Positions 1 to 64,000 of a stretch of 64,000 nt of DNA are shown here, piece after piece. The number at the start of each line of letters is the position of its first letter. The first letter of the stretch is position 1. The stretch covers positions 372,001 to 436,000 of the forward strand of contig NC_015388.1 of the NCBI RefSeq assembly GCF_000195295.1. The letters run 5' to 3'. The DNA is from Desulfobacca acetoxidans DSM 11109. GTDB lineage: Bacteria > Desulfobacterota > Desulfobaccia > Desulfobaccales > Desulfobaccaceae. Made by a program: the position numbers and the translations under genes. The notes under the pieces are model-generated. The model was not told the origin of the DNA and searched no databases. It saw nothing but the letters and a program-made list of their open reading frames with translations.

Positions 1-1
1 T

Positions 2-598
2 GCCCTGGAGAATCTTATTGCCGGTAATCAGCGTTTTTGCCAGAATATGCGAGCGCCGCGTGAATTTAGCATCCGGCGGGAAAAGTTAACCAAGGGTCAG
101 AAGCCCATGGCAGCAGTATTGGGTTGTTCCGATTCCCGAGTTTCGCCTGAGCTTCTTTTCGACATGAATCTCGGAGAAATTTTCGTGGTCCGCACCGCTG
201 GCCAGGTGCTGGATTCGGTTTCCCTGGCCAGCATCGAATACGCCGTAGAACATCTGGAGGTTCCTCTGCTGATGGTATTGGGACATGAACATTGCGGCGC
301 CGTCAATGCCGCCATCGCGCATGAGGGCCAGTTGCACGGGCGCGTCGGCCAATTGTTGGGTAAGATTACGCCTTCGATTGCCCAGGCGCGGGAACTCCAA
401 CCTGCTCCGGAGGATTTTGCCGAAACCGTGACTGATCTGAATATTTATGCCATCGCCCGGCAACTTTTTGACCAAAGTGATATTGTTCGACTCTTCGTTT
501 TAGATGGTAAGGTGCGCCTGGTTTTGGCCAAATATCTCCTCAATTCTGGGGAGGTAAAGATGCTTGAGGCCAATTACCGGCCGGCGGATAATCTTTAA
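2..598 (+). CDS. beta-class carbonic anhydrase, 5' end cut by window
   Basis: The frame is open from base 2, so the start codon lies upstream of the window; the ATG at 47 is internal. The enzyme interconverts CO2 and bicarbonate in the cytoplasm using a zinc ion. The family signatures are visible: CSDSRV near base 125 supplies the first Cys ligand and the Asp-Arg dyad, and HEHCGAV near base 290 supplies the His and second Cys ligands. The first visible residues ([12 protein letters not shown]) match the usual N-terminal helix, so little is missing. The stop lies 16 bases before glmM and the genes run in the same direction, so they may share a transcript. Bicarbonate supply would suit an organism with a Wood-Ljungdahl pathway, but that link is inference. 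Confidence 0.93.
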
Positions 599-614
599 GA
601 CAAGAGGAAACTGC

Positions 615-1973
615 ATGAGAAAATTATTCGGCACCGACGGCATTCGTGGGGTAGCCAACGAATACCCCATGACTGCCGACGTAGCCCTCAAACTTGGCAA
701 TGTTATCGCCTATGTAGTAAAGAACGGGGCGAGACGGCACCGCATCGTGGTGGGCAAAGACACGCGGCTCTCTGGTTATATCCTGGAATACGCCATAACC
801 GCTGGCATCTGCTCTATGGGGGTGGACGTCATGTTAGTTGGACCTATGCCAACCCCGGGCATTGCTTTTATCACCAGTTCGATGCGGGCCGATGCCGGCG
901 TCGTGATCTCTGCCTCCCATAACCCTTATCAAGACAACGGCATCAAGTTTTTCTCTCATGAGGGTCTTAAGCTGCCGGATGAGATGGAGGTTCGCATGGA
1001 GGAGTTGATGCTCAACCCGGAGTTGGGCAGCCACTGCCCCACGGCCACTGGTGTTGGCCAGGCCTTGCGGATAGATGATGCCTCCGGCCGCTATAACTCG
1101 TATTTAAAGAGCACCCTGCCAAAAAATCTGGACTTCAAAGGTTTCAAGATCGTCCTTGATTGCGCCCACGGCGCCGCATACAAAGTTGCCCCGGCGGTGT
1201 TGCAGGAACTGGGTGCCGAGGTCATTCCCTTCGGCGTCAGGCCCAATGGCAAGAACATCAACCGACAGTGCGGCTCCACCTATCCGGCGACCATTCAATC
1301 TCTGGTACGGCGGCACGATGCCGATATCGGCATCGCCCTGGACGGCGACGGCGACCGGGTGATCTGCGTCGACCATCAGGGCAACATCGTCGATGGTGAC
1401 CATATTATGGCTATCTGCAGTCATCACCTGCATGAGAAAGGCGACTTGCGCAAAAAAACCCTGGTGGCCACGGTGATGAGCAATATGGGGCTGGAGATTG
1501 CTCTCAAAAAGATGGGCTGCCGTTTGATCCGAACCCAGGTAGGCGACCGTTACGTCATCGAACGGATGCTCCAAGGCGGCTATAATTTGGGGGGTGAACA
1601 ATCAGGACACATTATCTTTTGGGACCACAGCACCACCGGCGACGGGACCCTGAGCGCCCTCCAACTGCTGGCCATTATGCATTCTACGGGCAGATCCTTG
1701 GCCGACCTGGCCAAGATTATGGAGGTCTATCCCCAAGCCCTGCTCAACGTTAGGGTGCGGGAGAAAAAAGACCTGAGCCAAATCCCACCTATATATCAGG
1801 GTATTCGCGCCGCTGAAGAAAAACTCGGCGATCGGGGGCGACTGCTTATCCGTTACTCCGGTACCGAAGCGAAGCTGCGGGTCATGTGCGAGGGGGAAGA
1901 CCCTGAGGAAGTGGAAGCCATTGCTCAGGAGATCGCCGATCTGATCGAAACTCATTTAGGGATTGAGGATTGA
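615..1973 (+). CDS. glmM: phosphoglucosamine mutase GlmM
   Basis: Converts glucosamine-6-phosphate to glucosamine-1-phosphate, the step that leads to UDP-GlcNAc for peptidoglycan and lipopolysaccharide. The protein is 452 residues, normal for the family. It opens with [10 protein letters not shown]. It has the phosphoserine loop ISASHNP at about residue 98, the Mg-binding DGDGDR at about residue 242, and the phosphate-binding [10 protein letters not shown] at about residue 412. I chose the ATG at 615 because AGAGG lies just upstream and the protein then begins exactly where family members do; the open frame extends back to 564 but that part overlaps the previous gene. The role is certain from the motifs. 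Confidence 0.97.
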
Positions 1974-2033
1974 GTTCAGTCGGCCGAGCCCCTTTTTTCC
2001 AATTCCAGAACGTTGCCGAGGGAGGTTTACACG

Positions 2034-2819
2034 GTGCTCATAGTCATGGACGTCGGCAATACCAATACGGTAATTGGTGTCTATCGCGATCATAAACTCA
2101 TCAGCGACTGGCGCATCCGCACTGAGAAAGAGACCACTGCGGACGAATACGGCGTATTGTTGCGCAATCTGTTCCAGTCCCAAAATCTGACCCTGCAACC
2201 GGGGATGGATCTGGCCATCTCCTGCGTCGTACCCCCGATGATCAATACCTTGGAGAAATTCTCCCGCCGTTACCTGCAGGTCAAGCCCCTCATGGTAGGA
2301 CCGGGCATCAAGACCGGCATGCCCATTTATTATGATAATCCCAAGGAGGTAGGGGCCGACCGCATCGTCAACGCCGTGGCCGCCTATGAACAGGTCAAAG
2401 CCGCGGCCATCGTCGTAGATTTCGGTACAGCCACTACTTTCGACGTCGTCTCTACCCTGGGCGAATATCTGGGCGGCCTTATTGCTCCGGGCGTCATGAT
2501 TTCCTGCGAGGCATTGTTTCAGCGGGCTTCCAAACTCCCCCGGGTGGAAATCTTTAGTAAACCGAAGCACGTCATCGCCAAAGATACTATCAGCAGTATG
2601 AATGCCGGCATCATTTACGGTTACGCCGGTCTCGTGGACGGCATCGTGCGCCGCATCAAAGAGGCGCTGGCGGAACCGGTAAAGGTTATTGCTACCGGCG
2701 GTCTCGCCTGTCTCATCGCCTCTGAAGCCCAGAGCATTGATCTGGTGGATGAATATCTCACCCTGGAGGGACTGCGGATTATTTATTACCGAAACCGCGG
2801 GAGGAAGGAAGGTGGTTGA
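2034..2819 (+). CDS. coaX: type III pantothenate kinase CoaX
   Basis: Phosphorylates pantothenate, the first step of coenzyme A synthesis, in the cytoplasm. The sequence has the ASKHA-type phosphate loop [12 protein letters not shown] at the N terminus, [12 protein letters not shown] near residue 105 and [11 protein letters not shown] near residue 130, all typical of CoaX. The GTG at 2034 is preferred: GGAGG at 2021-2025 sits at good distance and the protein then starts with [10 protein letters not shown]; an upstream TTG at 2013 would add seven unlikely residues. The length is 261 residues. It follows glmM by 60 bases on the same strand and ends 47 bases before the convergent livF stop. Confidence 0.95.
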
Positions 2820-2866
2820 ACGATACAGCCGGATGCCGGTGCCGGTGCAAGCCAAACGGTCGCTTT

Positions 2867-3577
2867 TCAATGCCCGAGGTAGGCTTTTTGCACCAGCGGA
2901 TTGCCCAAGAGCTGACGGCTGTCGCCGGATAGAATGATCTCCCCGGTTTCAAGCACATAACCGCGATGGGCAATTTTTAGGGACATATAAGCGTTTTGCT
3001 CTACGAGAAGTATGGTAGTCCCTTGGCGATTGATCTCGCTGATGATCTTGAAGATTTCTTTGACCAGGAAAGGCGCCAGCCCCATGGAAGGTTCATCCAG
3101 AAGCAGGAGCTGGCCGCGGCGCATCAGGGCGCGACCGACGGCAAGCATCTGCTGCTCGCCCCCTGACAGGGTGCCTCCCCATTGGCAGCGGCGCTCCGCC
3201 AGGCGAGGGAAAAGGGTGAGGACCCGGTCCAGATCCGAGGCGACCTGGTTGTCCCGGCGGCCGTAGGCGGCCAGACGCAGGTTTTCGAGCACCGTCAGGT
3301 TCCCGAAGACGCCCCGGCCCTCGGGAACATGGGCGATGCCGTTCTGGGCAATCTGATGCGCCGACCACTTGCTTAGGTCCTGGCCAGCAAAGTACCTGCC
3401 GCCGCTGGTTATGGGCTGCAAACCGGAGATGGCCCGCAAAATGGTTGATTTACCGGCACCATTAGCCCCGATCAGGGTGACAATTTCTCCCGAAGCAATG
3501 GAAAAAGAAACCCCTCGTACAGCCTGGATATGGTCATAGGCCACCCAGAGGTCGTCGATTTCCAGCAGCATGGTCAC
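2867..3577 (-). CDS. livF: branched-chain amino-acid ABC transporter ATPase LivF
   Basis: One of the two ATPases that drive uptake of leucine, isoleucine, valine or related compounds through the LivH-LivM channel. The Walker A motif GANGAGKST, the signature LSGGEQQM and the Walker B stretch LLLLDEPSMGLAP are all present. The short 236-residue length and the C-terminal GNPLVQKAYLGH are typical of LivF rather than LivG. The gene begins only 3 bases after the livG stop, so the two are translationally linked. Substrate assignment rests on family membership; some Desulfobacterota use these transporters for other small organic molecules. Confidence 0.93.
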   Translation of the reverse strand: MTMLLEIDDLWVAYDHIQAVRGVSFSIASGEIVTLIGANGAGKSTILRAISGLQPITSGGRYFAGQDLSKWSAHQIAQNGIAHVPEGRGVFGNLTVLENLRLAAYGRRDNQVASDLDRVLTLFPRLAERRCQWGGTLSGGEQQMLAVGRALMRRGQLLLLDEPSMGLAPFLVKEIFKIISEINRQGTTILLVEQNAYMSLKIAHRGYVLETGEIILSGDSRQLLGNPLVQKAYLGH

Positions 3578-3580
3578 GCT

Positions 3581-4345
3581 TCATTTCTCCTTTCCCAGGT
3601 AGGCTTCCAAAACTTTGGGATGGGTCTGGGCCTCTTGCGGGGGGCCGACAAAGATCGTGTCGCCAAAATCCAACACGAGTACCTGCTGACACAGATTCAG
3701 GACCACGCCCATGTGATGTTCTATAAGCAGGATAGTGAGCTCGAATTCGCGCCACAGCTTCCGCAGCAGTTCTATCAGGGCAACGGTCTCCGCCTGGTTC
3801 ATTCCTGCCGCCGGTTCGTCCAACAGCAGCAGTTTGGGCCGGCTGATCAGGGCCCGCGCCATTTCCAACCGACGCTGCTCGCCATACGGCAGTTGCCGAG
3901 CCGGGGTCTGGGCATAGCGCGCTAGGCCAAAGCGTTCCAGCATTTCCATGGCTTGAACGATAAATTGACGCTCCTGGCGGTTGAAGGCTGGCGTCCGGCC
4001 GATGGTTTGGAGGAAAGAGTAAGGATATTGGGCCGAGGCCCCCAGCCGGACGTTGTCCAAGACACTCAAGTCTTTAAAAAGACGGATATTCTGAAACGTG
4101 CGCCCCATGCCCGCGGCCATGATGCGGTAGCCGGGCCAACCGGTGATCTCCCGCCCGGCAAAGCAGATACGTCCCGTTGTGGGGGGGTAGACCCCGGTAA
4201 TAAGGTTGAAGATGGTGGTTTTACCGGCGCCGTTGGGACCGATGAGTCCCATTAGACCGCCATTTTCTAGATAAAGGGAAAAGTCGGCTACCGCCTGCAG
4301 GCCGCCGAATCGGTGAGAGAGTTCGGTGATCTCTAAAAGTGGCAC
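3581..4345 (-). CDS. livG: branched-chain amino-acid ABC transporter ATPase LivG
   Basis: Partner ATPase of LivF, 254 residues. Walker A is GPNGAGKTT, the signature region is LPYGEQRRLEMARAL, and Walker B is LLLLDEPAAGMN, the form typical of LivG. The extended FNLITGVYPPTTGRI region and the C-terminal HPKVLEAYLGKE are also family features. It lies between livM (82-base gap) and livF (3-base gap) on the minus strand. The 82-base livM-livG gap contains no visible gene. Confidence 0.93.
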   Translation of the reverse strand: MPLLEITELSHRFGGLQAVADFSLYLENGGLMGLIGPNGAGKTTIFNLITGVYPPTTGRICFAGREITGWPGYRIMAAGMGRTFQNIRLFKDLSVLDNVRLGASAQYPYSFLQTIGRTPAFNRQERQFIVQAMEMLERFGLARYAQTPARQLPYGEQRRLEMARALISRPKLLLLDEPAAGMNQAETVALIELLRKLWREFELTILLIEHHMGVVLNLCQQVLVLDFGDTIFVGPPQEAQTHPKVLEAYLGKEK

Positions 4346-4427
4346 GTGGCAACCCGATTTTTTAACCCGAGTAAGAAATTGATTGACTCGCTGCCATCCC
4401 TAAAGGCGGTCCGGCAACCGGCCCGAA

Positions 4428-5369
4428 TCATCCCTGCTCTGCTGCCGGCCTGATCCACTTTGACTCCTTGAGTCCCATGATCCCGGTAGGCCGAAAAATC
4501 ATGAGCAACACCAACAACAACGGCCCCAACACCCAACGCCATAATTCCAATGGCCGGAGCACCTCCATGAGTAGGGTGTAGAGAGCGGCACCCAACACCG
4601 ATCCGGTTAGAGAACCAACACCTCCTAAATACACCATGACCAACATATCAGTAGATTTAAGAATAGAGAAACTACGGGGATTGATAAACTGCAACAGGTG
4701 GGCATATAACCCACCGGCCACCCCGGCGAAAAAGGCGGATAAACAGAAGGCATAGATCTTCAGACGCGGCGTATTGACGCCGACCAGATTGGCGGCCAGT
4801 TCATCCTCCCGGATGGCCAACACACCTCGGCCGAAATTGGAATAAATAAAATTCCGCAGCACCAAAAGAGTAATCAATACCCAAAAAACCACCCAGGTTA
4901 GATCGGTGAGCCGGGCCATACCCAGATAGCCCCGGGGTCCCCCGACGGCGTCGATATTCTCCAGGACGCTCTTGACTATCATATTAAAGGCCAGGGTGAC
5001 GATGGCCAGATAATCCCCACGGGTACGAAATGAAGGGAAGGCGATGACCAGCCCCGCCAAAGCGGCGGCTAGGCCACCGATGACCAAGACCAACGGGAAG
5101 ATGAGCGGCCCCCAGGCGGTGGGAAACACCGCCACCGTCAGCAATGAGGCTACATAAGCCCCGATGGCCATGAATCCGGCGTGGCCTACCGAAAACTCTC
5201 CCATATAACCATTCACCAGGTTGAGGCTGAGAGTGAGAATAATATTGATTCCTACATACATCAAAACCTGCTGAATATAAAGGTTGAGCAAAGTTCCCGC
5301 CGACAAGATCCAGGCCAGGAGGATCAGCGCCAAGGAAAGGAGGAATAGTTTCAAGGGCGTGGGTTTCAT
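4428..5369 (-). CDS. livM: branched-chain amino-acid ABC permease LivM
   Basis: Membrane-spanning permease of the Liv transporter, 313 residues with about eight to ten hydrophobic segments. Family features include NLVNGYMGEFSVGHAGFMAIGAY near residue 50, the FRTRGDYLAIVTLAFN stretch near residue 115, and GGVGSLTGSVLGAAL near residue 250. Its normal upstream neighbour livH is not adjacent: livH ends at 11661, and the intervening 6.3 kb carries the hdrA-metF genes on the opposite strand. The livMGF half therefore needs its own promoter; I see only weak candidates in the AT-rich bases 5400-5450. Confidence 0.93.
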   Translation of the reverse strand: MKPTPLKLFLLSLALILLAWILSAGTLLNLYIQQVLMYVGINIILTLSLNLVNGYMGEFSVGHAGFMAIGAYVASLLTVAVFPTAWGPLIFPLVLVIGGLAAALAGLVIAFPSFRTRGDYLAIVTLAFNMIVKSVLENIDAVGGPRGYLGMARLTDLTWVVFWVLITLLVLRNFIYSNFGRGVLAIREDELAANLVGVNTPRLKIYAFCLSAFFAGVAGGLYAHLLQFINPRSFSILKSTDMLVMVYLGGVGSLTGSVLGAALYTLLMEVLRPLELWRWVLGPLLLVLLMIFRPTGIMGLKESKWIRPAAEQG

Positions 5370-5520
5370 ATGGTAAAGTCGGAAGTTTCGTCTTTTGAAT
5401 AGCTATACTATCTTGACACAAGAGATAGATAATAAGCAAATATAACATCTCTCCAATTGACTGACCCCCATCTGGTTGGAAGTTGACCGCTCCCCATAAG
5501 GCAAATTACCTTTACTTTTA

Positions 5521-5620
5521 TAAAAACAGTGGGCAGTGGGCAGTGAGCAGGAAAAAAATTATTGTGAGCAGCCGCCACGGTTCTGTTTTTATATTTCGTT
5601 GTGATCATCAGAACATGACA
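5521..5620 (+). repeat. dispersed intergenic repeat, copy A
   Basis: First of three related copies in this window (the others are 14841-14933, reversed, and 61825-61927). The shared landmarks are AACAGTGGGCAG, GTGAGCAG, an A-rich stretch, ATTATTGT, CCGCCACGG, TTCGTTGTG and CAGAACATGA, in the same order. Copy A has diverged most near its right end. All copies lie between genes. The 5' part contains GGGCAGT tandem units. Confidence 0.75.
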
Positions 5621-6317
5621 ACTTATAAAAAAGAGAGGGAATCCGATGGCTTTTCACCGTCTTTCCATCTCAATGGAGGATTTTGACGTCAAAAATCTCT
5701 TGCGTATTTTCGAACAGATGATACATAATAGCTTGAGCATTTTATCACTTGACAGTGTAAAAGACAATTTTAATCATTTTTGCGCAGTTACTCATGGACG
5801 CTTGGCCTATTGAGAGAGAACGCACAGCAAGGTTAAGGTAAGGTTTAACGTGGCGGATATCGAACGGCCTTTGAATGAGACACTGGAGTAACAACCGGAT
5901 ACCGCTTGTTTTCAGACTTTGAATAGAGAACCAGGAATGTATCAATGACGTATACTTAATCTTTACCGTTGTCGACTCACGGCCAGGCCGGCAGGCAGGC
6001 AGGCAAGGCGAAGGCGGACAAAGAAAAAGGAGGTCTATGCATCTTCATACATGCAGATTGTCAGGTAGTTGTGCGGTTCTGGTTGAGCCAACGCCGGCTC
6101 AAGGTGTGGATTCTCCTCAGCGTCTAGCCAATACCCACCGGTCATGGGTGACGGTGTAGTCGAAGGGAGAGACCACACTTAATGCAAGCCCCCAATCCGG
6201 AGCGGAAATAGACATCCCCCGGTTATTTTGAAGGCGGGGAAAGGTTTGCAGCCGGCATCAGATGGGGAAAGACGGTAAGATAAAGAACTGCCTCAACATT
6301 GGAAGAACTCCCCCTAG

Positions 6318-6338
6318 GGGCGCCAGGCCCTGGCGCCC
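6318..6338. repeat. perfect palindrome upstream of hdrA
   Basis: GGGCGCCAGG and CCTGGCGCCC flank a single C, so 20 of 21 bases pair. A second palindrome, CCCCTAGGGG, abuts it at 6311-6320. There is no T-run after it, so a plain terminator is unlikely; it may be a strong RNA hairpin, a protein site or a repeat element. Confidence 0.5.
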
Positions 6339-6389
6339 GGACGGTGGCGCCGGTTTTCGGCAATGATCGAACTGCGCCAGCCTTTGACA

Positions 6390-6413
6390 CCGGATTTCAC
6401 TTCAACAATCCGG
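6390..6413. promoter_or_regulatory. inverted repeat 39 bp before hdrA start
   Basis: CCGGATT and AATCCGG, seven-base arms separated by ten bases, lie just downstream of a TTGACA at 6384-6389. No good -10 box follows at 17 bases. The position suits an operator controlling hdrA-mvhD-metV-metF, but this is inference only. Confidence 0.35.
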
Positions 6414-6451
6414 ATTTACGACAAGAACCTTACAAGTAAGATCGGGTACAG

Positions 6452-9400
6452 ATGCAAGAAAAGAAAAGAACGAGCAACAAGGTGCTAGTGGTCGGAGGAG
6501 GTATAGGCGGCATCAAAGCCTCACTGGATCTGGCGGAAGCCAACCGTGAGGTCGTTTTGATCGATAAGGCCTTCTCCATAGGCGGGATATCGATTCAACT
6601 TGACCGAACCTTTCCCACCAACAACTGCGATTTTTGCACCCTGTCTCCCCATCTCGCCGAAAGCGGTCGCCAGCTACACATTGATCTTATGACCGCGACC
6701 CAGTTGACGAATCTGGAAGGGGAGGCAGGCCGTTTCAAAGCCACCCTCACGACAGCACCCCGATACATTGATACTGAAAAGTGTACGGCCTGCGGTGAGT
6801 GCTACCGGAAATTTCCTGAGTGTGTACGATTTACCCCTGGTTTGGACCATCGGGCTCCGACCTGCATGCGCTATCCCAAGACTACACCAGATGCCTTTTC
6901 CATTGATATGGAGAAGTGTACGAACAAAGATGAGTTGGTCAAGGTCTGCCCAGCCGGAGCGATCATCCTGGACGATGGCCCTAAAACCCAGGAAATTGAA
7001 GTTGGTTCGGTGATTCTGGCATTAGGCGCCGAGGTCTATGTTCCCAGCGATCTAGGCGGGTATGGCTATGGAATCTATCCCAACGTTGTCACCAACCTGG
7101 AATATGAGCGGATTCTGTCCGCCTTCGGCCCGACCAAAGGCGAATTGCTCCGCCCCTCGGACGGTAAGAAACCCCAGAAAATTGCCTGGATCCAATGTAT
7201 CGGGTCTCGCGGGATGCAGAAAAACGCTGTTCCTTATTGTTCGAGCGCCTGTTGTATGTATGCCTTGAAGGAGGCGATCGTTACCAAAGAGCGCTTCCAG
7301 AATGACATCGAGACAACCATCTTTTATATGGATATGCGGACCTTTGGCAAGGATTACGAACTCTACCTGCAGAGGGCCAAAAATGATTTAGGCATCCGCC
7401 TGGTACGTTGCCGCCCGCATTCCCTCCAGCCGGTTGAGGAGGAATGTCAGTATACCGGAGAGATTGAAATCCGCTATCTCTCCGATACGGATTCCAAGTT
7501 GGTGGTGGAAAACTATGACCTGGTAGTCCTTACCACCGGTTTCCGGATTGCACCGGAGGTGAAGGAACTGGGCCAGCAGCTTGGCATCGATCTGAACGAA
7601 TACGGCTATGCCCAAACCGGCGGGTTTGATCCAGTGGCCACGAGCCGGCCGGGGATTTATGTTTGCGGCATTTTTCAGAGTCCCAAGGATATCCCGGGGA
7701 CCTTGGTGGAAGCCAGTGCCGCAAGTCTCAAGGCGGCCGGGGATCTTACGCCGCTTCGTACCACTTCCGACTGGCAGGCGGAGCTGCCTCCTGAGCGCGA
7801 CGTTTCGGGGGAAAGCCTGAAGATCGGGGTTTTTGTCTGCGATTGCGGCTTCAATATCGGAAGCGTGGTTGATGTCAATGAGATTGTGCAACAGGCTGCC
7901 AAGCTGTCGGATGTGGTCGTTTCCGAGGTAATAGGTCAAGGCTGCAGCCGGGAATCTCTGGAGCGTATCCAGCAGGTTATAAAAGATAAAGGCCTCAACC
8001 GGGTTGTGGTCGGCGCCTGTTCGCCCAGAACACATGAACCCATCTTTCAGGACACGATCCGCAAGGCGGGTCTGAACAAATACCTTGTGGAGATTGTCAA
8101 CCTCAGGGATCAAGATACTTGGGTGCATGCCGACCGTCCCAAGGACGCCACCCAAAAAGCGCACGAATTGATGCGAATGGGCGTCTCAGCGGTACGTTTT
8201 TCCCGCCCCTTGCAGGAATACACCCTGCCGATGAACAAAGACGTCCTGGTGGTCGGCGGCGGCGTCTCGGGTATGACAGCGGCGCTGAGTCTGGCGGACA
8301 TGGGCTATAAGGTTCACCTGGTAGAGCGCTCTGCGGAGCTCGGCGGCGTAGCCAAAACCCTTCGCAAAACTATAGAAGGGGACGACGTCCGGGCCTTTAT
8401 GAGCGATCTCATCAAGAGAACCGAACAGCACCGCGGCATCCAGGTTCTTAAACAGGCGACGGTGGTGGATCATTCTGGTGTAGCTGGAATGTTTAAGACA
8501 GGGATTCAGGTTGGACCCGAAAAGGCCTATAAGGAGATCGAGCACGGAGTGGGCATCCTGGCTACAGGCGCCATCCCAAACCGGCCGAAGGAATACCTGT
8601 TAGGTCAAAGCAAGGCCGTCGTGACACAACTCGATCTGCAGGACGTCCTGGCGGAGACCCCGGAAGTGGCCAAAAGTTGGCGCAACGTCGTCATGATTCA
8701 GTGCGTCGGCTCTCGCGTGCCGGAAAATCCGAACTGCTCGCGCATCTGCTGCCAGGCGGCGGTCAAGAACGCCCTCAGGCTGCGTGAACTCAACCCAGAA
8801 CTGCCGATTATGATTCTCTATCGCGATATGCGCACCTATGGTTTCCATGAGGACTATTATCGGAAGGCGCGCGAACAGGGCGTTCTTTTCGCAACCTATA
8901 AATTGGAAGACAAACCCGTAGCGACCCCTGACGGCGACCAGGTCACGGTTGTTTTTACAGACCCTATACTGGGGCAAAAAGTGCAGGTGAAGGCCGATTG
9001 TCTGGCGTTGAGCACCGGGTTTATGGCTGACAAGGAGACCACGACTAGTCTGGGCCGGATATTTAATCTTCCCGGTACTTCAGATGGCTATTTTCTCGAA
9101 GAGCATGTCAAGCTAAGACCGATTGATCTGCCAAATCCGGGCTTCTTTGTGGCTGGAACAGCTCATTCGCCTAAACTTGTCTGTGAGAGTATCGCTCAGG
9201 CTCAGGCTGCGGCAGGACGGGCGATGACCTTCCTGGCCGGTGATACGATCAACCTGCCGGCCGCCGTGGCTCAGGTAGACGGGGAGATTTGCGCCGCCTG
9301 TCTCATCTGCGTACGGGCCTGCCCCTTCGACGTGCCGTTTATCAATGATAAGGGCTATTCGGAGATCGATCCGGCCAAATGCCACGGATGTGGTGTTTGT

Positions 9401-9496
9401 GCCGCGGAATGCCCGGCCAAAGCGATTCAGCTCATGCAATTTGAGGATGACCAGATTGCGGCGAAATTGGACGGTCTTCTGGAAAGGATGTGCTGA
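6452..9496 (+). CDS. hdrA: HdrA-family flavin/iron-sulfur subunit (long, two-module form)
   Basis: A 1014-residue relative of heterodisulfide reductase subunit A, the FAD-containing hub of flavin-based electron-bifurcating complexes. Two modules are visible. Residues 1-450 hold a dinucleotide fold (VLVVGGGIGGIKASLDLA), a Cys-rich stretch starting CTACGECYRKFPEC and an IQCIGSR...CSSACCMYA motif. Residues 455-1014 form a second, canonical HdrA with a C-D-C-G-F-N-I start, another FAD fold (VLVVGGGVSGMTAALSLA) near residue 597, IQCVGSR...CSRICCQAA, and two [4Fe-4S] motifs at about 947-990 (CAACLICVRACP and CHGCGVCAAECP). There is no strong ribosome site before the ATG. It overlaps mvhD by one base. 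HdrB and HdrC are not encoded here. Confidence 0.93.
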   Translation: MQEKKRTSNKVLVVGGGIGGIKASLDLAEANREVVLIDKAFSIGGISIQLDRTFPTNNCDFCTLSPHLAESGRQLHIDLMTATQLTNLEGEAGRFKATLTTAPRYIDTEKCTACGECYRKFPECVRFTPGLDHRAPTCMRYPKTTPDAFSIDMEKCTNKDELVKVCPAGAIILDDGPKTQEIEVGSVILALGAEVYVPSDLGGYGYGIYPNVVTNLEYERILSAFGPTKGELLRPSDGKKPQKIAWIQCIGSRGMQKNAVPYCSSACCMYALKEAIVTKERFQNDIETTIFYMDMRTFGKDYELYLQRAKNDLGIRLVRCRPHSLQPVEEECQYTGEIEIRYLSDTDSKLVVENYDLVVLTTGFRIAPEVKELGQQLGIDLNEYGYAQTGGFDPVATSRPGIYVCGIFQSPKDIPGTLVEASAASLKAAGDLTPLRTTSDWQAELPPERDVSGESLKIGVFVCDCGFNIGSVVDVNEIVQQAAKLSDVVVSEVIGQGCSRESLERIQQVIKDKGLNRVVVGACSPRTHEPIFQDTIRKAGLNKYLVEIVNLRDQDTWVHADRPKDATQKAHELMRMGVSAVRFSRPLQEYTLPMNKDVLVVGGGVSGMTAALSLADMGYKVHLVERSAELGGVAKTLRKTIEGDDVRAFMSDLIKRTEQHRGIQVLKQATVVDHSGVAGMFKTGIQVGPEKAYKEIEHGVGILATGAIPNRPKEYLLGQSKAVVTQLDLQDVLAETPEVAKSWRNVVMIQCVGSRVPENPNCSRICCQAAVKNALRLRELNPELPIMILYRDMRTYGFHEDYYRKAREQGVLFATYKLEDKPVATPDGDQVTVVFTDPILGQKVQVKADCLALSTGFMADKETTTSLGRIFNLPGTSDGYFLEEHVKLRPIDLPNPGFFVAGTAHSPKLVCESIAQAQAAAGRAMTFLAGDTINLPAAVAQVDGEICAACLICVRACPFDVPFINDKGYSEIDPAKCHGCGVCAAECPAKAIQLMQFEDDQIAAKLDGLLERMC

Positions 9497-9918
9497 TGGA
9501 GAACTTTGAACCTGTAATTGTTGCTTTTTGTTGCCATTATTGCGCCTATACCGCCGCGGACATGGCGGGTAGTATGAGGATCTCGTATCCGCCTAACGTC
9601 AAAATCATTCGAGTTCCCTGTTCCGGCAAGGTCGATGTCATTCACCTGATGAAGGCCATCGAAAAAGGCGCCGACGGGGTGTATATTGCCGGCTGTTTAG
9701 AGGGAGACTGCCATTTTAGGAACGGCAACGTGAAGGCTAAGCGGCGTCTAGCCCATGTCAGAAAAATCTTGGATGATATCGGCATCGGCGGCGAGCGCGT
9801 CGAAATGTTCGAGATGTCGGCGGGCATGGGTGATCGTTTTGCTCAGGTTGCCACTGATTTTACTGAAAAGATCAGGAAACTCGGACCCAATCCCGCCAAA
9901 GTGGCGCGTGCGGCATAA
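9496..9918 (+). CDS. mvhD: MvhD-type hydrogenase iron-sulfur (delta) subunit
   Basis: A 140-residue [2Fe-2S] protein of the MvhD/FrhD family, which passes electrons to HdrA. Conserved cysteines sit in FCCHYCAYTAAD near residue 11, in RVPCSGKVD near residue 40, and in GCLEGDCHFRNGN near residue 65. The ATG at 9496 shares its A with the hdrA stop (TGATG), so the two proteins are translationally coupled; a GTG at 9490 is an alternative start. No MvhA/MvhG hydrogenase genes are in the window, so the protein probably serves the HdrA-Met complex rather than a hydrogenase. Confidence 0.93.
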   Translation: MENFEPVIVAFCCHYCAYTAADMAGSMRISYPPNVKIIRVPCSGKVDVIHLMKAIEKGADGVYIAGCLEGDCHFRNGNVKAKRRLAHVRKILDDIGIGGERVEMFEMSAGMGDRFAQVATDFTEKIRKLGPNPAKVARAA

Positions 9919-9964
9919 CACCTGGCTGCAGGCTGACCCAGAAGGAAAAGGAGAGTAAGCAAAC

Positions 9965-10633
9965 ATGATTACTGCTGAACGAAAACCGATGGCGGAACTC
10001 ATCGAATGCGTCAAGCCGTTTCGCCGCATTTTGCTGGCTGGATGCAATGAGTGCGTCACGGTGTGCGCCGCTGGAGGCCGCAAGGAGGTAGGAATTCTCG
10101 CCTCGGCCCTCAAGATGCACTTCCAGAAGGAAAATCATCCCATTGAAATCAAAGAAATCACTTTAGAGAGACAGTGCGACCCCGAATACGTGGAGCAACT
10201 AGCCCCGCTCATCGAAGAGGTCGACGTCGTGCTCTCCATGGCCTGCGGCTGCGGTGTGCAGGAGGTGGCGCGGCGTTTTAGCCATATGCCCGTTTTCCCT
10301 GCAGTGAACACCAAGTTCATGGGCGCGTCCGAGGCGCCCGGCCTGTGGGCCGAACGGTGTAAGGGATGCGGCGACTGTGTCCTGGGATACACAGGGGGAA
10401 TCTGTCCTATCAGCCGCTGTTCCAAGCAGTTGCTCAATGGTCCCTGTGGCGGCTCAACCAATGGCAAATGCGAAATTAATCCCGATGTTGACTGCGCCTG
10501 GCAGCTCATCTGGGATAGGCTGAAGGCTTTGGGCAAGACTGAACTCTATGAAGAGAACTTACCTGCCAAGGACTGGCGTTCCGGGGGCGGCGGAGGACCT
10601 CGAAAGATTTTTAGAGAGGATTTGGCATCATGA
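9965..10633 (+). CDS. metV: MetV-type iron-sulfur/zinc subunit of methylene-THF reductase
   Basis: A 222-residue Cys-rich protein of the type that accompanies MetF in acetogens and Desulfobacterota. The N-terminal half has GCNECVTVCAAGG near residue 25. The C-terminal domain carries CKGCGDCVLGYTGGICPISRC from about residue 132 and further on GPCGGSTNGKCEINPDVDC. The GPCGG...DC form is the known methylene-THF reductase C-terminal zinc/iron-sulfur domain. A good ribosome site (AAGGAAAAGGAGAG) precedes the ATG. Its stop overlaps the metF start by four bases (ATGA), so a MetV-MetF complex is strongly implied. Confidence 0.9.
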   Translation: MITAERKPMAELIECVKPFRRILLAGCNECVTVCAAGGRKEVGILASALKMHFQKENHPIEIKEITLERQCDPEYVEQLAPLIEEVDVVLSMACGCGVQEVARRFSHMPVFPAVNTKFMGASEAPGLWAERCKGCGDCVLGYTGGICPISRCSKQLLNGPCGGSTNGKCEINPDVDCAWQLIWDRLKALGKTELYEENLPAKDWRSGGGGGPRKIFREDLAS

Positions 10634-11547
10634 AGACGGATAGCACACTGGAAAAGATTTTGGCATCGGGAAAGCTGGCTGTTACTTCCGAGTGTGGGCC
10701 GCCTCGTGGGGCCCTGCCGGAGAAAGTGCGCGAAAAGGCTAATCTGCTCAAGGGCTACGTCGACGCCGTCAACGTCACGGACAACCAGACCGCCATGGTT
10801 AGGATGTCCAGCCTTTCCGCCTGTATTCTCTTAAAGCAACTCGGACTCAACCCCATTTTGCAGATGGTCACCCGGGATCGAAACCGTCTGGCAATGCAGA
10901 GCGATATCCTCGGCGCCTACGCCCACGGGATCGATAACATGCTCTGCCTCTCTGGCGATCATACGTCCTTCGGTGATCATCCCATGGCCGCCTGTGTCCA
11001 TGACATCGATTCGATTCAATTGATCAACATGGTCAAGAACATGCGGGATGAAGGGAAGTTTCAGGGCGGCGAGAAGATCGACGGTCCGCCCAAGATGTTC
11101 ATCGGCGCCGCGGCCAACCCTTTCGCCGACCCCTTCGAACTGCGCGTCGCCCGCCTTGCCAAAAAGGTCAAGGCCGGCGTCGAATTTATCCAGACCCAAT
11201 GTATCTTTAATCTGGATAAATTCGAGAAGTGGATGGAAGGCGTCCGTGACCGGGGTCTGGATGAGAAGGTCTATATCCTGGCCGGTATTACCCCGATGAA
11301 ATCGGTCGGCATGGCCAAATACATGAAGAACAAGGTTCCCGGCATGGATGTGCCCGATGATGTCGTCAAGCGCATGGCCGGGGTTCCCAAAGAAAAACAG
11401 GCTGAAGAGGGCATCAAGATCTGCGTCGAAAGCATTCAGCGCCTTAAAGAAGTTAAAGGCGTCAAAGGCTTCCACATCATGGCTATCGAGTGGGAGCAGA
11501 AGGTTCCCGAGATTGTCGAAAAGGCGGGTCTGTTGCCGCGGCCCTAA
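10630..11547 (+). CDS. metF: methylenetetrahydrofolate reductase MetF
   Basis: Interconverts methylene- and methyl-tetrahydrofolate, the last step of the methyl branch of the Wood-Ljungdahl pathway; in an acetate oxidiser it would run in the oxidative direction. The 305-residue protein is a TIM barrel with typical features: SECGPPRG at the N terminus, VNVTDNQ near residue 38, LCLSGDHTSFGDHP near residue 105, FIQTQCIF near residue 190 and YILAGITP near residue 215. It starts inside the metV stop. It is the last gene of the four-gene operon and is followed by a clear terminator. Electron donor or acceptor is probably the HdrA-MvhD complex instead of free NAD(P)H. Confidence 0.95.
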   Translation: MKTDSTLEKILASGKLAVTSECGPPRGALPEKVREKANLLKGYVDAVNVTDNQTAMVRMSSLSACILLKQLGLNPILQMVTRDRNRLAMQSDILGAYAHGIDNMLCLSGDHTSFGDHPMAACVHDIDSIQLINMVKNMRDEGKFQGGEKIDGPPKMFIGAAANPFADPFELRVARLAKKVKAGVEFIQTQCIFNLDKFEKWMEGVRDRGLDEKVYILAGITPMKSVGMAKYMKNKVPGMDVPDDVVKRMAGVPKEKQAEEGIKICVESIQRLKEVKGVKGFHIMAIEWEQKVPEIVEKAGLLPRP

Positions 11548-11586
11548 ATAGTTTCAGGTCTGAGGAAACATACCCTTAATTAATTC

Positions 11587-11631
11587 CCCTCACCTCAAGA
11601 GCGTCGTAAACTGAAGTGAGGGGATTTTTTT
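11587..11631 (+). terminator. rho-independent terminator of hdrA-metF operon
   Basis: CCCCTCACCTCA (11587-11598) pairs with TGAAGTGAGGGG (11612-11623) with one mismatch, followed by a run of seven T (11625-11631). It is 40 bases after the metF stop and 30 bases before the livH stop, so it can separate the convergent transcripts. Confidence 0.88.
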
Positions 11632-11660
11632 ATCTCAGACAGGGCAGGTGATTACGCCGA

Positions 11661-12569
11661 TTAAACCTTTTCAAATGTCGGCCGCCCCAAGATGCCGGTT
11701 GGCTTGAATACCAGGAGAATTAGCAGCATTGAAAAAGCAACGCAGTCGCGGTAGGTGGAGGAAGCCAGTAGCACCGGAGTGAATATTTCTACCGCACCCA
11801 AGAGAAAGCCCCCCAGCATGGCTCCCCGGATATTACCGATGCCGCCGACTACGGCGGAAATGAAGGCCCACCAACCGATGCGAATCCCCATATAGGGATC
11901 AAGCACGGGATATGCCAGACCATAGAGCAGCCCCCCAGCTCCGGCGATAGCTGAACCGATGGCAAACGTCAGGGAGATCACCCGATTCACCGGAACTCCC
12001 ATAAGGGGCGCAACCTGGCAATCATAGGAAATGGCCCGCATGGCCATGCCGGTCATAGTGTGTCGGACCACCCAGTCCAACAGGAGCATGAGCCCGATAG
12101 CCACGATGATGATCAAGATCTGGATATTGGTAAACGATATCCCGGCCCAGGAAAGTTGTTGCACCGGAATAATGGCCGGAATCTGCCGAGGTTCGGGACC
12201 GATGGTGGCCAAGGTGAAGTTTTCCAGGAAAAGCCCTACACCGAGGGCGGTAATGACTGCCGAAACGCGTGGGGCCTGTCTCAAGGGACGATAGGCCAGG
12301 CGTTCGATGGCAACTCCCAAAACAGCCGTCAAGGTCATGGAGAACAGGAGGGCACCAAGAAAGACAAACATCGCCGGGAACGTCAGGTTTAATCCCAATA
12401 GAAAACAGGCGGCCCACATGGCCAGATAGGCGCCCACCATGAAGATATCACCATGGGCGAAATTGATCATGGTGAGGATACCATATACCATAGAGTAGCC
12501 CAAGGCGATCAGGGCGTAAACGCTTCCCAATTGCAGGGCGTTGAGGAGGTATTGGAGTGCTAGAGCCAT
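11661..12569 (-). CDS. livH: branched-chain amino-acid ABC permease LivH
   Basis: Membrane permease of the Liv transporter, 302 residues with about eight hydrophobic spans. It opens with the family hallmark QYLLNALQLGSVYALIALG and continues MVYGILTMINFAHGD near residue 27. It ends with VFKPTGILGRPTFEKV, as in many LivH. It follows livK by 60 bases. Downstream, where livM would normally follow, the transcript meets the convergent metF terminator. Confidence 0.93.
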   Translation of the reverse strand: MALALQYLLNALQLGSVYALIALGYSMVYGILTMINFAHGDIFMVGAYLAMWAACFLLGLNLTFPAMFVFLGALLFSMTLTAVLGVAIERLAYRPLRQAPRVSAVITALGVGLFLENFTLATIGPEPRQIPAIIPVQQLSWAGISFTNIQILIIIVAIGLMLLLDWVVRHTMTGMAMRAISYDCQVAPLMGVPVNRVISLTFAIGSAIAGAGGLLYGLAYPVLDPYMGIRIGWWAFISAVVGGIGNIRGAMLGGFLLGAVEIFTPVLLASSTYRDCVAFSMLLILLVFKPTGILGRPTFEKV

Positions 12570-12629
12570 CCTGCCTAATTACCTAACGCGATGCAACAAG
12601 CGTCTGCCATCTTTCGAGTATGATGGAGA

Positions 12630-13781
12630 TCATGGCTGCACGGTGGCAAAATACTTGAATTGCCCGTCACGAATCTGCAGAATAACGGCGCTCTTGATGG
12701 GATCGCCACTGCCTCTAAAGGTCATCCTGCCGGTGACGCCTTCGTATTCCGTAATCTGTGCTAGGGCATCCCGCACCTTGCCCCGATCAAGCGAACCGGC
12801 TTGAATGATAGCCTGGCAAAGCAGCAGACCGGCGTCATAAGTCAACGCTGCAACGTCGTCAGGTTTTTTCCCGTAGCATGTCTCATATTCACTGATGAAT
12901 TTCTGCGCTCTGGGGGAGGCTAGGTCAGGTGCGTAGTGCGTACTGAAATATGCCCCTTCCAACTCCTGACCACCAAGTTTGAGCAACTCCTGGCTGCCCC
13001 AGGAATCTGAGCCGATGATGTCGCCAATTAGTCCTTGGTTGCGGGCCTGCTTCACCTGGAGAGGTACCTCATTGTAATAGTTGGGCAGAAACAACAATTG
13101 AGGATTAGTCGCCTTAATAGTAGTAAGCTGGGAAGAGAAATCTTTATCGCCCGTAGTGTAGGAAGCGAAGGCAACGACCTTGCCGCCGTCGGCCTCAAAA
13201 AACTTCTTAAAAAATTCAGCAATACCCTTGTTATATTCGCTGGCCACATCATACAGTACCGCCGCGGTGCCGACCCGGAGTTTTTGGCGGGCGAACTTGG
13301 CCATTACCTGTCCTTGAAAATCATCAATGAAGCACGCCCGAAAAATGAACTTTTTGCCTTCGGTAGTCTTGGGATTGGTAGACCAGGGGCTGATCATGAT
13401 GACGCCGTTGTCCTCACAGATGCGGGCGGCGGGGATGGCATTGCCGGAGGCGTTGGGACCGATGATGGCCAAGACATTATTCTGATTGATCAACTTCTGA
13501 GCCGCGGCGGCGGCGGACTCCGCCTTGTCTTCGTTGTCTTCGATAAATAATCGTACCGGAAGGGCTTTATTACCTACCTTGAGGCCGCCCCCCTGATTAA
13601 TCTGGGCCGCCAAATACTCGGCCGCCTTTTTGCAAGAATCACCCACCGTCGGCTTGCTGCCAGTCAGCTCAGCATTTATCCCGAGACGTACTTCCGGCTC
13701 GGTCCTGGTGCTGCAACCGCAACATATTAGACTAAAGACCAACCAAACAAGGCACATAAACGGCCACTTGCCCCTTTGCAT
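12630..13781 (-). CDS. livK: branched-chain amino-acid ABC transporter substrate-binding protein LivK-like
   Basis: Periplasmic binding protein of 383 residues. A hydrophobic signal segment with several cysteines (residues 7-24, ending CCGC) suggests export, possibly as a lipoprotein. The mature part starts VRLGINAELTGSKPTVG, the usual type-I solute-binding fold, and has LAIIGPNASGNAIPAA near residue 110 and DAGLLLCQAI near residue 320. AAGGGG lies before the ATG. As first gene of the minus-strand operon it has a likely promoter at 13895-13924. The true ligand could be any small amino or organic acid. Confidence 0.92.
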   Translation of the reverse strand: MQRGKWPFMCLVWLVFSLICCGCSTRTEPEVRLGINAELTGSKPTVGDSCKKAAEYLAAQINQGGGLKVGNKALPVRLFIEDNEDKAESAAAAAQKLINQNNVLAIIGPNASGNAIPAARICEDNGVIMISPWSTNPKTTEGKKFIFRACFIDDFQGQVMAKFARQKLRVGTAAVLYDVASEYNKGIAEFFKKFFEADGGKVVAFASYTTGDKDFSSQLTTIKATNPQLLFLPNYYNEVPLQVKQARNQGLIGDIIGSDSWGSQELLKLGGQELEGAYFSTHYAPDLASPRAQKFISEYETCYGKKPDDVAALTYDAGLLLCQAIIQAGSLDRGKVRDALAQITEYEGVTGRMTFRGSGDPIKSAVILQIRDGQFKYFATVQP

Positions 13782-13894
13782 ACCCTGAGCACCCCTTTCC
13801 TTGATGTGTTAGGTGCCGCCGTCTTTGCCACACTCCCACCTACGGAGCCAAGCAAAGAAAGGCGGGCGGATACATCCGGCCTCTTGATACCGGC

Positions 13895-13924
13895 AATCTA
13901 ACAGAAAACCGCTAAAACCGTCAA
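13895..13924 (-). promoter_or_regulatory. sigma-70-type promoter candidate for livK
   Basis: Read on the minus strand: TTGACG, an 18-base spacer, TAGATT. It lies about 115 bases before the livK start. The match is moderate. Confidence 0.45.
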
Positions 13925-14232
13925 CGTGAAAAAGTTCGGCGGTTGGATTGGTTATTTAATCCAGGACTCAGGACTTTCGGTTAGTTTATGATTATCCGGT
14001 TCGGTCATACTCATCTAACTGAAATGCTATTTATCTGGTAAATAATGCGAACCGAATGAACAGCGTTGGGGTTTACTGCAAGGAGGCTAATACAGCTAAA
14101 CGTTTACTTTTGATGTAGGGATACAAATAAACCTCTGGTGAGGGAAGCACATAAGACATTGATTTATCGGCTCGGCACTAAAAGTTTTGAATAATATTCT
14201 TTAAGAAATTATTTTACAGTCTGAAAGATTTC

Positions 14233-14261
14233 TTGACATAGTTTAATAAGTTAGGTATAAA
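14233..14261 (+). promoter_or_regulatory. sigma-70-type promoter of the mucR-like gene
   Basis: TTGACA at 14233-14238, a 17-base spacer, TATAAA at 14256-14261. The surrounding DNA is very AT-rich. Transcription would begin near 14268, giving a leader of about 98 bases before the mucR-like ATG. Confidence 0.8.
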
Positions 14262-14365
14262 GCGATAATATTATATAGTTAAGTGATTATAAGGGTTGAG
14301 TAGTAAATATTTCAAAAAATCTTAATAATTATTAGAAATATAACTTACAAAAAGGAGAAGGGATC

Positions 14366-14806
14366 ATGGCAACTGAGTTGCTGAAAATGACGGCTCAAAT
14401 TATTACCTCGCATGCATCTATCAGTGAGTTATCTTCCCAAGAGTTAATAAGCGAGATAAAGTCAGTTTATAACACTCTGGCAGAATTGGCCGGGGAAGCG
14501 GCTACAGCCCCTAGCCCTGAAGTAACTCCTACTGAAACTAAAGGAATGACAGGTCTTAAACCAGCTATTCCGGTTGAAGAATCATTGCAGGATGACTATA
14601 TCGTCTGTTTAGAATGTGGTCAGAAGTTCAAGACCCTCAAGGCGCATCTGAGACGGGCGCATCAGATGACACCGGCAGACTACTATGAGCGGTTTGGCCT
14701 GGATGCTAAAAAATATCCCTTGGTGTCTCGCAACTATTCCGAGCAACGTCGACAGTTGGCCAAAGAAAAAGGCCTGGGAGACTTCCGGCGGAGTAAAAAG
14801 GTCTAA
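14366..14806 (+). CDS. MucR/Ros-family zinc-finger transcriptional regulator
   Basis: A 146-residue DNA-binding protein of the MucR/Ros family. The C-terminal domain holds the single zinc finger CLECGQKFKTLKAHLRRAH (about residues 81-99, ligands C, C, H, H), followed by the family motif MTPADYYERFGLDAKKYPLV and SEQRRQLAKEKGLG. The N-terminal 75 residues are Ser/Thr/Glu-rich and less conserved, as usual. AAAAAGGAGAAGGG gives a strong ribosome site. In alphaproteobacteria such proteins bind AT-rich DNA and repress many genes, including their own; the AT-rich upstream DNA fits self-control, which is inference. It stands alone. Confidence 0.92.
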   Translation: MATELLKMTAQIITSHASISELSSQELISEIKSVYNTLAELAGEAATAPSPEVTPTETKGMTGLKPAIPVEESLQDDYIVCLECGQKFKTLKAHLRRAHQMTPADYYERFGLDAKKYPLVSRNYSEQRRQLAKEKGLGDFRRSKKV

Positions 14807-15247
14807 TCGGCATTATCCCGTTCTTTCCATATCAAAAGTCATCATGTTCTGAGGAACACAACGAAGCATGAAAACAGGACCGCGGCAGTAGCTCACAATA
14901 ATGCTTTATCTGCTCACTGCCCACTGCTTTCATACAAATTTTTTTCTCATCGACCATGTTAAACATCAGCGGCGGCCATGGGCCGCCCTATCCCATTATC
15001 GATAATTTATCGGCAATTTACTCATTGGGCGGGCCGCGCCTGCCGTCTTTAAGTGCTGCAAGGAAGACTCTTCTTCGCACATTTGTGGCTTGAAATTCTG
15101 GTCACTCGGGGTATAAAAATAAAACAACCATAGGCCGAGAACCTGAAAAGCTGATGAGCAGGTTGGCACCCAGGAATGGCAGCTATTAATCGGGCAGCGA
15201 TCCCGATTGCCGCGATTTTTTCATTGACGGAATATTCATAAGACATT
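14807..15247. other. spacer between mucR-like gene and pheT
   Basis: A 441-base spacer with no convincing gene. It contains repeat copy B. A GC-rich block at 14965-15045, with GGCGGCCATGGGCCGCC and GGGCGGGCCGCGCC, could fold. No good promoter or ribosome site for pheT was found near 15200-15247. Confidence 0.5.
14841..14933 (-). repeat. dispersed intergenic repeat, copy B (reversed)
   Basis: The reverse complement aligns with copies A and C: GCAGTGGGCAGTGAGCAG, a short A-rich stretch, ATTATTGTGAGC, CCGCGGTCCTG, TTTTCATGCTTCG, TTGTGTTCCTCAGAACATG. Copies B and C are nearly identical over the last 40 bases. Confidence 0.78.
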
Positions 15248-17644
15248 ATGCGACTGAGCATTAATTGGCTAAAAGATTTTGTCGAGGTGGCCGTCCCCCC
15301 GGAAGAGCTGGCGGATCGATTGACGTTGGCGGGGCTGGAGGTCGAGGCGGTGGAAATTCCAGACGTGCGTTTTGTTGGCGTGATGGTCGGCCGGGTCGAG
15401 CAGGTGGCGGCGCATCCGCAGGCCGACCGTCTTAAACTGGCCGATGTTTTTGATGGCCGGCGGCGTTATCGGGTAGTTTGCGGCGCTCCCAATGTCCAAG
15501 CCGGGGGGTTATATCCCTTTGCTCCGGTAGGAGCCGTATTGGCTGATGGGAAGCCTTTAAAGGCCGTCAAATTGCGGGGTATTCTTTCTGAGGGCATGCT
15601 TTTGGCAGAAGATGAGTTAGGCCTTTCAGATGACCACTCCGGACTGATGGAACTGCCCTCTGACCTTACCGTTGGTTCTGATCTGGTCGAGGCCCTGAGC
15701 CTCAGAGATATGGTATTGGAAGTAGCTATCACCCCCAACCGTCCGGACTGTTTGAGCGTCCTGGGGCTGGCCCGCGAGGTATCGGCGTTACTGGATGTTC
15801 CATTGCGTCTGCCGTCCGTGGAATTACAACCCGACACCGAATCCATCCAGCGTTGGGCTGCAGTGGATATTGAGGATCCGGAGAACTGTCCCCGCTACAC
15901 CGCCCGTATGGTGGTTGATCTACAAGTCCGGCCCTCGCCTTTCTGGCTGCGTCGGCGGCTACAGGTCAGCGGCTTCCGGGCCATTAATAATCTGGTAGAT
16001 GTCACCAACTATGTCTTGCTGGAATACGGGCAGCCGCTGCATGCCTTCGATTTCGACTGTTTGCAGGGAGGTCGCATTATTGTTCGCCGACCTCGAACCG
16101 AAGAAACCAGATTCACCACCCTGGACGGGCAGGACCGACCTCTGGCTTGGGAAACTCTCCTAATCTGCGATGCGGCGGTACCTGTGGCTATCGCCGGGGT
16201 TATGGGCGGCCAGGCTTCGGAAGTGACCGGTGATACCCGCCGGGTATTGATTGAGAGTGCCTACTTCAACCCTCCATCCATCCGTCGGGCCTCTAAAAGA
16301 TTGGGATTGTCCAGCGAATCCTCCTATCGTTTTGAACGAGGCATAGATCCGGAGACCCTCCTGCCGGCGCTGGACCGAGCGGCTCAATTAATGGCAGAGT
16401 TTGGGGGCGGCAGAATTTTACATGGACTTATCGATGTCTGTCCCCGACCTATCTCTCGACCCCGCTTGCGGCTCCGCCTCGGGCGCACCAGCGCGGTTTT
16501 AGGAACGCCGCTGGACAAACCGCTGGTCAGCGATATTCTGCGCCGGTTGCAGATGCCGCCGATTACGGAGGATGCGGATGCATTAACCGTGCAGGTGCCA
16601 TCGTATCGCGGTGACCTGACCCGTGAGGTCGACCTCATCGAAGAGGTGGCGCGGTTGCACGGCTATGACAAGATTCCGGTGACGCTCCCCCGGTTGGCTA
16701 TGTCAGCCGCACGCCCCCCCAAAGAAGCCCGCCTGCGGGAAAAGGCCAGGGAATTGCTTTTAGGGATGGGGTTTTTCGAGGTCATTAATTACGCCTTTCA
16801 GCCGGATCGTCTTACAACCCTTCTAGAAGGCGAGGATCCTGATCGGTCCTTTGTGAAAGTGGCCAATCCCATCAGTGAAGAACAGGCGGTCATGCGCCGG
16901 TCGCTGATCCCTGGTCTGCTGCAGAACATGCGGCTTAACGCTGCCCATTTCATTAAAGATGTTAAGATCTTCGAGATCGGCAAGACTTTCTGGCCATGCT
17001 CCGGCGGAAAGCTGCCGGATGAACCTTTGATGCTGGCCGGCCTGCTGACCGGAGCCCGCACCACCCCGGCCTGGAACCTGGCGGAGACCGCGCTCGATTA
17101 CTATGACGTAAAAGGCGTCGTGGAAAATTTATTAGCCGGACTGTTGGTTAACCCGGTCAATTTCAAACCGGCATCAGTTTCCTTCCTGTGTCCCGGCGCC
17201 TTAATACAATCCGGGGAGACTGTCTTGGGCTGGTTTGGAGAGATTCATCCAGACATTGCCGAACAGTTTGATTTGAAACCGCGGGCGTATGTATTTCAAC
17301 TAGATTTTGTCCTTGTGACTGCCGCGGCCAAGGAATGTGCTCACTTCACGCCGCTGCCGCGCTATCCGGCGGTTTATCGGGACCTGGCGGTGACTCTGGC
17401 GGCTTCTTGGCCGTCCGATCAGGTTACCGAAGCCATTTATGCCTTGGGACATCCTTGGTTGGTTGAAGCCCAGCTCTTTGATGTTTATGCCGGCCCACCG
17501 GTTCCTCCGGGCGAGCGCAGCCTGGCCTTCCACCTTCATTACCGGGACCCGGAGCGCACCCTTACTGATGAGGTGGTCGACCCCTGGCACGAGGCCGTCA
17601 TCCAAGGGCTGCAGGAGAAATTTGGCGCCAAACTCCGGACTTGA
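15248..17644 (+). CDS. pheT: phenylalanine-tRNA ligase beta subunit
   Basis: Beta chain of the alpha2-beta2 enzyme that charges tRNA-Phe. At 798 residues it is full length. It starts MRLSINWLKDFVEV, followed by the tRNA-binding OB fold (GRVEQVAAHPQADRLKLADV, about residue 55). The B3/B4 editing region includes NPPSIRRASKRLGLSSESS near residue 340 and RFERGIDPE just after. The B5 domain and the catalytic-like module follow (LIEEVARLHGYDKIP near residue 463). A C-terminal anticodon-binding FDX domain lies at about residues 700-798 (YPAVYRDLAVTLAASW). The alpha gene pheS, normally directly upstream, is not in this window; a MerR-type gene follows directly, as in many relatives. Confidence 0.96.
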   Translation: MRLSINWLKDFVEVAVPPEELADRLTLAGLEVEAVEIPDVRFVGVMVGRVEQVAAHPQADRLKLADVFDGRRRYRVVCGAPNVQAGGLYPFAPVGAVLADGKPLKAVKLRGILSEGMLLAEDELGLSDDHSGLMELPSDLTVGSDLVEALSLRDMVLEVAITPNRPDCLSVLGLAREVSALLDVPLRLPSVELQPDTESIQRWAAVDIEDPENCPRYTARMVVDLQVRPSPFWLRRRLQVSGFRAINNLVDVTNYVLLEYGQPLHAFDFDCLQGGRIIVRRPRTEETRFTTLDGQDRPLAWETLLICDAAVPVAIAGVMGGQASEVTGDTRRVLIESAYFNPPSIRRASKRLGLSSESSYRFERGIDPETLLPALDRAAQLMAEFGGGRILHGLIDVCPRPISRPRLRLRLGRTSAVLGTPLDKPLVSDILRRLQMPPITEDADALTVQVPSYRGDLTREVDLIEEVARLHGYDKIPVTLPRLAMSAARPPKEARLREKARELLLGMGFFEVINYAFQPDRLTTLLEGEDPDRSFVKVANPISEEQAVMRRSLIPGLLQNMRLNAAHFIKDVKIFEIGKTFWPCSGGKLPDEPLMLAGLLTGARTTPAWNLAETALDYYDVKGVVENLLAGLLVNPVNFKPASVSFLCPGALIQSGETVLGWFGEIHPDIAEQFDLKPRAYVFQLDFVLVTAAAKECAHFTPLPRYPAVYRDLAVTLAASWPSDQVTEAIYALGHPWLVEAQLFDVYAGPPVPPGERSLAFHLHYRDPERTLTDEVVDPWHEAVIQGLQEKFGAKLRT

Positions 17645-17649
17645 AGATC

Positions 17650-18048
17650 ATGCAAGCTGGAGATTGTCAATGCCTCAAGACATCGGCGCCAAAAAAATTA
17701 TTTCGCATCGGCGAGGTGAGCCAACTCACCGGTGTCAATCCTCATATATTGCGGTACTGGGAGTCAGAATTGCAGATTCTGACGCCCAACCGCCGTCTCT
17801 CCAAACAGCGCCTGTACCGCCAAGCGGATATTGACCTGATCCTGGAAATCAAACATCTTCTGGAAGAGGAAAGATACACTCTTCAGGGGGTAAAGCAGCA
17901 TCTGAGCCAGAAACATCTCAAAAGTGGTAATGCCGCTGTTGCCAAGACCTCGAAAGCAATGCCGCTTCCCTCTAATGATGCCCTCTATGCATGTATGCAA
18001 GATATTAAGGAGGAACTAAAGTCTATCCGGGATCTGCTGACTGATTGA
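17650..18048 (+). CDS. MerR-family transcriptional regulator
   Basis: A 132-residue protein with an N-terminal winged-helix MerR domain: LFRIGEVSQLTGVNPHILRY, then WESELQILTPNRRLSKQRLY and a coiled-coil segment (EIKHLLEEERYTLQGVKQHL). The C-terminal part has no sensor cysteines, so it is not a metal-sensing MerR; it matches the small MerR protein often placed after pheT. The ATG at 17650 is chosen; the frame also opens with a TTG at 17641 overlapping the pheT stop. Its target is unknown. A hairpin follows its stop at once. Confidence 0.88.
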   Translation: MQAGDCQCLKTSAPKKLFRIGEVSQLTGVNPHILRYWESELQILTPNRRLSKQRLYRQADIDLILEIKHLLEEERYTLQGVKQHLSQKHLKSGNAAVAKTSKAMPLPSNDALYACMQDIKEELKSIRDLLTD

Positions 18049-18052
18049 CCAG

Positions 18053-18072
18053 GAAACGGCGGCTGCCGTTTC
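18053..18072 (+). terminator. hairpin after the MerR-type gene
   Basis: GAAACGGC pairs perfectly with GCCGTTTC around a GGCT loop, five bases after the stop. No T-run follows, so it may slow or protect the transcript rather than terminate it fully. Confidence 0.4.
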
Positions 18073-18170
18073 GCCGCCTCACCTGATCCCTTCCTCCAAG
18101 AAAGTAGAGCGGCTTATAGGAACAAGTATGGGTTCCGGCAGGTGCGATACGTCTACCGGGTCTGCCAGAT

Positions 18171-19235
18171 ATGATAAAAATCAATAAGAAATTACAGTTA
18201 GCCATTATCTTCCTGGCGGGTCTGGTCCTGTTGCTTCTCTGGATGCAAGGGACGTTCCGCTCCCGGGTGGGTCCGGGAACCGTGTCAGTTCCGGTTGCGG
18301 AGATGACAGGTCAACTCTATACGGTTGCTTTCCGAACCGTGCTGGATTGGCGGGAAGCTCCCGGTATTGTTGCCTCCAAAGAGCAGCCCCAGGTGTCCAG
18401 CCAAATCCTCGGGCGGATCCTCGAAGTGCGGGTCGCCTCCGGGGACCGGGTGAACGCCGGTCAGGTGCTGGCTATCATTGATGATGCCGAAGTGCGCAGC
18501 CGTTTGGGCCAGGCCCGGGATCATCTATCCGCTATGCAGGCCCAATACCGTCAGGCGCAGTCTGATTTCCACCGGTTCAAGAACCTCGTTGGACGCAAGG
18601 TCGTCCCGGTTCGGGAATTCGACGCCGTCAAAGCCCGTTTTGAGACTATCCGGGCCCAGGTCCAGCAGGCCATACAGGCGATAAACGAAGCCCAGGCTAA
18701 TTTTCGCTATGCCACGGTAGTCTCGCCCGCCGCAGGTCTGGTGGCGGAAAAAATGGTCGACGTGGGTGATCTGGCCACCCCCGGAAGGCCGTTGTTTACC
18801 ATCTATGATCCCCAGCAGATGCGTTTGGAAGCCCAGGTGGGCGAGCAGTATAGCCAGGTATTGCAACCAGGCGCCTCAACCAGGATCTCCATTCCCAGCC
18901 TGAACCTGGAGCTTCCTACTGCAATAGATGAAGTTGTTCCCCAGGCGGCCAGTTCCAGCCGCACTTTTCTTGTTAAGGCAACTCTGCCGGTTCAGCCCGA
19001 TCTGCGTCCAGGCATGTTCGGTCGACTCTATTTCGACGGTCGGCAGCGCCAAGCCCTCCTCATCCCGACAACGGCAGTACGGGATATCGGCCAGTTAGAA
19101 ATGGTACAGGTGGCTCAGACGGACGGGGTGCGGCTGCGGCAGGTAAAAACCGGCAAACGCTATGGGGCGGAAGTGGAAATTCTTTCCGGCCTCCAAGCCG
19201 GGGAACAAATTGTGTTATCCTTCCCCGAAAAGTAA
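18171..19235 (+). CDS. RND efflux periplasmic adaptor (membrane fusion protein)
   Basis: A 354-residue HlyD/AcrA-type adaptor linking an inner-membrane RND pump to an outer-membrane channel. Residues 8-25 form a membrane anchor or signal (LQLAIIFLAGLVLLLLW). The lipoyl/barrel-sandwich halves are visible at GRILEVRVASGDRVNAGQVL (about residue 82) and at ATVVSPAAGLVAEKMVDVGD (about residue 183), with an alpha-hairpin between them. A beta-barrel follows, then LRPGMFGRLYFDG near residue 280. The next gene, 37 bases on, is the pump. No TolC-like gene is next to them, so an outer-membrane partner must come from elsewhere. Confidence 0.93.
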   Translation: MIKINKKLQLAIIFLAGLVLLLLWMQGTFRSRVGPGTVSVPVAEMTGQLYTVAFRTVLDWREAPGIVASKEQPQVSSQILGRILEVRVASGDRVNAGQVLAIIDDAEVRSRLGQARDHLSAMQAQYRQAQSDFHRFKNLVGRKVVPVREFDAVKARFETIRAQVQQAIQAINEAQANFRYATVVSPAAGLVAEKMVDVGDLATPGRPLFTIYDPQQMRLEAQVGEQYSQVLQPGASTRISIPSLNLELPTAIDEVVPQAASSSRTFLVKATLPVQPDLRPGMFGRLYFDGRQRQALLIPTTAVRDIGQLEMVQVAQTDGVRLRQVKTGKRYGAEVEILSGLQAGEQIVLSFPEK

Positions 19236-19272
19236 TAATTTTATTGGGATGACCCTGCAGTCATAAACACCT

Positions 19273-22200
19273 ATGACCTCCGCCCCGCGCACAATGAGTT
19301 TCACTGCCAGAATTGTCAAGGCCTTTCTGACCTCCAAGCTGCCCCTTATCTTCATCTTGATCTCCCTACTGGCCGGCTTTGCCGCCCTCTATGCTACTCC
19401 TCGCGAAGAGGAGCCCCAGATCGTGGTGCCGATGGCGGACATTCTCATCCAGTTTCCCGGAGCCAGCGCGGCAGAAGTGGAAAATCTGGTCACCATCAAT
19501 CTGGAAAAAAAATTGTGGGAAATCGACGGGGTGGAATATATCTACTCCGCCTCCCGACCGGGGGGGGCGGTAGTGACGGTCAGGTTCTATGTCGGCCAGG
19601 ACAGGGAAAACAGCCTCATTAAACTCTATAATAAAGTCTGGTCTAACATCGATCAGGCACCGTCCGGGGTCACGAATTGGATCATCAAGCCGGTAGAGAT
19701 CGACGATGTTCCGCTAGTCACTTTCACCCTCTACAGTGATCAGGCTTCGGATATGGAGCTGCGGCGGGTGGCCGATGAGATCCTGCACCGGCTGCAGAGC
19801 ATCCCCGAAACCGGCCGTTCCTACGTGGTGGGCGGACGTAAACGGGAACTCCGGGTGCTCCTCGATCCGGTGCGTCTGGCTTTTCGCCAAGTCTCTACCC
19901 TGGAGGTCATGCATGCCCTGAAAGGGGCTAATGTCAATCTGGCAGCAGGAAGCTTCAATCTCACCAACCGGGAGATGCTCCTGGAGGCCGGACCGTTCCT
20001 CCGCAATGCTGAGGAGCTGGGGGCGATCCAGGTCGGCCGACAGCAAGACCGTCCGGTTTATCTGCGAGATGTAAGCCAGGTACTCGACGGCCCTGGAGAG
20101 GTTAATACTTATACGCGACTGGGTTTTGGTCCGATGGCCGCCCATGACGCGCATCTGATAAATGATCCGACGGCAGTTGCCGGACGCCCCTACCAGGCGG
20201 TGACCCTCGGCATCGCCAAACGCAAGGGGGCCAACGCCGTCTGGGTAGCCGAAGGACTCCAGCAAAAGATTGCTGAACTCGAAAAGACGGTCATTCCGGC
20301 TAATATCAAGGTATTGGTCACCCGTGATTACGGCAAGACCGCCGATGAAAAAGTCAATGAACTGGTGAAGCACCTTGTCATCGCCATCGTCAGTATCGTT
20401 GCCCTGCTGACCGTGGCCTTGGGGTGGCGGGAGGCCCTCATCGTCGCCCTGGCGGTGCCCATGACTCTGGCCATGACACTTTTAGGCAACTATCTGGTGG
20501 GCTTCACCATCAACCGGGTAACCCTCTTTGCCCTGATTCTGTCCTTGGGTTTGTTAGTTGACGACCCCATTGTGGATGTAGAAAATATCCACCGCCACTT
20601 TAAGCTGAGGCGGGAACCACCTCTGGATGCCACCCTGACTGCAGTGGATGAAGTAAGACCGCCTACTATTCTGGCCACCTTTACGGTCATTGTGTCGTTT
20701 CTACCCCTATTTTTTGTCACCGGGATGATGGGACCTTATATGCGGCCCATGCCGTACAACGTTCCGCTGGCCATGATCATGTCGTTAGTGGTAGCCTTCA
20801 CCGTCACCCCGTGGGCTGCCTATCACCTGCTGCGACGAGAGGCCGAGACGCCGGCTGAACCTTTTGTTTTGCAGGACAGCGGCATCTATAAAATCTATCG
20901 CCGGATTCTGACGCCTTTCTTAGAAAGCCGCCACAAAACCTTTGTGCTCTTGGGCGGCCTTGCCCTGGCCCTGTTGCTCTGCCTATTAGTCGTGTTGCTG
21001 CAATGGATTCCCATGAAGATGCTGCCCTTTGACAACAAAAATGAGCTGTTGCTCGTGGTAGATATGCCAGCCGGGACCTCGCTGGAAGAAACCGATCGGG
21101 TGGTCAGGGAAATAGAGATATTTCTCAGTTCAGTCAATGAGATTCGAGATTTCGAGTCGTACGTCGGACATACCTCCCCCATCGATTTCAACGGCATGGT
21201 ACGCCACTATTACTTACGGCAGTATCCCTATCAGGCCGATATCCGCATCAACCTGCTGGACAAAGAGGAGCGCCATTGGCAGAGCCACGAAATCGCCCTG
21301 CGGCTGCGCCCGGAGATCGAAGCCATCGGCCGCCGCCTGGGGGCCAACCTAAAAATCGTCGAGGTTCCTCCAGGTCCGCCGGTGCTCTCCACCCTGGTCG
21401 CCGAAGTCTACGGTCCGGTGGGGGAAAGTTATACCTCTCAGATCCAAGCAGCCAAACGGGTCCGGACTTTGATGGAGCAGACCGACAAGGTGGTGGACGT
21501 CGATGATACGGTAGAGGCCGATCAGATTAAATATCGCTTTGTCGCCGACAAACTCAAGGCCGCCCTGCACGGCGTTTCCACCCAGGATATTGTCCAGACT
21601 GTCCGGACCCTCATAGGCGGTGAGACCCCCGGCATAGCGCACCAGGCATCAGAGCGAACCCCCTTGGAGATCACGGTGCGACTGCCCCGTGCTGGGCGCG
21701 CCCATCCGGATGACTTGCACCTCATCCGGCTGAAAGGGGCAGATGGTTCTTTAATACCGCTCACTGAATTGGGCCACCTGGAAAAAACCCTCGAAGACAA
21801 GACCATTTATCGCAAAAACCTGGAACGGGTGGTCTTCGTCACTGCCGAAATGGCCGGCCGGCCACCGGTAGAAGCCATCTTTGATCTGGAGGCCAAGCTT
21901 AAGAAACAACCATTTCCGGAAGGCTACCGAGTAGTCTGGTCCGGCGAGGGGGAATGGAAGATTACCGTAGACGTCTTCCGTGACCTGGGATTGGCCTTTC
22001 TGGGCGCCCTGGTGATGATCTATATCCTGTTGGTGCATGAAACCCAGTCTTTCGGCATGCCTCTGGTAATCATGGTGGCCATCCCGCTGACCCTGATCGG
22101 CATCGTTCCCGGCTTCCTGCTGCTCAATCTGCTAGGAGCGGCGCCCATTCACGGTTATCCCAACTCCATCTTCTTCACCGCTACCGGCATGATCGGCATG

Positions 22201-22503
22201 ATCGCCCTGGCGGGAATAGTGGTGCGTAACTCCATCATCCTCATCGACTTTATCCACCTGCGCCTGAGAGAGGGATTGCCTTTGGAAGAGGCAGTTGTCG
22301 AATCAGGGGCTGTTCGCCTCATGCCTATACTGCTCACCGCCGGTGCCGCCATGTTCGGCTCCTGGGTCATCACCCTTGACCCGGTCTTCTCCGGACTGGC
22401 CTGGGCCTTCATCTTCGGCATCTTTGCCTCCACCCTCTTTACCCTGATCCTGATTCCAGTGATCTATTTCCTGATTTATGCTCCCAAATCGAACGGGTCT
22501 TGA
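19273..22503 (+). CDS. RND-family efflux permease (AcrB/CusA superfamily)
   Basis: A 1076-residue proton-driven inner-membrane pump with 12 membrane spans and two large periplasmic loops. The proton-relay aspartates of transmembrane helix 4 are present in LSLGLLVDDPIVDVENIHRH near residue 420. The second half shows GMIALAGIVVRNSIILIDF near residue 977 and AVRLMPILLTAGAAMFGSWV near residue 1013. The substrate-binding Met set typical of copper/silver pumps is not obvious, so it more likely belongs to the drug/solvent or lipid-type branch; the substrate is unknown. It forms an operon with the upstream adaptor. Confidence 0.93.
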   Translation: MTSAPRTMSFTARIVKAFLTSKLPLIFILISLLAGFAALYATPREEEPQIVVPMADILIQFPGASAAEVENLVTINLEKKLWEIDGVEYIYSASRPGGAVVTVRFYVGQDRENSLIKLYNKVWSNIDQAPSGVTNWIIKPVEIDDVPLVTFTLYSDQASDMELRRVADEILHRLQSIPETGRSYVVGGRKRELRVLLDPVRLAFRQVSTLEVMHALKGANVNLAAGSFNLTNREMLLEAGPFLRNAEELGAIQVGRQQDRPVYLRDVSQVLDGPGEVNTYTRLGFGPMAAHDAHLINDPTAVAGRPYQAVTLGIAKRKGANAVWVAEGLQQKIAELEKTVIPANIKVLVTRDYGKTADEKVNELVKHLVIAIVSIVALLTVALGWREALIVALAVPMTLAMTLLGNYLVGFTINRVTLFALILSLGLLVDDPIVDVENIHRHFKLRREPPLDATLTAVDEVRPPTILATFTVIVSFLPLFFVTGMMGPYMRPMPYNVPLAMIMSLVVAFTVTPWAAYHLLRREAETPAEPFVLQDSGIYKIYRRILTPFLESRHKTFVLLGGLALALLLCLLVVLLQWIPMKMLPFDNKNELLLVVDMPAGTSLEETDRVVREIEIFLSSVNEIRDFESYVGHTSPIDFNGMVRHYYLRQYPYQADIRINLLDKEERHWQSHEIALRLRPEIEAIGRRLGANLKIVEVPPGPPVLSTLVAEVYGPVGESYTSQIQAAKRVRTLMEQTDKVVDVDDTVEADQIKYRFVADKLKAALHGVSTQDIVQTVRTLIGGETPGIAHQASERTPLEITVRLPRAGRAHPDDLHLIRLKGADGSLIPLTELGHLEKTLEDKTIYRKNLERVVFVTAEMAGRPPVEAIFDLEAKLKKQPFPEGYRVVWSGEGEWKITVDVFRDLGLAFLGALVMIYILLVHETQSFGMPLVIMVAIPLTLIGIVPGFLLLNLLGAAPIHGYPNSIFFTATGMIGMIALAGIVVRNSIILIDFIHLRLREGLPLEEAVVESGAVRLMPILLTAGAAMFGSWVITLDPVFSGLAWAFIFGIFASTLFTLILIPVIYFLIYAPKSNGS

Positions 22504-22607
22504 CCGGCCCGTTAAAAGTGCTTATTGATAAATTAAGTCGCTCTGGGAAGCACGATCCTCATAGGTGCTCTCGCTTATCCTGAAAACCTTCCAGGTAAGA
22601 GGTTCCC

Positions 22608-22802
22608 ATGGCCCGCCGAGTTGCCATTGATGAAGATGCCTGTATTTTTTGCGGAACCTGCGCTGATATCTGCCCTGAAGTCTTTGCCCTCAATGTAGCA
22701 AAACAAAAGTCAGAGGTGCTAAAACCCGAAGACGGTCCGGTCGATCTGATTCAGGAGGCTATTGATTCCTGTCCTGCCCAAGCCATCCATTGGGAAGAAT
22801 AA
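22608..22802 (+). CDS. small [4Fe-4S] ferredoxin
   Basis: A 64-residue acidic ferredoxin with one cluster motif, CIFCGTCADICPEVF (residues 14-28), and the fourth Cys in the C-terminal SCPAQAIHW. It starts MARRVAIDEDACI, close to single-cluster ferredoxins of Desulfovibrio type. The spacer between the two Cys groups is too short and lacks a second set, so a second cluster is not expected. Electron partners are not shown by context. Confidence 0.93.
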   Translation: MARRVAIDEDACIFCGTCADICPEVFALNVAKQKSEVLKPEDGPVDLIQEAIDSCPAQAIHWEE

Positions 22803-22846
22803 TTAAAGGACTTAGAAATTAATTTCCGGGAAAAGGAGAATGAACC

Positions 22847-23098
22847 ATGGGCTTTACACCAGCCGCAGTCAGAGAAAAAATAATGGAAATGTATCCTGAA
22901 CTCGATGAAAACAAGATTATTGTCAGCCTGGAGTTCGATGTTGCCAAAGATGCCTATATCGTCAAATTCAAGAAAGACCGGCACGAAATGACCACCCATC
23001 TGGAGAAAAAAGACGCTGAAGATTGCCTGCGCAATATCAAGTGCGTCTATTTAGGGGCTCAAGTAGGCCAGTTTATTAAAAACTTTCAGATGGCTTAA
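22847..23098 (+). CDS. conserved small protein of unknown function
   Basis: An 83-residue protein with a strong ribosome site (AAAAGGAGAATGAACC). The sequence looks like a compact alpha/beta domain: a helix with YPELDEN, then alternating strands (IIVSLEFDVAKDAYIVKFKK) and a Lys/Glu-rich middle, ending with CVYLGAQVGQFIKNF. No motif I recognise. It lies 44 bases after the ferredoxin and may share its transcript. Confidence 0.75.
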   Translation: MGFTPAAVREKIMEMYPELDENKIIVSLEFDVAKDAYIVKFKKDRHEMTTHLEKKDAEDCLRNIKCVYLGAQVGQFIKNFQMA

Positions 23099-23146
23099 GG
23101 AACCTGGGCTACTTTGCCGCCGCCCGGTCCCATTCTATGACCTGCT

Positions 23147-24022
23147 ATGGCCACATTTGAGGACACTGCAACCATCATCGCCTCCGGGTTTCGAAAAACC
23201 GGTTTGACCGATGAACTTATCGCCGGTTTTCAGGGGGTCGTATACCAGTATTACCAGGAGCATGGCCGCGTACTGCCATGGCGCCGGACAAGCGATCCCT
23301 ATCACATACTCGTCTCCGAAATCATGTTGCAGCAGACTCAGGTGGAGCGGGTGCTCACCAAATACGAGCTTTTTCTTGCCCGGTTTCCCAACTTTGAAGA
23401 CCTGTCGCGGACCTCACTGCGGGAAATTTTGAAGGTCTGGCAGGGACTGGGATATAACCGGCGGGCCAAGGCCCTGCAGGCGATAGCCCGGCAGGTGGTG
23501 GCGGAGTTTGACGGCCGGTTGCCGGCAGACCGCCACCTCCTGCAAACCTTACCCGGTATCGGACCTGCTACTGCGGGAGCAGTGCTTGCTTTCGCTTTTG
23601 AACAGCCGGTAATTTTTCTGGAGACTAATATCCGCCGAGTCTTTTTGCATTTTTTCTACCCGGCCGAGGACAAGACTCCTGATAAGATGCTGCTTCCTCT
23701 CATCATTCTCACCCTCGATTCCCAGCGGGTCCGCCACTGGTATTACGCCCTGATGGATTACGGAGCCATGCTGAAAAAGACCGTTCCTAATCCCAACCGT
23801 CGCAGCGCCCATTACGCCCGGCAGTCGCCGTTTCGCGGCTCCGATCGGGAAATACGCAGCCAAATTCTACAGATATTTTTAGCCAGGCCAGAATTAACTG
23901 AATCCGCTCTCCTGGCGCAGCTTCAGGCCGATCAGAGGAGGAGCTTAAGAATTATCCAGCAATTGGTTAAGGAAGGATTTTTGCTCCGACAAGAAGGCCG
24001 ATACCGATTGACATCCCGGTAA
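23147..24022 (+). CDS. MutY-like HhH-GPD DNA glycosylase, lacking Fe-S cluster, altered active site
   Basis: A 291-residue base-excision-repair type protein. LPWRRTSDPYHILVSEIMLQ and QTQVERVLTKYELF match MutY, including the catalytic-region Glu. The helix-hairpin-helix is LLQTLPGIGPATAGAVLAFA. Two features differ from MutY. First, the segment equivalent to MutY ILDGNVKRV reads FLETNIRRV, so the position of the catalytic Asp holds Glu. Second, there is no four-Cys iron-sulfur loop and no C-terminal Nudix-like 8-oxoG domain; the C terminus instead looks like a small winged helix (LRIIQQLVKEGFLLRQEGRY). It may have another base specificity. The start is the ATG at 23147. Confidence 0.82.
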   Translation: MATFEDTATIIASGFRKTGLTDELIAGFQGVVYQYYQEHGRVLPWRRTSDPYHILVSEIMLQQTQVERVLTKYELFLARFPNFEDLSRTSLREILKVWQGLGYNRRAKALQAIARQVVAEFDGRLPADRHLLQTLPGIGPATAGAVLAFAFEQPVIFLETNIRRVFLHFFYPAEDKTPDKMLLPLIILTLDSQRVRHWYYALMDYGAMLKKTVPNPNRRSAHYARQSPFRGSDREIRSQILQIFLARPELTESALLAQLQADQRRSLRIIQQLVKEGFLLRQEGRYRLTSR

Positions 24023-24563
24023 TCCCGGGCTAGATTGACGGTTTCAAAACCCCGAGAAAATCAAGCTTCCGAACGTCGGTATCCGTTTTTATCTTTTTTA
24101 TGCCAGCCGAACTTAGACCACCGACTCTAAACGGACATACCGAGCCGCCTAGGGCCAGCCAGATTGCGGATTCCTTTGATTTGCCTGACTTACCCCCATA
24201 TGCTCCGTTCAGATAGACAATCTTAACCCAACAGCATTGACCCTGCCCCCTGCCCTCAAAGGTCAAGGGAGATTAAGGTTGTAATACCAATAAGAGATAA
24301 ATTATAAGAGAGCGTACTTATCAGCAGAAACCTTAAATCTTATACGCCTCACAAACCTGCCAAGCTCAGTTATTGCCAACCCCGATTTCTGATTTAGATC
24401 GGCCTGATCAGGATGAAACCTTATTAACGGCCGAAAGATGGGCTTTATGAAAGAAAGATAATTTTTACCCTTTCCTCCGGGAAATTCGCCTCTGCCTTAT
24501 TTGTCCGATCTTTCTTGACTTGGCTGGGATTTTCAGAGAAAGATAAGAGGCAAAGGAAAAAAC
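24023..24563. other. spacer between the glycosylase gene and ade; possible mobile-element debris
   Basis: A 541-base spacer. A minus-strand frame at 24030-24266 (78 codons, with GAYGGKSGKSKESAI inside) is the only open one, but has no ribosome site or recognisable domain. On the minus strand it begins with a GGGTCAATGCTGTTGGGTTA stretch that reminds me of insertion-sequence ends in related genomes; that is memory, not proof. The rest is AT-rich (24270-24350). I looked for a purine riboswitch before ade and saw none. Confidence 0.4.
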
Positions 24564-26312
24564 ATGATGTCCAAACCCCAGCTTGAATCGATTACAAAGA
24601 GCACCCGGCTGCAAAAAAGGATAATGGCTGCCCAGGGGAAGCTTCCCGCCGATCTGGTGCTTCGGGGGGGCCGGGTAGTGGATGTCTTTCGCGGCAGTCT
24701 GATCCAAGCCGATGTCGCCCTGTATGATGGCATTATTGTCGGAATAGGAGACTACCAGGGACCGACGCTTGAGGTCGCTGGTCAGATCATCTGTCCGGGA
24801 TTTATTGACGGCCACCAACATATCGAAAGCACTATGCTCTCACCTCCGGAGTATGCCAAGAGTGTCGTGCCTCGAGGAACCACTGCCGTCATTATCGACC
24901 CGCACGAAATTGTCAATGTCCTGGGTGCTCCTGGTCTCGACTACATGTTGAGTTTTCATGACCGGTTGCCCCTTGATCTGTTTATCATGTTGCCCTCCTG
25001 CGTTCCGGCCTCGCCGCTGGAGACCAACGGCGCTGATTTTGGCCCGGCTGAGATACGCCGCTACCGGTCTCATCCAGGCGTTCTGGGTCTGGCTGAGGTG
25101 ATGAACTACCCCGGCACGCTGGCCGGCGCCCCTGAAGTTTTGGAGAAGATCACTCTGTTTACCGGCGGCGTCATCGATGGCCACGCCCCGCTGCTATCCG
25201 GTCTGGCTTTGAACGCCTATAAAGTGGCTGGCATCGGCTCGGATCATGAATGCACCGAGCTATCAGAGGCTGAAGAAAAACTGGCGCGGGGCTTTTATCT
25301 GATGCTGCGGGAAGGCAGCCAGGCCAAAAACCTGGCCGACCTGCTGCCGGCAATGACTCCTGCCTCCCTGCGCCGGACTATGTTGGTTACTGATGATTGT
25401 CATCCCAATGATCTGCTGCAGCGCGGTTATATCGATTATCTTATCAAGAAGGCCGTCACTTTTGGCTGTTCACCCATAAACGCCATCACCATGGTCACCT
25501 TGAATCCGGCGGAATATTTCCGTCTGTTGGACCGGGGTGCCGTGGCCCCCGGTTACCGTGCTGATTTGGTGGTGTTAAATGATTTGGTAGACTTTCGGGT
25601 CGATAAGGTCTTTAAAAATGGCCAGTTAGTGGCAGAAGGGGGTACCCTTACCGATAGTTCAGTCCTGGTCCCCGCCGAATTTCCTCATTCAGCGATGCAT
25701 GTGGCGAATTTCTCGCCGCAGGCCCTTGCCCTGCCGGTGACTGGCGAGGTTGTCAAGGTCATTCAGCTCCTGCCAGGCCAGTTGCTCACAGAAAAACTGG
25801 TGCTTCCGACCCCCGGGGCCCACGGCCTGGTGCAGTCCGATCCAGAGCAGGATCTCTTAAAATTGGCTGTAGTCGAGCGCCACCGGGGTACCGGCAATGT
25901 CGGCCTGGGTCTGGTCCGGGGCTTCGGATTGCAGCGAGGTGCCCTGGCCTCTTCGGTGGCTCACGATTCTCACAATATCATCGTTGTGGGTGCCAATGAC
26001 CAGGACATGTTCGTCGCGGTTCAGCATCTCATCTCTTGCGGTGGAGGGTTGGTAGTGGCGGTCGACGGGAAGGTCTCCGCAGCCCTCTCACTTCCCATCG
26101 CCGGCCTCATGAGTCCGGCGCCACTGCCCCAGGTTGCCGCAGAGCACGCCGCCCTGATCGAAGTTTGCCACAGCCTGGGAGTTGCACTGCCAGACCCCTT
26201 TATGGCCTTATCGTTCCTGGCTCTGCCGGTCATCCCGGCTTTGAAGTTGACCGACCGGGGGTTGGTGGACGTGAACCGGTTTCAATTCGTGCCGCTTTTT
26301 GGCCCGGATTGA
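24564..26312 (+). CDS. ade: adenine deaminase
   Basis: Deaminates adenine to hypoxanthine for purine salvage. The 582-residue protein is a metal-dependent amidohydrolase of the Ade/AdeC type. It has GFIDGHQHIESTMLSPPEYA near residue 80, TTAVIIDPHEIVNVLG near residue 107, GHAPLLSG near residue 206, and TDDCHPNDLL near residue 280. The C-terminal domain includes SSVAHDSHNIIVVGANDQDM near residue 470. The ATG at 24564 follows AGAGGCAAAGG. The end of the gene overlaps the extended frame of the next gene, but the chosen start there leaves a 40-base gap. Confidence 0.95.
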   Translation: MMSKPQLESITKSTRLQKRIMAAQGKLPADLVLRGGRVVDVFRGSLIQADVALYDGIIVGIGDYQGPTLEVAGQIICPGFIDGHQHIESTMLSPPEYAKSVVPRGTTAVIIDPHEIVNVLGAPGLDYMLSFHDRLPLDLFIMLPSCVPASPLETNGADFGPAEIRRYRSHPGVLGLAEVMNYPGTLAGAPEVLEKITLFTGGVIDGHAPLLSGLALNAYKVAGIGSDHECTELSEAEEKLARGFYLMLREGSQAKNLADLLPAMTPASLRRTMLVTDDCHPNDLLQRGYIDYLIKKAVTFGCSPINAITMVTLNPAEYFRLLDRGAVAPGYRADLVVLNDLVDFRVDKVFKNGQLVAEGGTLTDSSVLVPAEFPHSAMHVANFSPQALALPVTGEVVKVIQLLPGQLLTEKLVLPTPGAHGLVQSDPEQDLLKLAVVERHRGTGNVGLGLVRGFGLQRGALASSVAHDSHNIIVVGANDQDMFVAVQHLISCGGGLVVAVDGKVSAALSLPIAGLMSPAPLPQVAAEHAALIEVCHSLGVALPDPFMALSFLALPVIPALKLTDRGLVDVNRFQFVPLFGPD

Positions 26313-26352
26313 CCACTCTGCTTTTCTGGTTACTATTGGCAACTTACAGCTC

Positions 26353-27642
26353 ATGGCAGCTAAGCTCGTTTATGCCGATTCTCGGGGACAGATCTATGAT
26401 CACCCCGAGTTGCAACTAGCCGGGCGCTGCGGCTCGGGTTTTTACCGGATTCCCGAATCCGAGCTGATGCCTCTGCCGCCTGGCAGCGATCTTTTTGTTT
26501 TGCCCGGACGCCTTGCGGTCGGTTATGACCCGCGGCGCCGCCGGTTTCAGACGCTCTCCGAAATCAAGGGACAACCGGGTCCGGGCCTGGCAGTCGCAGC
26601 CTTTATGGCCCCGGCGCATACCATGAGTTATTTGGCGGCTTACCAAACCGTTCCGAGGGCCCCGGTGTTGCCGTTATTTGCCTACACCGCGGTGGGCTGG
26701 AAGGCAGGGGGGTTTTGGGTAGCCGGGTGGCGCAGCGACCCCGATCCCAGGCAGGATCTGGTCAATTTCGACTGCCAGCAGATTGAAGCGGGGGTACGGA
26801 GCAGGCTAGCCAGCCAACCAGACAACCGGTTGCTGCGCCATCTCTCCCACTGTGCCCTGACCTATGGCTGTCCGGCGGCCAAAAATCTCTTCCTGGAACG
26901 TTGGGAGGCCCCCCTGCCCACCTCGCCTAGCTGCAATGCCCGTTGTTTGGGCTGTCTGTCACAACAGAAGCGCAGTCCTTTCCCCGCCCCAATGAAAAGA
27001 ATCCGCTTCATGCCGCGTCCCGAAGAAATCGCCGAGGTCGCCGTTCCTCATCTCGAACAGGCTGAAAACGCCGTGGCCAGTTTCGGTCAGGGCTGCGAGG
27101 GCGAACCCCTCCTGCAAGGGTCGACGTTGCAGGAGGCCATCCGGTTGATCCGCCGACAGGTTGCCCGAGGCGTTCTCAACCTCAATACCAACGGCAGCCG
27201 TTCCGAAACCGTCGCCCACCTGGTCGCCGCCGGTCTGGATAGCCTGCGGGTGAGTCTCAACAGCGCCAGGCCGACGTATTACTCGGCTTACTATCGACCC
27301 CAGGACTATCACTTTACTGAGGTTGTGGCCGCCTTGAAAGCCGCCAAAGCCGGCGGCGCCCGCGTTTCCCTGAATTATCTCATCTTCCCAGGCGTGAGCG
27401 ATGATCCCGCCGAAGTGTCGGCCCTGGAGGAACTCATTGCCCAGACCCGGATAGACCTCATCCAGCTACGCAACCTCAATATTGATCCGGATTATTATCT
27501 CACAGGGATAGGTTTTCAGGCTGAACAGAAACCTCTGGGCATCAGGAGGATGGTGGTGCGCTTGCAGCGCAACTTTCCCCACCTGCGGTTCGGCTATTTT
27601 AATCCCGCCTGGTCAAATACGACCGACCACAACGAGAAATAA
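26353..27642 (+). CDS. radical SAM protein with an unassigned N-terminal domain
   Basis: A 429-residue protein. The iron-sulfur/SAM motif is CNARCLGC near residue 194, in the CxxxCxxC form. The radical SAM barrel follows, with GQGCEGEPLL near residue 240, NLNTNGS near residue 277 and GLDSLRVSLNSA near residue 295. The first 190 residues form a separate domain (YADSRGQIYDHPELQ at its start) that I cannot assign. Two cysteines at HCALTYGCPAAKN (about residue 170) precede the cluster motif. I chose the ATG at 26353, where the conserved-looking part begins; an upstream start at 26299 would overlap ade. The substrate is unknown. Confidence 0.85.
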   Translation: MAAKLVYADSRGQIYDHPELQLAGRCGSGFYRIPESELMPLPPGSDLFVLPGRLAVGYDPRRRRFQTLSEIKGQPGPGLAVAAFMAPAHTMSYLAAYQTVPRAPVLPLFAYTAVGWKAGGFWVAGWRSDPDPRQDLVNFDCQQIEAGVRSRLASQPDNRLLRHLSHCALTYGCPAAKNLFLERWEAPLPTSPSCNARCLGCLSQQKRSPFPAPMKRIRFMPRPEEIAEVAVPHLEQAENAVASFGQGCEGEPLLQGSTLQEAIRLIRRQVARGVLNLNTNGSRSETVAHLVAAGLDSLRVSLNSARPTYYSAYYRPQDYHFTEVVAALKAAKAGGARVSLNYLIFPGVSDDPAEVSALEELIAQTRIDLIQLRNLNIDPDYYLTGIGFQAEQKPLGIRRMVVRLQRNFPHLRFGYFNPAWSNTTDHNEK

Positions 27643-27737
27643 TTGAAATATTGTCACATGCGGCATACAATAGAACATCGCTATGAACCTGAGCGTTCTG
27701 AGAGATAAGTCCCTCTAACCACAATAAGGTCGCCCCT

Positions 27738-28736
27738 ATGAGCCTGATCCTAACCGGAGCTGATATTTTACAGGTTTTGGATATTGACTTAGCCCTGCAA
27801 ACCGCGGCGCAAGCCTTCCTGGCGTATGGCGAGGGGCGGGTCAATATGCCCCCCAAAGTCTACCTGCGGGTTCGCAAAGGGGACTTTCGAGCCATGTACG
27901 GTGCCATCACCCTAAATGATGAAGAAGTTTGCGGCCTCAAATGGGTCAATGTCCATCCTGACAATCCGCAACGCGGCCTACCCACGGTAATGGCCAAGAT
28001 CGTTCTCAATGATCCCGAGAGCGCCCTGGAGCTTGCCGACATGGATGGGACCTATATTACCAATTACCGGACCGGCGCCGCTGGGGGATTGGCCGCCAAG
28101 TATTTATCGCGTCCGGAATCCTCTTCCCTGGCTTTGATCGGGGCCGGCGTTCAGGCCCGGATGCAGATTGCCGCAGTCATGAAAGTGCGCCCCATCCGCC
28201 AGGTTGCCATCTACAATCGCACCCCGGCCCGAGCCCAGGTCCTGATGGAAGACCTTGCCTCTCGATTTGATGTCCAGGTTATGGTTGCTGAAAATCCTCA
28301 GGAAGCAGTGCAGGACAAGGACATTGTGGTTACCGCCACTGCCAGCACTACCCCCCTGGTTCGACGGGAATGGATCAGTCCTGGAACCCACATCAACGCT
28401 ATCGGTGCCGACGCAGCCGGCAAACAAGAGCTCGATCCGGCGATCCTCACAGAAGCCAAAATCTTTGTCGACGACCTGACTCAGGCGCAGCACTCCGGAG
28501 AGATCAATCTCGCCCTGATGCAAGGACTTATTCGCCCCGAGCAGATAGCTGCAGCGCTGGGGCAGGTGGTAGCCGGGAAGAAACCGGGACGGGAAAATTC
28601 TCAGGAGATTACTGTATTTGACTCCACCGGACTGATCATTCAAGATCTGGCCTTAGGAAGAGCAGTCCTGCAACGGGCCAAAGAGCGGGGGTTGGGTGAA
28701 TACAAGGAATTTATCCCCGGATTGCCGCCAAAATGA
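27738..28736 (+). CDS. ornithine cyclodeaminase / alanine dehydrogenase family enzyme
   Basis: A 332-residue NAD(P)-binding enzyme of the ornithine cyclodeaminase/mu-crystallin family. The substrate-binding half has MPPKVYLRV and GLKWVNVHPDNPQRGLPTV; GTYITNYRTGAAGGLAAKYL follows near residue 105. The Rossmann fold shows ALIGAGVQARMQIAA near residue 135. VTATASTTPLV and INAIGADAAGKQELDP follow. Whether it acts as alanine dehydrogenase (as the archaeal member does) or as ornithine cyclodeaminase cannot be told from the sequence. A 95-base gap precedes it. Confidence 0.9.
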   Translation: MSLILTGADILQVLDIDLALQTAAQAFLAYGEGRVNMPPKVYLRVRKGDFRAMYGAITLNDEEVCGLKWVNVHPDNPQRGLPTVMAKIVLNDPESALELADMDGTYITNYRTGAAGGLAAKYLSRPESSSLALIGAGVQARMQIAAVMKVRPIRQVAIYNRTPARAQVLMEDLASRFDVQVMVAENPQEAVQDKDIVVTATASTTPLVRREWISPGTHINAIGADAAGKQELDPAILTEAKIFVDDLTQAQHSGEINLALMQGLIRPEQIAAALGQVVAGKKPGRENSQEITVFDSTGLIIQDLALGRAVLQRAKERGLGEYKEFIPGLPPK

Positions 28737-28745
28737 GGACTGCGG

Positions 28746-28961
28746 TCACTTATTGTTTTTGGAACGCCGGCTGTTGGCGCAGCGCTGACAGAGGTAACCC
28801 CGAGGGGTGATCTGATGAAGCCCCTCCACCACGACAGCCCCGCACTCCTGGCAGATTCCCAATATCTTTGGTATATCCCGGCCCCCGAGATGGCTGCGAG
28901 CAACGATCGCCTTTTCACGGGCTCGCCATCGGGACCAAATTTTTCGCCACCACGACAGCAT
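28746..28961 (-). CDS. small zinc-ribbon protein of unknown function
   Basis: A 71-residue basic protein. Two Cys pairs, CQEC near residue 37 and CQRC near residue 58, fit a treble-clef or zinc-ribbon fold (ICQECGAVVVEGLHQITPRG in between). The N terminus is Trp/Arg-rich. It is convergent with the gene before it, ten bases apart. It loosely resembles DksA/TraR-type short zinc proteins, but too little remains for a firm call. Confidence 0.6.
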   Translation of the reverse strand: MLSWWRKIWSRWRAREKAIVARSHLGGRDIPKILGICQECGAVVVEGLHQITPRGYLCQRCANSRRSKNNK

Positions 28962-29132
28962 ATTGTGAGTATTATCTAATTATGTACGGGATGCAAGCCC
29001 TTAAGATTGCAGAGACAACAAATTGTTGGCGTTTAACAACCAGCTTTCTGGACAACTAACTGAAGGCCGTATTTCGGTAGCCCGTCCTAACGATTGCACC
29101 CAGGGCACAGCGCCTGCTCAAAAGGAGACCAC

Positions 29133-30599
29133 ATGAGACAACACCACATGCACAAGCCTGATCATAGCCATAAAGAGAAAATAGATTACGCCAAGATGGC
29201 CATAACCTTAGACCATAATTTCTCTATGGCGGAATTTGTCGGACCTGAAAATGGCTTGCAGGAAAAAGACTTGGAAAACCTGACGCCTCGGTTGGAAGAG
29301 ATCGATCAACAGATCAAGACCTGGCGGCAAGAGGGCACTATAGGTTTCTTCGACCTGCCCTACCAGGAAGAAACGGCCAAAAAGATTAATAAGCTGGCCA
29401 AGAAATTAAAGGAATGGTGCTGGGATCTGTTGGTTTTGGGCATAGGCGGATCTGCTCTCGGAGCCAAGGCCCTGCATCAGGCGCTGTGCCATCCGTCGCA
29501 TAATTTATTTCCCCCTGCCCGCCGAAGTTACCACTCCCGCCTTTTCGTCGCCGACAACATTGATCCTGACTACCTCTACGGCATATTAGATGCTGTCGAG
29601 TTGCGGCGGACAGTAGTTAATGTTATATCCAAATCTGGCAGCACGGCCGAAACGATAGCCCAATTCTTGTTTGTTTATAGCCTATTAAAAGGACGCCTGG
29701 GGGCTGACAAGGTTCGGGACCGGATCGTCTTGACTACTGATCCGGAAAAAGGCATGTTGCGCCACTTGGTTCAGAATGAAGGCTTCCCAAGTCTCTCTGT
29801 GCCGCCCAATGTTGGCGGCAGGTTTTCGGTACTTGCCGCCGTCGGTCTCTTCCCGGCGGCAATGGTGGGCGTCGATATCGAAGAATTATTAGAGGGAGCC
29901 AGGTTCATGGATCAACGCCTGCGGTCGGCCTCCATATCTCAGAATCTGGCTTATCGTTTGGCAGCCTGCTACTATCTCTTCCTAAGCCAAAAGGCTCGGC
30001 CGATCCAGGTGATTATGCCGTATGCCGCCGGTCTCACCGGCATAGCAGATTGGTTCTGCCAACTCTGGGGAGAAAGCTTGGGGAAAAAATATGCTCTCGA
30101 CGGCAGCATTGTCCACGTCGGTCCAACGCCGGTGCGGGCCGTGGGTGTTACCGATCAGCACTCCCAGCTACAGCTTTATATGGAAGGACCACCAGATAAA
30201 ATCATCACTTTTTTAGAGGTAGACAAATTTCAACACACTTTGGCAATCCCTCGTTTGTATCCCGAGATGGAAGGCATGCATTACTTAGGAGGCCATTCTT
30301 TTGCCGAGCTGCTGCAGGCCGAAAAGAAGGCGACGGCCTTTAATCTGATAAAGGCGGGCCGGCCTAATCTGACGCTGCATCTTCCCGAGATCAACCCTTT
30401 CACTCTTGGACAATTAATCTACCTCTTTGAGGTGACCGTAGTCGTTCTGGGAAGACTTTTGAATATCAATCCCTTCGACCAGCCCGGGGTTGAGGGTGGC
30501 AAACAGACAACCTACGGTCTTATGGGGCGGCAGGGCTTTGAATCTCAACGCCAGGAAGTGGAAAACGCCCCTCCGGTTTTAGATAAGTATGTTCTCTAA
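29133..30599 (+). CDS. pgi: glucose-6-phosphate isomerase
   Basis: Interconverts glucose-6-phosphate and fructose-6-phosphate. The 488-residue protein carries the family sequence LVLGIGGSALGAKAL near residue 100, VISKSGSTAETIAQFLF near residue 165, GGRFSVLAAVGLFPAAMVG near residue 225, and, near the end, NPFDQPGVEGGK. The ATG at 29133 has AAAGGAGA upstream; the frame extends back to a TTG at 29094 without support. The N terminus is unusually His-rich (MRQHHMHKPDHSHKEK), which may only be a disordered tail. It is followed by a sensor kinase gene 32 bases later. Confidence 0.95.
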   Translation: MRQHHMHKPDHSHKEKIDYAKMAITLDHNFSMAEFVGPENGLQEKDLENLTPRLEEIDQQIKTWRQEGTIGFFDLPYQEETAKKINKLAKKLKEWCWDLLVLGIGGSALGAKALHQALCHPSHNLFPPARRSYHSRLFVADNIDPDYLYGILDAVELRRTVVNVISKSGSTAETIAQFLFVYSLLKGRLGADKVRDRIVLTTDPEKGMLRHLVQNEGFPSLSVPPNVGGRFSVLAAVGLFPAAMVGVDIEELLEGARFMDQRLRSASISQNLAYRLAACYYLFLSQKARPIQVIMPYAAGLTGIADWFCQLWGESLGKKYALDGSIVHVGPTPVRAVGVTDQHSQLQLYMEGPPDKIITFLEVDKFQHTLAIPRLYPEMEGMHYLGGHSFAELLQAEKKATAFNLIKAGRPNLTLHLPEINPFTLGQLIYLFEVTVVVLGRLLNINPFDQPGVEGGKQTTYGLMGRQGFESQRQEVENAPPVLDKYVL

Positions 30600-30631
30600 A
30601 AGTGCATACCTTCATTTCAGGGCGGGAAACA

Positions 30632-32092
30632 ATGTTCCGACGCCTTAAGATCGCCTGGCGGCCGGCCCAGAAAGACCTGGAAACCTTCCGGTTGGTAAAA
30701 TTTTTTACCCTGACCGGCTTTGTAGTCATCGTGGTCTTCACCGTGCTGCTCACCCTGCTGGTGGCCGATCGTTTGCAGCAGATGGCCCTGAAGAAGAGCG
30801 AGGATTATGCCTCACTATTGGCTGCCAATCTTAATCATCAGGTTTTCCAGCAATTCGTTTTGCCGGCAGCAATCCGTTTTCAGGGTCGCATCCAAATCAG
30901 CGATCCGGAGCAATACGAATTGCTGGATACCGTAGTGCGCAATACTATCCATGGTTTTCATGTCCAGCAGGTAAACATCTATGACCAGAGGGGGGATTTG
31001 GCTTATAGCACCGATTCCATCGAGTTGGGCAAAAATTATCTGACGGTACCGGAGGTAAAACAGTCGCTCGATCATGGTGATAGCAATATCCGTCTAGTTG
31101 TTCCCAAAAATATTCTCGTCAGCATGCTTCTCGGCTCCAAGCAGGATAAATATCTCAAGACGTTCAACCCCCTGCGCCTGGAAAGCGTGGAGATCAAGCT
31201 GACCCGAGAATTGGGGCCGGTAATCGGGGTGTTTGAAATCACCCAGGATATTTCTCTGGATATGGCGGAAATCGGCAAATTTCAATTAATGCTGATCGCC
31301 ACCCTGATCGTGCTTATGGGTCTGCTCTTCATGGTGCTCCGCCAGATTGTGAAAAAAGCCGAGTCCATTTTAGAACGGCGGCAGGAGGAGCGAAAAGAGC
31401 TTCAGGCACAGTTGGAACTGGCAGAACGATTGGCCGCCTTAGGGGAGATGGTCGCCGGGGTAGCGCATGAAATCCGTAATCCCTTGGGGATAATCAGCTC
31501 TACGGCGGAACTGCTGCGGAAAAGGCTGGAGGCCAACCCCAGTGACGGGCGGTTGGCTCAGATCATCGAAGAGGAGGTCAACCGCTTAAATCAAACGGTA
31601 ACCGAATTTCTCGATTTTGCCAGACCGCGGGAGCCGAACCTGCAGCCAACCGATATTGAAAGGATACTCGAACGTGGACTGGAATTCCTTCAGCCGGAGA
31701 TTGACCGCAGCCAGATTTCCCTGGAACGACACTACCAGCTCAACGGCCAGGTACTGAAGGCGGATTCGGAACTTCTGTATCGCGCCTTTCTCAACATCTT
31801 CATCAATGCCATTCAGGCCATGCCGCAGGGTGGCCGGCTCATTGTGGCGACAGAACCCGGTCCGCAGAACAAAGGCGCCCGGATAATCATCCAGGACTCT
31901 GGCGAGGGCATCTCCAGCGAAAATGTTAAGAAGATTTTCAACCCCTTTTTCACCACCAAAGACAAGGGCAGCGGTCTGGGTTTGTCCATTGTCAAAGGAA
32001 TCGTGGAGAGCCACCAGGGTCAGATTCACATTGAGAGCAACCTCAACTGCGGAGCCAAAGTAATTATCACGCTGCCCGAGCTGGAGGCCTAA
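30632..32092 (+). CDS. sensor histidine kinase of a sigma-54-type two-component system
   Basis: A 486-residue membrane kinase. Two transmembrane segments (about residues 20-42 and 216-236) flank a periplasmic sensor of some 170 residues that resembles a PAS/dCache-type fold. The kinase core has the phospho-acceptor His in GVAHEIRNPLG (about residue 279), the N box NIFINAIQAM, DSGEGIS, and FNPFFTTKDKGSGLGLSIVK, as in NtrB/ZraS-type kinases. I chose the ATG at 30632; a GTG at 30602 is possible. The next gene is the matching response regulator. The signal is unknown. Confidence 0.92.
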   Translation: MFRRLKIAWRPAQKDLETFRLVKFFTLTGFVVIVVFTVLLTLLVADRLQQMALKKSEDYASLLAANLNHQVFQQFVLPAAIRFQGRIQISDPEQYELLDTVVRNTIHGFHVQQVNIYDQRGDLAYSTDSIELGKNYLTVPEVKQSLDHGDSNIRLVVPKNILVSMLLGSKQDKYLKTFNPLRLESVEIKLTRELGPVIGVFEITQDISLDMAEIGKFQLMLIATLIVLMGLLFMVLRQIVKKAESILERRQEERKELQAQLELAERLAALGEMVAGVAHEIRNPLGIISSTAELLRKRLEANPSDGRLAQIIEEEVNRLNQTVTEFLDFARPREPNLQPTDIERILERGLEFLQPEIDRSQISLERHYQLNGQVLKADSELLYRAFLNIFINAIQAMPQGGRLIVATEPGPQNKGARIIIQDSGEGISSENVKKIFNPFFTTKDKGSGLGLSIVKGIVESHQGQIHIESNLNCGAKVIITLPELEA

Positions 32093-32136
32093 GAAGGAGT
32101 TACCCCTGCCGCCAGGAGTAGCAGGCTAACCGAAAT

Positions 32137-32150
32137 TTATGTATACATAA
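32137..32150. promoter_or_regulatory. perfect 14-bp palindrome just before the response regulator
   Basis: TTATGTATACATAA is fully self-complementary and ends six bases before the start codon at 32157. A protein bound here could block ribosome or polymerase access, so autoregulation is possible. A related sequence (TATGTATACTACATAA) lies upstream of nifH at 56343-56358. Confidence 0.4.
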
Positions 32151-32156
32151 CTTATT

Positions 32157-33524
32157 ATGGACACAATCTTAGTTGTTGACGACGAAAAAAATTACCTGTT
32201 GGTCATGGAGACCCTGTTGGCCGGAGCCGGATATGAAGTCTTCACCGCTGACAGCGGCGAGACTGCCCTGGAACTGACCCGGCGCAATGACCTGGATTTA
32301 GTCGTTACTGATATGAAGATGCCCCGCATGAGCGGTATTGAGCTTCTCGAACAGCTCAAGCAGGTATATCCCGACCTGCCCGTCATCATGATGACCGCCT
32401 ATGGCACCGTCGAAAAGGCGGTGGAGGCCATGAAGAAGGGCGCATTTGATTACATCTTGAAACCTTTTAAGAACGAAGAGATCTTATTAACCATCGCCAA
32501 GGCCCTGGAGCTGCGCCACCTCTTAACGGAAAACCGCCGACTCCGACACGATCTGGAGCAACGCCATCGTTTTGATAATATTGTGGGCAACAGTAAGGCC
32601 ATGCAGAGTATCTTTGCGGTGGTGGAAAAAGTAGCCCAGACCCGGGCCACGGTGCTTATTTCCGGGGAGAGCGGTACCGGCAAAGAACTGATCGCCCGGG
32701 CCATCCATCACCGCAGTCCGAGGAATCAGGGTCCCTTTATCTCCGTCAACTGCGGAGCATTGACGGAAACCCTGCTCGAGAGCGAACTCTTCGGCCATGA
32801 AAAAGGAGCCTTCACCCATGCCGTAGCTATGCGTAAAGGCCGCTTCGAGCTGGCCGAAGGCGGCACCCTTTTCTTGGATGAAGTTGCTGAAATGTCTCCT
32901 GGTTTGCAGGTGAAACTGCTGCGCGTGCTGCAGGAGATGGAGTTCGAACGGGTAGGCGGCAGCCGCACCATCCGGGTTGATGTCAGGGTCGTGGCGGCCT
33001 CCAACCGCGACCTGAAGACCGAAGTGGGAGCAGGTAATTTTCGGGAAGACCTCTTTTATCGGCTTAATGTCGTCCACCTGGCCATTCCACCTCTGCGCCA
33101 GCGCACCGATGATATTCCGCTTCTCGTGACACATTTCATGCAAAAATTTGCCCGGGTAAACAACAGAGGCGATATCCGGCTGGACCCCGAAGTAATGAAG
33201 ATCCTGTTGCGCTATCCTTGGCCAGGAAACGTCCGGGAATTGGAAAATGTGATAGAGCGGGCTGTGATTCTTTGCAGCGGCGATACCATCACTATTGCAG
33301 ATTTGCCCCCCAACGTCGCCGAAGCCCCGGAAACCGAGTTTAATATTGACCTGTTAGTGCCCCAGCACATTCCTCTTCCTGAAGCTCTTGATACAATTGA
33401 ACAATTAATGATCCGGCGAGCTCTCAACCAGTCCGGCTACGTGCAGGTGCGGGCGGCGGAGTTATTGGGCATTACAAAAAGCCTCCTGCAGTACAAGTTG
33501 AAAAAATACCAGATAACCAATTGA
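32157..33524 (+). CDS. NtrC-family sigma-54-dependent response regulator
   Basis: A 455-residue regulator with three domains. The receiver (1-120) has the phospho-acceptor Asp at residue 52 (VVTDMKMPRMSG). The AAA+ domain (about 140-375) has Walker A GESGTGKE near residue 168, the sigma-54 contact loop as GAFTHA near residue 217 (the usual form is GAFTGA), Walker B GGTLFLDEVAEM, and WPGNVRELENVIERAVIL. The C-terminal Fis-type helix-turn-helix is VRAAELLGITKSLLQYKLKK. It should activate sigma-54 promoters in response to the kinase encoded 65 bases upstream. Target genes are unknown; the nifH promoter in this window is of the sigma-54 class. Confidence 0.93.
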   Translation: MDTILVVDDEKNYLLVMETLLAGAGYEVFTADSGETALELTRRNDLDLVVTDMKMPRMSGIELLEQLKQVYPDLPVIMMTAYGTVEKAVEAMKKGAFDYILKPFKNEEILLTIAKALELRHLLTENRRLRHDLEQRHRFDNIVGNSKAMQSIFAVVEKVAQTRATVLISGESGTGKELIARAIHHRSPRNQGPFISVNCGALTETLLESELFGHEKGAFTHAVAMRKGRFELAEGGTLFLDEVAEMSPGLQVKLLRVLQEMEFERVGGSRTIRVDVRVVAASNRDLKTEVGAGNFREDLFYRLNVVHLAIPPLRQRTDDIPLLVTHFMQKFARVNNRGDIRLDPEVMKILLRYPWPGNVRELENVIERAVILCSGDTITIADLPPNVAEAPETEFNIDLLVPQHIPLPEALDTIEQLMIRRALNQSGYVQVRAAELLGITKSLLQYKLKKYQITN

Positions 33525-33699
33525 CGGAGAGGTGGTCATTGATCAATAGCGAGTGTTCGGAATTACCTCAAAACCCCATAATAGCAGGCACAGTATTTCA
33601 AGACCGGGCTTTTATAGGTATTTCTGTTGTCCTGGACGACTATTGGGTGGCGACCTCAAAGGCTCACAACAAGGCCTTGAAAATGAATGGGAGTGCTTG

Positions 33700-35190
33700 G
33701 TGAAACTGAAAGATTTTCCGGAAGACCTCCAGCCCCATCTACTTCCCCGCCCCCGGGGCAGGATGGTATACCGTTGTCTGGATTGCGGCGCCGAATTCGG
33801 CATTGACCACCTGTTTTATACCTGTCCAAAGTGCCAGGGCCTTTTCTTACTGGTAGATTTAGACGAGGAACAGCTCAAAGAGCATTCGGGAGCCTTCTGG
33901 CGCCGGCTCTTCGACTACCGGCGGATGCTCCATGACCCGGCGGTGCAGGGCGCCTTCTGCTTCCATGAACTGATAGCCCCAGTCATTCCTGCCGAAGATA
34001 TCGTCTATCTGGGGGAATGCCATACCCCCCAGGTGCAGGCCAACTCCCGACTTCAGGAAGAAGTGGGGATGACCGTTTATTTCAAGAACGATGGCCAGAA
34101 TCCCAGTGCTTCTTTTAAAGACCGGGGCATGGCTGCGGCCTTGAGCTACCTCAATTACCTGATCCGCACCCAAAACCTTACAGGAGTATTGGCCATCTGC
34201 GCCTCTACCGGAGACACTTCGGCAGCCGCAGCCCTATACGCCGCTTATTTAGGAGACAAAGTAACCTCAGCAGTGATTCTGCCCTACGGCAAGGTGACAC
34301 CCCAGCAGCTCTCTCAGCCTCTCGGGGCCGGGGCCCGGGTCTTAGAAATTCCCGGCGTCTTCGATGATTGCATGCGGGTTGTGGAGGCTTTGTCCGAACA
34401 CTACCATGTAGCCTTGCTCAACTCCAAAAACAGTTGGCGCATCCGGGGACAGGAATCATACGCCTATGAAATAGCGCAATGGTTCGACTATGATCTGGCC
34501 CACAAGGTTATCGTAGTCCCTATCGGCAACGCCGGCAACATTACCGCCGTCCTGGAGGGACTGCTCCGGTTTCACGACCTGCAGATAATTGCAGAACTCC
34601 CCAAGGTCATTGGGGTGCAGTCGCAGCACGCCAACCCGGTGTTTACCTATTACCTGGAGAGCAATCCCGCGAGACGCGTCTTTACACCCGTGGTGGTGCA
34701 GCCCAGCGTCGCCCAGGCGGCCATGATCGGCCGACCGGTGTCCATGCCCCGAGTTATCCGTCTGGCCGCGGAATATACCCGGAGGGCAGGTGAAGGAAGT
34801 TTTGCCGTGGTGGAGGTAACCGAGCAGGAAATCATGGACGCCATGCTGCTAGCCAACCGCAACGGCCATATCGCCTGCACCCAGGGGGGGGAATCCCTAG
34901 CCGGACTGCAGATGGCGCTTAAGACCGGACTGGTGAAGAAAAACGAAGTGGCCGTGGTAGACGCCACGGCGCACCATTTAAAATTCATCGGTTTTCAACA
35001 GATGTACTTCGACAACACCTTTCCGTCGGAGTTCGAGATTATCCCTAAACCGGAATATCAAAACCACCCCCAACTGCTTATTCCCGAATCACCCCCCGGG
35101 GAAAGCCCCTGGTCGGAGGCAGAACAGAGGATATTCACCCAGGACATGGTGCGTCAGGTAGCCGCAGTATTGGGCTTGAAACCCAAGTGA
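33700..35190 (+). CDS. thrC: threonine synthase
   Basis: PLP enzyme that makes threonine from phosphohomoserine; 496 residues. It has an N-terminal zinc-ribbon-like segment (YRCLDCGAEFGIDHLFYTCP and then KC), the PLP-lysine motif NPSASFKDRGMAAAL near residue 130, CASTGDTSAAAALYAAYLGD near residue 167 and IPIGNAGNITA-like VVPIGNAGNITAVLEGLL near residue 270. The frame is open back to 33553, but the sequence before 33697 has no family similarity, and GGGAG lies before the GTG at 33700. The C-terminal 30 residues are extra acidic/Pro-rich. Function is well supported; the exact start less so. Confidence 0.9.
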   Translation: MKLKDFPEDLQPHLLPRPRGRMVYRCLDCGAEFGIDHLFYTCPKCQGLFLLVDLDEEQLKEHSGAFWRRLFDYRRMLHDPAVQGAFCFHELIAPVIPAEDIVYLGECHTPQVQANSRLQEEVGMTVYFKNDGQNPSASFKDRGMAAALSYLNYLIRTQNLTGVLAICASTGDTSAAAALYAAYLGDKVTSAVILPYGKVTPQQLSQPLGAGARVLEIPGVFDDCMRVVEALSEHYHVALLNSKNSWRIRGQESYAYEIAQWFDYDLAHKVIVVPIGNAGNITAVLEGLLRFHDLQIIAELPKVIGVQSQHANPVFTYYLESNPARRVFTPVVVQPSVAQAAMIGRPVSMPRVIRLAAEYTRRAGEGSFAVVEVTEQEIMDAMLLANRNGHIACTQGGESLAGLQMALKTGLVKKNEVAVVDATAHHLKFIGFQQMYFDNTFPSEFEIIPKPEYQNHPQLLIPESPPGESPWSEAEQRIFTQDMVRQVAAVLGLKPK

Positions 35191-35230
35191 GCTATCGCTA
35201 GCCGGCGTCTAGCCCGAACTGGCGCCATTC

Positions 35231-36952
35231 TCACTCTAGAGTGAGGATACCGGCCTTTTTCAAGGCGGCAACCCCTCCCTGTAAACCCACGGCGTTGTCA
35301 AACCCCTGGGTCTGCAACTGCCTTAAGGCCTCGTAAGAGCGCATGCCGGCATTGCAGATCAAGATGAGACGCTTATCTCTGGGAACCTCTTTGAAACGGT
35401 ATTTCAAAGTCTCTTGGGGGATATTAAGCCAACGTTCTGGGAAGCGGGCCACAAAGGGCGCGGCATTAGCCGCTCCCCTGACATCCAGACAGATGACATC
35501 GTCCCTGGCTTCCTCCAGGAACAGGCGTTGAAACTCCGTTAGGCTGATGGATTGATTGAAACCGGTCACAAGGTTCTCGGCCGTGTTGGCGACGGTGTTA
35601 ACAATGTCCAAGGCCGTGGCATAGGGCGGCGAATAGGCTACCTCCAAATGAGCGAGGTCCTCAAGGTTCCCATGCTGCCCCAGGAGCGCCGCAATGCTGT
35701 TGACGCGGCCTACCACTGCGTCGCCGTTGGGACTGATCCCCTGAGCCCCCAAAAGGCGTCGGGAGCTGCTGTCCACCACCAACTGCAAGTAGATGAGCTC
35801 CTGGGTGGGATAGAAGTGCGCATGATCCTGCTGCACCACCAAAGCCGCCTCAGCCGTCAGACCCTCATTGCGGGCGGTCTCGAGGGTGAGGCCGGTACCC
35901 GCAACGCCGAGATCAAAGACTTTCAGGGTAAAGCTGCCTACGATATCAGGAAAGGTGGCGTAACCCCCGGCGATATTAGTGCCAATAACCCGACCTTGCC
36001 GGTGCGCCAGGGAAGTTTCGGGGAAGTAGATGGTCTTTCCGGTGAGCAGATGAGGATACTCAATGCAGCCCCCGCCAGCATAAATGTCGGGATCTGATGT
36101 CTGCAGCCGCTGATTGACCAACAGCCCCCCATTGGGGGAGGCCAGCAGCCCGGCGGAAACGGCCAATTCTGTCCTGGGTTCCGCCCCTAAGGCGACGATT
36201 ACCAGGTCCGCCGGCAAACGGTGGGTTGAGGTGATCACCTCCAGAGAATGTTCTCCCGGAGCGGCCAGGATTTCCTGGACCGACTCCTCTAAAAAAACCT
36301 GTACTCCCCGACACTGAACCTCATATTGCACCATGCGGGCCAGGGGCACATCCAATAAACCCGGCAATACCTGAGAGCCCGGCTCAACCAACGTGGTCTC
36401 CACGCCCCACAAATCGCTCACCGCTGCAGTCATTTCCAATCCGCGGGGGCTGGCGCCGATGATGACCGCTTTAGCCACTTCTCCTTGAGATATGCGCCTC
36501 TTCACTGCCTCAGCCTGCATCAGCGTGGCAACACTCACCACTCCGGGCAGTTCGGCTCCGGCGACGTTCAGGGGTTTGGGCCGTCGGCCAGTGGCCAAGA
36601 CCAGTTTATCATAGGATAATTTCTCCTCCGCACCAGTCTCTACCTGCCGGACCCGGACCTGCTTGGCCTGACGGTCCAAGGCAAGCGCCTGGGTCCTGGT
36701 TTTGATCCGCACATCTTTGGCATCTTCAAAGAATTCAGGGCTGCGCACCATTTGAAAACTGGCTGTCATCAACCCCTGAAGTTCCCCTACGTCACCTGAG
36801 ATATAATACGGGATCCCGCAGGCGGAATAGGCAATCTCCTCCTGCTGATCAATCACGGTTACGTCCCACTCCGGTTTCAGGCGCTTCAACCGGCAGGCGA
36901 CTTTAGGTCCGAGAACCCCACCGCCGATAATCAGAATCCTTTCGCATGCCAT
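35231..36952 (-). CDS. CoA-disulfide reductase-like flavoprotein with C-terminal rhodanese domain
   Basis: A 573-residue fusion. Residues 1-450 are a pyridine nucleotide-disulfide oxidoreductase of the CoA-disulfide/NADH-oxidase/Npsr branch: FAD fold ILIIGGGVLGPKVACRL, active-site Cys in AYSACGIPYYISG (Cys44), LATGRRPKP, a second fold AVIIGASPRGLEM, and an FAD-binding YAGGGCIEYPHLLTG. Residues about 465-573 are a rhodanese domain with the loop ICNAGMRSYEALRQL holding the sulfur-carrying Cys. Such fusions reduce polysulfide or CoA-persulfide, fitting a sulfur-metabolising anaerobe. The start ATG at 36952 has AGGAGA six bases upstream. A 16-bp palindrome CTCACTCTAGAGTGAG covers its stop (35230-35245). 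Confidence 0.92.
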   Translation of the reverse strand: MACERILIIGGGVLGPKVACRLKRLKPEWDVTVIDQQEEIAYSACGIPYYISGDVGELQGLMTASFQMVRSPEFFEDAKDVRIKTRTQALALDRQAKQVRVRQVETGAEEKLSYDKLVLATGRRPKPLNVAGAELPGVVSVATLMQAEAVKRRISQGEVAKAVIIGASPRGLEMTAAVSDLWGVETTLVEPGSQVLPGLLDVPLARMVQYEVQCRGVQVFLEESVQEILAAPGEHSLEVITSTHRLPADLVIVALGAEPRTELAVSAGLLASPNGGLLVNQRLQTSDPDIYAGGGCIEYPHLLTGKTIYFPETSLAHRQGRVIGTNIAGGYATFPDIVGSFTLKVFDLGVAGTGLTLETARNEGLTAEAALVVQQDHAHFYPTQELIYLQLVVDSSSRRLLGAQGISPNGDAVVGRVNSIAALLGQHGNLEDLAHLEVAYSPPYATALDIVNTVANTAENLVTGFNQSISLTEFQRLFLEEARDDVICLDVRGAANAAPFVARFPERWLNIPQETLKYRFKEVPRDKRLILICNAGMRSYEALRQLQTQGFDNAVGLQGGVAALKKAGILTLE

Positions 36953-37449
36953 AGATTTTCTCCTCATTATGCTGACGGCTTAACGCCTAAAGTTAGAAAA
37001 AACGATTATGCCATTGCTACTCAAACATAAATCATCATGCTAGCGGCAAACCCGGTGTGCCGTCACAGCTTAAAGTAAATACCGGATTCTACCCAGCAGG
37101 GAGCATCTGCATTGGGCGGCAAATTGGTCTTAAACCTTTTATGTTGGCCCGGTTTGGCCGACTTCCACCGAAGGTTCATTGTGTCTCATAGTATACTGAG
37201 AAGCAAGGAAAACCTCTGGCGGCTTTCAACCCTATTAACTTTCTCCTTAACAGGAGGAATTTTAAGGTGATATTGTTGTCGAAGTTTCTTCAAGAGACGC
37301 GTAAGCTTTAGGAGATCGAATAAGCATTTTTTTATCCCTCCAGTTGTTTGGAGCGAATACAAGATTCGCCTCTACGGATGAGCCTGCCGCCGCTGCAGTG
37401 TTGTGAGACGGGAAAGCGTAGCACCATATCTGCGCGAACTAAAAAAAGC
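36953..37449. other. spacer between the CoA-disulfide reductase gene and the feo operon
   Basis: About 500 bases, no convincing gene. An AGGAGG at 37253 precedes a GTG at 37267 with only a 14-codon frame, too short to support. A stretch of T (37327-37333) and several weak inverted repeats are visible. The right end leads into the feo promoter. Confidence 0.5.
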
Positions 37450-37477
37450 TTGACATATGTTTTGTCTTCAATATAAT
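37450..37477 (+). promoter_or_regulatory. sigma-70-type promoter of the feo operon
   Basis: TTGACA at 37450-37455, a 16-base spacer, TATAAT at 37472-37477: close to consensus. It lies 35 bases before the regulator gene and overlaps the candidate operator sequences described at 37478-37493. Confidence 0.82.
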
Positions 37478-37493
37478 GTTTTAGACATAAAAC
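37478..37493. promoter_or_regulatory. candidate DtxR-family operator at the feo promoter
   Basis: GTTTTAGACATAAAAC, six-base arms around GACA, starts right after the -10 box. A related half-site, ATGTTTTGTC, lies between the -35 and -10 boxes (37457-37466). A repressor bound here would cover the start point. The downstream gene encodes a DtxR-type regulator, so autoregulation by iron or manganese is likely. Confidence 0.55.
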
Positions 37494-37511
37494 TTTGTTA
37501 GGAAAATAAAT

Positions 37512-38261
37512 ATGAATAGCCTATCCCTAAGCGAGAGTCTGGAAGATTACCTTGAAGCAATTTTTCATATTGTGCTGGAAAAGCAGGTTGCCCGGGTCAA
37601 GGATATCGCCAGCCGCCTGAAGGTGCATAAGTCCTCGGTAACCGCAGCACTGCGGAACCTGGCCGACCGCAAGCTTGTCAACTACGCTCCTTATGACGTG
37701 ATAACCCTAACCCCGCAGGGAGCTACCCTGGCAAAGGATGTGGTGCGCCGTCATGAAGCCCTGAGCGATTTTTTCGTTAAGGTTTTGACTATTGATAAGA
37801 CCCTGGCAGAAGAGGCCGCCTGTCGAATGGAGCATGCCATGCCGCGGGTTATTGTAGATCGACTGATCCTCTTCAGCGAGTTCCTGGAAGTTTGCCCACG
37901 GGCTGGCAAAAAATGGATTCGCGGTTTTCAGCACTTTTGCGATGACGCCCTGGAACAGCAGAACTGCGAGCGTTGCATCAGTCTGTGCCTAGATGATGTG
38001 AAAAAAAAACAGAAACAAGAAGGGGGAATGATGACTCTACCCCTCAGGGAACTAAAACCCGGCCAGAAAGGAAAAATCCTCGCCGTAAAAAATGAAGGTG
38101 ATCTCGGTAAACGGATCGCAGACATGGGCATAACCCCTGGTACCTTGGTGGAGGTCGAGCGGGTAGCGCCTCTTGGTGACCCCATCGACATCAAGGTCAA
38201 GGGATATCACCTGTCTTTGCGCCGGGACGAAGCTACGGGGATAACCGTAGAATTGCACTGA
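37512..38261 (+). CDS. DtxR-family metal-dependent regulator fused to a FeoA domain
   Basis: A 249-residue protein. Residues 1-145 are a DtxR/MntR regulator: SLEDYLEAIFHIVLEK, a winged helix with VHKSSVTAALRNLADRKLV, and a dimerisation region with AACRMEHAMP, whose Cys, Glu and His are likely metal ligands. A short Cys stretch (CERCISLCLDD, about residue 155) and a Lys-rich linker follow. Residues 175-249 are a FeoA domain (LPLRELKPGQKGKILAV, then RIADMGITPGTLVEV). It should bind Fe(II) or Mn(II) and repress the feo genes. It is first in the operon, followed by feoA after 12 bases. Confidence 0.92.
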   Translation: MNSLSLSESLEDYLEAIFHIVLEKQVARVKDIASRLKVHKSSVTAALRNLADRKLVNYAPYDVITLTPQGATLAKDVVRRHEALSDFFVKVLTIDKTLAEEAACRMEHAMPRVIVDRLILFSEFLEVCPRAGKKWIRGFQHFCDDALEQQNCERCISLCLDDVKKKQKQEGGMMTLPLRELKPGQKGKILAVKNEGDLGKRIADMGITPGTLVEVERVAPLGDPIDIKVKGYHLSLRRDEATGITVELH

Positions 38262-38273
38262 GGTCAGGCGGCT

Positions 38274-38543
38274 ATGAGATGCAAAAGAAGGGCTGGGGTT
38301 GCAATAGCGCCGCCTCTGGGGAGGCCTCTGACGCTGGTGCCGGTAGGGCAGCGGGTTCACCTGGTTGCAGTGCAGGCTGGATGTGGACTCCAGGGACACC
38401 TTCTGGCCATGGGCTTGATTCCCGGCATCGAGGTGGAGGTTATCCATAAGGCCCCTGCAGATCATGGTCCCATCCTGGTTCGGATCGGCAACAGCCGTCT
38501 GGCGCTTGGGTGGTGCATGGCCCAAAAAATATATGTGGAATAA
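38274..38543 (+). CDS. feoA: FeoA-family ferrous iron transport protein
   Basis: An 89-residue SH3-like protein that is thought to modulate FeoB. LTLVPVGQRVHLVAVQAG and HLLAMGLIPGIEVEVIHKAP match the FeoA pattern, and it ends with IGNSRLALGWCMAQKIYV. The first 15 residues (MRCKRRAGVAIAPP) are outside the usual domain; no clear ribosome site decides the start. Together with the FeoA domain of the regulator, two FeoA modules precede feoB. Confidence 0.88.
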   Translation: MRCKRRAGVAIAPPLGRPLTLVPVGQRVHLVAVQAGCGLQGHLLAMGLIPGIEVEVIHKAPADHGPILVRIGNSRLALGWCMAQKIYVE

Positions 38544-38557
38544 TTTTTTTTGGCCTA

Positions 38558-38579
38558 TATGTTTGGTTAATCAAACATA
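38558..38579. promoter_or_regulatory. palindrome between feoA and feoB, candidate operator
   Basis: TATGTTTG and CAAACATA around GTTAAT: eight-base perfect arms, 22 bp in all. The half-site TATGTTT resembles those at the operon promoter. It lies 33 bases before the feoB start, where it could be a second regulator site or form an RNA hairpin that sets feoB expression. Confidence 0.55.
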
Positions 38580-38612
38580 GTCAGATACTTAAAACATAAG
38601 GATGGGAACAGG

Positions 38613-41138
38613 ATGGCAAAGGTTACGATAGCCTTGGCTGGCAATCCGAATGCGGGGAAATCCTGCATCTTTAATTATATAACCGGCGCCCGGCAACATG
38701 TGGGGAATTATCCGGGTGTGACCGTAGAGAAAAAAGAGGGGCTTTGTACTTGTGGTGAACTGCAGATTCAGGTGGTGGATCTGCCGGGAACCTATAGCCT
38801 GACGGCGTACTCCATTGATGAGGTGGTGGCTCGGAATTACATCCTGGAGGAGAAGCCGGATGTGATAGTCAATGTCGCTGATGCTTCCAATCTGGAGCGG
38901 AATCTTTATCTCACTACCCAGCTCCGGGAACTCGGGGTTCCTATGGTCCTGGCCCTCAATATGAGCGATGTGGCTCGAAATCAGGGTATCGAAATTGATT
39001 GTCAGGCTATCTCCAAGGTCCTGGGCATTCCGGTTGTCCCCACCATCGGGCATAAAGGTGAGGGGATCCGGGAACTGTTGGATGAGGTCGTCACCCTGGC
39101 CTCCAATGGGCATCACCCGGCCTCTTTCAGGGTGGAGTATGGCCGTGATCTGGAGCCTGAGCTCGCCGCCATCCAGCAAGTGATTGAGAAACAGGGGAAT
39201 TCTCTGGCGAATAAATATCCTCCCCGCTGGCTGGCAGTGAAACTGCTGGAAAAAGACGAAGACCTCCGGAAGCAAAAAATCTCGCCGGAGATATTGCGAG
39301 CTCTGACTAAAAGTGCCAAAAAGCTCAAGGAGTTATCGGGTAGCCCGCCCGAGATTATGATCGCCGAGGCTCGCTACGGTTATATTGCTGGAATCTGCCA
39401 GGAAGCGGTGCGCAGTTCGGTTGAGACCAGGCGGCAGATGTCGGATCGCCTTGACGCCGTCCTGTTGAACCGGGGGCTGGGACTGCCGATCTTTTTGGGC
39501 CTCATGTATCTGGTCTTTCAAATGGTCTTTACCCTGGGGGAACCGCCCATGGGGTGGATCGAATCGGCCTTTGAATGGGTTGGCGGAATTGTATCCGGTT
39601 GGTGGCCGAAAACCTCGGAGAGCGCCCTCAAATCCCTGTTGGTGGACGGCATCATCGGCGGGGTGGGTGCGGTAATAGTATTCTTGCCCAATATCTTGTT
39701 GCTCTTCCTTGCCATCGCCATTCTGGAGGATTCGGGCTATATGGCTCGAGCGGCATTTCTGATGGATCGTATCATGCACAAGATCGGCTTACATGGCAAG
39801 AGTTTCATTCCCATGCTGCTCGGCTTCGGTTGCACCGTACCGGCGATCATGGCGACCCGCACCCTCGATAATCGGGCTGATCGGCTCACGACCATCATGG
39901 TGGCGCCGCTGATGAGCTGCGGCGCCCGCCTGCCGATTTACGCCCTCATCATACCGGCCTTCTTCCCCGTGGGACTCCAGGGCTGGATGCTGTGGCTCAT
40001 TTATCTCATCGGCATTGCCCTGGCCGTAGTTAGTGCCCGAATCCTTCGCAGCACCCTGTTCCGGGGTGAGACCGTCCCTTTTGTTATGGAGCTGCCGCCG
40101 TATCATCTGCCGACCTTAAAAAGCGTTATCATCCACATGTGGGAACGGGGATCGTTGTACCTGAAGAAGGCCGGTACGATCATCCTGGCGTTGTCGGTGC
40201 TGCTGTGGGCCCTGACCAGTTATCCCAAGAAGGAAAAATACGACCAGGATTATCAGGCTATGACCATGCAAACGGAAGAGAACTTCCTGGCAAAGATAAG
40301 AGACCTTAATTCAGACCTGGGTCTCGCGGTAAACTCCCCGCTCTTAACGGAGGCCATAGGAGCTGAATTGGCAAAACAGGCCGAACAGGAAAACTATTAT
40401 GAACATGAAGTCGGCTATGCCCAAGCTCAGGAAAGGTATGACCACCGTCTGCAGGAACTCAAAGAAGGTCAGGGAGGTCCTTTGCTGACAACCTTCTTGG
40501 AGATGCGGGAGAAGGTGGATCAGGCACACCAGGAATTCGATCAAACCGTGGCGGAGGCGGGTTTGGAGCAAGGAAGCCCCGAATATGAAGCTACGGAGAA
40601 ACAGCGGGACGCAAAGTTGGCTGAGGCGGAGAAGGTAAACCCACAGGTATACGCCGCAGTGGCCAAGTTTCGGGAAGATCTGGAGATTCCCTATAAGGAG
40701 CGCTTGACCAAGATAAAGCAGGCCCAGGAAGCCGAAGACCTCTCCTATTCCGTAGCCGGTCGCATCGGTCATACTTTAGAGCCGCTCCTCACACCCCTCG
40801 GCTTCGATTGGAAGATCGGCACGGCGTTGATAGGTGCCTTCGCTGCCAAAGAGGTGTTCGTGGCCCAGTTGGGAATTGTCTATTCTGTGGGTAAGGCGGA
40901 GGAAGGTTCTGAAGCCCTGCGTGACCGGCTGCAGGAGAACTACAGCCCCTTGCAAGCCTTCAGTATCATGTTGTTCTGCCTGATCAGTGCCCCATGCATC
41001 GCCACCATCGCAGTAACTCGGCGTGAGACCGGCTCTACCGGTTGGGCCCTCTTCCAGTTGGGGGGTCTCACTCTCCTGGCCTATCTGGTAACCCTGTTCG
41101 TCTATCAGGGCGGCAGGCTTCTGGGATTAGGAGGCTGA
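38613..41138 (+). CDS. feoB: ferrous iron transporter FeoB with an enlarged loop
   Basis: Fe(II) importer of 841 residues. The N-terminal G domain has GNPNAGKSCIFNYITGA (residues 10-26), the switch HVGNYPGVTVEKKEG, DLPGTYSL and the NMSD base-recognition motif. The membrane part shows GFGCTVPAIMATRTL near residue 404 and a second FeoB Gate-type region. At about residues 538-708 there is a 170-residue charged, Glu/Lys/Gln-rich, helix-forming segment between ALTSYPKKEKY and SYSVAGRIGHTLEPLL; other FeoB proteins I know have a much shorter linker here. The last part has GAFAAKEVFVAQLGIVY. It is followed two bases later by its small partner. Confidence 0.95.
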   Translation: MAKVTIALAGNPNAGKSCIFNYITGARQHVGNYPGVTVEKKEGLCTCGELQIQVVDLPGTYSLTAYSIDEVVARNYILEEKPDVIVNVADASNLERNLYLTTQLRELGVPMVLALNMSDVARNQGIEIDCQAISKVLGIPVVPTIGHKGEGIRELLDEVVTLASNGHHPASFRVEYGRDLEPELAAIQQVIEKQGNSLANKYPPRWLAVKLLEKDEDLRKQKISPEILRALTKSAKKLKELSGSPPEIMIAEARYGYIAGICQEAVRSSVETRRQMSDRLDAVLLNRGLGLPIFLGLMYLVFQMVFTLGEPPMGWIESAFEWVGGIVSGWWPKTSESALKSLLVDGIIGGVGAVIVFLPNILLLFLAIAILEDSGYMARAAFLMDRIMHKIGLHGKSFIPMLLGFGCTVPAIMATRTLDNRADRLTTIMVAPLMSCGARLPIYALIIPAFFPVGLQGWMLWLIYLIGIALAVVSARILRSTLFRGETVPFVMELPPYHLPTLKSVIIHMWERGSLYLKKAGTIILALSVLLWALTSYPKKEKYDQDYQAMTMQTEENFLAKIRDLNSDLGLAVNSPLLTEAIGAELAKQAEQENYYEHEVGYAQAQERYDHRLQELKEGQGGPLLTTFLEMREKVDQAHQEFDQTVAEAGLEQGSPEYEATEKQRDAKLAEAEKVNPQVYAAVAKFREDLEIPYKERLTKIKQAQEAEDLSYSVAGRIGHTLEPLLTPLGFDWKIGTALIGAFAAKEVFVAQLGIVYSVGKAEEGSEALRDRLQENYSPLQAFSIMLFCLISAPCIATIAVTRRETGSTGWALFQLGGLTLLAYLVTLFVYQGGRLLGLGG

Positions 41139-41140
41139 CC

Positions 41141-41287
41141 ATGGCATGGCTCGAAATTCTTCTGATCGCGGCAATAATCGGGGGGGCCCTCTTCACGCTT
41201 TACCGCTATTTCTGGCAGAAACAGGGACGTTGTCCGGGATGCAATTCCGAGACCTGTCCCTCAAAACAGATGCATAAAAACTCTTAA
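41141..41287 (+). CDS. FeoB-associated Cys-rich membrane peptide
   Basis: A 48-residue peptide with one transmembrane helix (LEILLIAAIIGGALFTLY, residues 4-21) and a Cys-rich tail, CPGCNSETCPS (three Cys). Such peptides follow feoB in many anaerobes and replace FeoC; their exact role is not established. It starts two bases after the feoB stop, with GGAGG just before it. Confidence 0.88.
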   Translation: MAWLEILLIAAIIGGALFTLYRYFWQKQGRCPGCNSETCPSKQMHKNS

Positions 41288-41318
41288 CCCCTACCATGGA
41301 ACAGAAAGGAGATATTGG

Positions 41319-42059
41319 ATGAAGAAGTCTTTGGTATTGGTAAGCGCCGTTTTATTTCTGATCATGAGTTTCAGCCTGGCTGGTGCGGCTTCGGTAACGG
41401 TAGGCGCAGAGAGTACGATAACCGTGGATGGCACCTCGTATACGCTGGTTAGTGTTCCACCCGACTACAGCGGTCTCATGTGGGAGGTATCAGGTACCGG
41501 ATATAAGGCCTGCCTCTGCAAAATGACAGCCTTCCGGGCCCTTCAGGCCTTGGGAATTTATCTCTCCAACAACGACCTGCCCAGTGCCCAGATAAACATC
41601 ACCACCGGCTGGAACACCGATGGCCCCGAGGAGTTGTTTGTAGAAAGTATGCCCTGGGTAGAAGGGGTCAATTTTTCTTACGCTGATCCTATAACCCCTG
41701 GCTCCCTTCTGACCCTAACGGATGCCTGGTACGAGTTCTCCTATATGGGTGCCACCTACAAGGTTAGCAGCAGTTATGACAACTACCGATTTTCCCCGGA
41801 CATCAATCATGCAGGTTACGTCGAGGATTGGGATTTCTTTGATTACCGGACATATTTTCAAACTACGAGCGGATCGGATCCTAAAAAGAATTATTTCAGT
41901 ACCATCCTCAGGCCGCAGATTGTAGACAATCTCAAGGGAGAAACATGGTTTGAGGTGAGTGCGGTGCCGATTCCCGGAACGGGCTGGCTTCTCGGTTCGA
42001 GTCTTCTGGGTCTGGTTGGCATGGGCAGAAGGATAGTCCGGCCCAAGGACCCGGAATAG
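41319..42059 (+). CDS. exported PEP-CTERM-like protein with a possible FmdE-related metal site
   Basis: A 246-residue exported protein. Signal peptide: residues 1-23 (KKSLVLVSAVLFLIMSFSLA). The C terminus VPIPGTGWLLGSSLLGLVG plus MGRR is the sorting-signal form VP-hydrophobic-Arg handled by exosortases in Desulfobacterota. The middle has YKACLCKMTAFRALQALG near residue 66 and ITTGWNTDGPEELFVE near residue 93; the spacing loosely recalls the metal-binding domain shared with formylmethanofuran dehydrogenase subunit E, but the match is weak. It follows the FeoB peptide by 31 bases and probably shares the feo transcript, suggesting a role in metal handling at the cell surface. Confidence 0.8.
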   Translation: MKKSLVLVSAVLFLIMSFSLAGAASVTVGAESTITVDGTSYTLVSVPPDYSGLMWEVSGTGYKACLCKMTAFRALQALGIYLSNNDLPSAQINITTGWNTDGPEELFVESMPWVEGVNFSYADPITPGSLLTLTDAWYEFSYMGATYKVSSSYDNYRFSPDINHAGYVEDWDFFDYRTYFQTTSGSDPKKNYFSTILRPQIVDNLKGETWFEVSAVPIPGTGWLLGSSLLGLVGMGRRIVRPKDPE

Positions 42060-42251
42060 TTAATCTAACCTGATGGCAGCGTTGTCGAAGGTTTTCCTGC
42101 GGGGCAACCCAAAATAGCTGAATATCCTGTACAAGTTAGCGTTTTCAGATAGATCCGGAGCGGAAACCAAGGAAAAACTTTTTCCCCAGGGCTGGTGATA
42201 AAATGGATGAAATCGCCATCCCTGGATCGAAGGACATAGAAGGTAAAACAC

Positions 42252-43475
42252 ATGACGGTTTTTAAAAGAATCAGAAGGCCCCTGGCGGCAATGGAGGATT
42301 TTCTCTGTCCGATCATCGGCACCTGTCTGACTCTCAAAGAACTGCACAAGATAGGCCGGAGGTTTAAGTATGATGGGGAATCCACTCCCTATCAACTTCA
42401 TACCTGGTTAATCAGGACCGGTAAAAATTCGCCCGCCGTGGGCAAATATCTCCAGAAATATCTGTGCGAAAAATATCGTTCGGTGATGCAACGGTTAGAT
42501 GAATTTGAAGGAGAGGCATTGCTTTCTGCCTGGATCGCGGCCGTCCAGGAGGGCCAGGTAGCCGGGGCTTTTTGGGCCATTCTTACCCGACTGGACGTTC
42601 CGGACGCTATTATAGAGGAAGTTTTCGGGGAAGTCCACATGATGTCCCATCTCCAGGCGGCTGAAGTCCGGACCGAACTCAAGGCCTTTGACTCTCTGCG
42701 GCGGGAAAATAACCAAATTATCCAGAAACTGCAAAAAACTCGGTCTATGCTGGAACGGCAGCGCGCCGAAAAAGAGGAACTCCGTCGCCACCTAAGTCAG
42801 AAAGAAATTGAACTCCGCCAATTCCGACGTCAGTCAGCACAGATGACCAAGGCTTTGCAAAGTTATGAGAATACAGAGGCCCTGTCTGTACTTAAAAAAG
42901 AGCATAGTATGCTGCAAAAAGAGAACAAGGCTCTGCGGACCCAGTTGACTCAAGAACAGGCCCTCAGGAATAGGGCGGAAAGACGTCTGGAAAATCTTAG
43001 AGAAAAGATACAAAACCGCCCTTGTCGGCGCTGTCAGATTTCGGAACCTGGCAGTTGCCCGGCCAAATGCCCGGCAGCTTTAGCTGATGATTGCCCCCTG
43101 GGCCAAGGTGAGAATTGCCCCAGATTATGTAAGAAAAATATTCTTCTGGTGGGCGGTCTGGAGAAATTGACACCGTATTATCGCGGCATCATTGAAGGAG
43201 ATTTTGGCGGGGTTTTTTACCGTCATGACGGAGACTTTCGCCAGGGTCATTCCTGCCTTATGAGTATGGTCAAGAAAGCCCATGTCGTCATCTGTCCGGT
43301 AGGAATGAGTAGCCATAACGCCTGCTTATGCGTCAAGAAGCTGTGCAAAAGACTCAATAAGCCGTGTGTCATGTTAGCCAAGCCGGGTCTGGGAGCTCTA
43401 AAGCAGGCCTTGACGAATATGGTGGAACAAGAAATGTTCCAAAGCGAAGTACAGGGCGAGATATTGCTCCAATAA
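42252..43475 (+). CDS. DUF2325 protein with coiled coil and Cys-rich segment
   Basis: A 407-residue cytoplasmic protein of unknown role. Residues 1-145 are helical with no known domain. Residues about 150-255 form a long coiled coil (ELRRHLSQKEIELRQFRRQS and more). A Cys cluster follows at about 257-296, with CRRC, CPAKC, CPLG and CPRLC groups, nine Cys in all. The C terminus (about 298-395) is a DUF2325 domain: NILLVGGLEKLTPYYRGIIE, DFGGVFYRHDG and AHVVICPVGMSSHNACLCVK. The Cys cluster could bind a metal or an iron-sulfur centre. It lies in the iron island and probably starts its own unit, 192 bases after the previous gene. Confidence 0.8.
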   Translation: MTVFKRIRRPLAAMEDFLCPIIGTCLTLKELHKIGRRFKYDGESTPYQLHTWLIRTGKNSPAVGKYLQKYLCEKYRSVMQRLDEFEGEALLSAWIAAVQEGQVAGAFWAILTRLDVPDAIIEEVFGEVHMMSHLQAAEVRTELKAFDSLRRENNQIIQKLQKTRSMLERQRAEKEELRRHLSQKEIELRQFRRQSAQMTKALQSYENTEALSVLKKEHSMLQKENKALRTQLTQEQALRNRAERRLENLREKIQNRPCRRCQISEPGSCPAKCPAALADDCPLGQGENCPRLCKKNILLVGGLEKLTPYYRGIIEGDFGGVFYRHDGDFRQGHSCLMSMVKKAHVVICPVGMSSHNACLCVKKLCKRLNKPCVMLAKPGLGALKQALTNMVEQEMFQSEVQGEILLQ

Positions 43476-43545
43476 GGGACTGAGGCGAGGGATTGAAATT
43501 AACGATTGATATAAATAGCATATCGTCATAGAGGCGAGGTAAAAC

Positions 43546-43908
43546 ATGTCACATGAATTCAGGTTATATCTGCAGGCGTTGGATAGCCATTTGCGGGTGG
43601 CTCCTTTGGGCAAACTGACAGGGAGCGGGGTAGAACAGATTTTGGGTGCAGCCCAGGCCGGGCTGCGGGTCTTTCCAGTAGTTGTGGTGGATTTGCAGGG
43701 GGCGGAAAATTCGACGGCTGACACTTTGACCCGGCTGGAAGAAGGGCTGCGGCAACTGGTGAGCGAAAAAAAACTGATTTTGGGTCTCGAACCTGAAAAG
43801 TGGATTTTGCAAGGATCGCCGCCGGAGAAAATATGCCATTGCTGCAATAATTGCGAGAATTGCCCCTGCCGCTCCCGCACCGGCGAGAAGGCCAAAAAGA
43901 CAGGGTGA
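43546..43908 (+). CDS. small protein with Cys-rich C terminus, unknown function
   Basis: A 120-residue protein. Residues 1-95 look like a globular alpha/beta domain (LRVFPVVVVDLQGAENS in the middle), and the C terminus has the dense Cys group CHCCNNCENCPC (residues 97-108), six Cys and a His, followed by a basic tail. No family recognised. The Cys group suits metal binding. It lies 70 bases after the DUF2325 gene. Confidence 0.65.
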   Translation: MSHEFRLYLQALDSHLRVAPLGKLTGSGVEQILGAAQAGLRVFPVVVVDLQGAENSTADTLTRLEEGLRQLVSEKKLILGLEPEKWILQGSPPEKICHCCNNCENCPCRSRTGEKAKKTG

Positions 43909-43989
43909 CCTCGTATTCTTGAAGATCTCTGTTGGAAAACGATTATAGGCCATCCTTTGATTTTATCGGTGTCATACCAGGGAGGAACT

Positions 43990-44220
43990 ATGCCCGCGTA
44001 TCTTTACAAATGTGTCAGTTGTCAAGTCGAGGAGATCCGCATAGGGGGGCTGGATGACCATGTGGCTCTCTGCCATGACTGCGGCGACCTGATGCTGCGC
44101 CTGGATTATGACCTTTTTGCGCCCTATTTCGAGTCATCGACAGACACCGTAACGTCCTCGCTCCATCAATTGGACGTTTACGACGCACTCGCGAAACAGG
44201 GGCTGCAAGAGAAAAAATAA
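43990..44220 (+). CDS. small FmdB-type zinc-ribbon protein
   Basis: A 76-residue protein beginning MPAYLYKCVSCQVEEIRIGG with a second Cys pair CHDCGD, the pattern of FmdB-like putative regulators. The ATG at 43990 is chosen because GGGAGGAAC lies just upstream; an earlier start at 43957 has no site. The rest is acidic and unfamiliar. Role unknown; it precedes an outer-membrane protein gene by 23 bases and is probably co-transcribed. Confidence 0.75.
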   Translation: MPAYLYKCVSCQVEEIRIGGLDDHVALCHDCGDLMLRLDYDLFAPYFESSTDTVTSSLHQLDVYDALAKQGLQEKK

Positions 44221-44243
44221 GAGGAGAAAAAGGAGAAAATGAC

Positions 44244-45308
44244 ATGTTGTTTGGAAGAACTTGGTTAATCTGGTTTTCTTTGATTTGCGCCTGTTGGCTG
44301 AACGTTGGTGGAGTCATCCCGGCTGGCGCCACGGAAGACGAGGTCCGGATAGCTTCGGAATCTGCCAGGGCAGAAGGAGAAACCAGATCTGGGGGGCGTG
44401 GAGAAGGCTTTGAGCCAGAAGGGGGAGCAGCAGCCAAAGAGGAAGGGAGCAAGGAAGAGGCAGCAGGAGATGAATGCCCCGCTACCTTCGGACCCATCAT
44501 CACCGACACCGCCGTTCCCATCGAGAAAGGCAAATTCGCTGTCCAACCTACCTTCGGCCTGAGCTTCATAACTGACAGCTTAACCCAGAGCTGGCGCCGG
44601 GTGTCGGCAGGAGGCGATTTTTCGTCTTTCGCCATGGATTGGAAGTTCACCTATGGTCTGTGGAACAACCTCGAGGCCTTCGTGGTGATTCCCTATGCCC
44701 ACAAATGGGCCAGCAGCGTCAACGAACCGGGTCCCAGTGGGGAACGTGACGCCGACTTCGGGGGCATCGGCGACATCAACCTGACCTTTAAATACTGTTT
44801 GCTGGAGGAGACCCACACCCGCCCGACGTTGACCGCCTTATTCGCCATGGATTTCCCTACCGGCCATTTCAAGCGCCTCAATCCCCGATTTCTCGGTACC
44901 GATGAAATTGGGGGGGGTACTTGTGCCTTCACCACCGGGTTGAACCTGTCCAAGTATATCAAACCCTTGATAGTGTATGGCAACCTCTGGTATACCATGC
45001 GGACTGATTACACCACCGACGATGGCCGGCAAAACCCGCGGGATTTCGTCACCCTCAATCTGGCCGCCGAGTATCCCATCACCGAAAAATGGGTAGCCCT
45101 CATGGAGTTAACCAGCTATTGGGACAGTGGACGTTTGATCGGGCACAAAGCCAATACGCCGCCAGGCGCCTTGCTTTCGGTGATGCCGGGAATTGAATAC
45201 ATGGCTACCGAAAAATTCTCCCTGGCCCTCGGTTTAAACATCGACGCGGTAGGGAAAAACGCCGACGCAGCTATAACCCCGTTGCTTTCCATGGTCTACG
45301 CTTTTTAA
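44244..45308 (+). CDS. outer-membrane beta-barrel protein of the phenol-degradation MetA-like family
   Basis: A 354-residue exported protein. Signal peptide: about residues 1-29 (LIWFSLICACWLNVGGVIPA). Residues 30-75 are low-complexity, Glu/Gly/Ala-rich. The remainder is a series of amphipathic strands (FAVQPTFGLSFITDS, GGIGDINLTFKYCLL, VTLNLAAEYPITEKW) ending in MVYAF with a C-terminal Phe, as in outer-membrane barrels. It matches the putative MetA-pathway transporter family. Ligand unknown; its place before the TonB receptor suggests a role in the same uptake route. Confidence 0.82.
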   Translation: MLFGRTWLIWFSLICACWLNVGGVIPAGATEDEVRIASESARAEGETRSGGRGEGFEPEGGAAAKEEGSKEEAAGDECPATFGPIITDTAVPIEKGKFAVQPTFGLSFITDSLTQSWRRVSAGGDFSSFAMDWKFTYGLWNNLEAFVVIPYAHKWASSVNEPGPSGERDADFGGIGDINLTFKYCLLEETHTRPTLTALFAMDFPTGHFKRLNPRFLGTDEIGGGTCAFTTGLNLSKYIKPLIVYGNLWYTMRTDYTTDDGRQNPRDFVTLNLAAEYPITEKWVALMELTSYWDSGRLIGHKANTPPGALLSVMPGIEYMATEKFSLALGLNIDAVGKNADAAITPLLSMVYAF

Positions 45309-45657
45309 ATACCCGCGAGAATGATGCCGGTTATCAGTTTCCGGCTTCTGTTCCCAGGTTCATTGTTTTGGGATATGGTTTTGTCTCCGAGTTATAGAAG
45401 CTTTTCCTGGGGATCAAGTAAAAAGGGGGGCAATCTTTGGGTCAGTTCTTGGAGTAAATGTTTTTTCTTTCCCTAAAATATTAAGGCTCCAAGAGCGCGA
45501 AGGAGAAACCTGAATAACTAGAAAAAGGAGAAGGAGCGGTACCCCGCCAAGAGTCGCCGCTCCTCCTTACGACCAATCCTTAATGCGAAAAGATCGGCTC
45601 TTTTTTTTGTACCATAAACAGGGCCGACACGCAAGCCGAAATGAAAGGAGAGAGCGA

Positions 45658-47985
45658 ATGTGGCATCGGCTCTGGTTAACCGGAGTCATGGCATTCCTAT
45701 TTTTGATCTCGGGAATACTGTCCCAAACCCAGGCTCAAGAATCCGAGGGAGTGATAAAAGTCATAGAACCGGAAGAAACCCAAGAGGTGGAAACTTCGAC
45801 TCCTGCTACAGCTAAAAAGGATAAAGTGGAAGACGTAGAGAAGATTGTGGTAACGGCCACCAAAACAGCGCGCAACCCCGATGACGTGCCGGCCAGTATC
45901 ACGGTGATTACCAAGGAAGATATTAGAAAACAGAACATCCAGACGGTGGACGAGGCCTTGGCTCAGATCCCCGGGACTTTTCAAAAACGTAGCAAAGGCT
46001 GGACGGATGCCCACTCTGCGAGTGTAAATCTCCGGGGTTTTCCAGCCGAAAGCCAGAAACGCACCCTGATCTTGCTGGATGGCCAGAATATCTCCAGCGG
46101 TTACTCCAATTCCGTGTCCTGGAACAGCATGCCGGTGGAGTATATTGAGCGGATTGAAGTGATCCGGGGTCCCTTCTCCGCCCTTTACGGCGGCAGTGCC
46201 ATGGGCGGGGTCATCAATATCATTACCAGGACTCCCAAAAAACTGGAGTTCCTGGCCCAGGGCGGCTACAGCACCTATGATTCCTGGACCTACTATCTCG
46301 GCGCGGGAGACCGCCTTTGGGATAAGCTGAGCATCCAAGGGGGCTTCAACTATCGCTACACTGCGGGTTATGCCAGCAATCTGGTGCGAAAGACGGCCAG
46401 CAGTGGGGCAGCCAGCCCCACCGTCTTAGGATGGAGTCCCACCACGACGACCACCGGCTCCCCCACGAACATTATCGGGGATAACGGCGATAATTACTGG
46501 AGTGATTACAACTTAAACGGCAAGGCCAGCTGGGATATCGCTGAGGGCCATAAGGTAACCTTCAACACTCTGGTGAGCTATTCCAACACCGGCTATGACC
46601 TGTTCAATTCCTACCTCACCAATACGGCCACCGGCGCCAAAGTAGTTACCGGTACGGTGGGTCTGTTCGGCACAGATACGAAATTCAGCAACCTCCAAGA
46701 GGGGGCTTTCTTAAGCAGCAATGTGCGAAACCGCACGCAAGTCTTTAATCTTGCTTCCGAACACAGCCTCACCGAGACCACCAAACTCAAATTTCATGCC
46801 GGTCTGCTAAACATGCCGGAAAGCTGGGGCGTCACTCCCAATTCTTCTAGCCCCCAAACTACCTATTATGGCGGCCCGGGGAGCAAGGTCAGCTTTCCCA
46901 GCCAGAACTGGGTGGCAGAGTTGCAGGTGGATCAGGCCATCGGCAACAAACATCAGTTAGTGGGCGGCATTTCGTACAACACCGGAAGCGCCAGCAGTGA
47001 GACAAACAACCTGGACAATTGGCGGAAACCGGACATGGAGGGCATTTTGACCAAAATGTCGGGGGGGCGGGACCGGAATACCGGTATATTCCTCCAGGAC
47101 GAAATCGCCTGGCATCCCAAGATCAATACTGTCGCGGGGCTGCGTCTGGATTGGTGGGAAACCTATGGCGGGAGATACATGGCAGCAGCCGGCACTCCCG
47201 TGATCGACCTGGGTAGCCGGAGCAAGGTGGCAGTCAGCCCCAAGTTTGCGGTTCTATATCGCCCCTGGCAGTGGATGGCCTGGCGGGCCTCGGTGGGCAC
47301 CTCCTTCCGGGCCCCCAACATCTATGAATTATACGGCGCCCACCAATCCGCCACCTATGTGTACAAGAACAATCCTGATCTCAAGCCCGAGACCACTCTC
47401 TCCTGGGAGATCGGCACCACCTTGAAACCGTTTGAGGGTACGGTCTTTACTAGCACCTATTTCGAGAATTATGTGGATGACCTGATTTACCGGGTTACCG
47501 ACCCCACCGACCCAACCGGCAGGACCCAGATCATCGAGAATGCCGCCAAAGCCACTATCAGAGGGGTGGAACTGGAGATTAACCAAAAAATCTGCTCCTG
47601 GCTGGAGGTGTTCGGCAATACCACCCTGGTGGACGCCCGGATCAATGAGAACCCGTATAATCAGGCCTCGGTGGGCAAGAAGATCACCATGACACCCCGG
47701 CAGATGTTCAATTTTGGGGTCACAGCGAATTACTGGAAGTTCCAGGCCAATCTTTCGGGTCGCTATGTTAGCAAACTTTATGCTACGGACAACAACAGCG
47801 ACGTCGTTAATAATGTCTACGGCTCTTACGATCCCTACTTCACCCTGGACTCCAAGGTGATCTTCTCCCCGGTGAAGTATATGGACGTCTCCTTTTCCGT
47901 GAATAATATGCTCAACCGGGAATACTATTCCTATTATCGCACCCCTGGGCAGACGTTTTGGACCCAGGTAACCTTGAAATATTAA
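45658..47985 (+). CDS. TonB-dependent outer-membrane receptor, possibly for heme or another tetrapyrrole
   Basis: A 775-residue receptor. Signal peptide: residues 1-26 (AFLFLISGILSQTQAQ at its end). A TonB-box-like KIVVTATKT sits near residue 65, then the plug domain with ITVITKEDIRKQNIQTVDEA, LILLDGQNISSGY and IRGPFSALYGGSAMGGVINI. The barrel has the SFRAPNIYELYG box near residue 550 and NNPDLKPETTLSWEIG, with a His (GAHQ) between them. Heme receptors carry a FRAP-His-NPNL arrangement, so heme is plausible, but similar boxes occur in other receptors. It ends in FWTQVTLKY. The ATG at 45658 follows AAAGGAGAG. It heads the gene set that ends with tonB. Confidence 0.92.
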   Translation: MWHRLWLTGVMAFLFLISGILSQTQAQESEGVIKVIEPEETQEVETSTPATAKKDKVEDVEKIVVTATKTARNPDDVPASITVITKEDIRKQNIQTVDEALAQIPGTFQKRSKGWTDAHSASVNLRGFPAESQKRTLILLDGQNISSGYSNSVSWNSMPVEYIERIEVIRGPFSALYGGSAMGGVINIITRTPKKLEFLAQGGYSTYDSWTYYLGAGDRLWDKLSIQGGFNYRYTAGYASNLVRKTASSGAASPTVLGWSPTTTTTGSPTNIIGDNGDNYWSDYNLNGKASWDIAEGHKVTFNTLVSYSNTGYDLFNSYLTNTATGAKVVTGTVGLFGTDTKFSNLQEGAFLSSNVRNRTQVFNLASEHSLTETTKLKFHAGLLNMPESWGVTPNSSSPQTTYYGGPGSKVSFPSQNWVAELQVDQAIGNKHQLVGGISYNTGSASSETNNLDNWRKPDMEGILTKMSGGRDRNTGIFLQDEIAWHPKINTVAGLRLDWWETYGGRYMAAAGTPVIDLGSRSKVAVSPKFAVLYRPWQWMAWRASVGTSFRAPNIYELYGAHQSATYVYKNNPDLKPETTLSWEIGTTLKPFEGTVFTSTYFENYVDDLIYRVTDPTDPTGRTQIIENAAKATIRGVELEINQKICSWLEVFGNTTLVDARINENPYNQASVGKKITMTPRQMFNFGVTANYWKFQANLSGRYVSKLYATDNNSDVVNNVYGSYDPYFTLDSKVIFSPVKYMDVSFSVNNMLNREYYSYYRTPGQTFWTQVTLKY

Positions 47986-48074
47986 GGAAGACTTCGGACA
48001 ACTGCTGGAATTCATTTATAAACTTCCTTTTCTAGCATTCTAACGGCAGTAAGGTATCTCAACGACTCGAGAAT

Positions 48075-48106
48075 ATGAGATGCTTCGCTGCGCTCAGGAT
48101 GACACT
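48075..48106 (+). repeat. short dispersed-repeat-like sequence
   Basis: GCTTCGCTGCGCTCAGGATG lies within a 32-base stretch that, from memory, is a common intergenic sequence in many bacterial genomes (TTCGCT-CGCTCAG-ATGAC). It contains no gene start and lies between the receptor gene and the next one. Only one copy is in the window. Confidence 0.4.
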
Positions 48107-48208
48107 TCAGGCGAAAGTGAGGTTAAAAAATGGCTTTCATCCGGAACAATCTTCGAAACTACTGGGGGTCGGCAAACCCTAAAATTCGACAGAGCGAAGG
48201 ATCAAGAG

Positions 48209-48973
48209 ATGGATTTAAACATCATTTTGTGGATGGGCGGGATGCTCTTCAGCCTGAGCATTTTTGTGGTGAAGGTAGGCTTTGGCCTGGCTTTGGGCAG
48301 GATAAGATGGAAGGCAATAGTTTTGACCCTGTTATTGTATATGGGGATTTTTATCCTGGCCGCGCTTCTTTCCGGCAGCTTAATCAAAATCCTGGAGCCG
48401 GTGGTGAGAAAAGGACCCTATCTCCATGCCGCCATGGCCTTGGGGATGATTGCCTGGGGTATCTATGTCATACGCCATTTAACGGGTCAGAATTCGGCGC
48501 TCGATGGTCAATCCATCCACCACGGCGCCAAAGGCGAATATTCACCCCAAGTTACGCAGCACTCGGTATGGTTTCTTCTCGTCCCCTGCCCCGTCTGCCT
48601 CACGGCTATCACCTTTTCCACCTGGGCAGCCTTAAATGTTATTAAACTACCCCCTTGGCTGGTGGGATTTGGGTTGGGAGCAGTATTTACCATTCTCTCG
48701 CTCCTGACCTATTTTTTTGTAAGGCTTTTTACTCTGAATTCAACCTTCTTAAATAAAGGGATTAGTCTCGGCTTCAGCATGATAGTGATCGGTCTTTATT
48801 TCCTGACTTCACTATTTCTTCCAGCCCATATTGAGGGGGCCAAGAATATCTACCAATCTTTTGCTACCGAAGGTGGTAATATTGCTCTGAGCGACCACCT
48901 CGGGGTATTTCTGCTCCTATTGGGGGCAATATTGGTTAGTTTCTTTACTTATAATAGAAGTGAGGTTGGTTGA
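48209..48973 (+). CDS. DUF2162-like polytopic membrane protein with a CPVC motif
   Basis: A 254-residue membrane protein with six or seven spans. It opens MDLNIILWMGGMLFSLSIFV. A conserved-looking PCPVC (Cys127 and Cys130) lies at the start of a membrane span, and charged loops lie at residues 90-120. It fits the DUF2162 predicted transporter family, which I recall in archaeal and hmu-type clusters next to MotA-like and CobN-like genes. The CxxC inside the membrane could carry metal or thiol electrons. The start ATG at 48209 follows AAGGATCAAGAG; the earlier open frame to 48080 crosses a repeat and is unlikely. It overlaps the next gene by one base. Confidence 0.8.
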   Translation: MDLNIILWMGGMLFSLSIFVVKVGFGLALGRIRWKAIVLTLLLYMGIFILAALLSGSLIKILEPVVRKGPYLHAAMALGMIAWGIYVIRHLTGQNSALDGQSIHHGAKGEYSPQVTQHSVWFLLVPCPVCLTAITFSTWAALNVIKLPPWLVGFGLGAVFTILSLLTYFFVRLFTLNSTFLNKGISLGFSMIVIGLYFLTSLFLPAHIEGAKNIYQSFATEGGNIALSDHLGVFLLLLGAILVSFFTYNRSEVG

Positions 48974-49578
48974 TGAACATCATGGCTGGTCTGGAAACAT
49001 TTCTCTATGTCATATCTTCGGCCTTGTTTTATCCGGTGGTAGTGGGTCTTATCCTCCTTACCTTCTGGATCGTGATTTCCTTCGGCAGCTTCTTGCGGGA
49101 ATATCTGGACCGCAGGCAGGGCGGGTCGAGGAGCTTGCAGCAGTATCGCAGAATGCTTGATCCCCAATTGATAACCCGGTCAGCGAATCTTGATCTGGAG
49201 CTGGAGAAGCGGCTCCAGGAGGCTGAACTGGAGCTGATTAAAGGCCTGGATAAGATCAGGTTTGCCATCCGGGTGGGCCCGGCCGTGGGCTTGATGGGAA
49301 CTTTGATCCCCATGGGCATCTCCCTGGCGGCCCTGGCCCAGGGAGATATGCCGAAAATGGCGGGGAGCATGGTTACCGCTTTTACCGCCACGGTGGTGGG
49401 TCTGGCCTGCGGCGTGGCCGCCTATCTGATGTCCCTGGTGCGGGAAAAATGGGTTCGGGCAGACATGCGCGAGATGGAATATCTGACGGAAATGCGCCTC
49501 AGGAAGGGAAAAGGCCCGAGGACGGAGGACAAGGGGGAGGGGGATAATGAGCCTCTTAAAAAGACAGCGACGGTTTGA
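48973..49578 (+). CDS. MotA/TolQ/ExbB-like proton-channel protein of the CobN-linked set
   Basis: A 201-residue protein with three membrane spans: residues 12-36, about 100-120 and about 135-158. The last two hold the MotA/ExbB core, RVGPAVGLMGTLIPMGISLA and TAFTATVVGLACGVAAYLM. It starts inside the stop of the preceding gene (TGATG) and overlaps the next gene by 32 bases, so translation is coupled. It differs from the ExbB encoded at 54139, so the locus has two such motors. Its likely partner is the DUF2149 protein. It corresponds to the MotA-type member of the hmu-like set. Confidence 0.9.
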   Translation: MNIMAGLETFLYVISSALFYPVVVGLILLTFWIVISFGSFLREYLDRRQGGSRSLQQYRRMLDPQLITRSANLDLELEKRLQEAELELIKGLDKIRFAIRVGPAVGLMGTLIPMGISLAALAQGDMPKMAGSMVTAFTATVVGLACGVAAYLMSLVREKWVRADMREMEYLTEMRLRKGKGPRTEDKGEGDNEPLKKTATV

Positions 49579-49885
49579 CAGATACGACGAACCCCTGGAA
49601 GACCCCATTTCCGGCGTGGCCAACCTCTTTGACGCCAGCGTGGCCTTTATCGTCAGCATGATGATCGCCCTGTTCATGGCGTATAACATGCTGGATATGA
49701 TGAATCCCAAGTCAGAAATGACCATCACCAAAAAGAACGCCGACGGCCAGATGGAGATCATCACCAAAAGCGGCAAGGAAATCAAGGTTAAAAAGGTGAC
49801 GGATAAGAAGTTGAGCGGCGAAGGCGTCCGTCTGGGAACGGCCTATCAGCTCAAAGACGGGAGAGTGGTGTATGTGCCGGAATGA
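49547..49885 (+). CDS. DUF2149 protein, ExbD-like architecture
   Basis: A 112-residue protein with one membrane span, residues 28-50 (NLFDASVAFIVSMMIALFMA), and an Asp (D29) at its start, followed by a small hydrophilic domain that ends GTAYQLKDGRVVYVPE. This layout, a short cytoplasmic tail, a membrane helix with Asp and an outside domain, is that of ExbD/MotB-type proteins. It lies between the MotA-like and the CobN-like genes and overlaps both (32 and 14 bases), so the three are made together. Assignment to DUF2149 is from memory of the NLFD-SVAF pattern. Confidence 0.82.
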   Translation: MSLLKRQRRFDRYDEPLEDPISGVANLFDASVAFIVSMMIALFMAYNMLDMMNPKSEMTITKKNADGQMEIITKSGKEIKVKKVTDKKLSGEGVRLGTAYQLKDGRVVYVPE

Positions 49886-52800
49886 AAAGGCTGTAGAGGG
49901 CAGAAATCCTGGGCTACACACCAAAGTAATCTTTTTTCTGGGATGTATGCTGGGTTGGCTGTTCTGTTCCTCGGGACCGGCTTATGCCGCTAAGCAAAAA
50001 GTCACCCTGCTGCTTACCGATGCGCCGACCAAGACCAGCATTGAAGCGGTGAAGGCCATCTATCTAGACTATCCCAATTTAAAGCAACAGGTGGAATTTC
50101 ATATCTATCCCAGCCTCCGGACCGGCACCCGGAAAAACGACCTGACCCCTGTGAGCGAGTCGAAATTAATATTCATCATGCTCAAAGGTGCCGACCTGGT
50201 CAAGGCAGTAAAACCCGAGCTGGAAATGGCGATTAAAAAGGGGGCCAAGGTCTATTGTGTAAGCGGTTCTTATTATGACGAACACGAGGAGATGGGCATC
50301 AAGGTCGATAAGCAAATGCTGAATTACTTTAGCGAAGGCGGCCTGGAAAATATGAAGAACATGATTCTTTATGCCCTCAAGAAGGACTGCTCATTTAATG
50401 TTTCCTTTAATCCGCCGATAGAATATCCCCACCTGGGCATCTATGACTCCAAAACCAGGAAGATTTTCAGGGACTTTGAGGAATATAAAAAGGCTTATAC
50501 CGCGTATCGAGCCGGCAATCCCTGGATAGGGGTACATTTTTCTAAATATAACATTGGCTCAGGAGAGAACAAGCACCTTGACGCCGTCATCCGCAACCTG
50601 GAAGGCGCGGGTTTCAATGTCTTGCCGGTTTACGGGTCGCTGGCAGAGGCCGTAGAAAAATTCTTCTGCCGGGAGATCGATTCCGTTAACGGCCCTGACT
50701 CCGGAAAGGAAGGAGGTCAGGGTAACGACCGCAGCCGGGTGCGGCTGGTTATTGCCCTCGGGATAAAGCACGGCTGGGGGGTAAAGCCTGAAGCCACGAT
50801 CCCGCTTTTGAGCCGGCTCAATGTCCCCGTGGTCAATGCCATATCACTTCTGGGCCAATCAAGGAAGGAGTGGGAAAAGTCTCCCGCGGGCCTGGATATT
50901 TTTTCCAGATCCTTCCAGATAGCCACTCCGGAGATAGTTGGGATGATTCAGCCGACGATTATCGCCTCCAAGGAGAGAAGGATAGATAAAGCTACGGGGT
51001 TCGAGTATATCGAGGAAGAACCGATACCGGATCGGATAGAACGGCTTACCGCCCGAGTGAAGGCCTGGGTTAATCTTCAGGATAAACCCAATAAGGATAA
51101 GAAGATTGCCCTGGTCTATTACAACTATCCGCCGGGTAAACAGAACATCGGGGCCTCCTACCTCAATGTGCTGCCCGAGAGTCTATGGGAAATACTCCTC
51201 CGGCTTAAGTCGGAAGGCTATGATCTCGGGGGGCCGGGTTCAGGAAAGCAGGAGAAAGAGCTTCGCAAGGAGGAACTTTTTCAGGAAATCCAAGATTATG
51301 GCCGGAATATCAGCAACTGGGCCCCGGCAGAGATCGATAAACTGGTGAAGGCGGGGGGGAAAACGGTCTTTCCCGGAAAACCCCAGGAGGGTAGTAGCCG
51401 GGGACCGGTGCTGATTCCCTTGGCGATTTATAAAAAATGGTTCGCCCAGTTGCCCGAAAGCCTGCAAAATTCCATGATAAAAAGCTGGGGTCCGGTGGAG
51501 CAGAGCAACATTATGATTTGGAAGGATACGGACGGTAAGCAATATCTGGTCATACCTGCGGTGCGATACGGCAACCTCCTGTTCACCCCCCAACCGGCCC
51601 GTGGCTGGGAACAGGATATTAAAAAAGTTTTTCATGACGTCACTATCCCTCCTCATCATCAATATGTCGCCTTTTATCTCTGGCTGAAACACGGCTTTCA
51701 GGCCGATGCCGTAGCCCACATCGGCACACACGGCACCCATGAGTGGCTGCCGGGAAAAGAAGTAGGGTTCACCCGAGAAGACCCGCCGGAGCTTTTGATC
51801 CAGGACCTGCCCAATATCTATCCCTACATCGTCGATAATGTGGGGGAAGGACTCCAGGCCAAGCGCCGGGGCATGGCGGTAATCATCGACTATATGACCC
51901 CGCCTTTTGATAAAGCCGGGTTGAATAAAGAGCTGAAGGAACTTGCCAGCCTTTTCAGCGATTACGGGGTTGCCAAGGAAAAGAGCCCCCCCTTGGCTGG
52001 TACCAAGCTCAAAGAGATTAACGAACTGGCCAAAAAGATGGGGTTGCTCACCGACCTCAAGCTGACGGAGATCAAGACCGAGGACGAGATAGAAGAGGTG
52101 GAACATTACCTTAAAGATATTGCGGAAAAACAGACCCCCATGGGGTTGCATACCTTAGGAAAATCACCGGAGGAGAGATATCGCAAAAGTACAGCGGAGG
52201 CGATTCTTTCCATTGAGAAAGGGTTAACCGAAGAGGAAAGAAAAAAGAAGCTGGCAGACTTGGAGGACCGGATAAACCGCTCCGGCCCCAGTGAGATGGA
52301 TGCCTTTACCGCGGCCCTCTCGGGCCAATACATCCCGGCCGCCCAGGGGAACGACCCGATCAGAAATCCCGATTCGTTGCCCACGGGGAAAAATTTTTAT
52401 TCTTTTGACCCCACCCGGCTTCCTTCGCCAAAGATATATGAGATGGGGGCCAAACTAGCTCGGGAGTTGATCGATGGCTACCAGGCCAGACACGGACAAT
52501 ACCCGGACAAACTCTCCTTTGTCCTCTGGGCTACGGAAACCATCCGGCATGAAGGGGTGATGGAGTCCCAGATTATGTATCTCCTGGGGATTAAGCCCAA
52601 GTGGGATGAGCGGGGCCGGGTTGTCGGGGTGGAAGCCATACCCAGAAAGGAGCTGGGCCGGCCCCGGATCGATGTCACCATGGCGCCGTCCGGGCTTTAC
52701 CGGGACGTTTTCCCCAATCTCATGGACCTGCTTGATCAAGCAGTGACTTTGGCCAAACAGCAAGATGAAGCTGACAACCTGCTCCGGGACAATATCAGGC

Positions 52801-54071
52801 GCACCCGGCAGATGCTCCTGGAGAAAGGCGTTGCCCTGGAGCTGGCAGAAAGGCTGGCCGCAGTGAGGCTCTTCACCACCCCTCCCGGCGCTTACGGGAC
52901 CAATCTGGATAAGGCCATTGTCCAATCCAACTCCTGGGACAAGGACGAACAACTGGCGGACATCTATCTTAGACAGATGAGCCATGTATATGGGCAAGGG
53001 TTTTGGGGGGACAAAATTGAGAACCTGGATAAGAATACCCGGAAGGCCGAGGATATCAGCCTGACCCTGTTTAAATCCGCCCTGTCCGGTACCAAGATGG
53101 CGGTGCACAGCCGGTCCAGCAACCTGATTTGCACCCTGGACAGCGATGATTTCTACGGAGAGCTCGGCGGCATGGCCATGACTATTCGAGCCCTTGATGG
53201 CAAGACCCCGGAGACCTATGTCACCAACATGTCCAATCCGGTGAGTCCCAAACAGGAGACCCTGGAAAAAGTGATGGGCACGGAGATGCGGTCACGATAC
53301 CTCAATCCCAAATGGATCAAGGCGATGATGAAAGAGGGCTATGCCGGGGCCCGGTTCGTCGATAAGGTCATCGAGAATCTCTGGGGCTGGCAGGTGACGG
53401 TGCCCGAGGCGGTGGACGCGGCCAAATGGAATGAGATGTATGAGACCTATGTCCTGGATAAAAACGGCCTGGATATCAAAAAGATGTTCAAGGACGCCCA
53501 GAATATGTGGGCCTATCAATCCCTGGTGGCCCGGATGCTGGAGACGGTGCGGAAGGGATACTGGCAGCCGGATCAGAAGGTCATTGATACCCTGTCCAAG
53601 GAGTATGCCGAGAGCGCCAAAGAAGTGGGCATGGCCTGTTGCGAACACACCTGCAATAATCCTATGCTGTCCGACTTCACCTCCGCAGTGCTGATGTCCG
53701 TGCCCGGGATGGAAACCAAGGCAAAAGAATTTAAGCAGGCCCTGGATGCGGTAAAAAATATCCAGCAGCCTTCAAAGGCCTTGAACTCGCAGGCTTCTCC
53801 GAATGTTACCAGTCCGTCCGCAGATTCCCAGGCTAAGGGTGCTCAAAAGTCTCCGGATGATAAGACTCCGCCGGCAGATTCCCAGGCGAAGCCTTCTCAA
53901 GCCTCTCCTGACGCCAAGAGTCAAAAAGTTGAGGGACTCGAAGTGGAAGAGGTGAACCGAGGCGGGTTTTCAGCTACCCCCATCCCCTATCTGTTCATTG
54001 CGGGTTTCATAGTCTTCCTGTTGCTCATCAGGGCAGGCTGGAGAAAGAAGGGCGACCTGAGAAGAAGATAA
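49872..54071 (+). CDS. exported, membrane-anchored CobN-like chelatase (HmuS-type candidate)
   Basis: A 1399-residue protein of the CobN/ChlH family, which inserts or removes metal in tetrapyrroles. An N-terminal signal (VIFFLGCMLGWLFCSSGPAY, ending AYAA at about residue 40) and a C-terminal membrane helix (about 1367-1388, with IAGFIVFLLLIRAGW) place it outside the cytoplasm, anchored to the inner membrane. The family core is clear: IGTHGTHEWLPGKEVGF near residue 615, a TPPGAYGTNLDKAI stretch near residue 1005, and ACCEHTCNNP near residue 1255. A Ser/Pro/Lys linker with repeated DSQAK units (about 1300-1355) precedes the anchor. Normal CobN works in the cytoplasm with ATPases; none are encoded here. 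Heme dechelation is the best guess; other tetrapyrroles or metals remain possible. Confidence 0.9.
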   Translation: MCRNEKAVEGRNPGLHTKVIFFLGCMLGWLFCSSGPAYAAKQKVTLLLTDAPTKTSIEAVKAIYLDYPNLKQQVEFHIYPSLRTGTRKNDLTPVSESKLIFIMLKGADLVKAVKPELEMAIKKGAKVYCVSGSYYDEHEEMGIKVDKQMLNYFSEGGLENMKNMILYALKKDCSFNVSFNPPIEYPHLGIYDSKTRKIFRDFEEYKKAYTAYRAGNPWIGVHFSKYNIGSGENKHLDAVIRNLEGAGFNVLPVYGSLAEAVEKFFCREIDSVNGPDSGKEGGQGNDRSRVRLVIALGIKHGWGVKPEATIPLLSRLNVPVVNAISLLGQSRKEWEKSPAGLDIFSRSFQIATPEIVGMIQPTIIASKERRIDKATGFEYIEEEPIPDRIERLTARVKAWVNLQDKPNKDKKIALVYYNYPPGKQNIGASYLNVLPESLWEILLRLKSEGYDLGGPGSGKQEKELRKEELFQEIQDYGRNISNWAPAEIDKLVKAGGKTVFPGKPQEGSSRGPVLIPLAIYKKWFAQLPESLQNSMIKSWGPVEQSNIMIWKDTDGKQYLVIPAVRYGNLLFTPQPARGWEQDIKKVFHDVTIPPHHQYVAFYLWLKHGFQADAVAHIGTHGTHEWLPGKEVGFTREDPPELLIQDLPNIYPYIVDNVGEGLQAKRRGMAVIIDYMTPPFDKAGLNKELKELASLFSDYGVAKEKSPPLAGTKLKEINELAKKMGLLTDLKLTEIKTEDEIEEVEHYLKDIAEKQTPMGLHTLGKSPEERYRKSTAEAILSIEKGLTEEERKKKLADLEDRINRSGPSEMDAFTAALSGQYIPAAQGNDPIRNPDSLPTGKNFYSFDPTRLPSPKIYEMGAKLARELIDGYQARHGQYPDKLSFVLWATETIRHEGVMESQIMYLLGIKPKWDERGRVVGVEAIPRKELGRPRIDVTMAPSGLYRDVFPNLMDLLDQAVTLAKQQDEADNLLRDNIRRTRQMLLEKGVALELAERLAAVRLFTTPPGAYGTNLDKAIVQSNSWDKDEQLADIYLRQMSHVYGQGFWGDKIENLDKNTRKAEDISLTLFKSALSGTKMAVHSRSSNLICTLDSDDFYGELGGMAMTIRALDGKTPETYVTNMSNPVSPKQETLEKVMGTEMRSRYLNPKWIKAMMKEGYAGARFVDKVIENLWGWQVTVPEAVDAAKWNEMYETYVLDKNGLDIKKMFKDAQNMWAYQSLVARMLETVRKGYWQPDQKVIDTLSKEYAESAKEVGMACCEHTCNNPMLSDFTSAVLMSVPGMETKAKEFKQALDAVKNIQQPSKALNSQASPNVTSPSADSQAKGAQKSPDDKTPPADSQAKPSQASPDAKSQKVEGLEVEEVNRGGFSATPIPYLFIAGFIVFLLLIRAGWRKKGDLRRR

Positions 54072-54138
54072 CCAATAATGTTCGGGTGGCTCCAGAAAGA
54101 TCATGACTTCGCGGCATTTTCATTGTTAGGAGATCAAG

Positions 54139-54834
54139 ATGGATTTAACGAAAAGCATGCTTAACCTGACGGTCGGCGGCAGCACCGGCGTGCTATGGCT
54201 GCTGTTAGGGTTAAGTGTCGTTTCGTTGGCGATCGCCATCGACAAGGCTTTGACCTTTTATCGTTACCGCTTCAACCTGGACCGGTTTGTGGCCGAGATT
54301 GAACCATTCCTGCAGCAAGGAGACTGGCCACAAATCATTTCCCGGTGTGAGCAGGAATCCGGTCTGGAAGCCCGGATGCTGTTAGCCGCCCTCCGGGAAA
54401 TTTCCCGGAGCAAGGAGAAAGTCCAACATATCATGGAAGGGGAGCGGCTGCGGGTGGAACTTTATCTAGGGAAGAGACTAGGTTTTCTGGGAACCTTGGG
54501 AGCCAATGCACCCTTCATCGGTCTGTTCGGCACTGTCTTAGGGATCATCCACGCCTTCAAAGACTTAGCCCTGGCCGAAGGCGGCGGCGGCCCGGCGGTT
54601 ATGGCGGGCATCGCCGAGGCCCTGGTCGCCACCGCCGTAGGTCTCCTGGTGGCCATCCCGGCGGTGGTGTTATACAACTTCTTTCATCGCCGCCTCCAAG
54701 TGGTGCAGGAGCGCTCCCGGATTCTGGAGCAGCTTCTCCTGGCCCGCCTGGACGAAGAAGCCGGAACCGCCGGGATTTCCATTCCGGATACGGAATATTT
54801 CAAGTCCTTCCGAAAAGCCGGGAGATTGGTATGA
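54139..54834 (+). CDS. exbB: ExbB/TolQ-family proton channel
   Basis: A 231-residue inner-membrane protein with three spans: about 18-38, 116-140 and 158-180. The core [20 protein letters not shown] and [20 protein letters not shown] are classic ExbB/TolQ. With ExbD (start overlapping its stop by four bases) and TonB, it supplies energy from the proton gradient to outer-membrane receptors. GTTAGGAGATC-type ribosome site precedes the ATG. It is 67 bases after the CobN-like gene, so it is likely in the same operon. Confidence 0.94.
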
Positions 54835-55226
54835 AAGCCGATATGCGCGGCCCCCTCACCGAAATAAATATGACCCCCTTTGTGGATATTGTTCTGGTCA
54901 TCCTCATCATCTTTCTCCTGACGGCCACGGTGATGATGCCCCGCACCTTTGCCATCGCTCTGCCCAAGGCCACCCAGGCCGACAGGCTGGAGGGCGTTCC
55001 CATTATTATCAGCATCGACCGGGAGGGCAGTATTGCCATCAATGGAGTCAAGCTGGCGCAGGATGGCGACTTTGAGAAGGTCTTTACGGCCCAAAAACAG
55101 GGGAAAGAACCTCAGGCCATTATCGCCGCAGATACCGACAACCGCCATGGTCGGCTCATAGAGGTGATCGACCGTCTACGCGGTCTGAAGGTGGAACGCA
55201 TCGGCATCGAGGTGGAGCAGAAGTAG
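54831..55226 (+). CDS. exbD: ExbD/TolR-family protein
   Basis: A 131-residue partner of ExbB with one membrane span ([20 protein letters not shown], residues 17-36) that carries the proton-relay Asp (D19) after the EINMTPFVD family motif. The periplasmic domain shows [18 protein letters not shown]. The ATGA overlap with exbB couples their translation. Confidence 0.95.
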
Positions 55227-55229
55227 ATT

Positions 55230-56069
55230 ATGGAATGTCATTATCAGGAATGGATAAGCACCTGGAAAACCAAGGATAACTGGACCTGGGCAATTCTAGG
55301 CTCTCTATTGGTGCACGGCCTGCTCGTTGCCGGGATGCTGACGTCTTTTATGAGCCACCCTGCCAAAAAGTGCGTGGTGGTGCCGGTGGAAGCCATTGCC
55401 CTGGTGCCGGGGCCCAAGGGGGGCGGCGGCGGCCGGCCGGCGGCCGCCACCCGGCCCGAGGCGGTTCCTCCGAAGCCCTCACCGGTATGTCCCCCGGCCA
55501 GGCCTCAGGTCAAGCCTAAAACGGTGCTCAAAACCAGACTGGCTCCACCGCCACCGGAACCCACCATGGCGCCGGTGATCCCTACCCCGGCATCGCCTCC
55601 TGCCATAACCAGGGGCAAATCATCGCCTGCCACCGTCGCCGCCTGCCAGGCTGGCAGTTCCGGCGCCGCCGTTGGCAGCTCGGTATCTGGCCAGGGAGGC
55701 CGAGGAACCGGGGCCGGCGGCGGAGTTGGACCTGGCCGTGGACGAGGCTCCGGACCCGGTTCCGGACCCGGTTCCGCCCTCCAGGGCTATCTGCGGGAAA
55801 TCCGGCGGCTCCTGGAGAAACAAAAAGAATATCCCCTGATGGCCCGCCGCCGCAATATCCAGGGGATGGTAGTGGTAATGTTTACTATCGCCTCTGGCGG
55901 CCAGGTCGATGCATCACAGGTGAGCCGCTCCTCGGGTCATGACCTCTTGGACGAAGCCGCCCGGAACACCGTCCGCCGGGTCGGACGGTTCCCCCCCATC
56001 CCCGTCGACCTGAAGCGCCAGAAGTTGACCGTTGCGGTCCCCCTGGCATTTTGTTTGAACAACGAATAG
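55230..56069 (+). CDS. tonB: TonB-family energy transducer
   Basis: A 279-residue protein. Residues 17-40 are a membrane anchor (TWAILGSLLVHGLLVAGMLT, including the helix His typical of TonB). Residues 55-185 are a Pro-rich and then Gly/Ser-rich linker spanning the periplasm, with GPGRGRGSGPGSGPGSALQG near the end. The C-terminal domain (about 188-279) has YPLMARRRNIQGMVVVMFTI and LDEAARNTVRRVGRFPPIP. It starts three bases after exbD. It should contact the TonB receptor encoded at 45658. Confidence 0.94.
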   Translation: MECHYQEWISTWKTKDNWTWAILGSLLVHGLLVAGMLTSFMSHPAKKCVVVPVEAIALVPGPKGGGGGRPAAATRPEAVPPKPSPVCPPARPQVKPKTVLKTRLAPPPPEPTMAPVIPTPASPPAITRGKSSPATVAACQAGSSGAAVGSSVSGQGGRGTGAGGGVGPGRGRGSGPGSGPGSALQGYLREIRRLLEKQKEYPLMARRRNIQGMVVVMFTIASGGQVDASQVSRSSGHDLLDEAARNTVRRVGRFPPIPVDLKRQKLTVAVPLAFCLNNE

Positions 56070-57304
<1,235 letters not shown>

Positions 57305-57355
57305 TCAAAAGGAAAATGTCCTGGGAAAACATGCTGTCATGATACTCTTACCATT

Positions 57356-57391
57356 CCCTCTCACTCTTGGGAAGAGGATTAGGGCGAAGGG
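57356..57391. repeat. stem-loop intergenic element, nifH-nifI1 spacer
   Basis: CCCTCTCACTCTTGGGAAGA, then GGATTAGGGCGAAGGG. The arms pair (CCCTCT...AGAGG-type) and the tail AGGGCGAAGGG is the degenerate form of the AGGGTGAGG tail seen in the other spacers. Located 51 bases after the nifH stop. Confidence 0.6.
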
Positions 57392-57442
57392 CAATGTAGC
57401 CCTTTATTTTGGCAAAGACCGACACAATTTGGAGAAAGTATA

Positions 57443-57799
57443 ATGATTATGATTAGATCAGTCGTACGGCCCGAAAAAGTGGATGCCGTCCTGGCCGCCT
57501 TAATGGAAGCCGGGTTCCCTGCGGTAACCAAAATGTCAGTAGTGGGTCGGGGTAAGCAGCGGGGACTGAAGATCGGAGAGGTCACTTATGACGAAATCCC
57601 CAAGGAACTGCTGTTGACAGTGGTAAAGGATCAGGACAAGGATTTTGTCATCAAGACCGTCCTCAAGGCCGCCCGCACCGGCGACAAAGGCGCCTACGGC
57701 GACGGCAAAATCTTCGTCTCTCCGGTAGAAGAGGTATACACCATCAGCTCGGGCATCAAGGAATCCGCTTCCGGGGAAATCGAAGAGGTACAGCCATGA
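57443..57799 (+). CDS. nifI1: nitrogen regulatory PII-like protein NifI1
   Basis: A 118-residue PII-family protein that, with NifI2, switches nitrogenase off when ammonium is present. It begins MIRSVVRPEKVDAVLAALME, has the T-loop MSVVGRGKQRGLKIGEVTYD near residue 33, and GAYGDGKIFVSPVEEVYTI near residue 84. GGAGAAAG precedes it. Its place between nifH and nifD is diagnostic of the nifI1/nifI2 type found in methanogens and strict anaerobes. It overlaps nifI2 by four bases. Confidence 0.96.
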   Translation: MIMIRSVVRPEKVDAVLAALMEAGFPAVTKMSVVGRGKQRGLKIGEVTYDEIPKELLLTVVKDQDKDFVIKTVLKAARTGDKGAYGDGKIFVSPVEEVYTISSGIKESASGEIEEVQP

Positions 57800-58176
57800 A
57801 AGAGATCATGGCCATAGTACGCATCAATATGATGAACCAGACCAAAAAGGCCCTGGCCGAGGCCGGCATCTCTTCCATCACCGCCCGGGACGCCCTCGGA
57901 CGGGGTAAAGGCCTGGTTGATTTAACCCTGCTGGAAGGCGCCGAAAAGGGCTATGAAGAAGCCGTGGTCCAACTGGGACAGACTCAGCGTCTGGTCCCCA
58001 AGAGGGTCTTCTTCGTGGTCGTGCCGGACCGGCTGGTGCAGAAAACCGTGAACACGATCATTAAGGTAAATCGATCCGGCAAATCCGGGGATGGCAAGAT
58101 ATTTGTCATGCCGGTCCGGGATGCTGTCCGGGTGCGTACCGGCGAGTCCGGCGACCAGGTTTTGGATGAAGTCTGA
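57796..58176 (+). CDS. nifI2: nitrogen regulatory PII-like protein NifI2
   Basis: A 126-residue PII-family partner of NifI1. It has EIMAIVRINMMNQTKKALAE at the start, ITARDALGRGKG in the T-loop region, and the PII C-terminal NRSGKSGDGKIFVMPVRDAV. The ATGA overlap with nifI1 couples their synthesis. The complex is known to bind the MoFe protein and respond to 2-oxoglutarate and ATP in methanogens; the same is inferred here. Confidence 0.96.
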   Translation: MKEIMAIVRINMMNQTKKALAEAGISSITARDALGRGKGLVDLTLLEGAEKGYEEAVVQLGQTQRLVPKRVFFVVVPDRLVQKTVNTIIKVNRSGKSGDGKIFVMPVRDAVRVRTGESGDQVLDEV

Positions 58177-58210
58177 TAAATCTCGATTTCTCTCTTGAGG
58201 AGAATAATCC

Positions 58211-59863
58211 ATGTCCGAAGTTCTGGATACTATAAGCCCTAAACCGTCCGCCCTCCAGCCGATGGCAGTAAAAAAAGAGTTGCTGGAAAGGTATCCCACC
58301 AAAGTGGCGCGCAAACGGGCCAGGCAGATCATCATCAACGAGGTGGGACCAGACTGCTCGGTTCCGGAGATTCAGTCTAACGTCAGGACCATTCCTGGAA
58401 TTATCACCCAGCGGGGCTGTACCTACGCCGGTTGCAAGGGTGTGGTTTTGGGTCCAACCCGAGACATCGTTAACATCACCCACGGTCCCATAGGCTGCGG
58501 CTTCTATTCCTGGCTCACCCGCCGGAATCAGACCAAGCCGAACGGCCCCACCGATCACAACTTTATGACCTACTGCTTCTCCACCGACATGCAGGATGAG
58601 CAGATCATTTTCGGAGGCGAGAAGAAGCTGCGCCAGGCCATCCAGGAGGCCTATGACATCTTGAAACCCAAGGCCATTGCCATCTTCTCCACCTGCCCGG
58701 TAGGTCTGATCGGCGACGATGTGCATGCCGTGGCCCGGGAGATGAAAGAAAAACTCGGGATCAACGTCTTCGCCTTCAGTTGCGAGGGCTACAAGGGCGT
58801 CAGCCAGTCTGCCGGCCACCACATCGCCAATAATGGCATCTTCACCCACGTGGTGGGTCTGGACGATACGGTGTCGGAAGGCAAATTCAAGATTAATCTT
58901 CTGGGGGAGTACAACATCGGCGGCGACGCCTTTGAGATCGAGCGTCTCTTCAAGGACTGCGGCCTGACGCTTATCTCCACATTCAGCGGTAACTCCAGCT
59001 ATGATTATTTTACCAACTCTCACACCGCCGACCTCAATCTCATTATGTGTCACCGTTCTATCAACTATGTGGCCGAAATGATGGAGACCAAGTTCGGCAT
59101 TCCCTGGATCAAGATCAACTTTATCGGGGCGTCGGCTACTGCCAAGTCTCTCAGGAAGATTGCCGCATACTTCGAAGATGCTGAATTGGCGGCCCGGGTA
59201 GAGGAAGTCATTGCCCGGGAAATGCCCGCAGTCGAGGAGGTACGGGCCGAGGTCAAGACCAGGTGCGCCGGTAAACGCGCCATGCTCTTCGTAGGCGGCT
59301 CCCGGGCGCACCATTACCAGGAGCTCTTCCGGGAGATCGGCATGGAGATTGTCAGCGCCGGCTATGAATTCGCCCACCGAGACGATTATGAAGGCCGGCG
59401 GGTGCTGCCCAATATCAAGGTGGATGCCGACAGCCGCAATATTGAGGAACTGCACGTGGAACCGGACCCCAACCGCTACAAGGTCCGGATAAGTCCGGAA
59501 CAGATAGACCGTCTGGAAAAAACCGGCCTCAGACTCAAGGACTACGACGGTATGATGGCCGAAATGCCCAATGGCACTCTGGTTATCGACGATATCAGCC
59601 AGTTCGAGACCGAGAAGCTCATCGAAATCTTCCGGCCGGATATTGTCTGTGCCGGTATTAAAGAAAAGTACGCCATTCAAAAAAGCGGCACTCCCATGAA
59701 ACAGCTTCACAGCTATGACACTGGCGGACCGTACGCCGCGTTCAAAGGAGCCATCAACTTCTACCGGGAGATCGATCGGATGGTCAACAGCAAGGTCTGG
59801 AAATATCTGAAGGCCCCCTGGCAGGAGCACCCGGAATTGGCCGCTACATATGTGTGGGAATAA
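58211..59863 (+). CDS. nifD: nitrogenase MoFe protein alpha chain NifD
   Basis: A 550-residue alpha chain. P-cluster cysteines lie in QRGCTYAGCKGVV and HGPIGCGFYSW (near residues 73 and 96). The FeMo-cofactor ligands are Cys in LIMCHRSINYV (near residue 280) and His in KQLHSYDTGGPYAAFKGA (near residue 500). Compared with the 490-residue Azotobacter type, it has an extra segment at about residues 390-440 (PNRYKVRISPEQIDRLEK region), as in Clostridium, Chlorobium and Desulfovibrio NifD. Molybdenum rather than iron-only type is favoured because no anfG/vnfG gene lies between nifD and nifK. Confidence 0.96.
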   Translation: MSEVLDTISPKPSALQPMAVKKELLERYPTKVARKRARQIIINEVGPDCSVPEIQSNVRTIPGIITQRGCTYAGCKGVVLGPTRDIVNITHGPIGCGFYSWLTRRNQTKPNGPTDHNFMTYCFSTDMQDEQIIFGGEKKLRQAIQEAYDILKPKAIAIFSTCPVGLIGDDVHAVAREMKEKLGINVFAFSCEGYKGVSQSAGHHIANNGIFTHVVGLDDTVSEGKFKINLLGEYNIGGDAFEIERLFKDCGLTLISTFSGNSSYDYFTNSHTADLNLIMCHRSINYVAEMMETKFGIPWIKINFIGASATAKSLRKIAAYFEDAELAARVEEVIAREMPAVEEVRAEVKTRCAGKRAMLFVGGSRAHHYQELFREIGMEIVSAGYEFAHRDDYEGRRVLPNIKVDADSRNIEELHVEPDPNRYKVRISPEQIDRLEKTGLRLKDYDGMMAEMPNGTLVIDDISQFETEKLIEIFRPDIVCAGIKEKYAIQKSGTPMKQLHSYDTGGPYAAFKGAINFYREIDRMVNSKVWKYLKAPWQEHPELAATYVWE

Positions 59864-59943
59864 CCCGGTTCCCGGTCTTGGGTAACCCGGATCCTGATTT
59901 TAACCGGTTATATCGAACACCGAAGGTTTTTCGATTATTTTTT

Positions 59944-59980
59944 CCCTTTTCCCCCATACGGGGAGAGGGTCTGGGTGAGG
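59944..59980. repeat. stem-loop intergenic element, nifD-nifK spacer
   Basis: CCCTTTTCCCCCATACGGGG, then AGAGGGTCTGGGTGAGG. The CCCC/GGGG arms and the GGGTGAGG tail match the element family in the neighbouring spacers. It lies 80 bases after the nifD stop and 45 bases before the nifK start. Confidence 0.7.
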
Positions 59981-60025
59981 AGTGGCCCGGACAACAATCT
60001 GAGTATCAGACGTAAGGATAGCGCC

Positions 60026-61402
60026 ATGTTATTGAGACATACCCCAGATACAGTTGCCGAGCGGACGGCTTTGACCATTAATCCGGCCAAGACCTGCCAG
60101 CCCATCGGAGCCATGTACGCCGCTTTGGGAATTAACCGTTGCCTGCCGCATAGTCACGGTTCCCAGGGATGCTGCGCCTACCACCGCAGCACCCTGACCC
60201 GGCACTATAAGGAGCCGGTAATGGCGGGAACCAGTTCTTTTACCGAAGGCTCCTCGGTGTTTGGGGGGCAGGCCAATCTGCTTCAGGCCATCAACAATAT
60301 TTTCGCCATTTATGAACCAGAGGTCATCGCAGTGCACACCACCTGCCTGTCGGAGACCATTGGAGATGATATTACCCAGATCATTGCCAAGGCCAGGGAA
60401 GAGAATAAGATCCCCAAAGGGAAATATGTCATCCATGCCAACACCCCGAGCTACGTGGGCTCACATGTCACCGGCTTTGCCAACATGGTCAAGGGCATGG
60501 TTGATTATTTTGCCGCCGCTGACGGCCGCAAGGAAAACCGGATTAATATTATCCCCGGTTATGTGGAACCGGCTGACATGGAGGAGATCAAACGGATCGC
60601 CAGCGATATGGGGATATCCACTATCATGTTTCCGGATACATCCAATGTGCTTAACGGTCCCCAGACCGGGCGCTATGCCATGTTTCCCGCCGGCGGCGTT
60701 ACCGTAGCGGATCTGATCCGCACCGGCGGCAGCATGGGAACCGTCGCCCTGGGTCGATTGGCTTCCGGATTAGCCGCTCGAACTTTGGATGCTAAATGTA
60801 AGGTACCATGTGAAATCCTGGACCTGCCTATCGGTCTCATGGCCACAGACCGGTTCATCGACACCTTGCGACAGATCGCCGGGGTCTCCGTCCCCGACTC
60901 CCTGAACATCGAGCGGGGACGGCTCCTGGACGTCATGACCGACATGCACCAATACTTCTTCGGCCGCACAGCAGCCCTGGCCGGGGACCCGGATCAGTTG
61001 ATATCGCTGACGGAATTTCTGGTCTCGGTGGATATGTGGCCTATCCATATTGTCACCGGTACGCCCGGGAAAAAGTTCGAGTCTCGGATCAAGGAGATTA
61101 CCAAAGAGGTCCCCCATCCGGTGAACGTCAAGGCTACCGGCGACCTGTTCCTGTTGCACCAGTGGATTAAGAACGAACCCGTGGACCTGCTCATCGGCAA
61201 CACCTATATGAAGTATATCGCCCGGGATGAGGATATTCCCCTGGTACGCTTCGGCTTTCCGATCCTGGACCGCATTGGCCACATCTATTTTCCCACCATA
61301 GGATACCGGGGTGGTTTGCGTCTTTTGGAAAAAATCCTGGACGCCCTCCTGGACCGCCAGGACCGGGACGCGCCGGAGGAAAGCTTTGAACTGGTAATGT
61401 AA
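60026..61402 (+). CDS. nifK: nitrogenase MoFe protein beta chain NifK
   Basis: A 458-residue beta chain of the short form found in strict anaerobes. The N-terminal part has the P-cluster cysteine region KTCQPIGAMYAALGI and PHSHGSQGCCAYHRSTL; then SSVFGGQANLLQAI and HTTCLSETIGDD. Near the end GNTYMKYIARDEDIPLVRFG and FPILDRIGHIYFP are typical. The ATG at 60026 follows AAGGATAG; the frame extends back to 59975 without support. It is separated from nifD by a 162-base spacer with a stem-loop element. Confidence 0.96.
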   Translation: MLLRHTPDTVAERTALTINPAKTCQPIGAMYAALGINRCLPHSHGSQGCCAYHRSTLTRHYKEPVMAGTSSFTEGSSVFGGQANLLQAINNIFAIYEPEVIAVHTTCLSETIGDDITQIIAKAREENKIPKGKYVIHANTPSYVGSHVTGFANMVKGMVDYFAAADGRKENRINIIPGYVEPADMEEIKRIASDMGISTIMFPDTSNVLNGPQTGRYAMFPAGGVTVADLIRTGGSMGTVALGRLASGLAARTLDAKCKVPCEILDLPIGLMATDRFIDTLRQIAGVSVPDSLNIERGRLLDVMTDMHQYFFGRTAALAGDPDQLISLTEFLVSVDMWPIHIVTGTPGKKFESRIKEITKEVPHPVNVKATGDLFLLHQWIKNEPVDLLIGNTYMKYIARDEDIPLVRFGFPILDRIGHIYFPTIGYRGGLRLLEKILDALLDRQDRDAPEESFELVM

Positions 61403-61454
61403 TGAATGGCGGAACAGGCCGCCTGTCTCCTCACAACAGTACAACTTTTGCATC

Positions 61455-61497
61455 TTTCCTCCCCCCCTTCCAAGGAAATGGGCTGGGATGGGGGCTG
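61455..61497. repeat. stem-loop intergenic element, nifK-ferredoxin spacer
   Basis: A run of C (CCTCCCCCCCTTCC) followed by AAGGAAATGGGCTGGGATGG, GGGCTG. The arms TTTCC/GGAAA pair and the G-rich tail resembles the family tail. It lies 52 bases after the nifK stop and is the most diverged copy. Confidence 0.5.
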
Positions 61498-61517
61498 AAA
61501 ACAAGGGGTCCATAACT

Positions 61518-61823
61518 ATGGAAAAACCGGAATATCATATATTCGTCTGCATGAGTTTTCGCGGCTTGGAGCCGAAGGGCAAGTGCATCCGCAAAAATGC
61601 TCAAGAGCTGTTGAGCTATCTGGAGTCTGAGCTGGCCGACCGGGGCATGAACAACGTCATGGTATCAACCACCGGCTGTCTTAAGCTTTGTGATAAAGGT
61701 CCTGTTGTGGTGGTGTATCCCAACGGCTATTGGTATGCCGGAGTAGATGGAGAGGGCGCCGTCGACGCCATTCTTGATGCCCTGGAAAATGGTGGTGCAG
61801 CGCAGAATTATCTTCTCGCTTGA
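61518..61823 (+). CDS. thioredoxin-like [2Fe-2S] ferredoxin in the nif operon
   Basis: A 101-residue protein with four cysteines in the pattern Cys-x11-Cys (FVCMSFRGLEPKGKC) and, 43 residues on, Cys-x3-Cys (TTGCLKLCDKGP), typical of the thioredoxin-fold ferredoxins that accompany nif genes. It ends with YPNGYWYAGVDGEGAVDAIL. It may pass electrons to NifH or assist cofactor assembly. The ATG at 61518 is chosen over an upstream in-frame start at 61488. It lies between nifK and nifE; relatives usually have it elsewhere in the operon. Confidence 0.92.
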   Translation: MEKPEYHIFVCMSFRGLEPKGKCIRKNAQELLSYLESELADRGMNNVMVSTTGCLKLCDKGPVVVVYPNGYWYAGVDGEGAVDAILDALENGGAAQNYLLA

Positions 61824-61824
61824 T

Positions 61825-61927
61825 ATGAAAACAGTGGGCAGCGGCCGGTGAGCAGAAAAAAACATTATTGTCAACAACCGCCACGGTTCGGTTTCCATGC
61901 TTCGTTGTGTTCCTCAGAACATGATGA
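61825..61927 (+). repeat. dispersed intergenic repeat, copy C
   Basis: Begins two bases after the ferredoxin stop: GAAAACAGTGGGCAGCGGCC, GGTGAGCAG, A-rich stretch, ATTATTGT, CCGCCACGG, TTCATGCTTCG-like CCATGCTTCGTTGTG, TTCCTCAGAACATGATGA. Same family as copies at 5521 and 14841. The TGTTCCTCAGAACA segment can form a small hairpin. Confidence 0.78.
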
Positions 61928-62085
61928 TCTAGGTTCAAAGTTCGAAAAAATGAACAGGGTGGACACCGCTCTCCAAAATGAAACCGGTTTAAGGCCACAG
62001 TGGGTAGTAATCACCCACAAATCTTTCGCTGCAAGAAATCAATGTTTTTAACTCAGCACTCAGAACTCAAGCTGGGAGGATAATT

Positions 62086-63435
62086 ATGGAACCTGCAATC
62101 TTTTCCGAAAGGGCCGATCAGATTCACCGCGTGGGGGAACAGCCCTTTCGAATGGCCTGCAACCGAGAAAGCCTGGCCGGTGCCGTCAGTCAGCGGGCCT
62201 GTGTCTTCTGTGGATCGCGGGTAGTGCTTTATCCCATTGCCGACGCGCTGCATCTGGTTCACGGTCCCATCGGTTGCGCCGCCTATACCTGGGACATCCG
62301 GGGGGCGCTGTCCTCGGGTCCCGAACTGCATCGGCTCAGCTTTTCCACCGATCTTCAGGAAACCGACGTCATCTTCGGCGGGGAAAAGAAGCTTTATCGA
62401 GCCCTGGTGGAACTCATCGACCGGCATCATCCGGAAGCCGCCTTTGTCTACTCTACCTGCATTGTCGGGATTATCGGGGACGACCTGGAGGGCATCTGTA
62501 AAAAGGTCAGCCGGGAAAAGGGCCTACCGGTTATACCGGTACAATCCGAAGGCTTCAAGGGCAACAAACGGGCCGGCTACCACGCCGCCTGTCAGGCTAT
62601 CTTCAGACTGGTGGGTACGGGCAGTACCGAGGGCATCTCCCCCCACAGTCTCAACATCTTGGGAGACTTCAATCTGGCCGGTGAAATCTGGATTATCCGG
62701 GATTATTTCAAGCGCATGGGTCTGGAAGTGGTCGCCAATATCACCGGAGATGGGCGAGTTGGGGATCTCCAACGGGCCCACGGCGCGGCCTTGAATGTTG
62801 TCCAGTGTTCCGGAGCCACCATGGACCTGGCCAAGATGATGCAGCAAAAATATGGTATCCCCTTTATCCGGGTGTCCTACTTCGGGGTGGAAGATATGGC
62901 CGAATCTCTCTATAACGTGGCCCGGTTTTTCAAGGAACCGGGAATCATGACCCGTACCCGGGAAGTGGTCCGGGAGGAATTAATCTCTCTCTACCCCCAA
63001 TTGCAGAAATATCGAAAGGCCCTGTCCGGCAAAAAGGCCGCTATTTATGTGGGCGGCGCCTTCAAGGCCTTTTCTTTGGTCAAAGCCTTTCGGCTGTTGG
63101 GTATGCAGGTGGTCCTGGTTGGGTCGCAGACCGGGACCGAAGAGGATTATCGGGAATTGGAAGAAATAACCGACGATGGCACCATCATCGTGGATGACTC
63201 CAACCCCCTGGAGCTCACCAGCTTCCTAAAAGAAAAAAAGGTAGATATTTTCGTCGGCGGCGTCAAGGAACGTCCCATCGCCTATAAGCTCGGAGTAGGT
63301 TTCTGCGATCACAACCATGAACGCAAAGAACCCCTGGAGGGTTTCATCGGCATGCTCTACTTTGCCCGGGAAGTCTACAATACCGTCATGAGTCCGGTCT
63401 GGCGCTTTCTCCCCCGGCGATCGGCAAGCCATTGA
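62086..63435 (+). CDS. nifE: nitrogenase cofactor scaffold NifE
   Basis: A 449-residue NifD-like scaffold that, with NifN, matures the FeMo cofactor. The cysteine regions QRACVFCGSRVV and HGPIGCAAYTWDIRG correspond to NifD's, and RLSFSTDLQETDVIFGGEKK, YSTCIVGIIGDDLEGICK and NVVQCSGATMDLAKMMQQKY are typical of NifE. It ends SPVWRFLPRRSASH. CTGGGAGGATAATT gives a good ribosome site. A 262-base spacer with repeat copy C precedes it. Confidence 0.95.
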   Translation: MEPAIFSERADQIHRVGEQPFRMACNRESLAGAVSQRACVFCGSRVVLYPIADALHLVHGPIGCAAYTWDIRGALSSGPELHRLSFSTDLQETDVIFGGEKKLYRALVELIDRHHPEAAFVYSTCIVGIIGDDLEGICKKVSREKGLPVIPVQSEGFKGNKRAGYHAACQAIFRLVGTGSTEGISPHSLNILGDFNLAGEIWIIRDYFKRMGLEVVANITGDGRVGDLQRAHGAALNVVQCSGATMDLAKMMQQKYGIPFIRVSYFGVEDMAESLYNVARFFKEPGIMTRTREVVREELISLYPQLQKYRKALSGKKAAIYVGGAFKAFSLVKAFRLLGMQVVLVGSQTGTEEDYRELEEITDDGTIIVDDSNPLELTSFLKEKKVDIFVGGVKERPIAYKLGVGFCDHNHERKEPLEGFIGMLYFAREVYNTVMSPVWRFLPRRSASH

Positions 63436-63510
63436 ACCGACACCTCTAGCACAATGCTCGCTAAGCAAAAAATATCGAGGGTTTCTCTGGCAGGCGTTCC
63501 AACCTTTCTT

Positions 63511-63553
63511 CTCCCCTTTTCCTTCAAGGGAAGGGGGTCAGGATCAGGGTGAG
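63511..63553. repeat. stem-loop intergenic element, nifE-nifN spacer
   Basis: CTCCCCTTTTCCTTCAAGGG, then AAGGGGGTCAGGATCAGGGT and GAG. CCCCTTTTCCTT pairs with AAGGGAAGGGG around a short loop. The tail CAGGGTGAG sits six bases before the nifN ATG and may serve as its ribosome site. Confidence 0.7.
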
Positions 63554-63558
63554 ATACC

Positions 63559-64000
63559 ATGAATCCAGCTCGTAAAACTAGTCTGAAGTTGGCCAGGCCG
63601 AAGTCAGCCCCCTATGTCTCCACTACCAACGCCTGCAAACTCTGCACCCCCCTGGGTGCCTGTCTGGCATTTCGGGGAGTGGAAAACACTGTTCCCTTCC
63701 TGCATGGCTCCCAGGGCTGCGCCACCTACATGCGGCGGTATATCATCAGTCATTTCCGGGAACCCGTGGATATCGCCTCTTCGTCTTTGGGGGAAAAACA
63801 TGCCATTTACGGCGGCAGTCAAAACTTGAAACAGGGTTTGCAGAACGTCATGAGCAAATATGGCCCGCAACTCATCGGGGTGGCCACCACCTGCCTCACC
63901 GAAACCATCGGCGATAATGTGCCTATGTTCGTCAAAGAGTTCCAGGAAGAACACGGCGGCAACGGCCATGAAGCAGCAATGCCCCTGATTGTTACCGTCT
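63559..64000 (+). CDS. nifN: nitrogenase cofactor scaffold NifN, 3' end cut by window
   Basis: The frame runs from the ATG at 63559 to the window end with no stop; 147 codons are visible. STTNACKLCTPLGACLAFRG near residue 21 and FLHGSQGCATYMRRYIISHF near residue 49 are NifN signatures, followed by REPVDIASSSLGE, YGGSQNLKQGL and GVATTCLTETIGDNV. Partner of NifE. Whether it is fused to NifB further on cannot be seen. Confidence 0.93.
   Translation, partial: MNPARKTSLKLARPKSAPYVSTTNACKLCTPLGACLAFRGVENTVPFLHGSQGCATYMRRYIISHFREPVDIASSSLGEKHAIYGGSQNLKQGLQNVMSKYGPQLIGVATTCLTETIGDNVPMFVKEFQEEHGGNGHEAAMPLIVTV

Follow-up and report, generated by a model that had tools for sequence, protein, structure and literature searches.

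What would a relative of the chelatase CobN do outside the cytoplasm, and what would drive it there? The question is raised by a locus of Desulfobacca acetoxidans DSM 11109 that lies in the 64,000-nucleotide stretch of contig NC_015388.1 analysed here (positions 372,001 to 436,000; hereafter the window). A Pfam profile search of the window revealed a complete eight-gene envelope operon in the order TBDR-DUF2162-MotA-DUF2149-CobN-ExbB-ExbD-TonB (Table 1), where TBDR is the TonB-dependent receptor. The original prediction had described a unit of the four central genes. All four were confirmed by Pfam, and by their coordinates they do abut or overlap, but the operon is larger than was envisaged, with the receptor upstream and a separate ExbB-ExbD-TonB set downstream. 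In addition to these genes, a lost riboswitch came to light, as did a second copy (paralogue) of the core operon at another site in the genome. With regard to gene starts, the receptor frame is open from 45583 and its start was inferred, and the TTG at 48970 is a mechanical start only for the MotA/ExbB-like gene.

Table 1. Features of the operon and its leader, in window coordinates.
Feature	Position	Strand	Basis or remark
Leader stump: what follows the aptamer in a cobalamin-riboswitch leader	45405..45657	+	71% identity to L026 leader; aptamer absent
TonB-dependent outer-membrane receptor	45658..47985	+	Pfam TonB_dep_Rec and Plug
DUF2162 polytopic membrane protein	48209..48973	+	PF09930, E 1.8e-63
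MotA/TolQ/ExbB-like proton-channel subunit	48973..49578	+	PF01618 (MotA_ExbB), E 3.6e-13
DUF2149, ExbD-like stator partner (analogy)	49547..49885	+	PF09919, E 5.3e-32
CobN-like (BtuS-family) protein, 1399 aa, predicted exported and C-terminally anchored	49872..54071	+	PF02514 (CobN-Mg_chel), 1075 bits
Codon Lys105, aligned with HmuS Met79	50184..50186	+	Met in 32 other clade members
HIGTHG motif; His620 aligns with catalytic HmuS His538	51717..51734	+	Alignment
LDSDDFYGELGG: Asp1093 at HmuS His1209 column, Gly1096 at HmuS Glu1212 column	53136..53171	+	Alignment
CCEHTC (1256-1261), near-invariant, possible metal-binding motif N-terminal to the C-terminal TM segment	53637..53654	+	Clade alignment
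ExbB	54139..54834	+	PF01618, E 5e-32
ExbD	54831..55226	+	PF02472, E 8.7e-25
TonB	55230..56069	+	PF03544, E 1.2e-18

The CobN-like protein begins with a signal-like sequence, hydrophobic at residues 19-37 and followed by AYA-AK, and ends with a TM segment at residues 1365-1391, both located by hydropathy scan rather than by a signal-peptide predictor. Such a segment is present at the N-terminus in 32 of the 33 aligned clade members and at the C-terminus in every one, and cytoplasmic-type CobNs, including this genome's own (L006), have neither. The signal peptide and C-terminal anchor that had been proposed are thus borne out by hydropathy across the clade, and the protein is predicted to be exported and membrane-anchored. 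Its separation from the cytoplasmic chelatases was likewise upheld, since by tree and hydropathy it does not belong with this genome's CobN, whose gene lies beside those of ChlI/ChlD-type ATPases; it is instead nested in a Desulfobacterota/Nitrospirota clade with support of 97-100. A smaller tree joined HmuS, the CobN relative of Bacteroides thetaiotaomicron, to cytoplasmic CobN, with a long-branch warning there; the exported CobN-like proteins need not be monophyletic. The PF02514 match, the predicted export signal and anchor and, by gene order only, the adjacent TonB receptor, MotA-like and DUF2149 genes are those of the BtuS family.

Indications of what the operon handles came from its kin. 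The in-genome paralogue has two cobalamin riboswitches directly upstream and forms the end of a B12-synthesis cluster that starts with CbiM and CbiK. Cobalamin riboswitches also lie directly upstream in L020, L021, L026, L032, L083, L103, L106-L110, L112 and the T. lovleyi plasmid, and none was found at the hmu loci L119 and L120. In seven loci a BtuF-like domain fused to the corrinoid amidohydrolase CbiZ, with an N-terminus that by inspection is signal-like, adjoins the CobN-like gene, and in an eighth (L083) DUF2149, BtuF-like and CbiZ share one frame. Downstream of the CobN-like gene, CbiK was identified in L010 (by Pfam) and in L024, L102 and L105 (by sequence), and CbiQ/CbiO-like genes were recognised by sequence upstream of L032. 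As close kin are controlled by B12 riboswitches and lie beside B12 genes, cobalt or B12-type rings are very likely the target, rather than heme.

The window copy itself has no riboswitch, CbiZ or CbiK alongside. A search of the window for the RF00174 aptamer produced no match at the gathering threshold or at E<=5, and no other Rfam element was found; upstream of the operon there were no convincing inverted repeats, and promoter matches were no more frequent than chance. Control by NikR was set aside, the genome having no NikR_C match. What does precede the receptor is a leader stump that aligns over 292 bp with positions 5715-5997 of L026 (71% identity, E 3e-32), a segment flanked in that operon by the riboswitch (5466-5653) and the receptor gene. 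The terminator hairpin of this leader has a folding energy of -21.2 kcal/mol in L026 and -22.5 in L007 and only -3.3 in the window, where the stem (about 45430-45471) has decayed. The stump shows that the window operon descends from a riboswitch-controlled one whose B12 switch was lost, so that B12 would be expected to have ceased repressing it; this truncated riboswitch clearly illustrates how a duplicated vitamin-uptake operon escapes its regulator. The window receptor is 68% identical to that of the riboswitch-controlled paralogue, and the window ExbB is 63% identical to that of a TBDR/BtuF-CbiZ operon in the same genome. General decay of the window copy was ruled out, as just 1 of 140 otherwise clade-invariant columns is altered (Lys105) and the copy's terminal branch in the tree is unremarkable. 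Lys105 and Gly1096 are nevertheless departures at clade-conserved positions, and these differences, together with the missing riboswitch, CbiZ and CbiK, suggest that the copy's own substrate may have shifted.

As to the energy source, the MotA-like protein has a GTLIPMG motif whose Thr is present in 47 of 47 sequences, and DUF2149 has one predicted TM helix, an acidic residue at the helix start (Asp29 of NLFD) and a small periplasmic domain. The acidic position is Asp in 50 of 51 sequences and Glu in the remaining one. It was on these residues, and on the ExbBD-TonB set being separate, that we based the proposal of a second motor: proton flow through MotA-DUF2149 probably drives the CobN-like machine. 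The proton-driven motor of the original prediction is accordingly retained as the most economical energy source, the coupling itself being conjectural. DUF2149 as a proven ExbD homologue was dropped; the hhalign probability was 13%, a sequence search of the PDB gave no match, and the predicted model is a single long helix (20-52) of low confidence (pLDDT 57), so the likeness to ExbD is claimed as an analogy only. The other membrane partner, DUF2162, has an invariant P-C-P-x-C in 33 of 33 sequences (PCPVC in the window) and is predicted to be a metal permease or a thiol electron conduit. Its AF2 model (pLDDT 71) had no clear fold match, and no fold is claimed: the best Foldseek E was 0.34, and VIA Z scores of <=9.2 to MFS-type proteins are in an uninformative range for helical bundles. 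A metal-ion role is suggested by Runella, where a NicO/UreH-like protein occupies the DUF2162 slot, within a hyp (nickel hydrogenase) cluster. Azospirillum was rejected as a clean nickel case, having both NikR and a cobalamin riboswitch nearby. Matches to DUF2149 and DUF2162 are also known in Methanosarcina acetivorans, as control matches.

From these observations, a periplasmic metal/tetrapyrrole acquisition system of the BtuS family and of a cobalt/corrinoid type is the best explanation of the operon, and we hold it with belief and doubt in about equal measure. The receptor, powered by the operon's own ExbB-ExbD-TonB, would take a corrinoid or other cobalt chelate into the periplasm, where the anchored CobN-like protein would hold the ring and most likely extract its metal. 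Dechelation is proposed on the model of HmuS, which takes the iron out of heme (PMC12583661) and whose catalytic His538 has its counterpart in His620, although removal, set against insertion or intact import, is an evenly poised call. Proton passage through MotA-DUF2149 would power a conformational cycle of the CobN-like protein, standing in for the AAA+ ATPases of CobN/ChlH, and DUF2162 would import the freed metal ion or feed in reducing equivalents via its CPxC cysteines; the window copy would be a paralogue without the B12 riboswitch and no longer B12-repressed. In its fullest form, offered tentatively and with doubt outweighing belief, the proposal is of a PMF-driven periplasmic machine that removes cobalt from B12-type corrinoids or from cobalt tetrapyrroles of another kind, the metal then being imported by DUF2162: a cobalt counterpart of HmuS, in a family that would have moved between metals (Fe, Co, probably Ni) through exchange of its membrane partner, and with the window copy freed from B12 repression. 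Counting against the best explanation, the clade is known from sequences alone, and CbiZ would fit intact-ring salvage as well as cobalt stripping. To our knowledge, no enzyme is known to take cobalt out of a corrin.

The alternative that fares best is a proton-driven inner-membrane importer of intact corrinoids, with the CobN-like protein as a tethered periplasmic receptor, MotA-DUF2149-DUF2162 in place of BtuCD and the metal never removed. It could draw on the TBDR/BtuF-CbiZ operon of this genome, which has a second BtuF-like gene and ExbBD-TonB, where relatives pair BtuF-CbiZ with the DUF2162-MotA-DUF2149-CobN module instead, and on HmuTUV, the assumed route of heme transport in P. gingivalis (PMC13227078); the invariance in the clade of the chelatase His620, the ion-permease relative in the Runella slot and the small size of DUF2162 for a corrinoid path make it unlikely. 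It is improbable that cobalt from a non-corrinoid chelate or metalloporphyrin is handed to CbiK so that B12 can be made de novo, as CbiK directly downstream in close relatives, the CbiQ/CbiO-like genes upstream of L032 and the nickel analogue in Runella might suggest, since the BtuF-CbiZ fusions in eight loci indicate a corrinoid.

The original prediction's own reading, a periplasmic HmuS-like dechelatase stripping iron from heme in an anaerobe, has become quite improbable. HmuS (9d26) is the best PDB match of the CobN-like protein (E 2.6e-146), the MotA and DUF2149 families do, as was pointed out, occur in hmu operons, the window copy is without a riboswitch, and its receptor, below the NCBIfam cut-offs as heme and as B12 type, scores slightly higher as heme. 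However, where HmuS has LSLDHxxEFMGG with His1209 and Glu1212, the window protein reads LDSDDFYGELGG, a CobN-like DSDD motif occupying the place of the HmuS His. The heme axial ligands Met79/His254 are missing too, with Lys105 in the Met79 column and no conserved His in the clade in the His254 column, near which the alignment is uncertain. Grouping with HmuS was rejected by an AU test of a window+HmuS clade (p 4e-54), HmuY is absent, the polytopic partner is DUF2162 rather than the hmu-type protein, and the kin are under B12-riboswitch control. Insertion of cobalt, as by cytoplasmic CobN, into metal-free corrinoids that the cell has scavenged could be read from the DSDD motif and has been speculated on for exogenous corrinoids in green sulphur bacteria (PMC8620254), but is highly improbable in the periplasm, as it would require extracellular metal-free corrinoids, and a CobS/CobT- or ChlI/D-type ATPase is absent from the operon and could not act there.

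Should the explanation be correct, it would reveal a cobalt/corrinoid salvage route in anaerobes and a simple rule by which the partner protein indicates the metal. It also suggests how a chelatase relative might operate where ATP is lacking. Riboswitches, CbiZ fusions and CbiK, as signs independent of one another, give a large chelatase-superfamily clade a substrate class, cobalt/corrinoid, that can be tested. HmuS was the first biological dechelatase directly demonstrated, and its authors considered most clusters of the superfamily not annotatable.

Compared with known systems, the window protein shares with the cytoplasmic class I chelatases CobN/ChlH the PF02514 homology, the HxGTHG motif and a DSDD-like active-site segment, but those enzymes are not exported, have no TM anchor and have AAA+ ATPase partners, whereas the window protein has TM segments and its operon no ATPase gene. 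Like the ExbB-ExbD, TolQ-TolR and MotA-MotB stators, MotA-DUF2149 combines a MotA/ExbB-family subunit with a one-TM partner bearing a TM-proximal acidic residue; unlike them, DUF2149 has no detectable ExbD homology, and the pair has no TonB of its own and the CobN-like protein as its genetic partner. With HmuS of the B. thetaiotaomicron hmuYRSTUV system (PDB 9d26, PMC12583661), the protein has in common CobN-superfamily homology, export, TM segments at both ends, the catalytic His of HFG(T/A)HG and MotA and DUF2149 partners; it differs in its ligand residues, its separate clade and DUF2162, the corresponding hmu-type protein matching no Pfam family. Nor was such a system without precedent, as had been supposed. 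The same cluster was noted in Geobacter lovleyi (Wagner 2012, PMC3403914), where the cobN-exbB-exbD-tonB cluster of T. (Geobacter) lovleyi plasmid pSZ77 has the identical order from TBDR to TonB, but with two tandem riboswitches and the B12-gene neighbours of a B12 plasmid, none of which the window copy has. In addition, a role in metalloporphyrin salvage had been proposed for the BtuS family (Rodionov 2003, as cited in PMC6460266), and B. fragilis BtuS1/BtuS2, predicted to serve such salvage, are likewise exported, periplasm-facing, anchored CobN-like proteins of an uptake operon; the window protein's clade differs in its links to cobalamin riboswitches, DUF2162 and corrinoid enzymes. BtuS/HmuS is thus the known kind, and the B12-controlled clade is a variant of it.

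The four genes at the heart of the original prediction (DUF2162, MotA-like, DUF2149 and CobN-like) are genuine, each being matched by Pfam, and overlap one another by 1 to 32 bases. They form the core of a longer unit (receptor, DUF2162, MotA-like, DUF2149, CobN-like, ExbB, ExbD, TonB), and since ExbB-ExbD-TonB is distinct from the MotA-DUF2149 pair, that pair is not required for energising the receptor. The TonB gene is followed directly by the start of a nitrogenase cluster: NifH (Pfam, 416 bits) and two small genes, PII-like by sequence. The 3.28 Mb genome, a single contig, encodes three PF02514 proteins: that of the window, a paralogue with the same receptor-DUF2162-MotA-DUF2149-CobN gene order, and a cytoplasmic-type CobN among BtuF/BtuC/BtuD-like and ChlI/ChlD-like genes. 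It also carries a riboswitch followed by a TBDR, BtuF-CbiZ, second BtuF-like and ExbB-ExbD-TonB operon (L135), whose ExbB is 63% identical to that of the window.

Features of the window and of related loci
Feature	Location	Remark
Phenol_MetA_deg family gene	44244-45308	outer-membrane-type protein
Leader remnant	45405-45691	
TonB-dependent receptor	45658-47985	first gene of unit
CobN-like protein	49872-54071	1399 aa
CCxHxC motif	53637-53654	residues 1256-1261
ExbB, ExbD, TonB	54139-56069	last three genes of unit
NifH, PII-like genes	56474-58176 onward	
Paralogue operon (L007)	C1:2.48 Mb	same genome
L135	G000 C1:684000-700000	same genome
L083 fused frame (G039)	8179-10503	774 aa
L010 MacB-like exporter	7125-9317	Pfam
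L024 HlyD-type adaptor	4546-8129	Pfam
L121, Runella slithyformis pRUNSL01	5284-13318	
L127, Azospirillum brasilense plasmid	4593-16551	

Hydropathy scans support the predicted export of the CobN-like protein: a C-terminal TM segment was present in 33/33 aligned clade members and an N-terminal signal-like segment in 32 of them, and cytoplasmic-type CobNs have neither. Neither grouping with cytoplasmic chelatases nor lack of a signal, either of which would have counted against the original prediction, was seen. The HmuS of P. gingivalis has the same topology, backed by localisation in E. coli (PMC13227078). Just N-terminal to the C-terminal segment lies a CCxHxC motif, near-invariant across the clade and kept only in part by HmuS, which is a possible metal exit site.

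The closest PDB match was HmuS (9d26, E 2.6e-146), a heme dechelatase whose catalytic His538 sits in a superfamily motif and whose family hallmarks are His1209/Glu1212 and the heme ligands Met79/His254 (PMC12583661). The window protein retains the His538 equivalent (His620), but has Asp1093 and Gly1096 in place of His1209 and Glu1212, and Lys105 in place of Met79. In trees from quick searches with SH-aLRT support it fell, with high support, within a Desulfobacterota/Nitrospirota clade, and an AU test rejected its grouping with HmuS; with these replacements and such kin, heme as the substrate is not supported.

Its sequence context marks this as a B12 clade. Cobalamin riboswitches stand immediately 5' of the receptor at L007, L020 (overlapped by a called ORF), L021, L026, L032, L033, L083, L103, L106, L107, L108, L110, L112 and L124 (the T. 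lovleyi plasmid), and directly 5' of CobN at L109, in most cases less than about 300 bases from the gene; they lie farther upstream at L015, L016, L019 and L080, and none was found upstream at L025, L090 and L115, nor at the hmu loci of Bacteroides and Prevotella or the Runella, Diaphorobacter and Pseudoalteromonas loci. For many of the relatives the sequence is a draft metagenome assembly, with an organism label that may be wrong. The paralogue has two riboswitches, one 5' of the receptor and the other 5' of DUF2162; with 12 of them in the 3.28 Mb genome, the linkage goes well beyond what chance would give. In seven loci the CobN-like gene adjoins a gene that fuses a BtuF-like binding domain to CbiZ, a corrinoid amidohydrolase, with N-termini signal-like by inspection. 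CbiK lies 3' of the CobN-like gene at four loci, L010 on a Pfam match and L024, L102 and L105 on sequence, and the paralogue ends a B12-synthesis cluster beginning with CbiM and CbiK (several gene names by sequence inspection). The T. lovleyi plasmid pSZ77 has an eight-gene order identical to the window's, beside cobyric acid synthase and CobT; its CobN, without CobS/CobT, was of unknown role to its authors (PMC3403914). In L083, a single frame joins DUF2149, BtuF-like domain and CbiZ, possibly a true fusion of motor partner to corrinoid enzymes or else a lost stop or sequencing error in a draft genome. In the closest relatives, the MacB-like and HlyD-type genes beside the CobN-like/ExbB genes are possible exporters of the metal-free ring.

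The window copy itself has lost its riboswitch. Its leader remnant is 71% identical to the L026 segment between aptamer and receptor gene. Upstream of the break an unrelated gene, with no relative among the fetched loci, now ends where the aptamer stood, and the terminator has decayed to -3.3 kcal/mol, compared with -21.2 for L026 and -22.5 for the paralogue. The operon thus descends from one under B12 control and should now be outside that control. Among 140 columns that the rest of the clade keeps invariant, the window protein departs at one, Lys105; it is therefore not in decay but may have shifted in function.

The slot of DUF2162, with its PCPxC motif (33/33) in the B12 clade, is filled in hmu operons by a polytopic protein matching no Pfam family and in Runella by a NicO/UreH-like protein. 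The Runella operon (TBDR, NicO/UreH-like, MotA, DUF2149, CobN-like) lies inside a hyp nickel-hydrogenase cluster, between hypABF and hypCDE, and is probably a nickel form of the system; such variation fits an inner-membrane partner specific to a metal ion released in the periplasm. In L127, CobN-MotA-DUF2149 precede a cobalamin riboswitch, ABC transporter, TonB receptor and NikR, cobalt and nickel signs together. All 51 DUF2149 sequences place an acidic residue where their one TM helix starts, as do ExbD, TolR and MotB, but sequence comparison detected no DUF2149-ExbD homology. Based on the slot pattern and this residue, the receptor would admit a corrinoid or cobalt chelate, the CobN-like protein would remove the metal, powered by MotA-DUF2149, and DUF2162 would take it up or supply electrons. 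Kinship with HmuS and the nickel case favour dechelation, which we nonetheless judge about evenly balanced against insertion or intact-ring import.

Rodionov 2003, cited in PMC6460266, proposed the BtuS family as a third type of CobN relative that would serve to salvage metalloporphyrins. In the open-access literature we found no description of a riboswitch-controlled clade with MotA, DUF2149, DUF2162 and CbiZ fusions. As a variant not found described there, the window operon belongs, by its sequences, to the BtuS/HmuS kind, of which HmuS is the demonstrated iron form.
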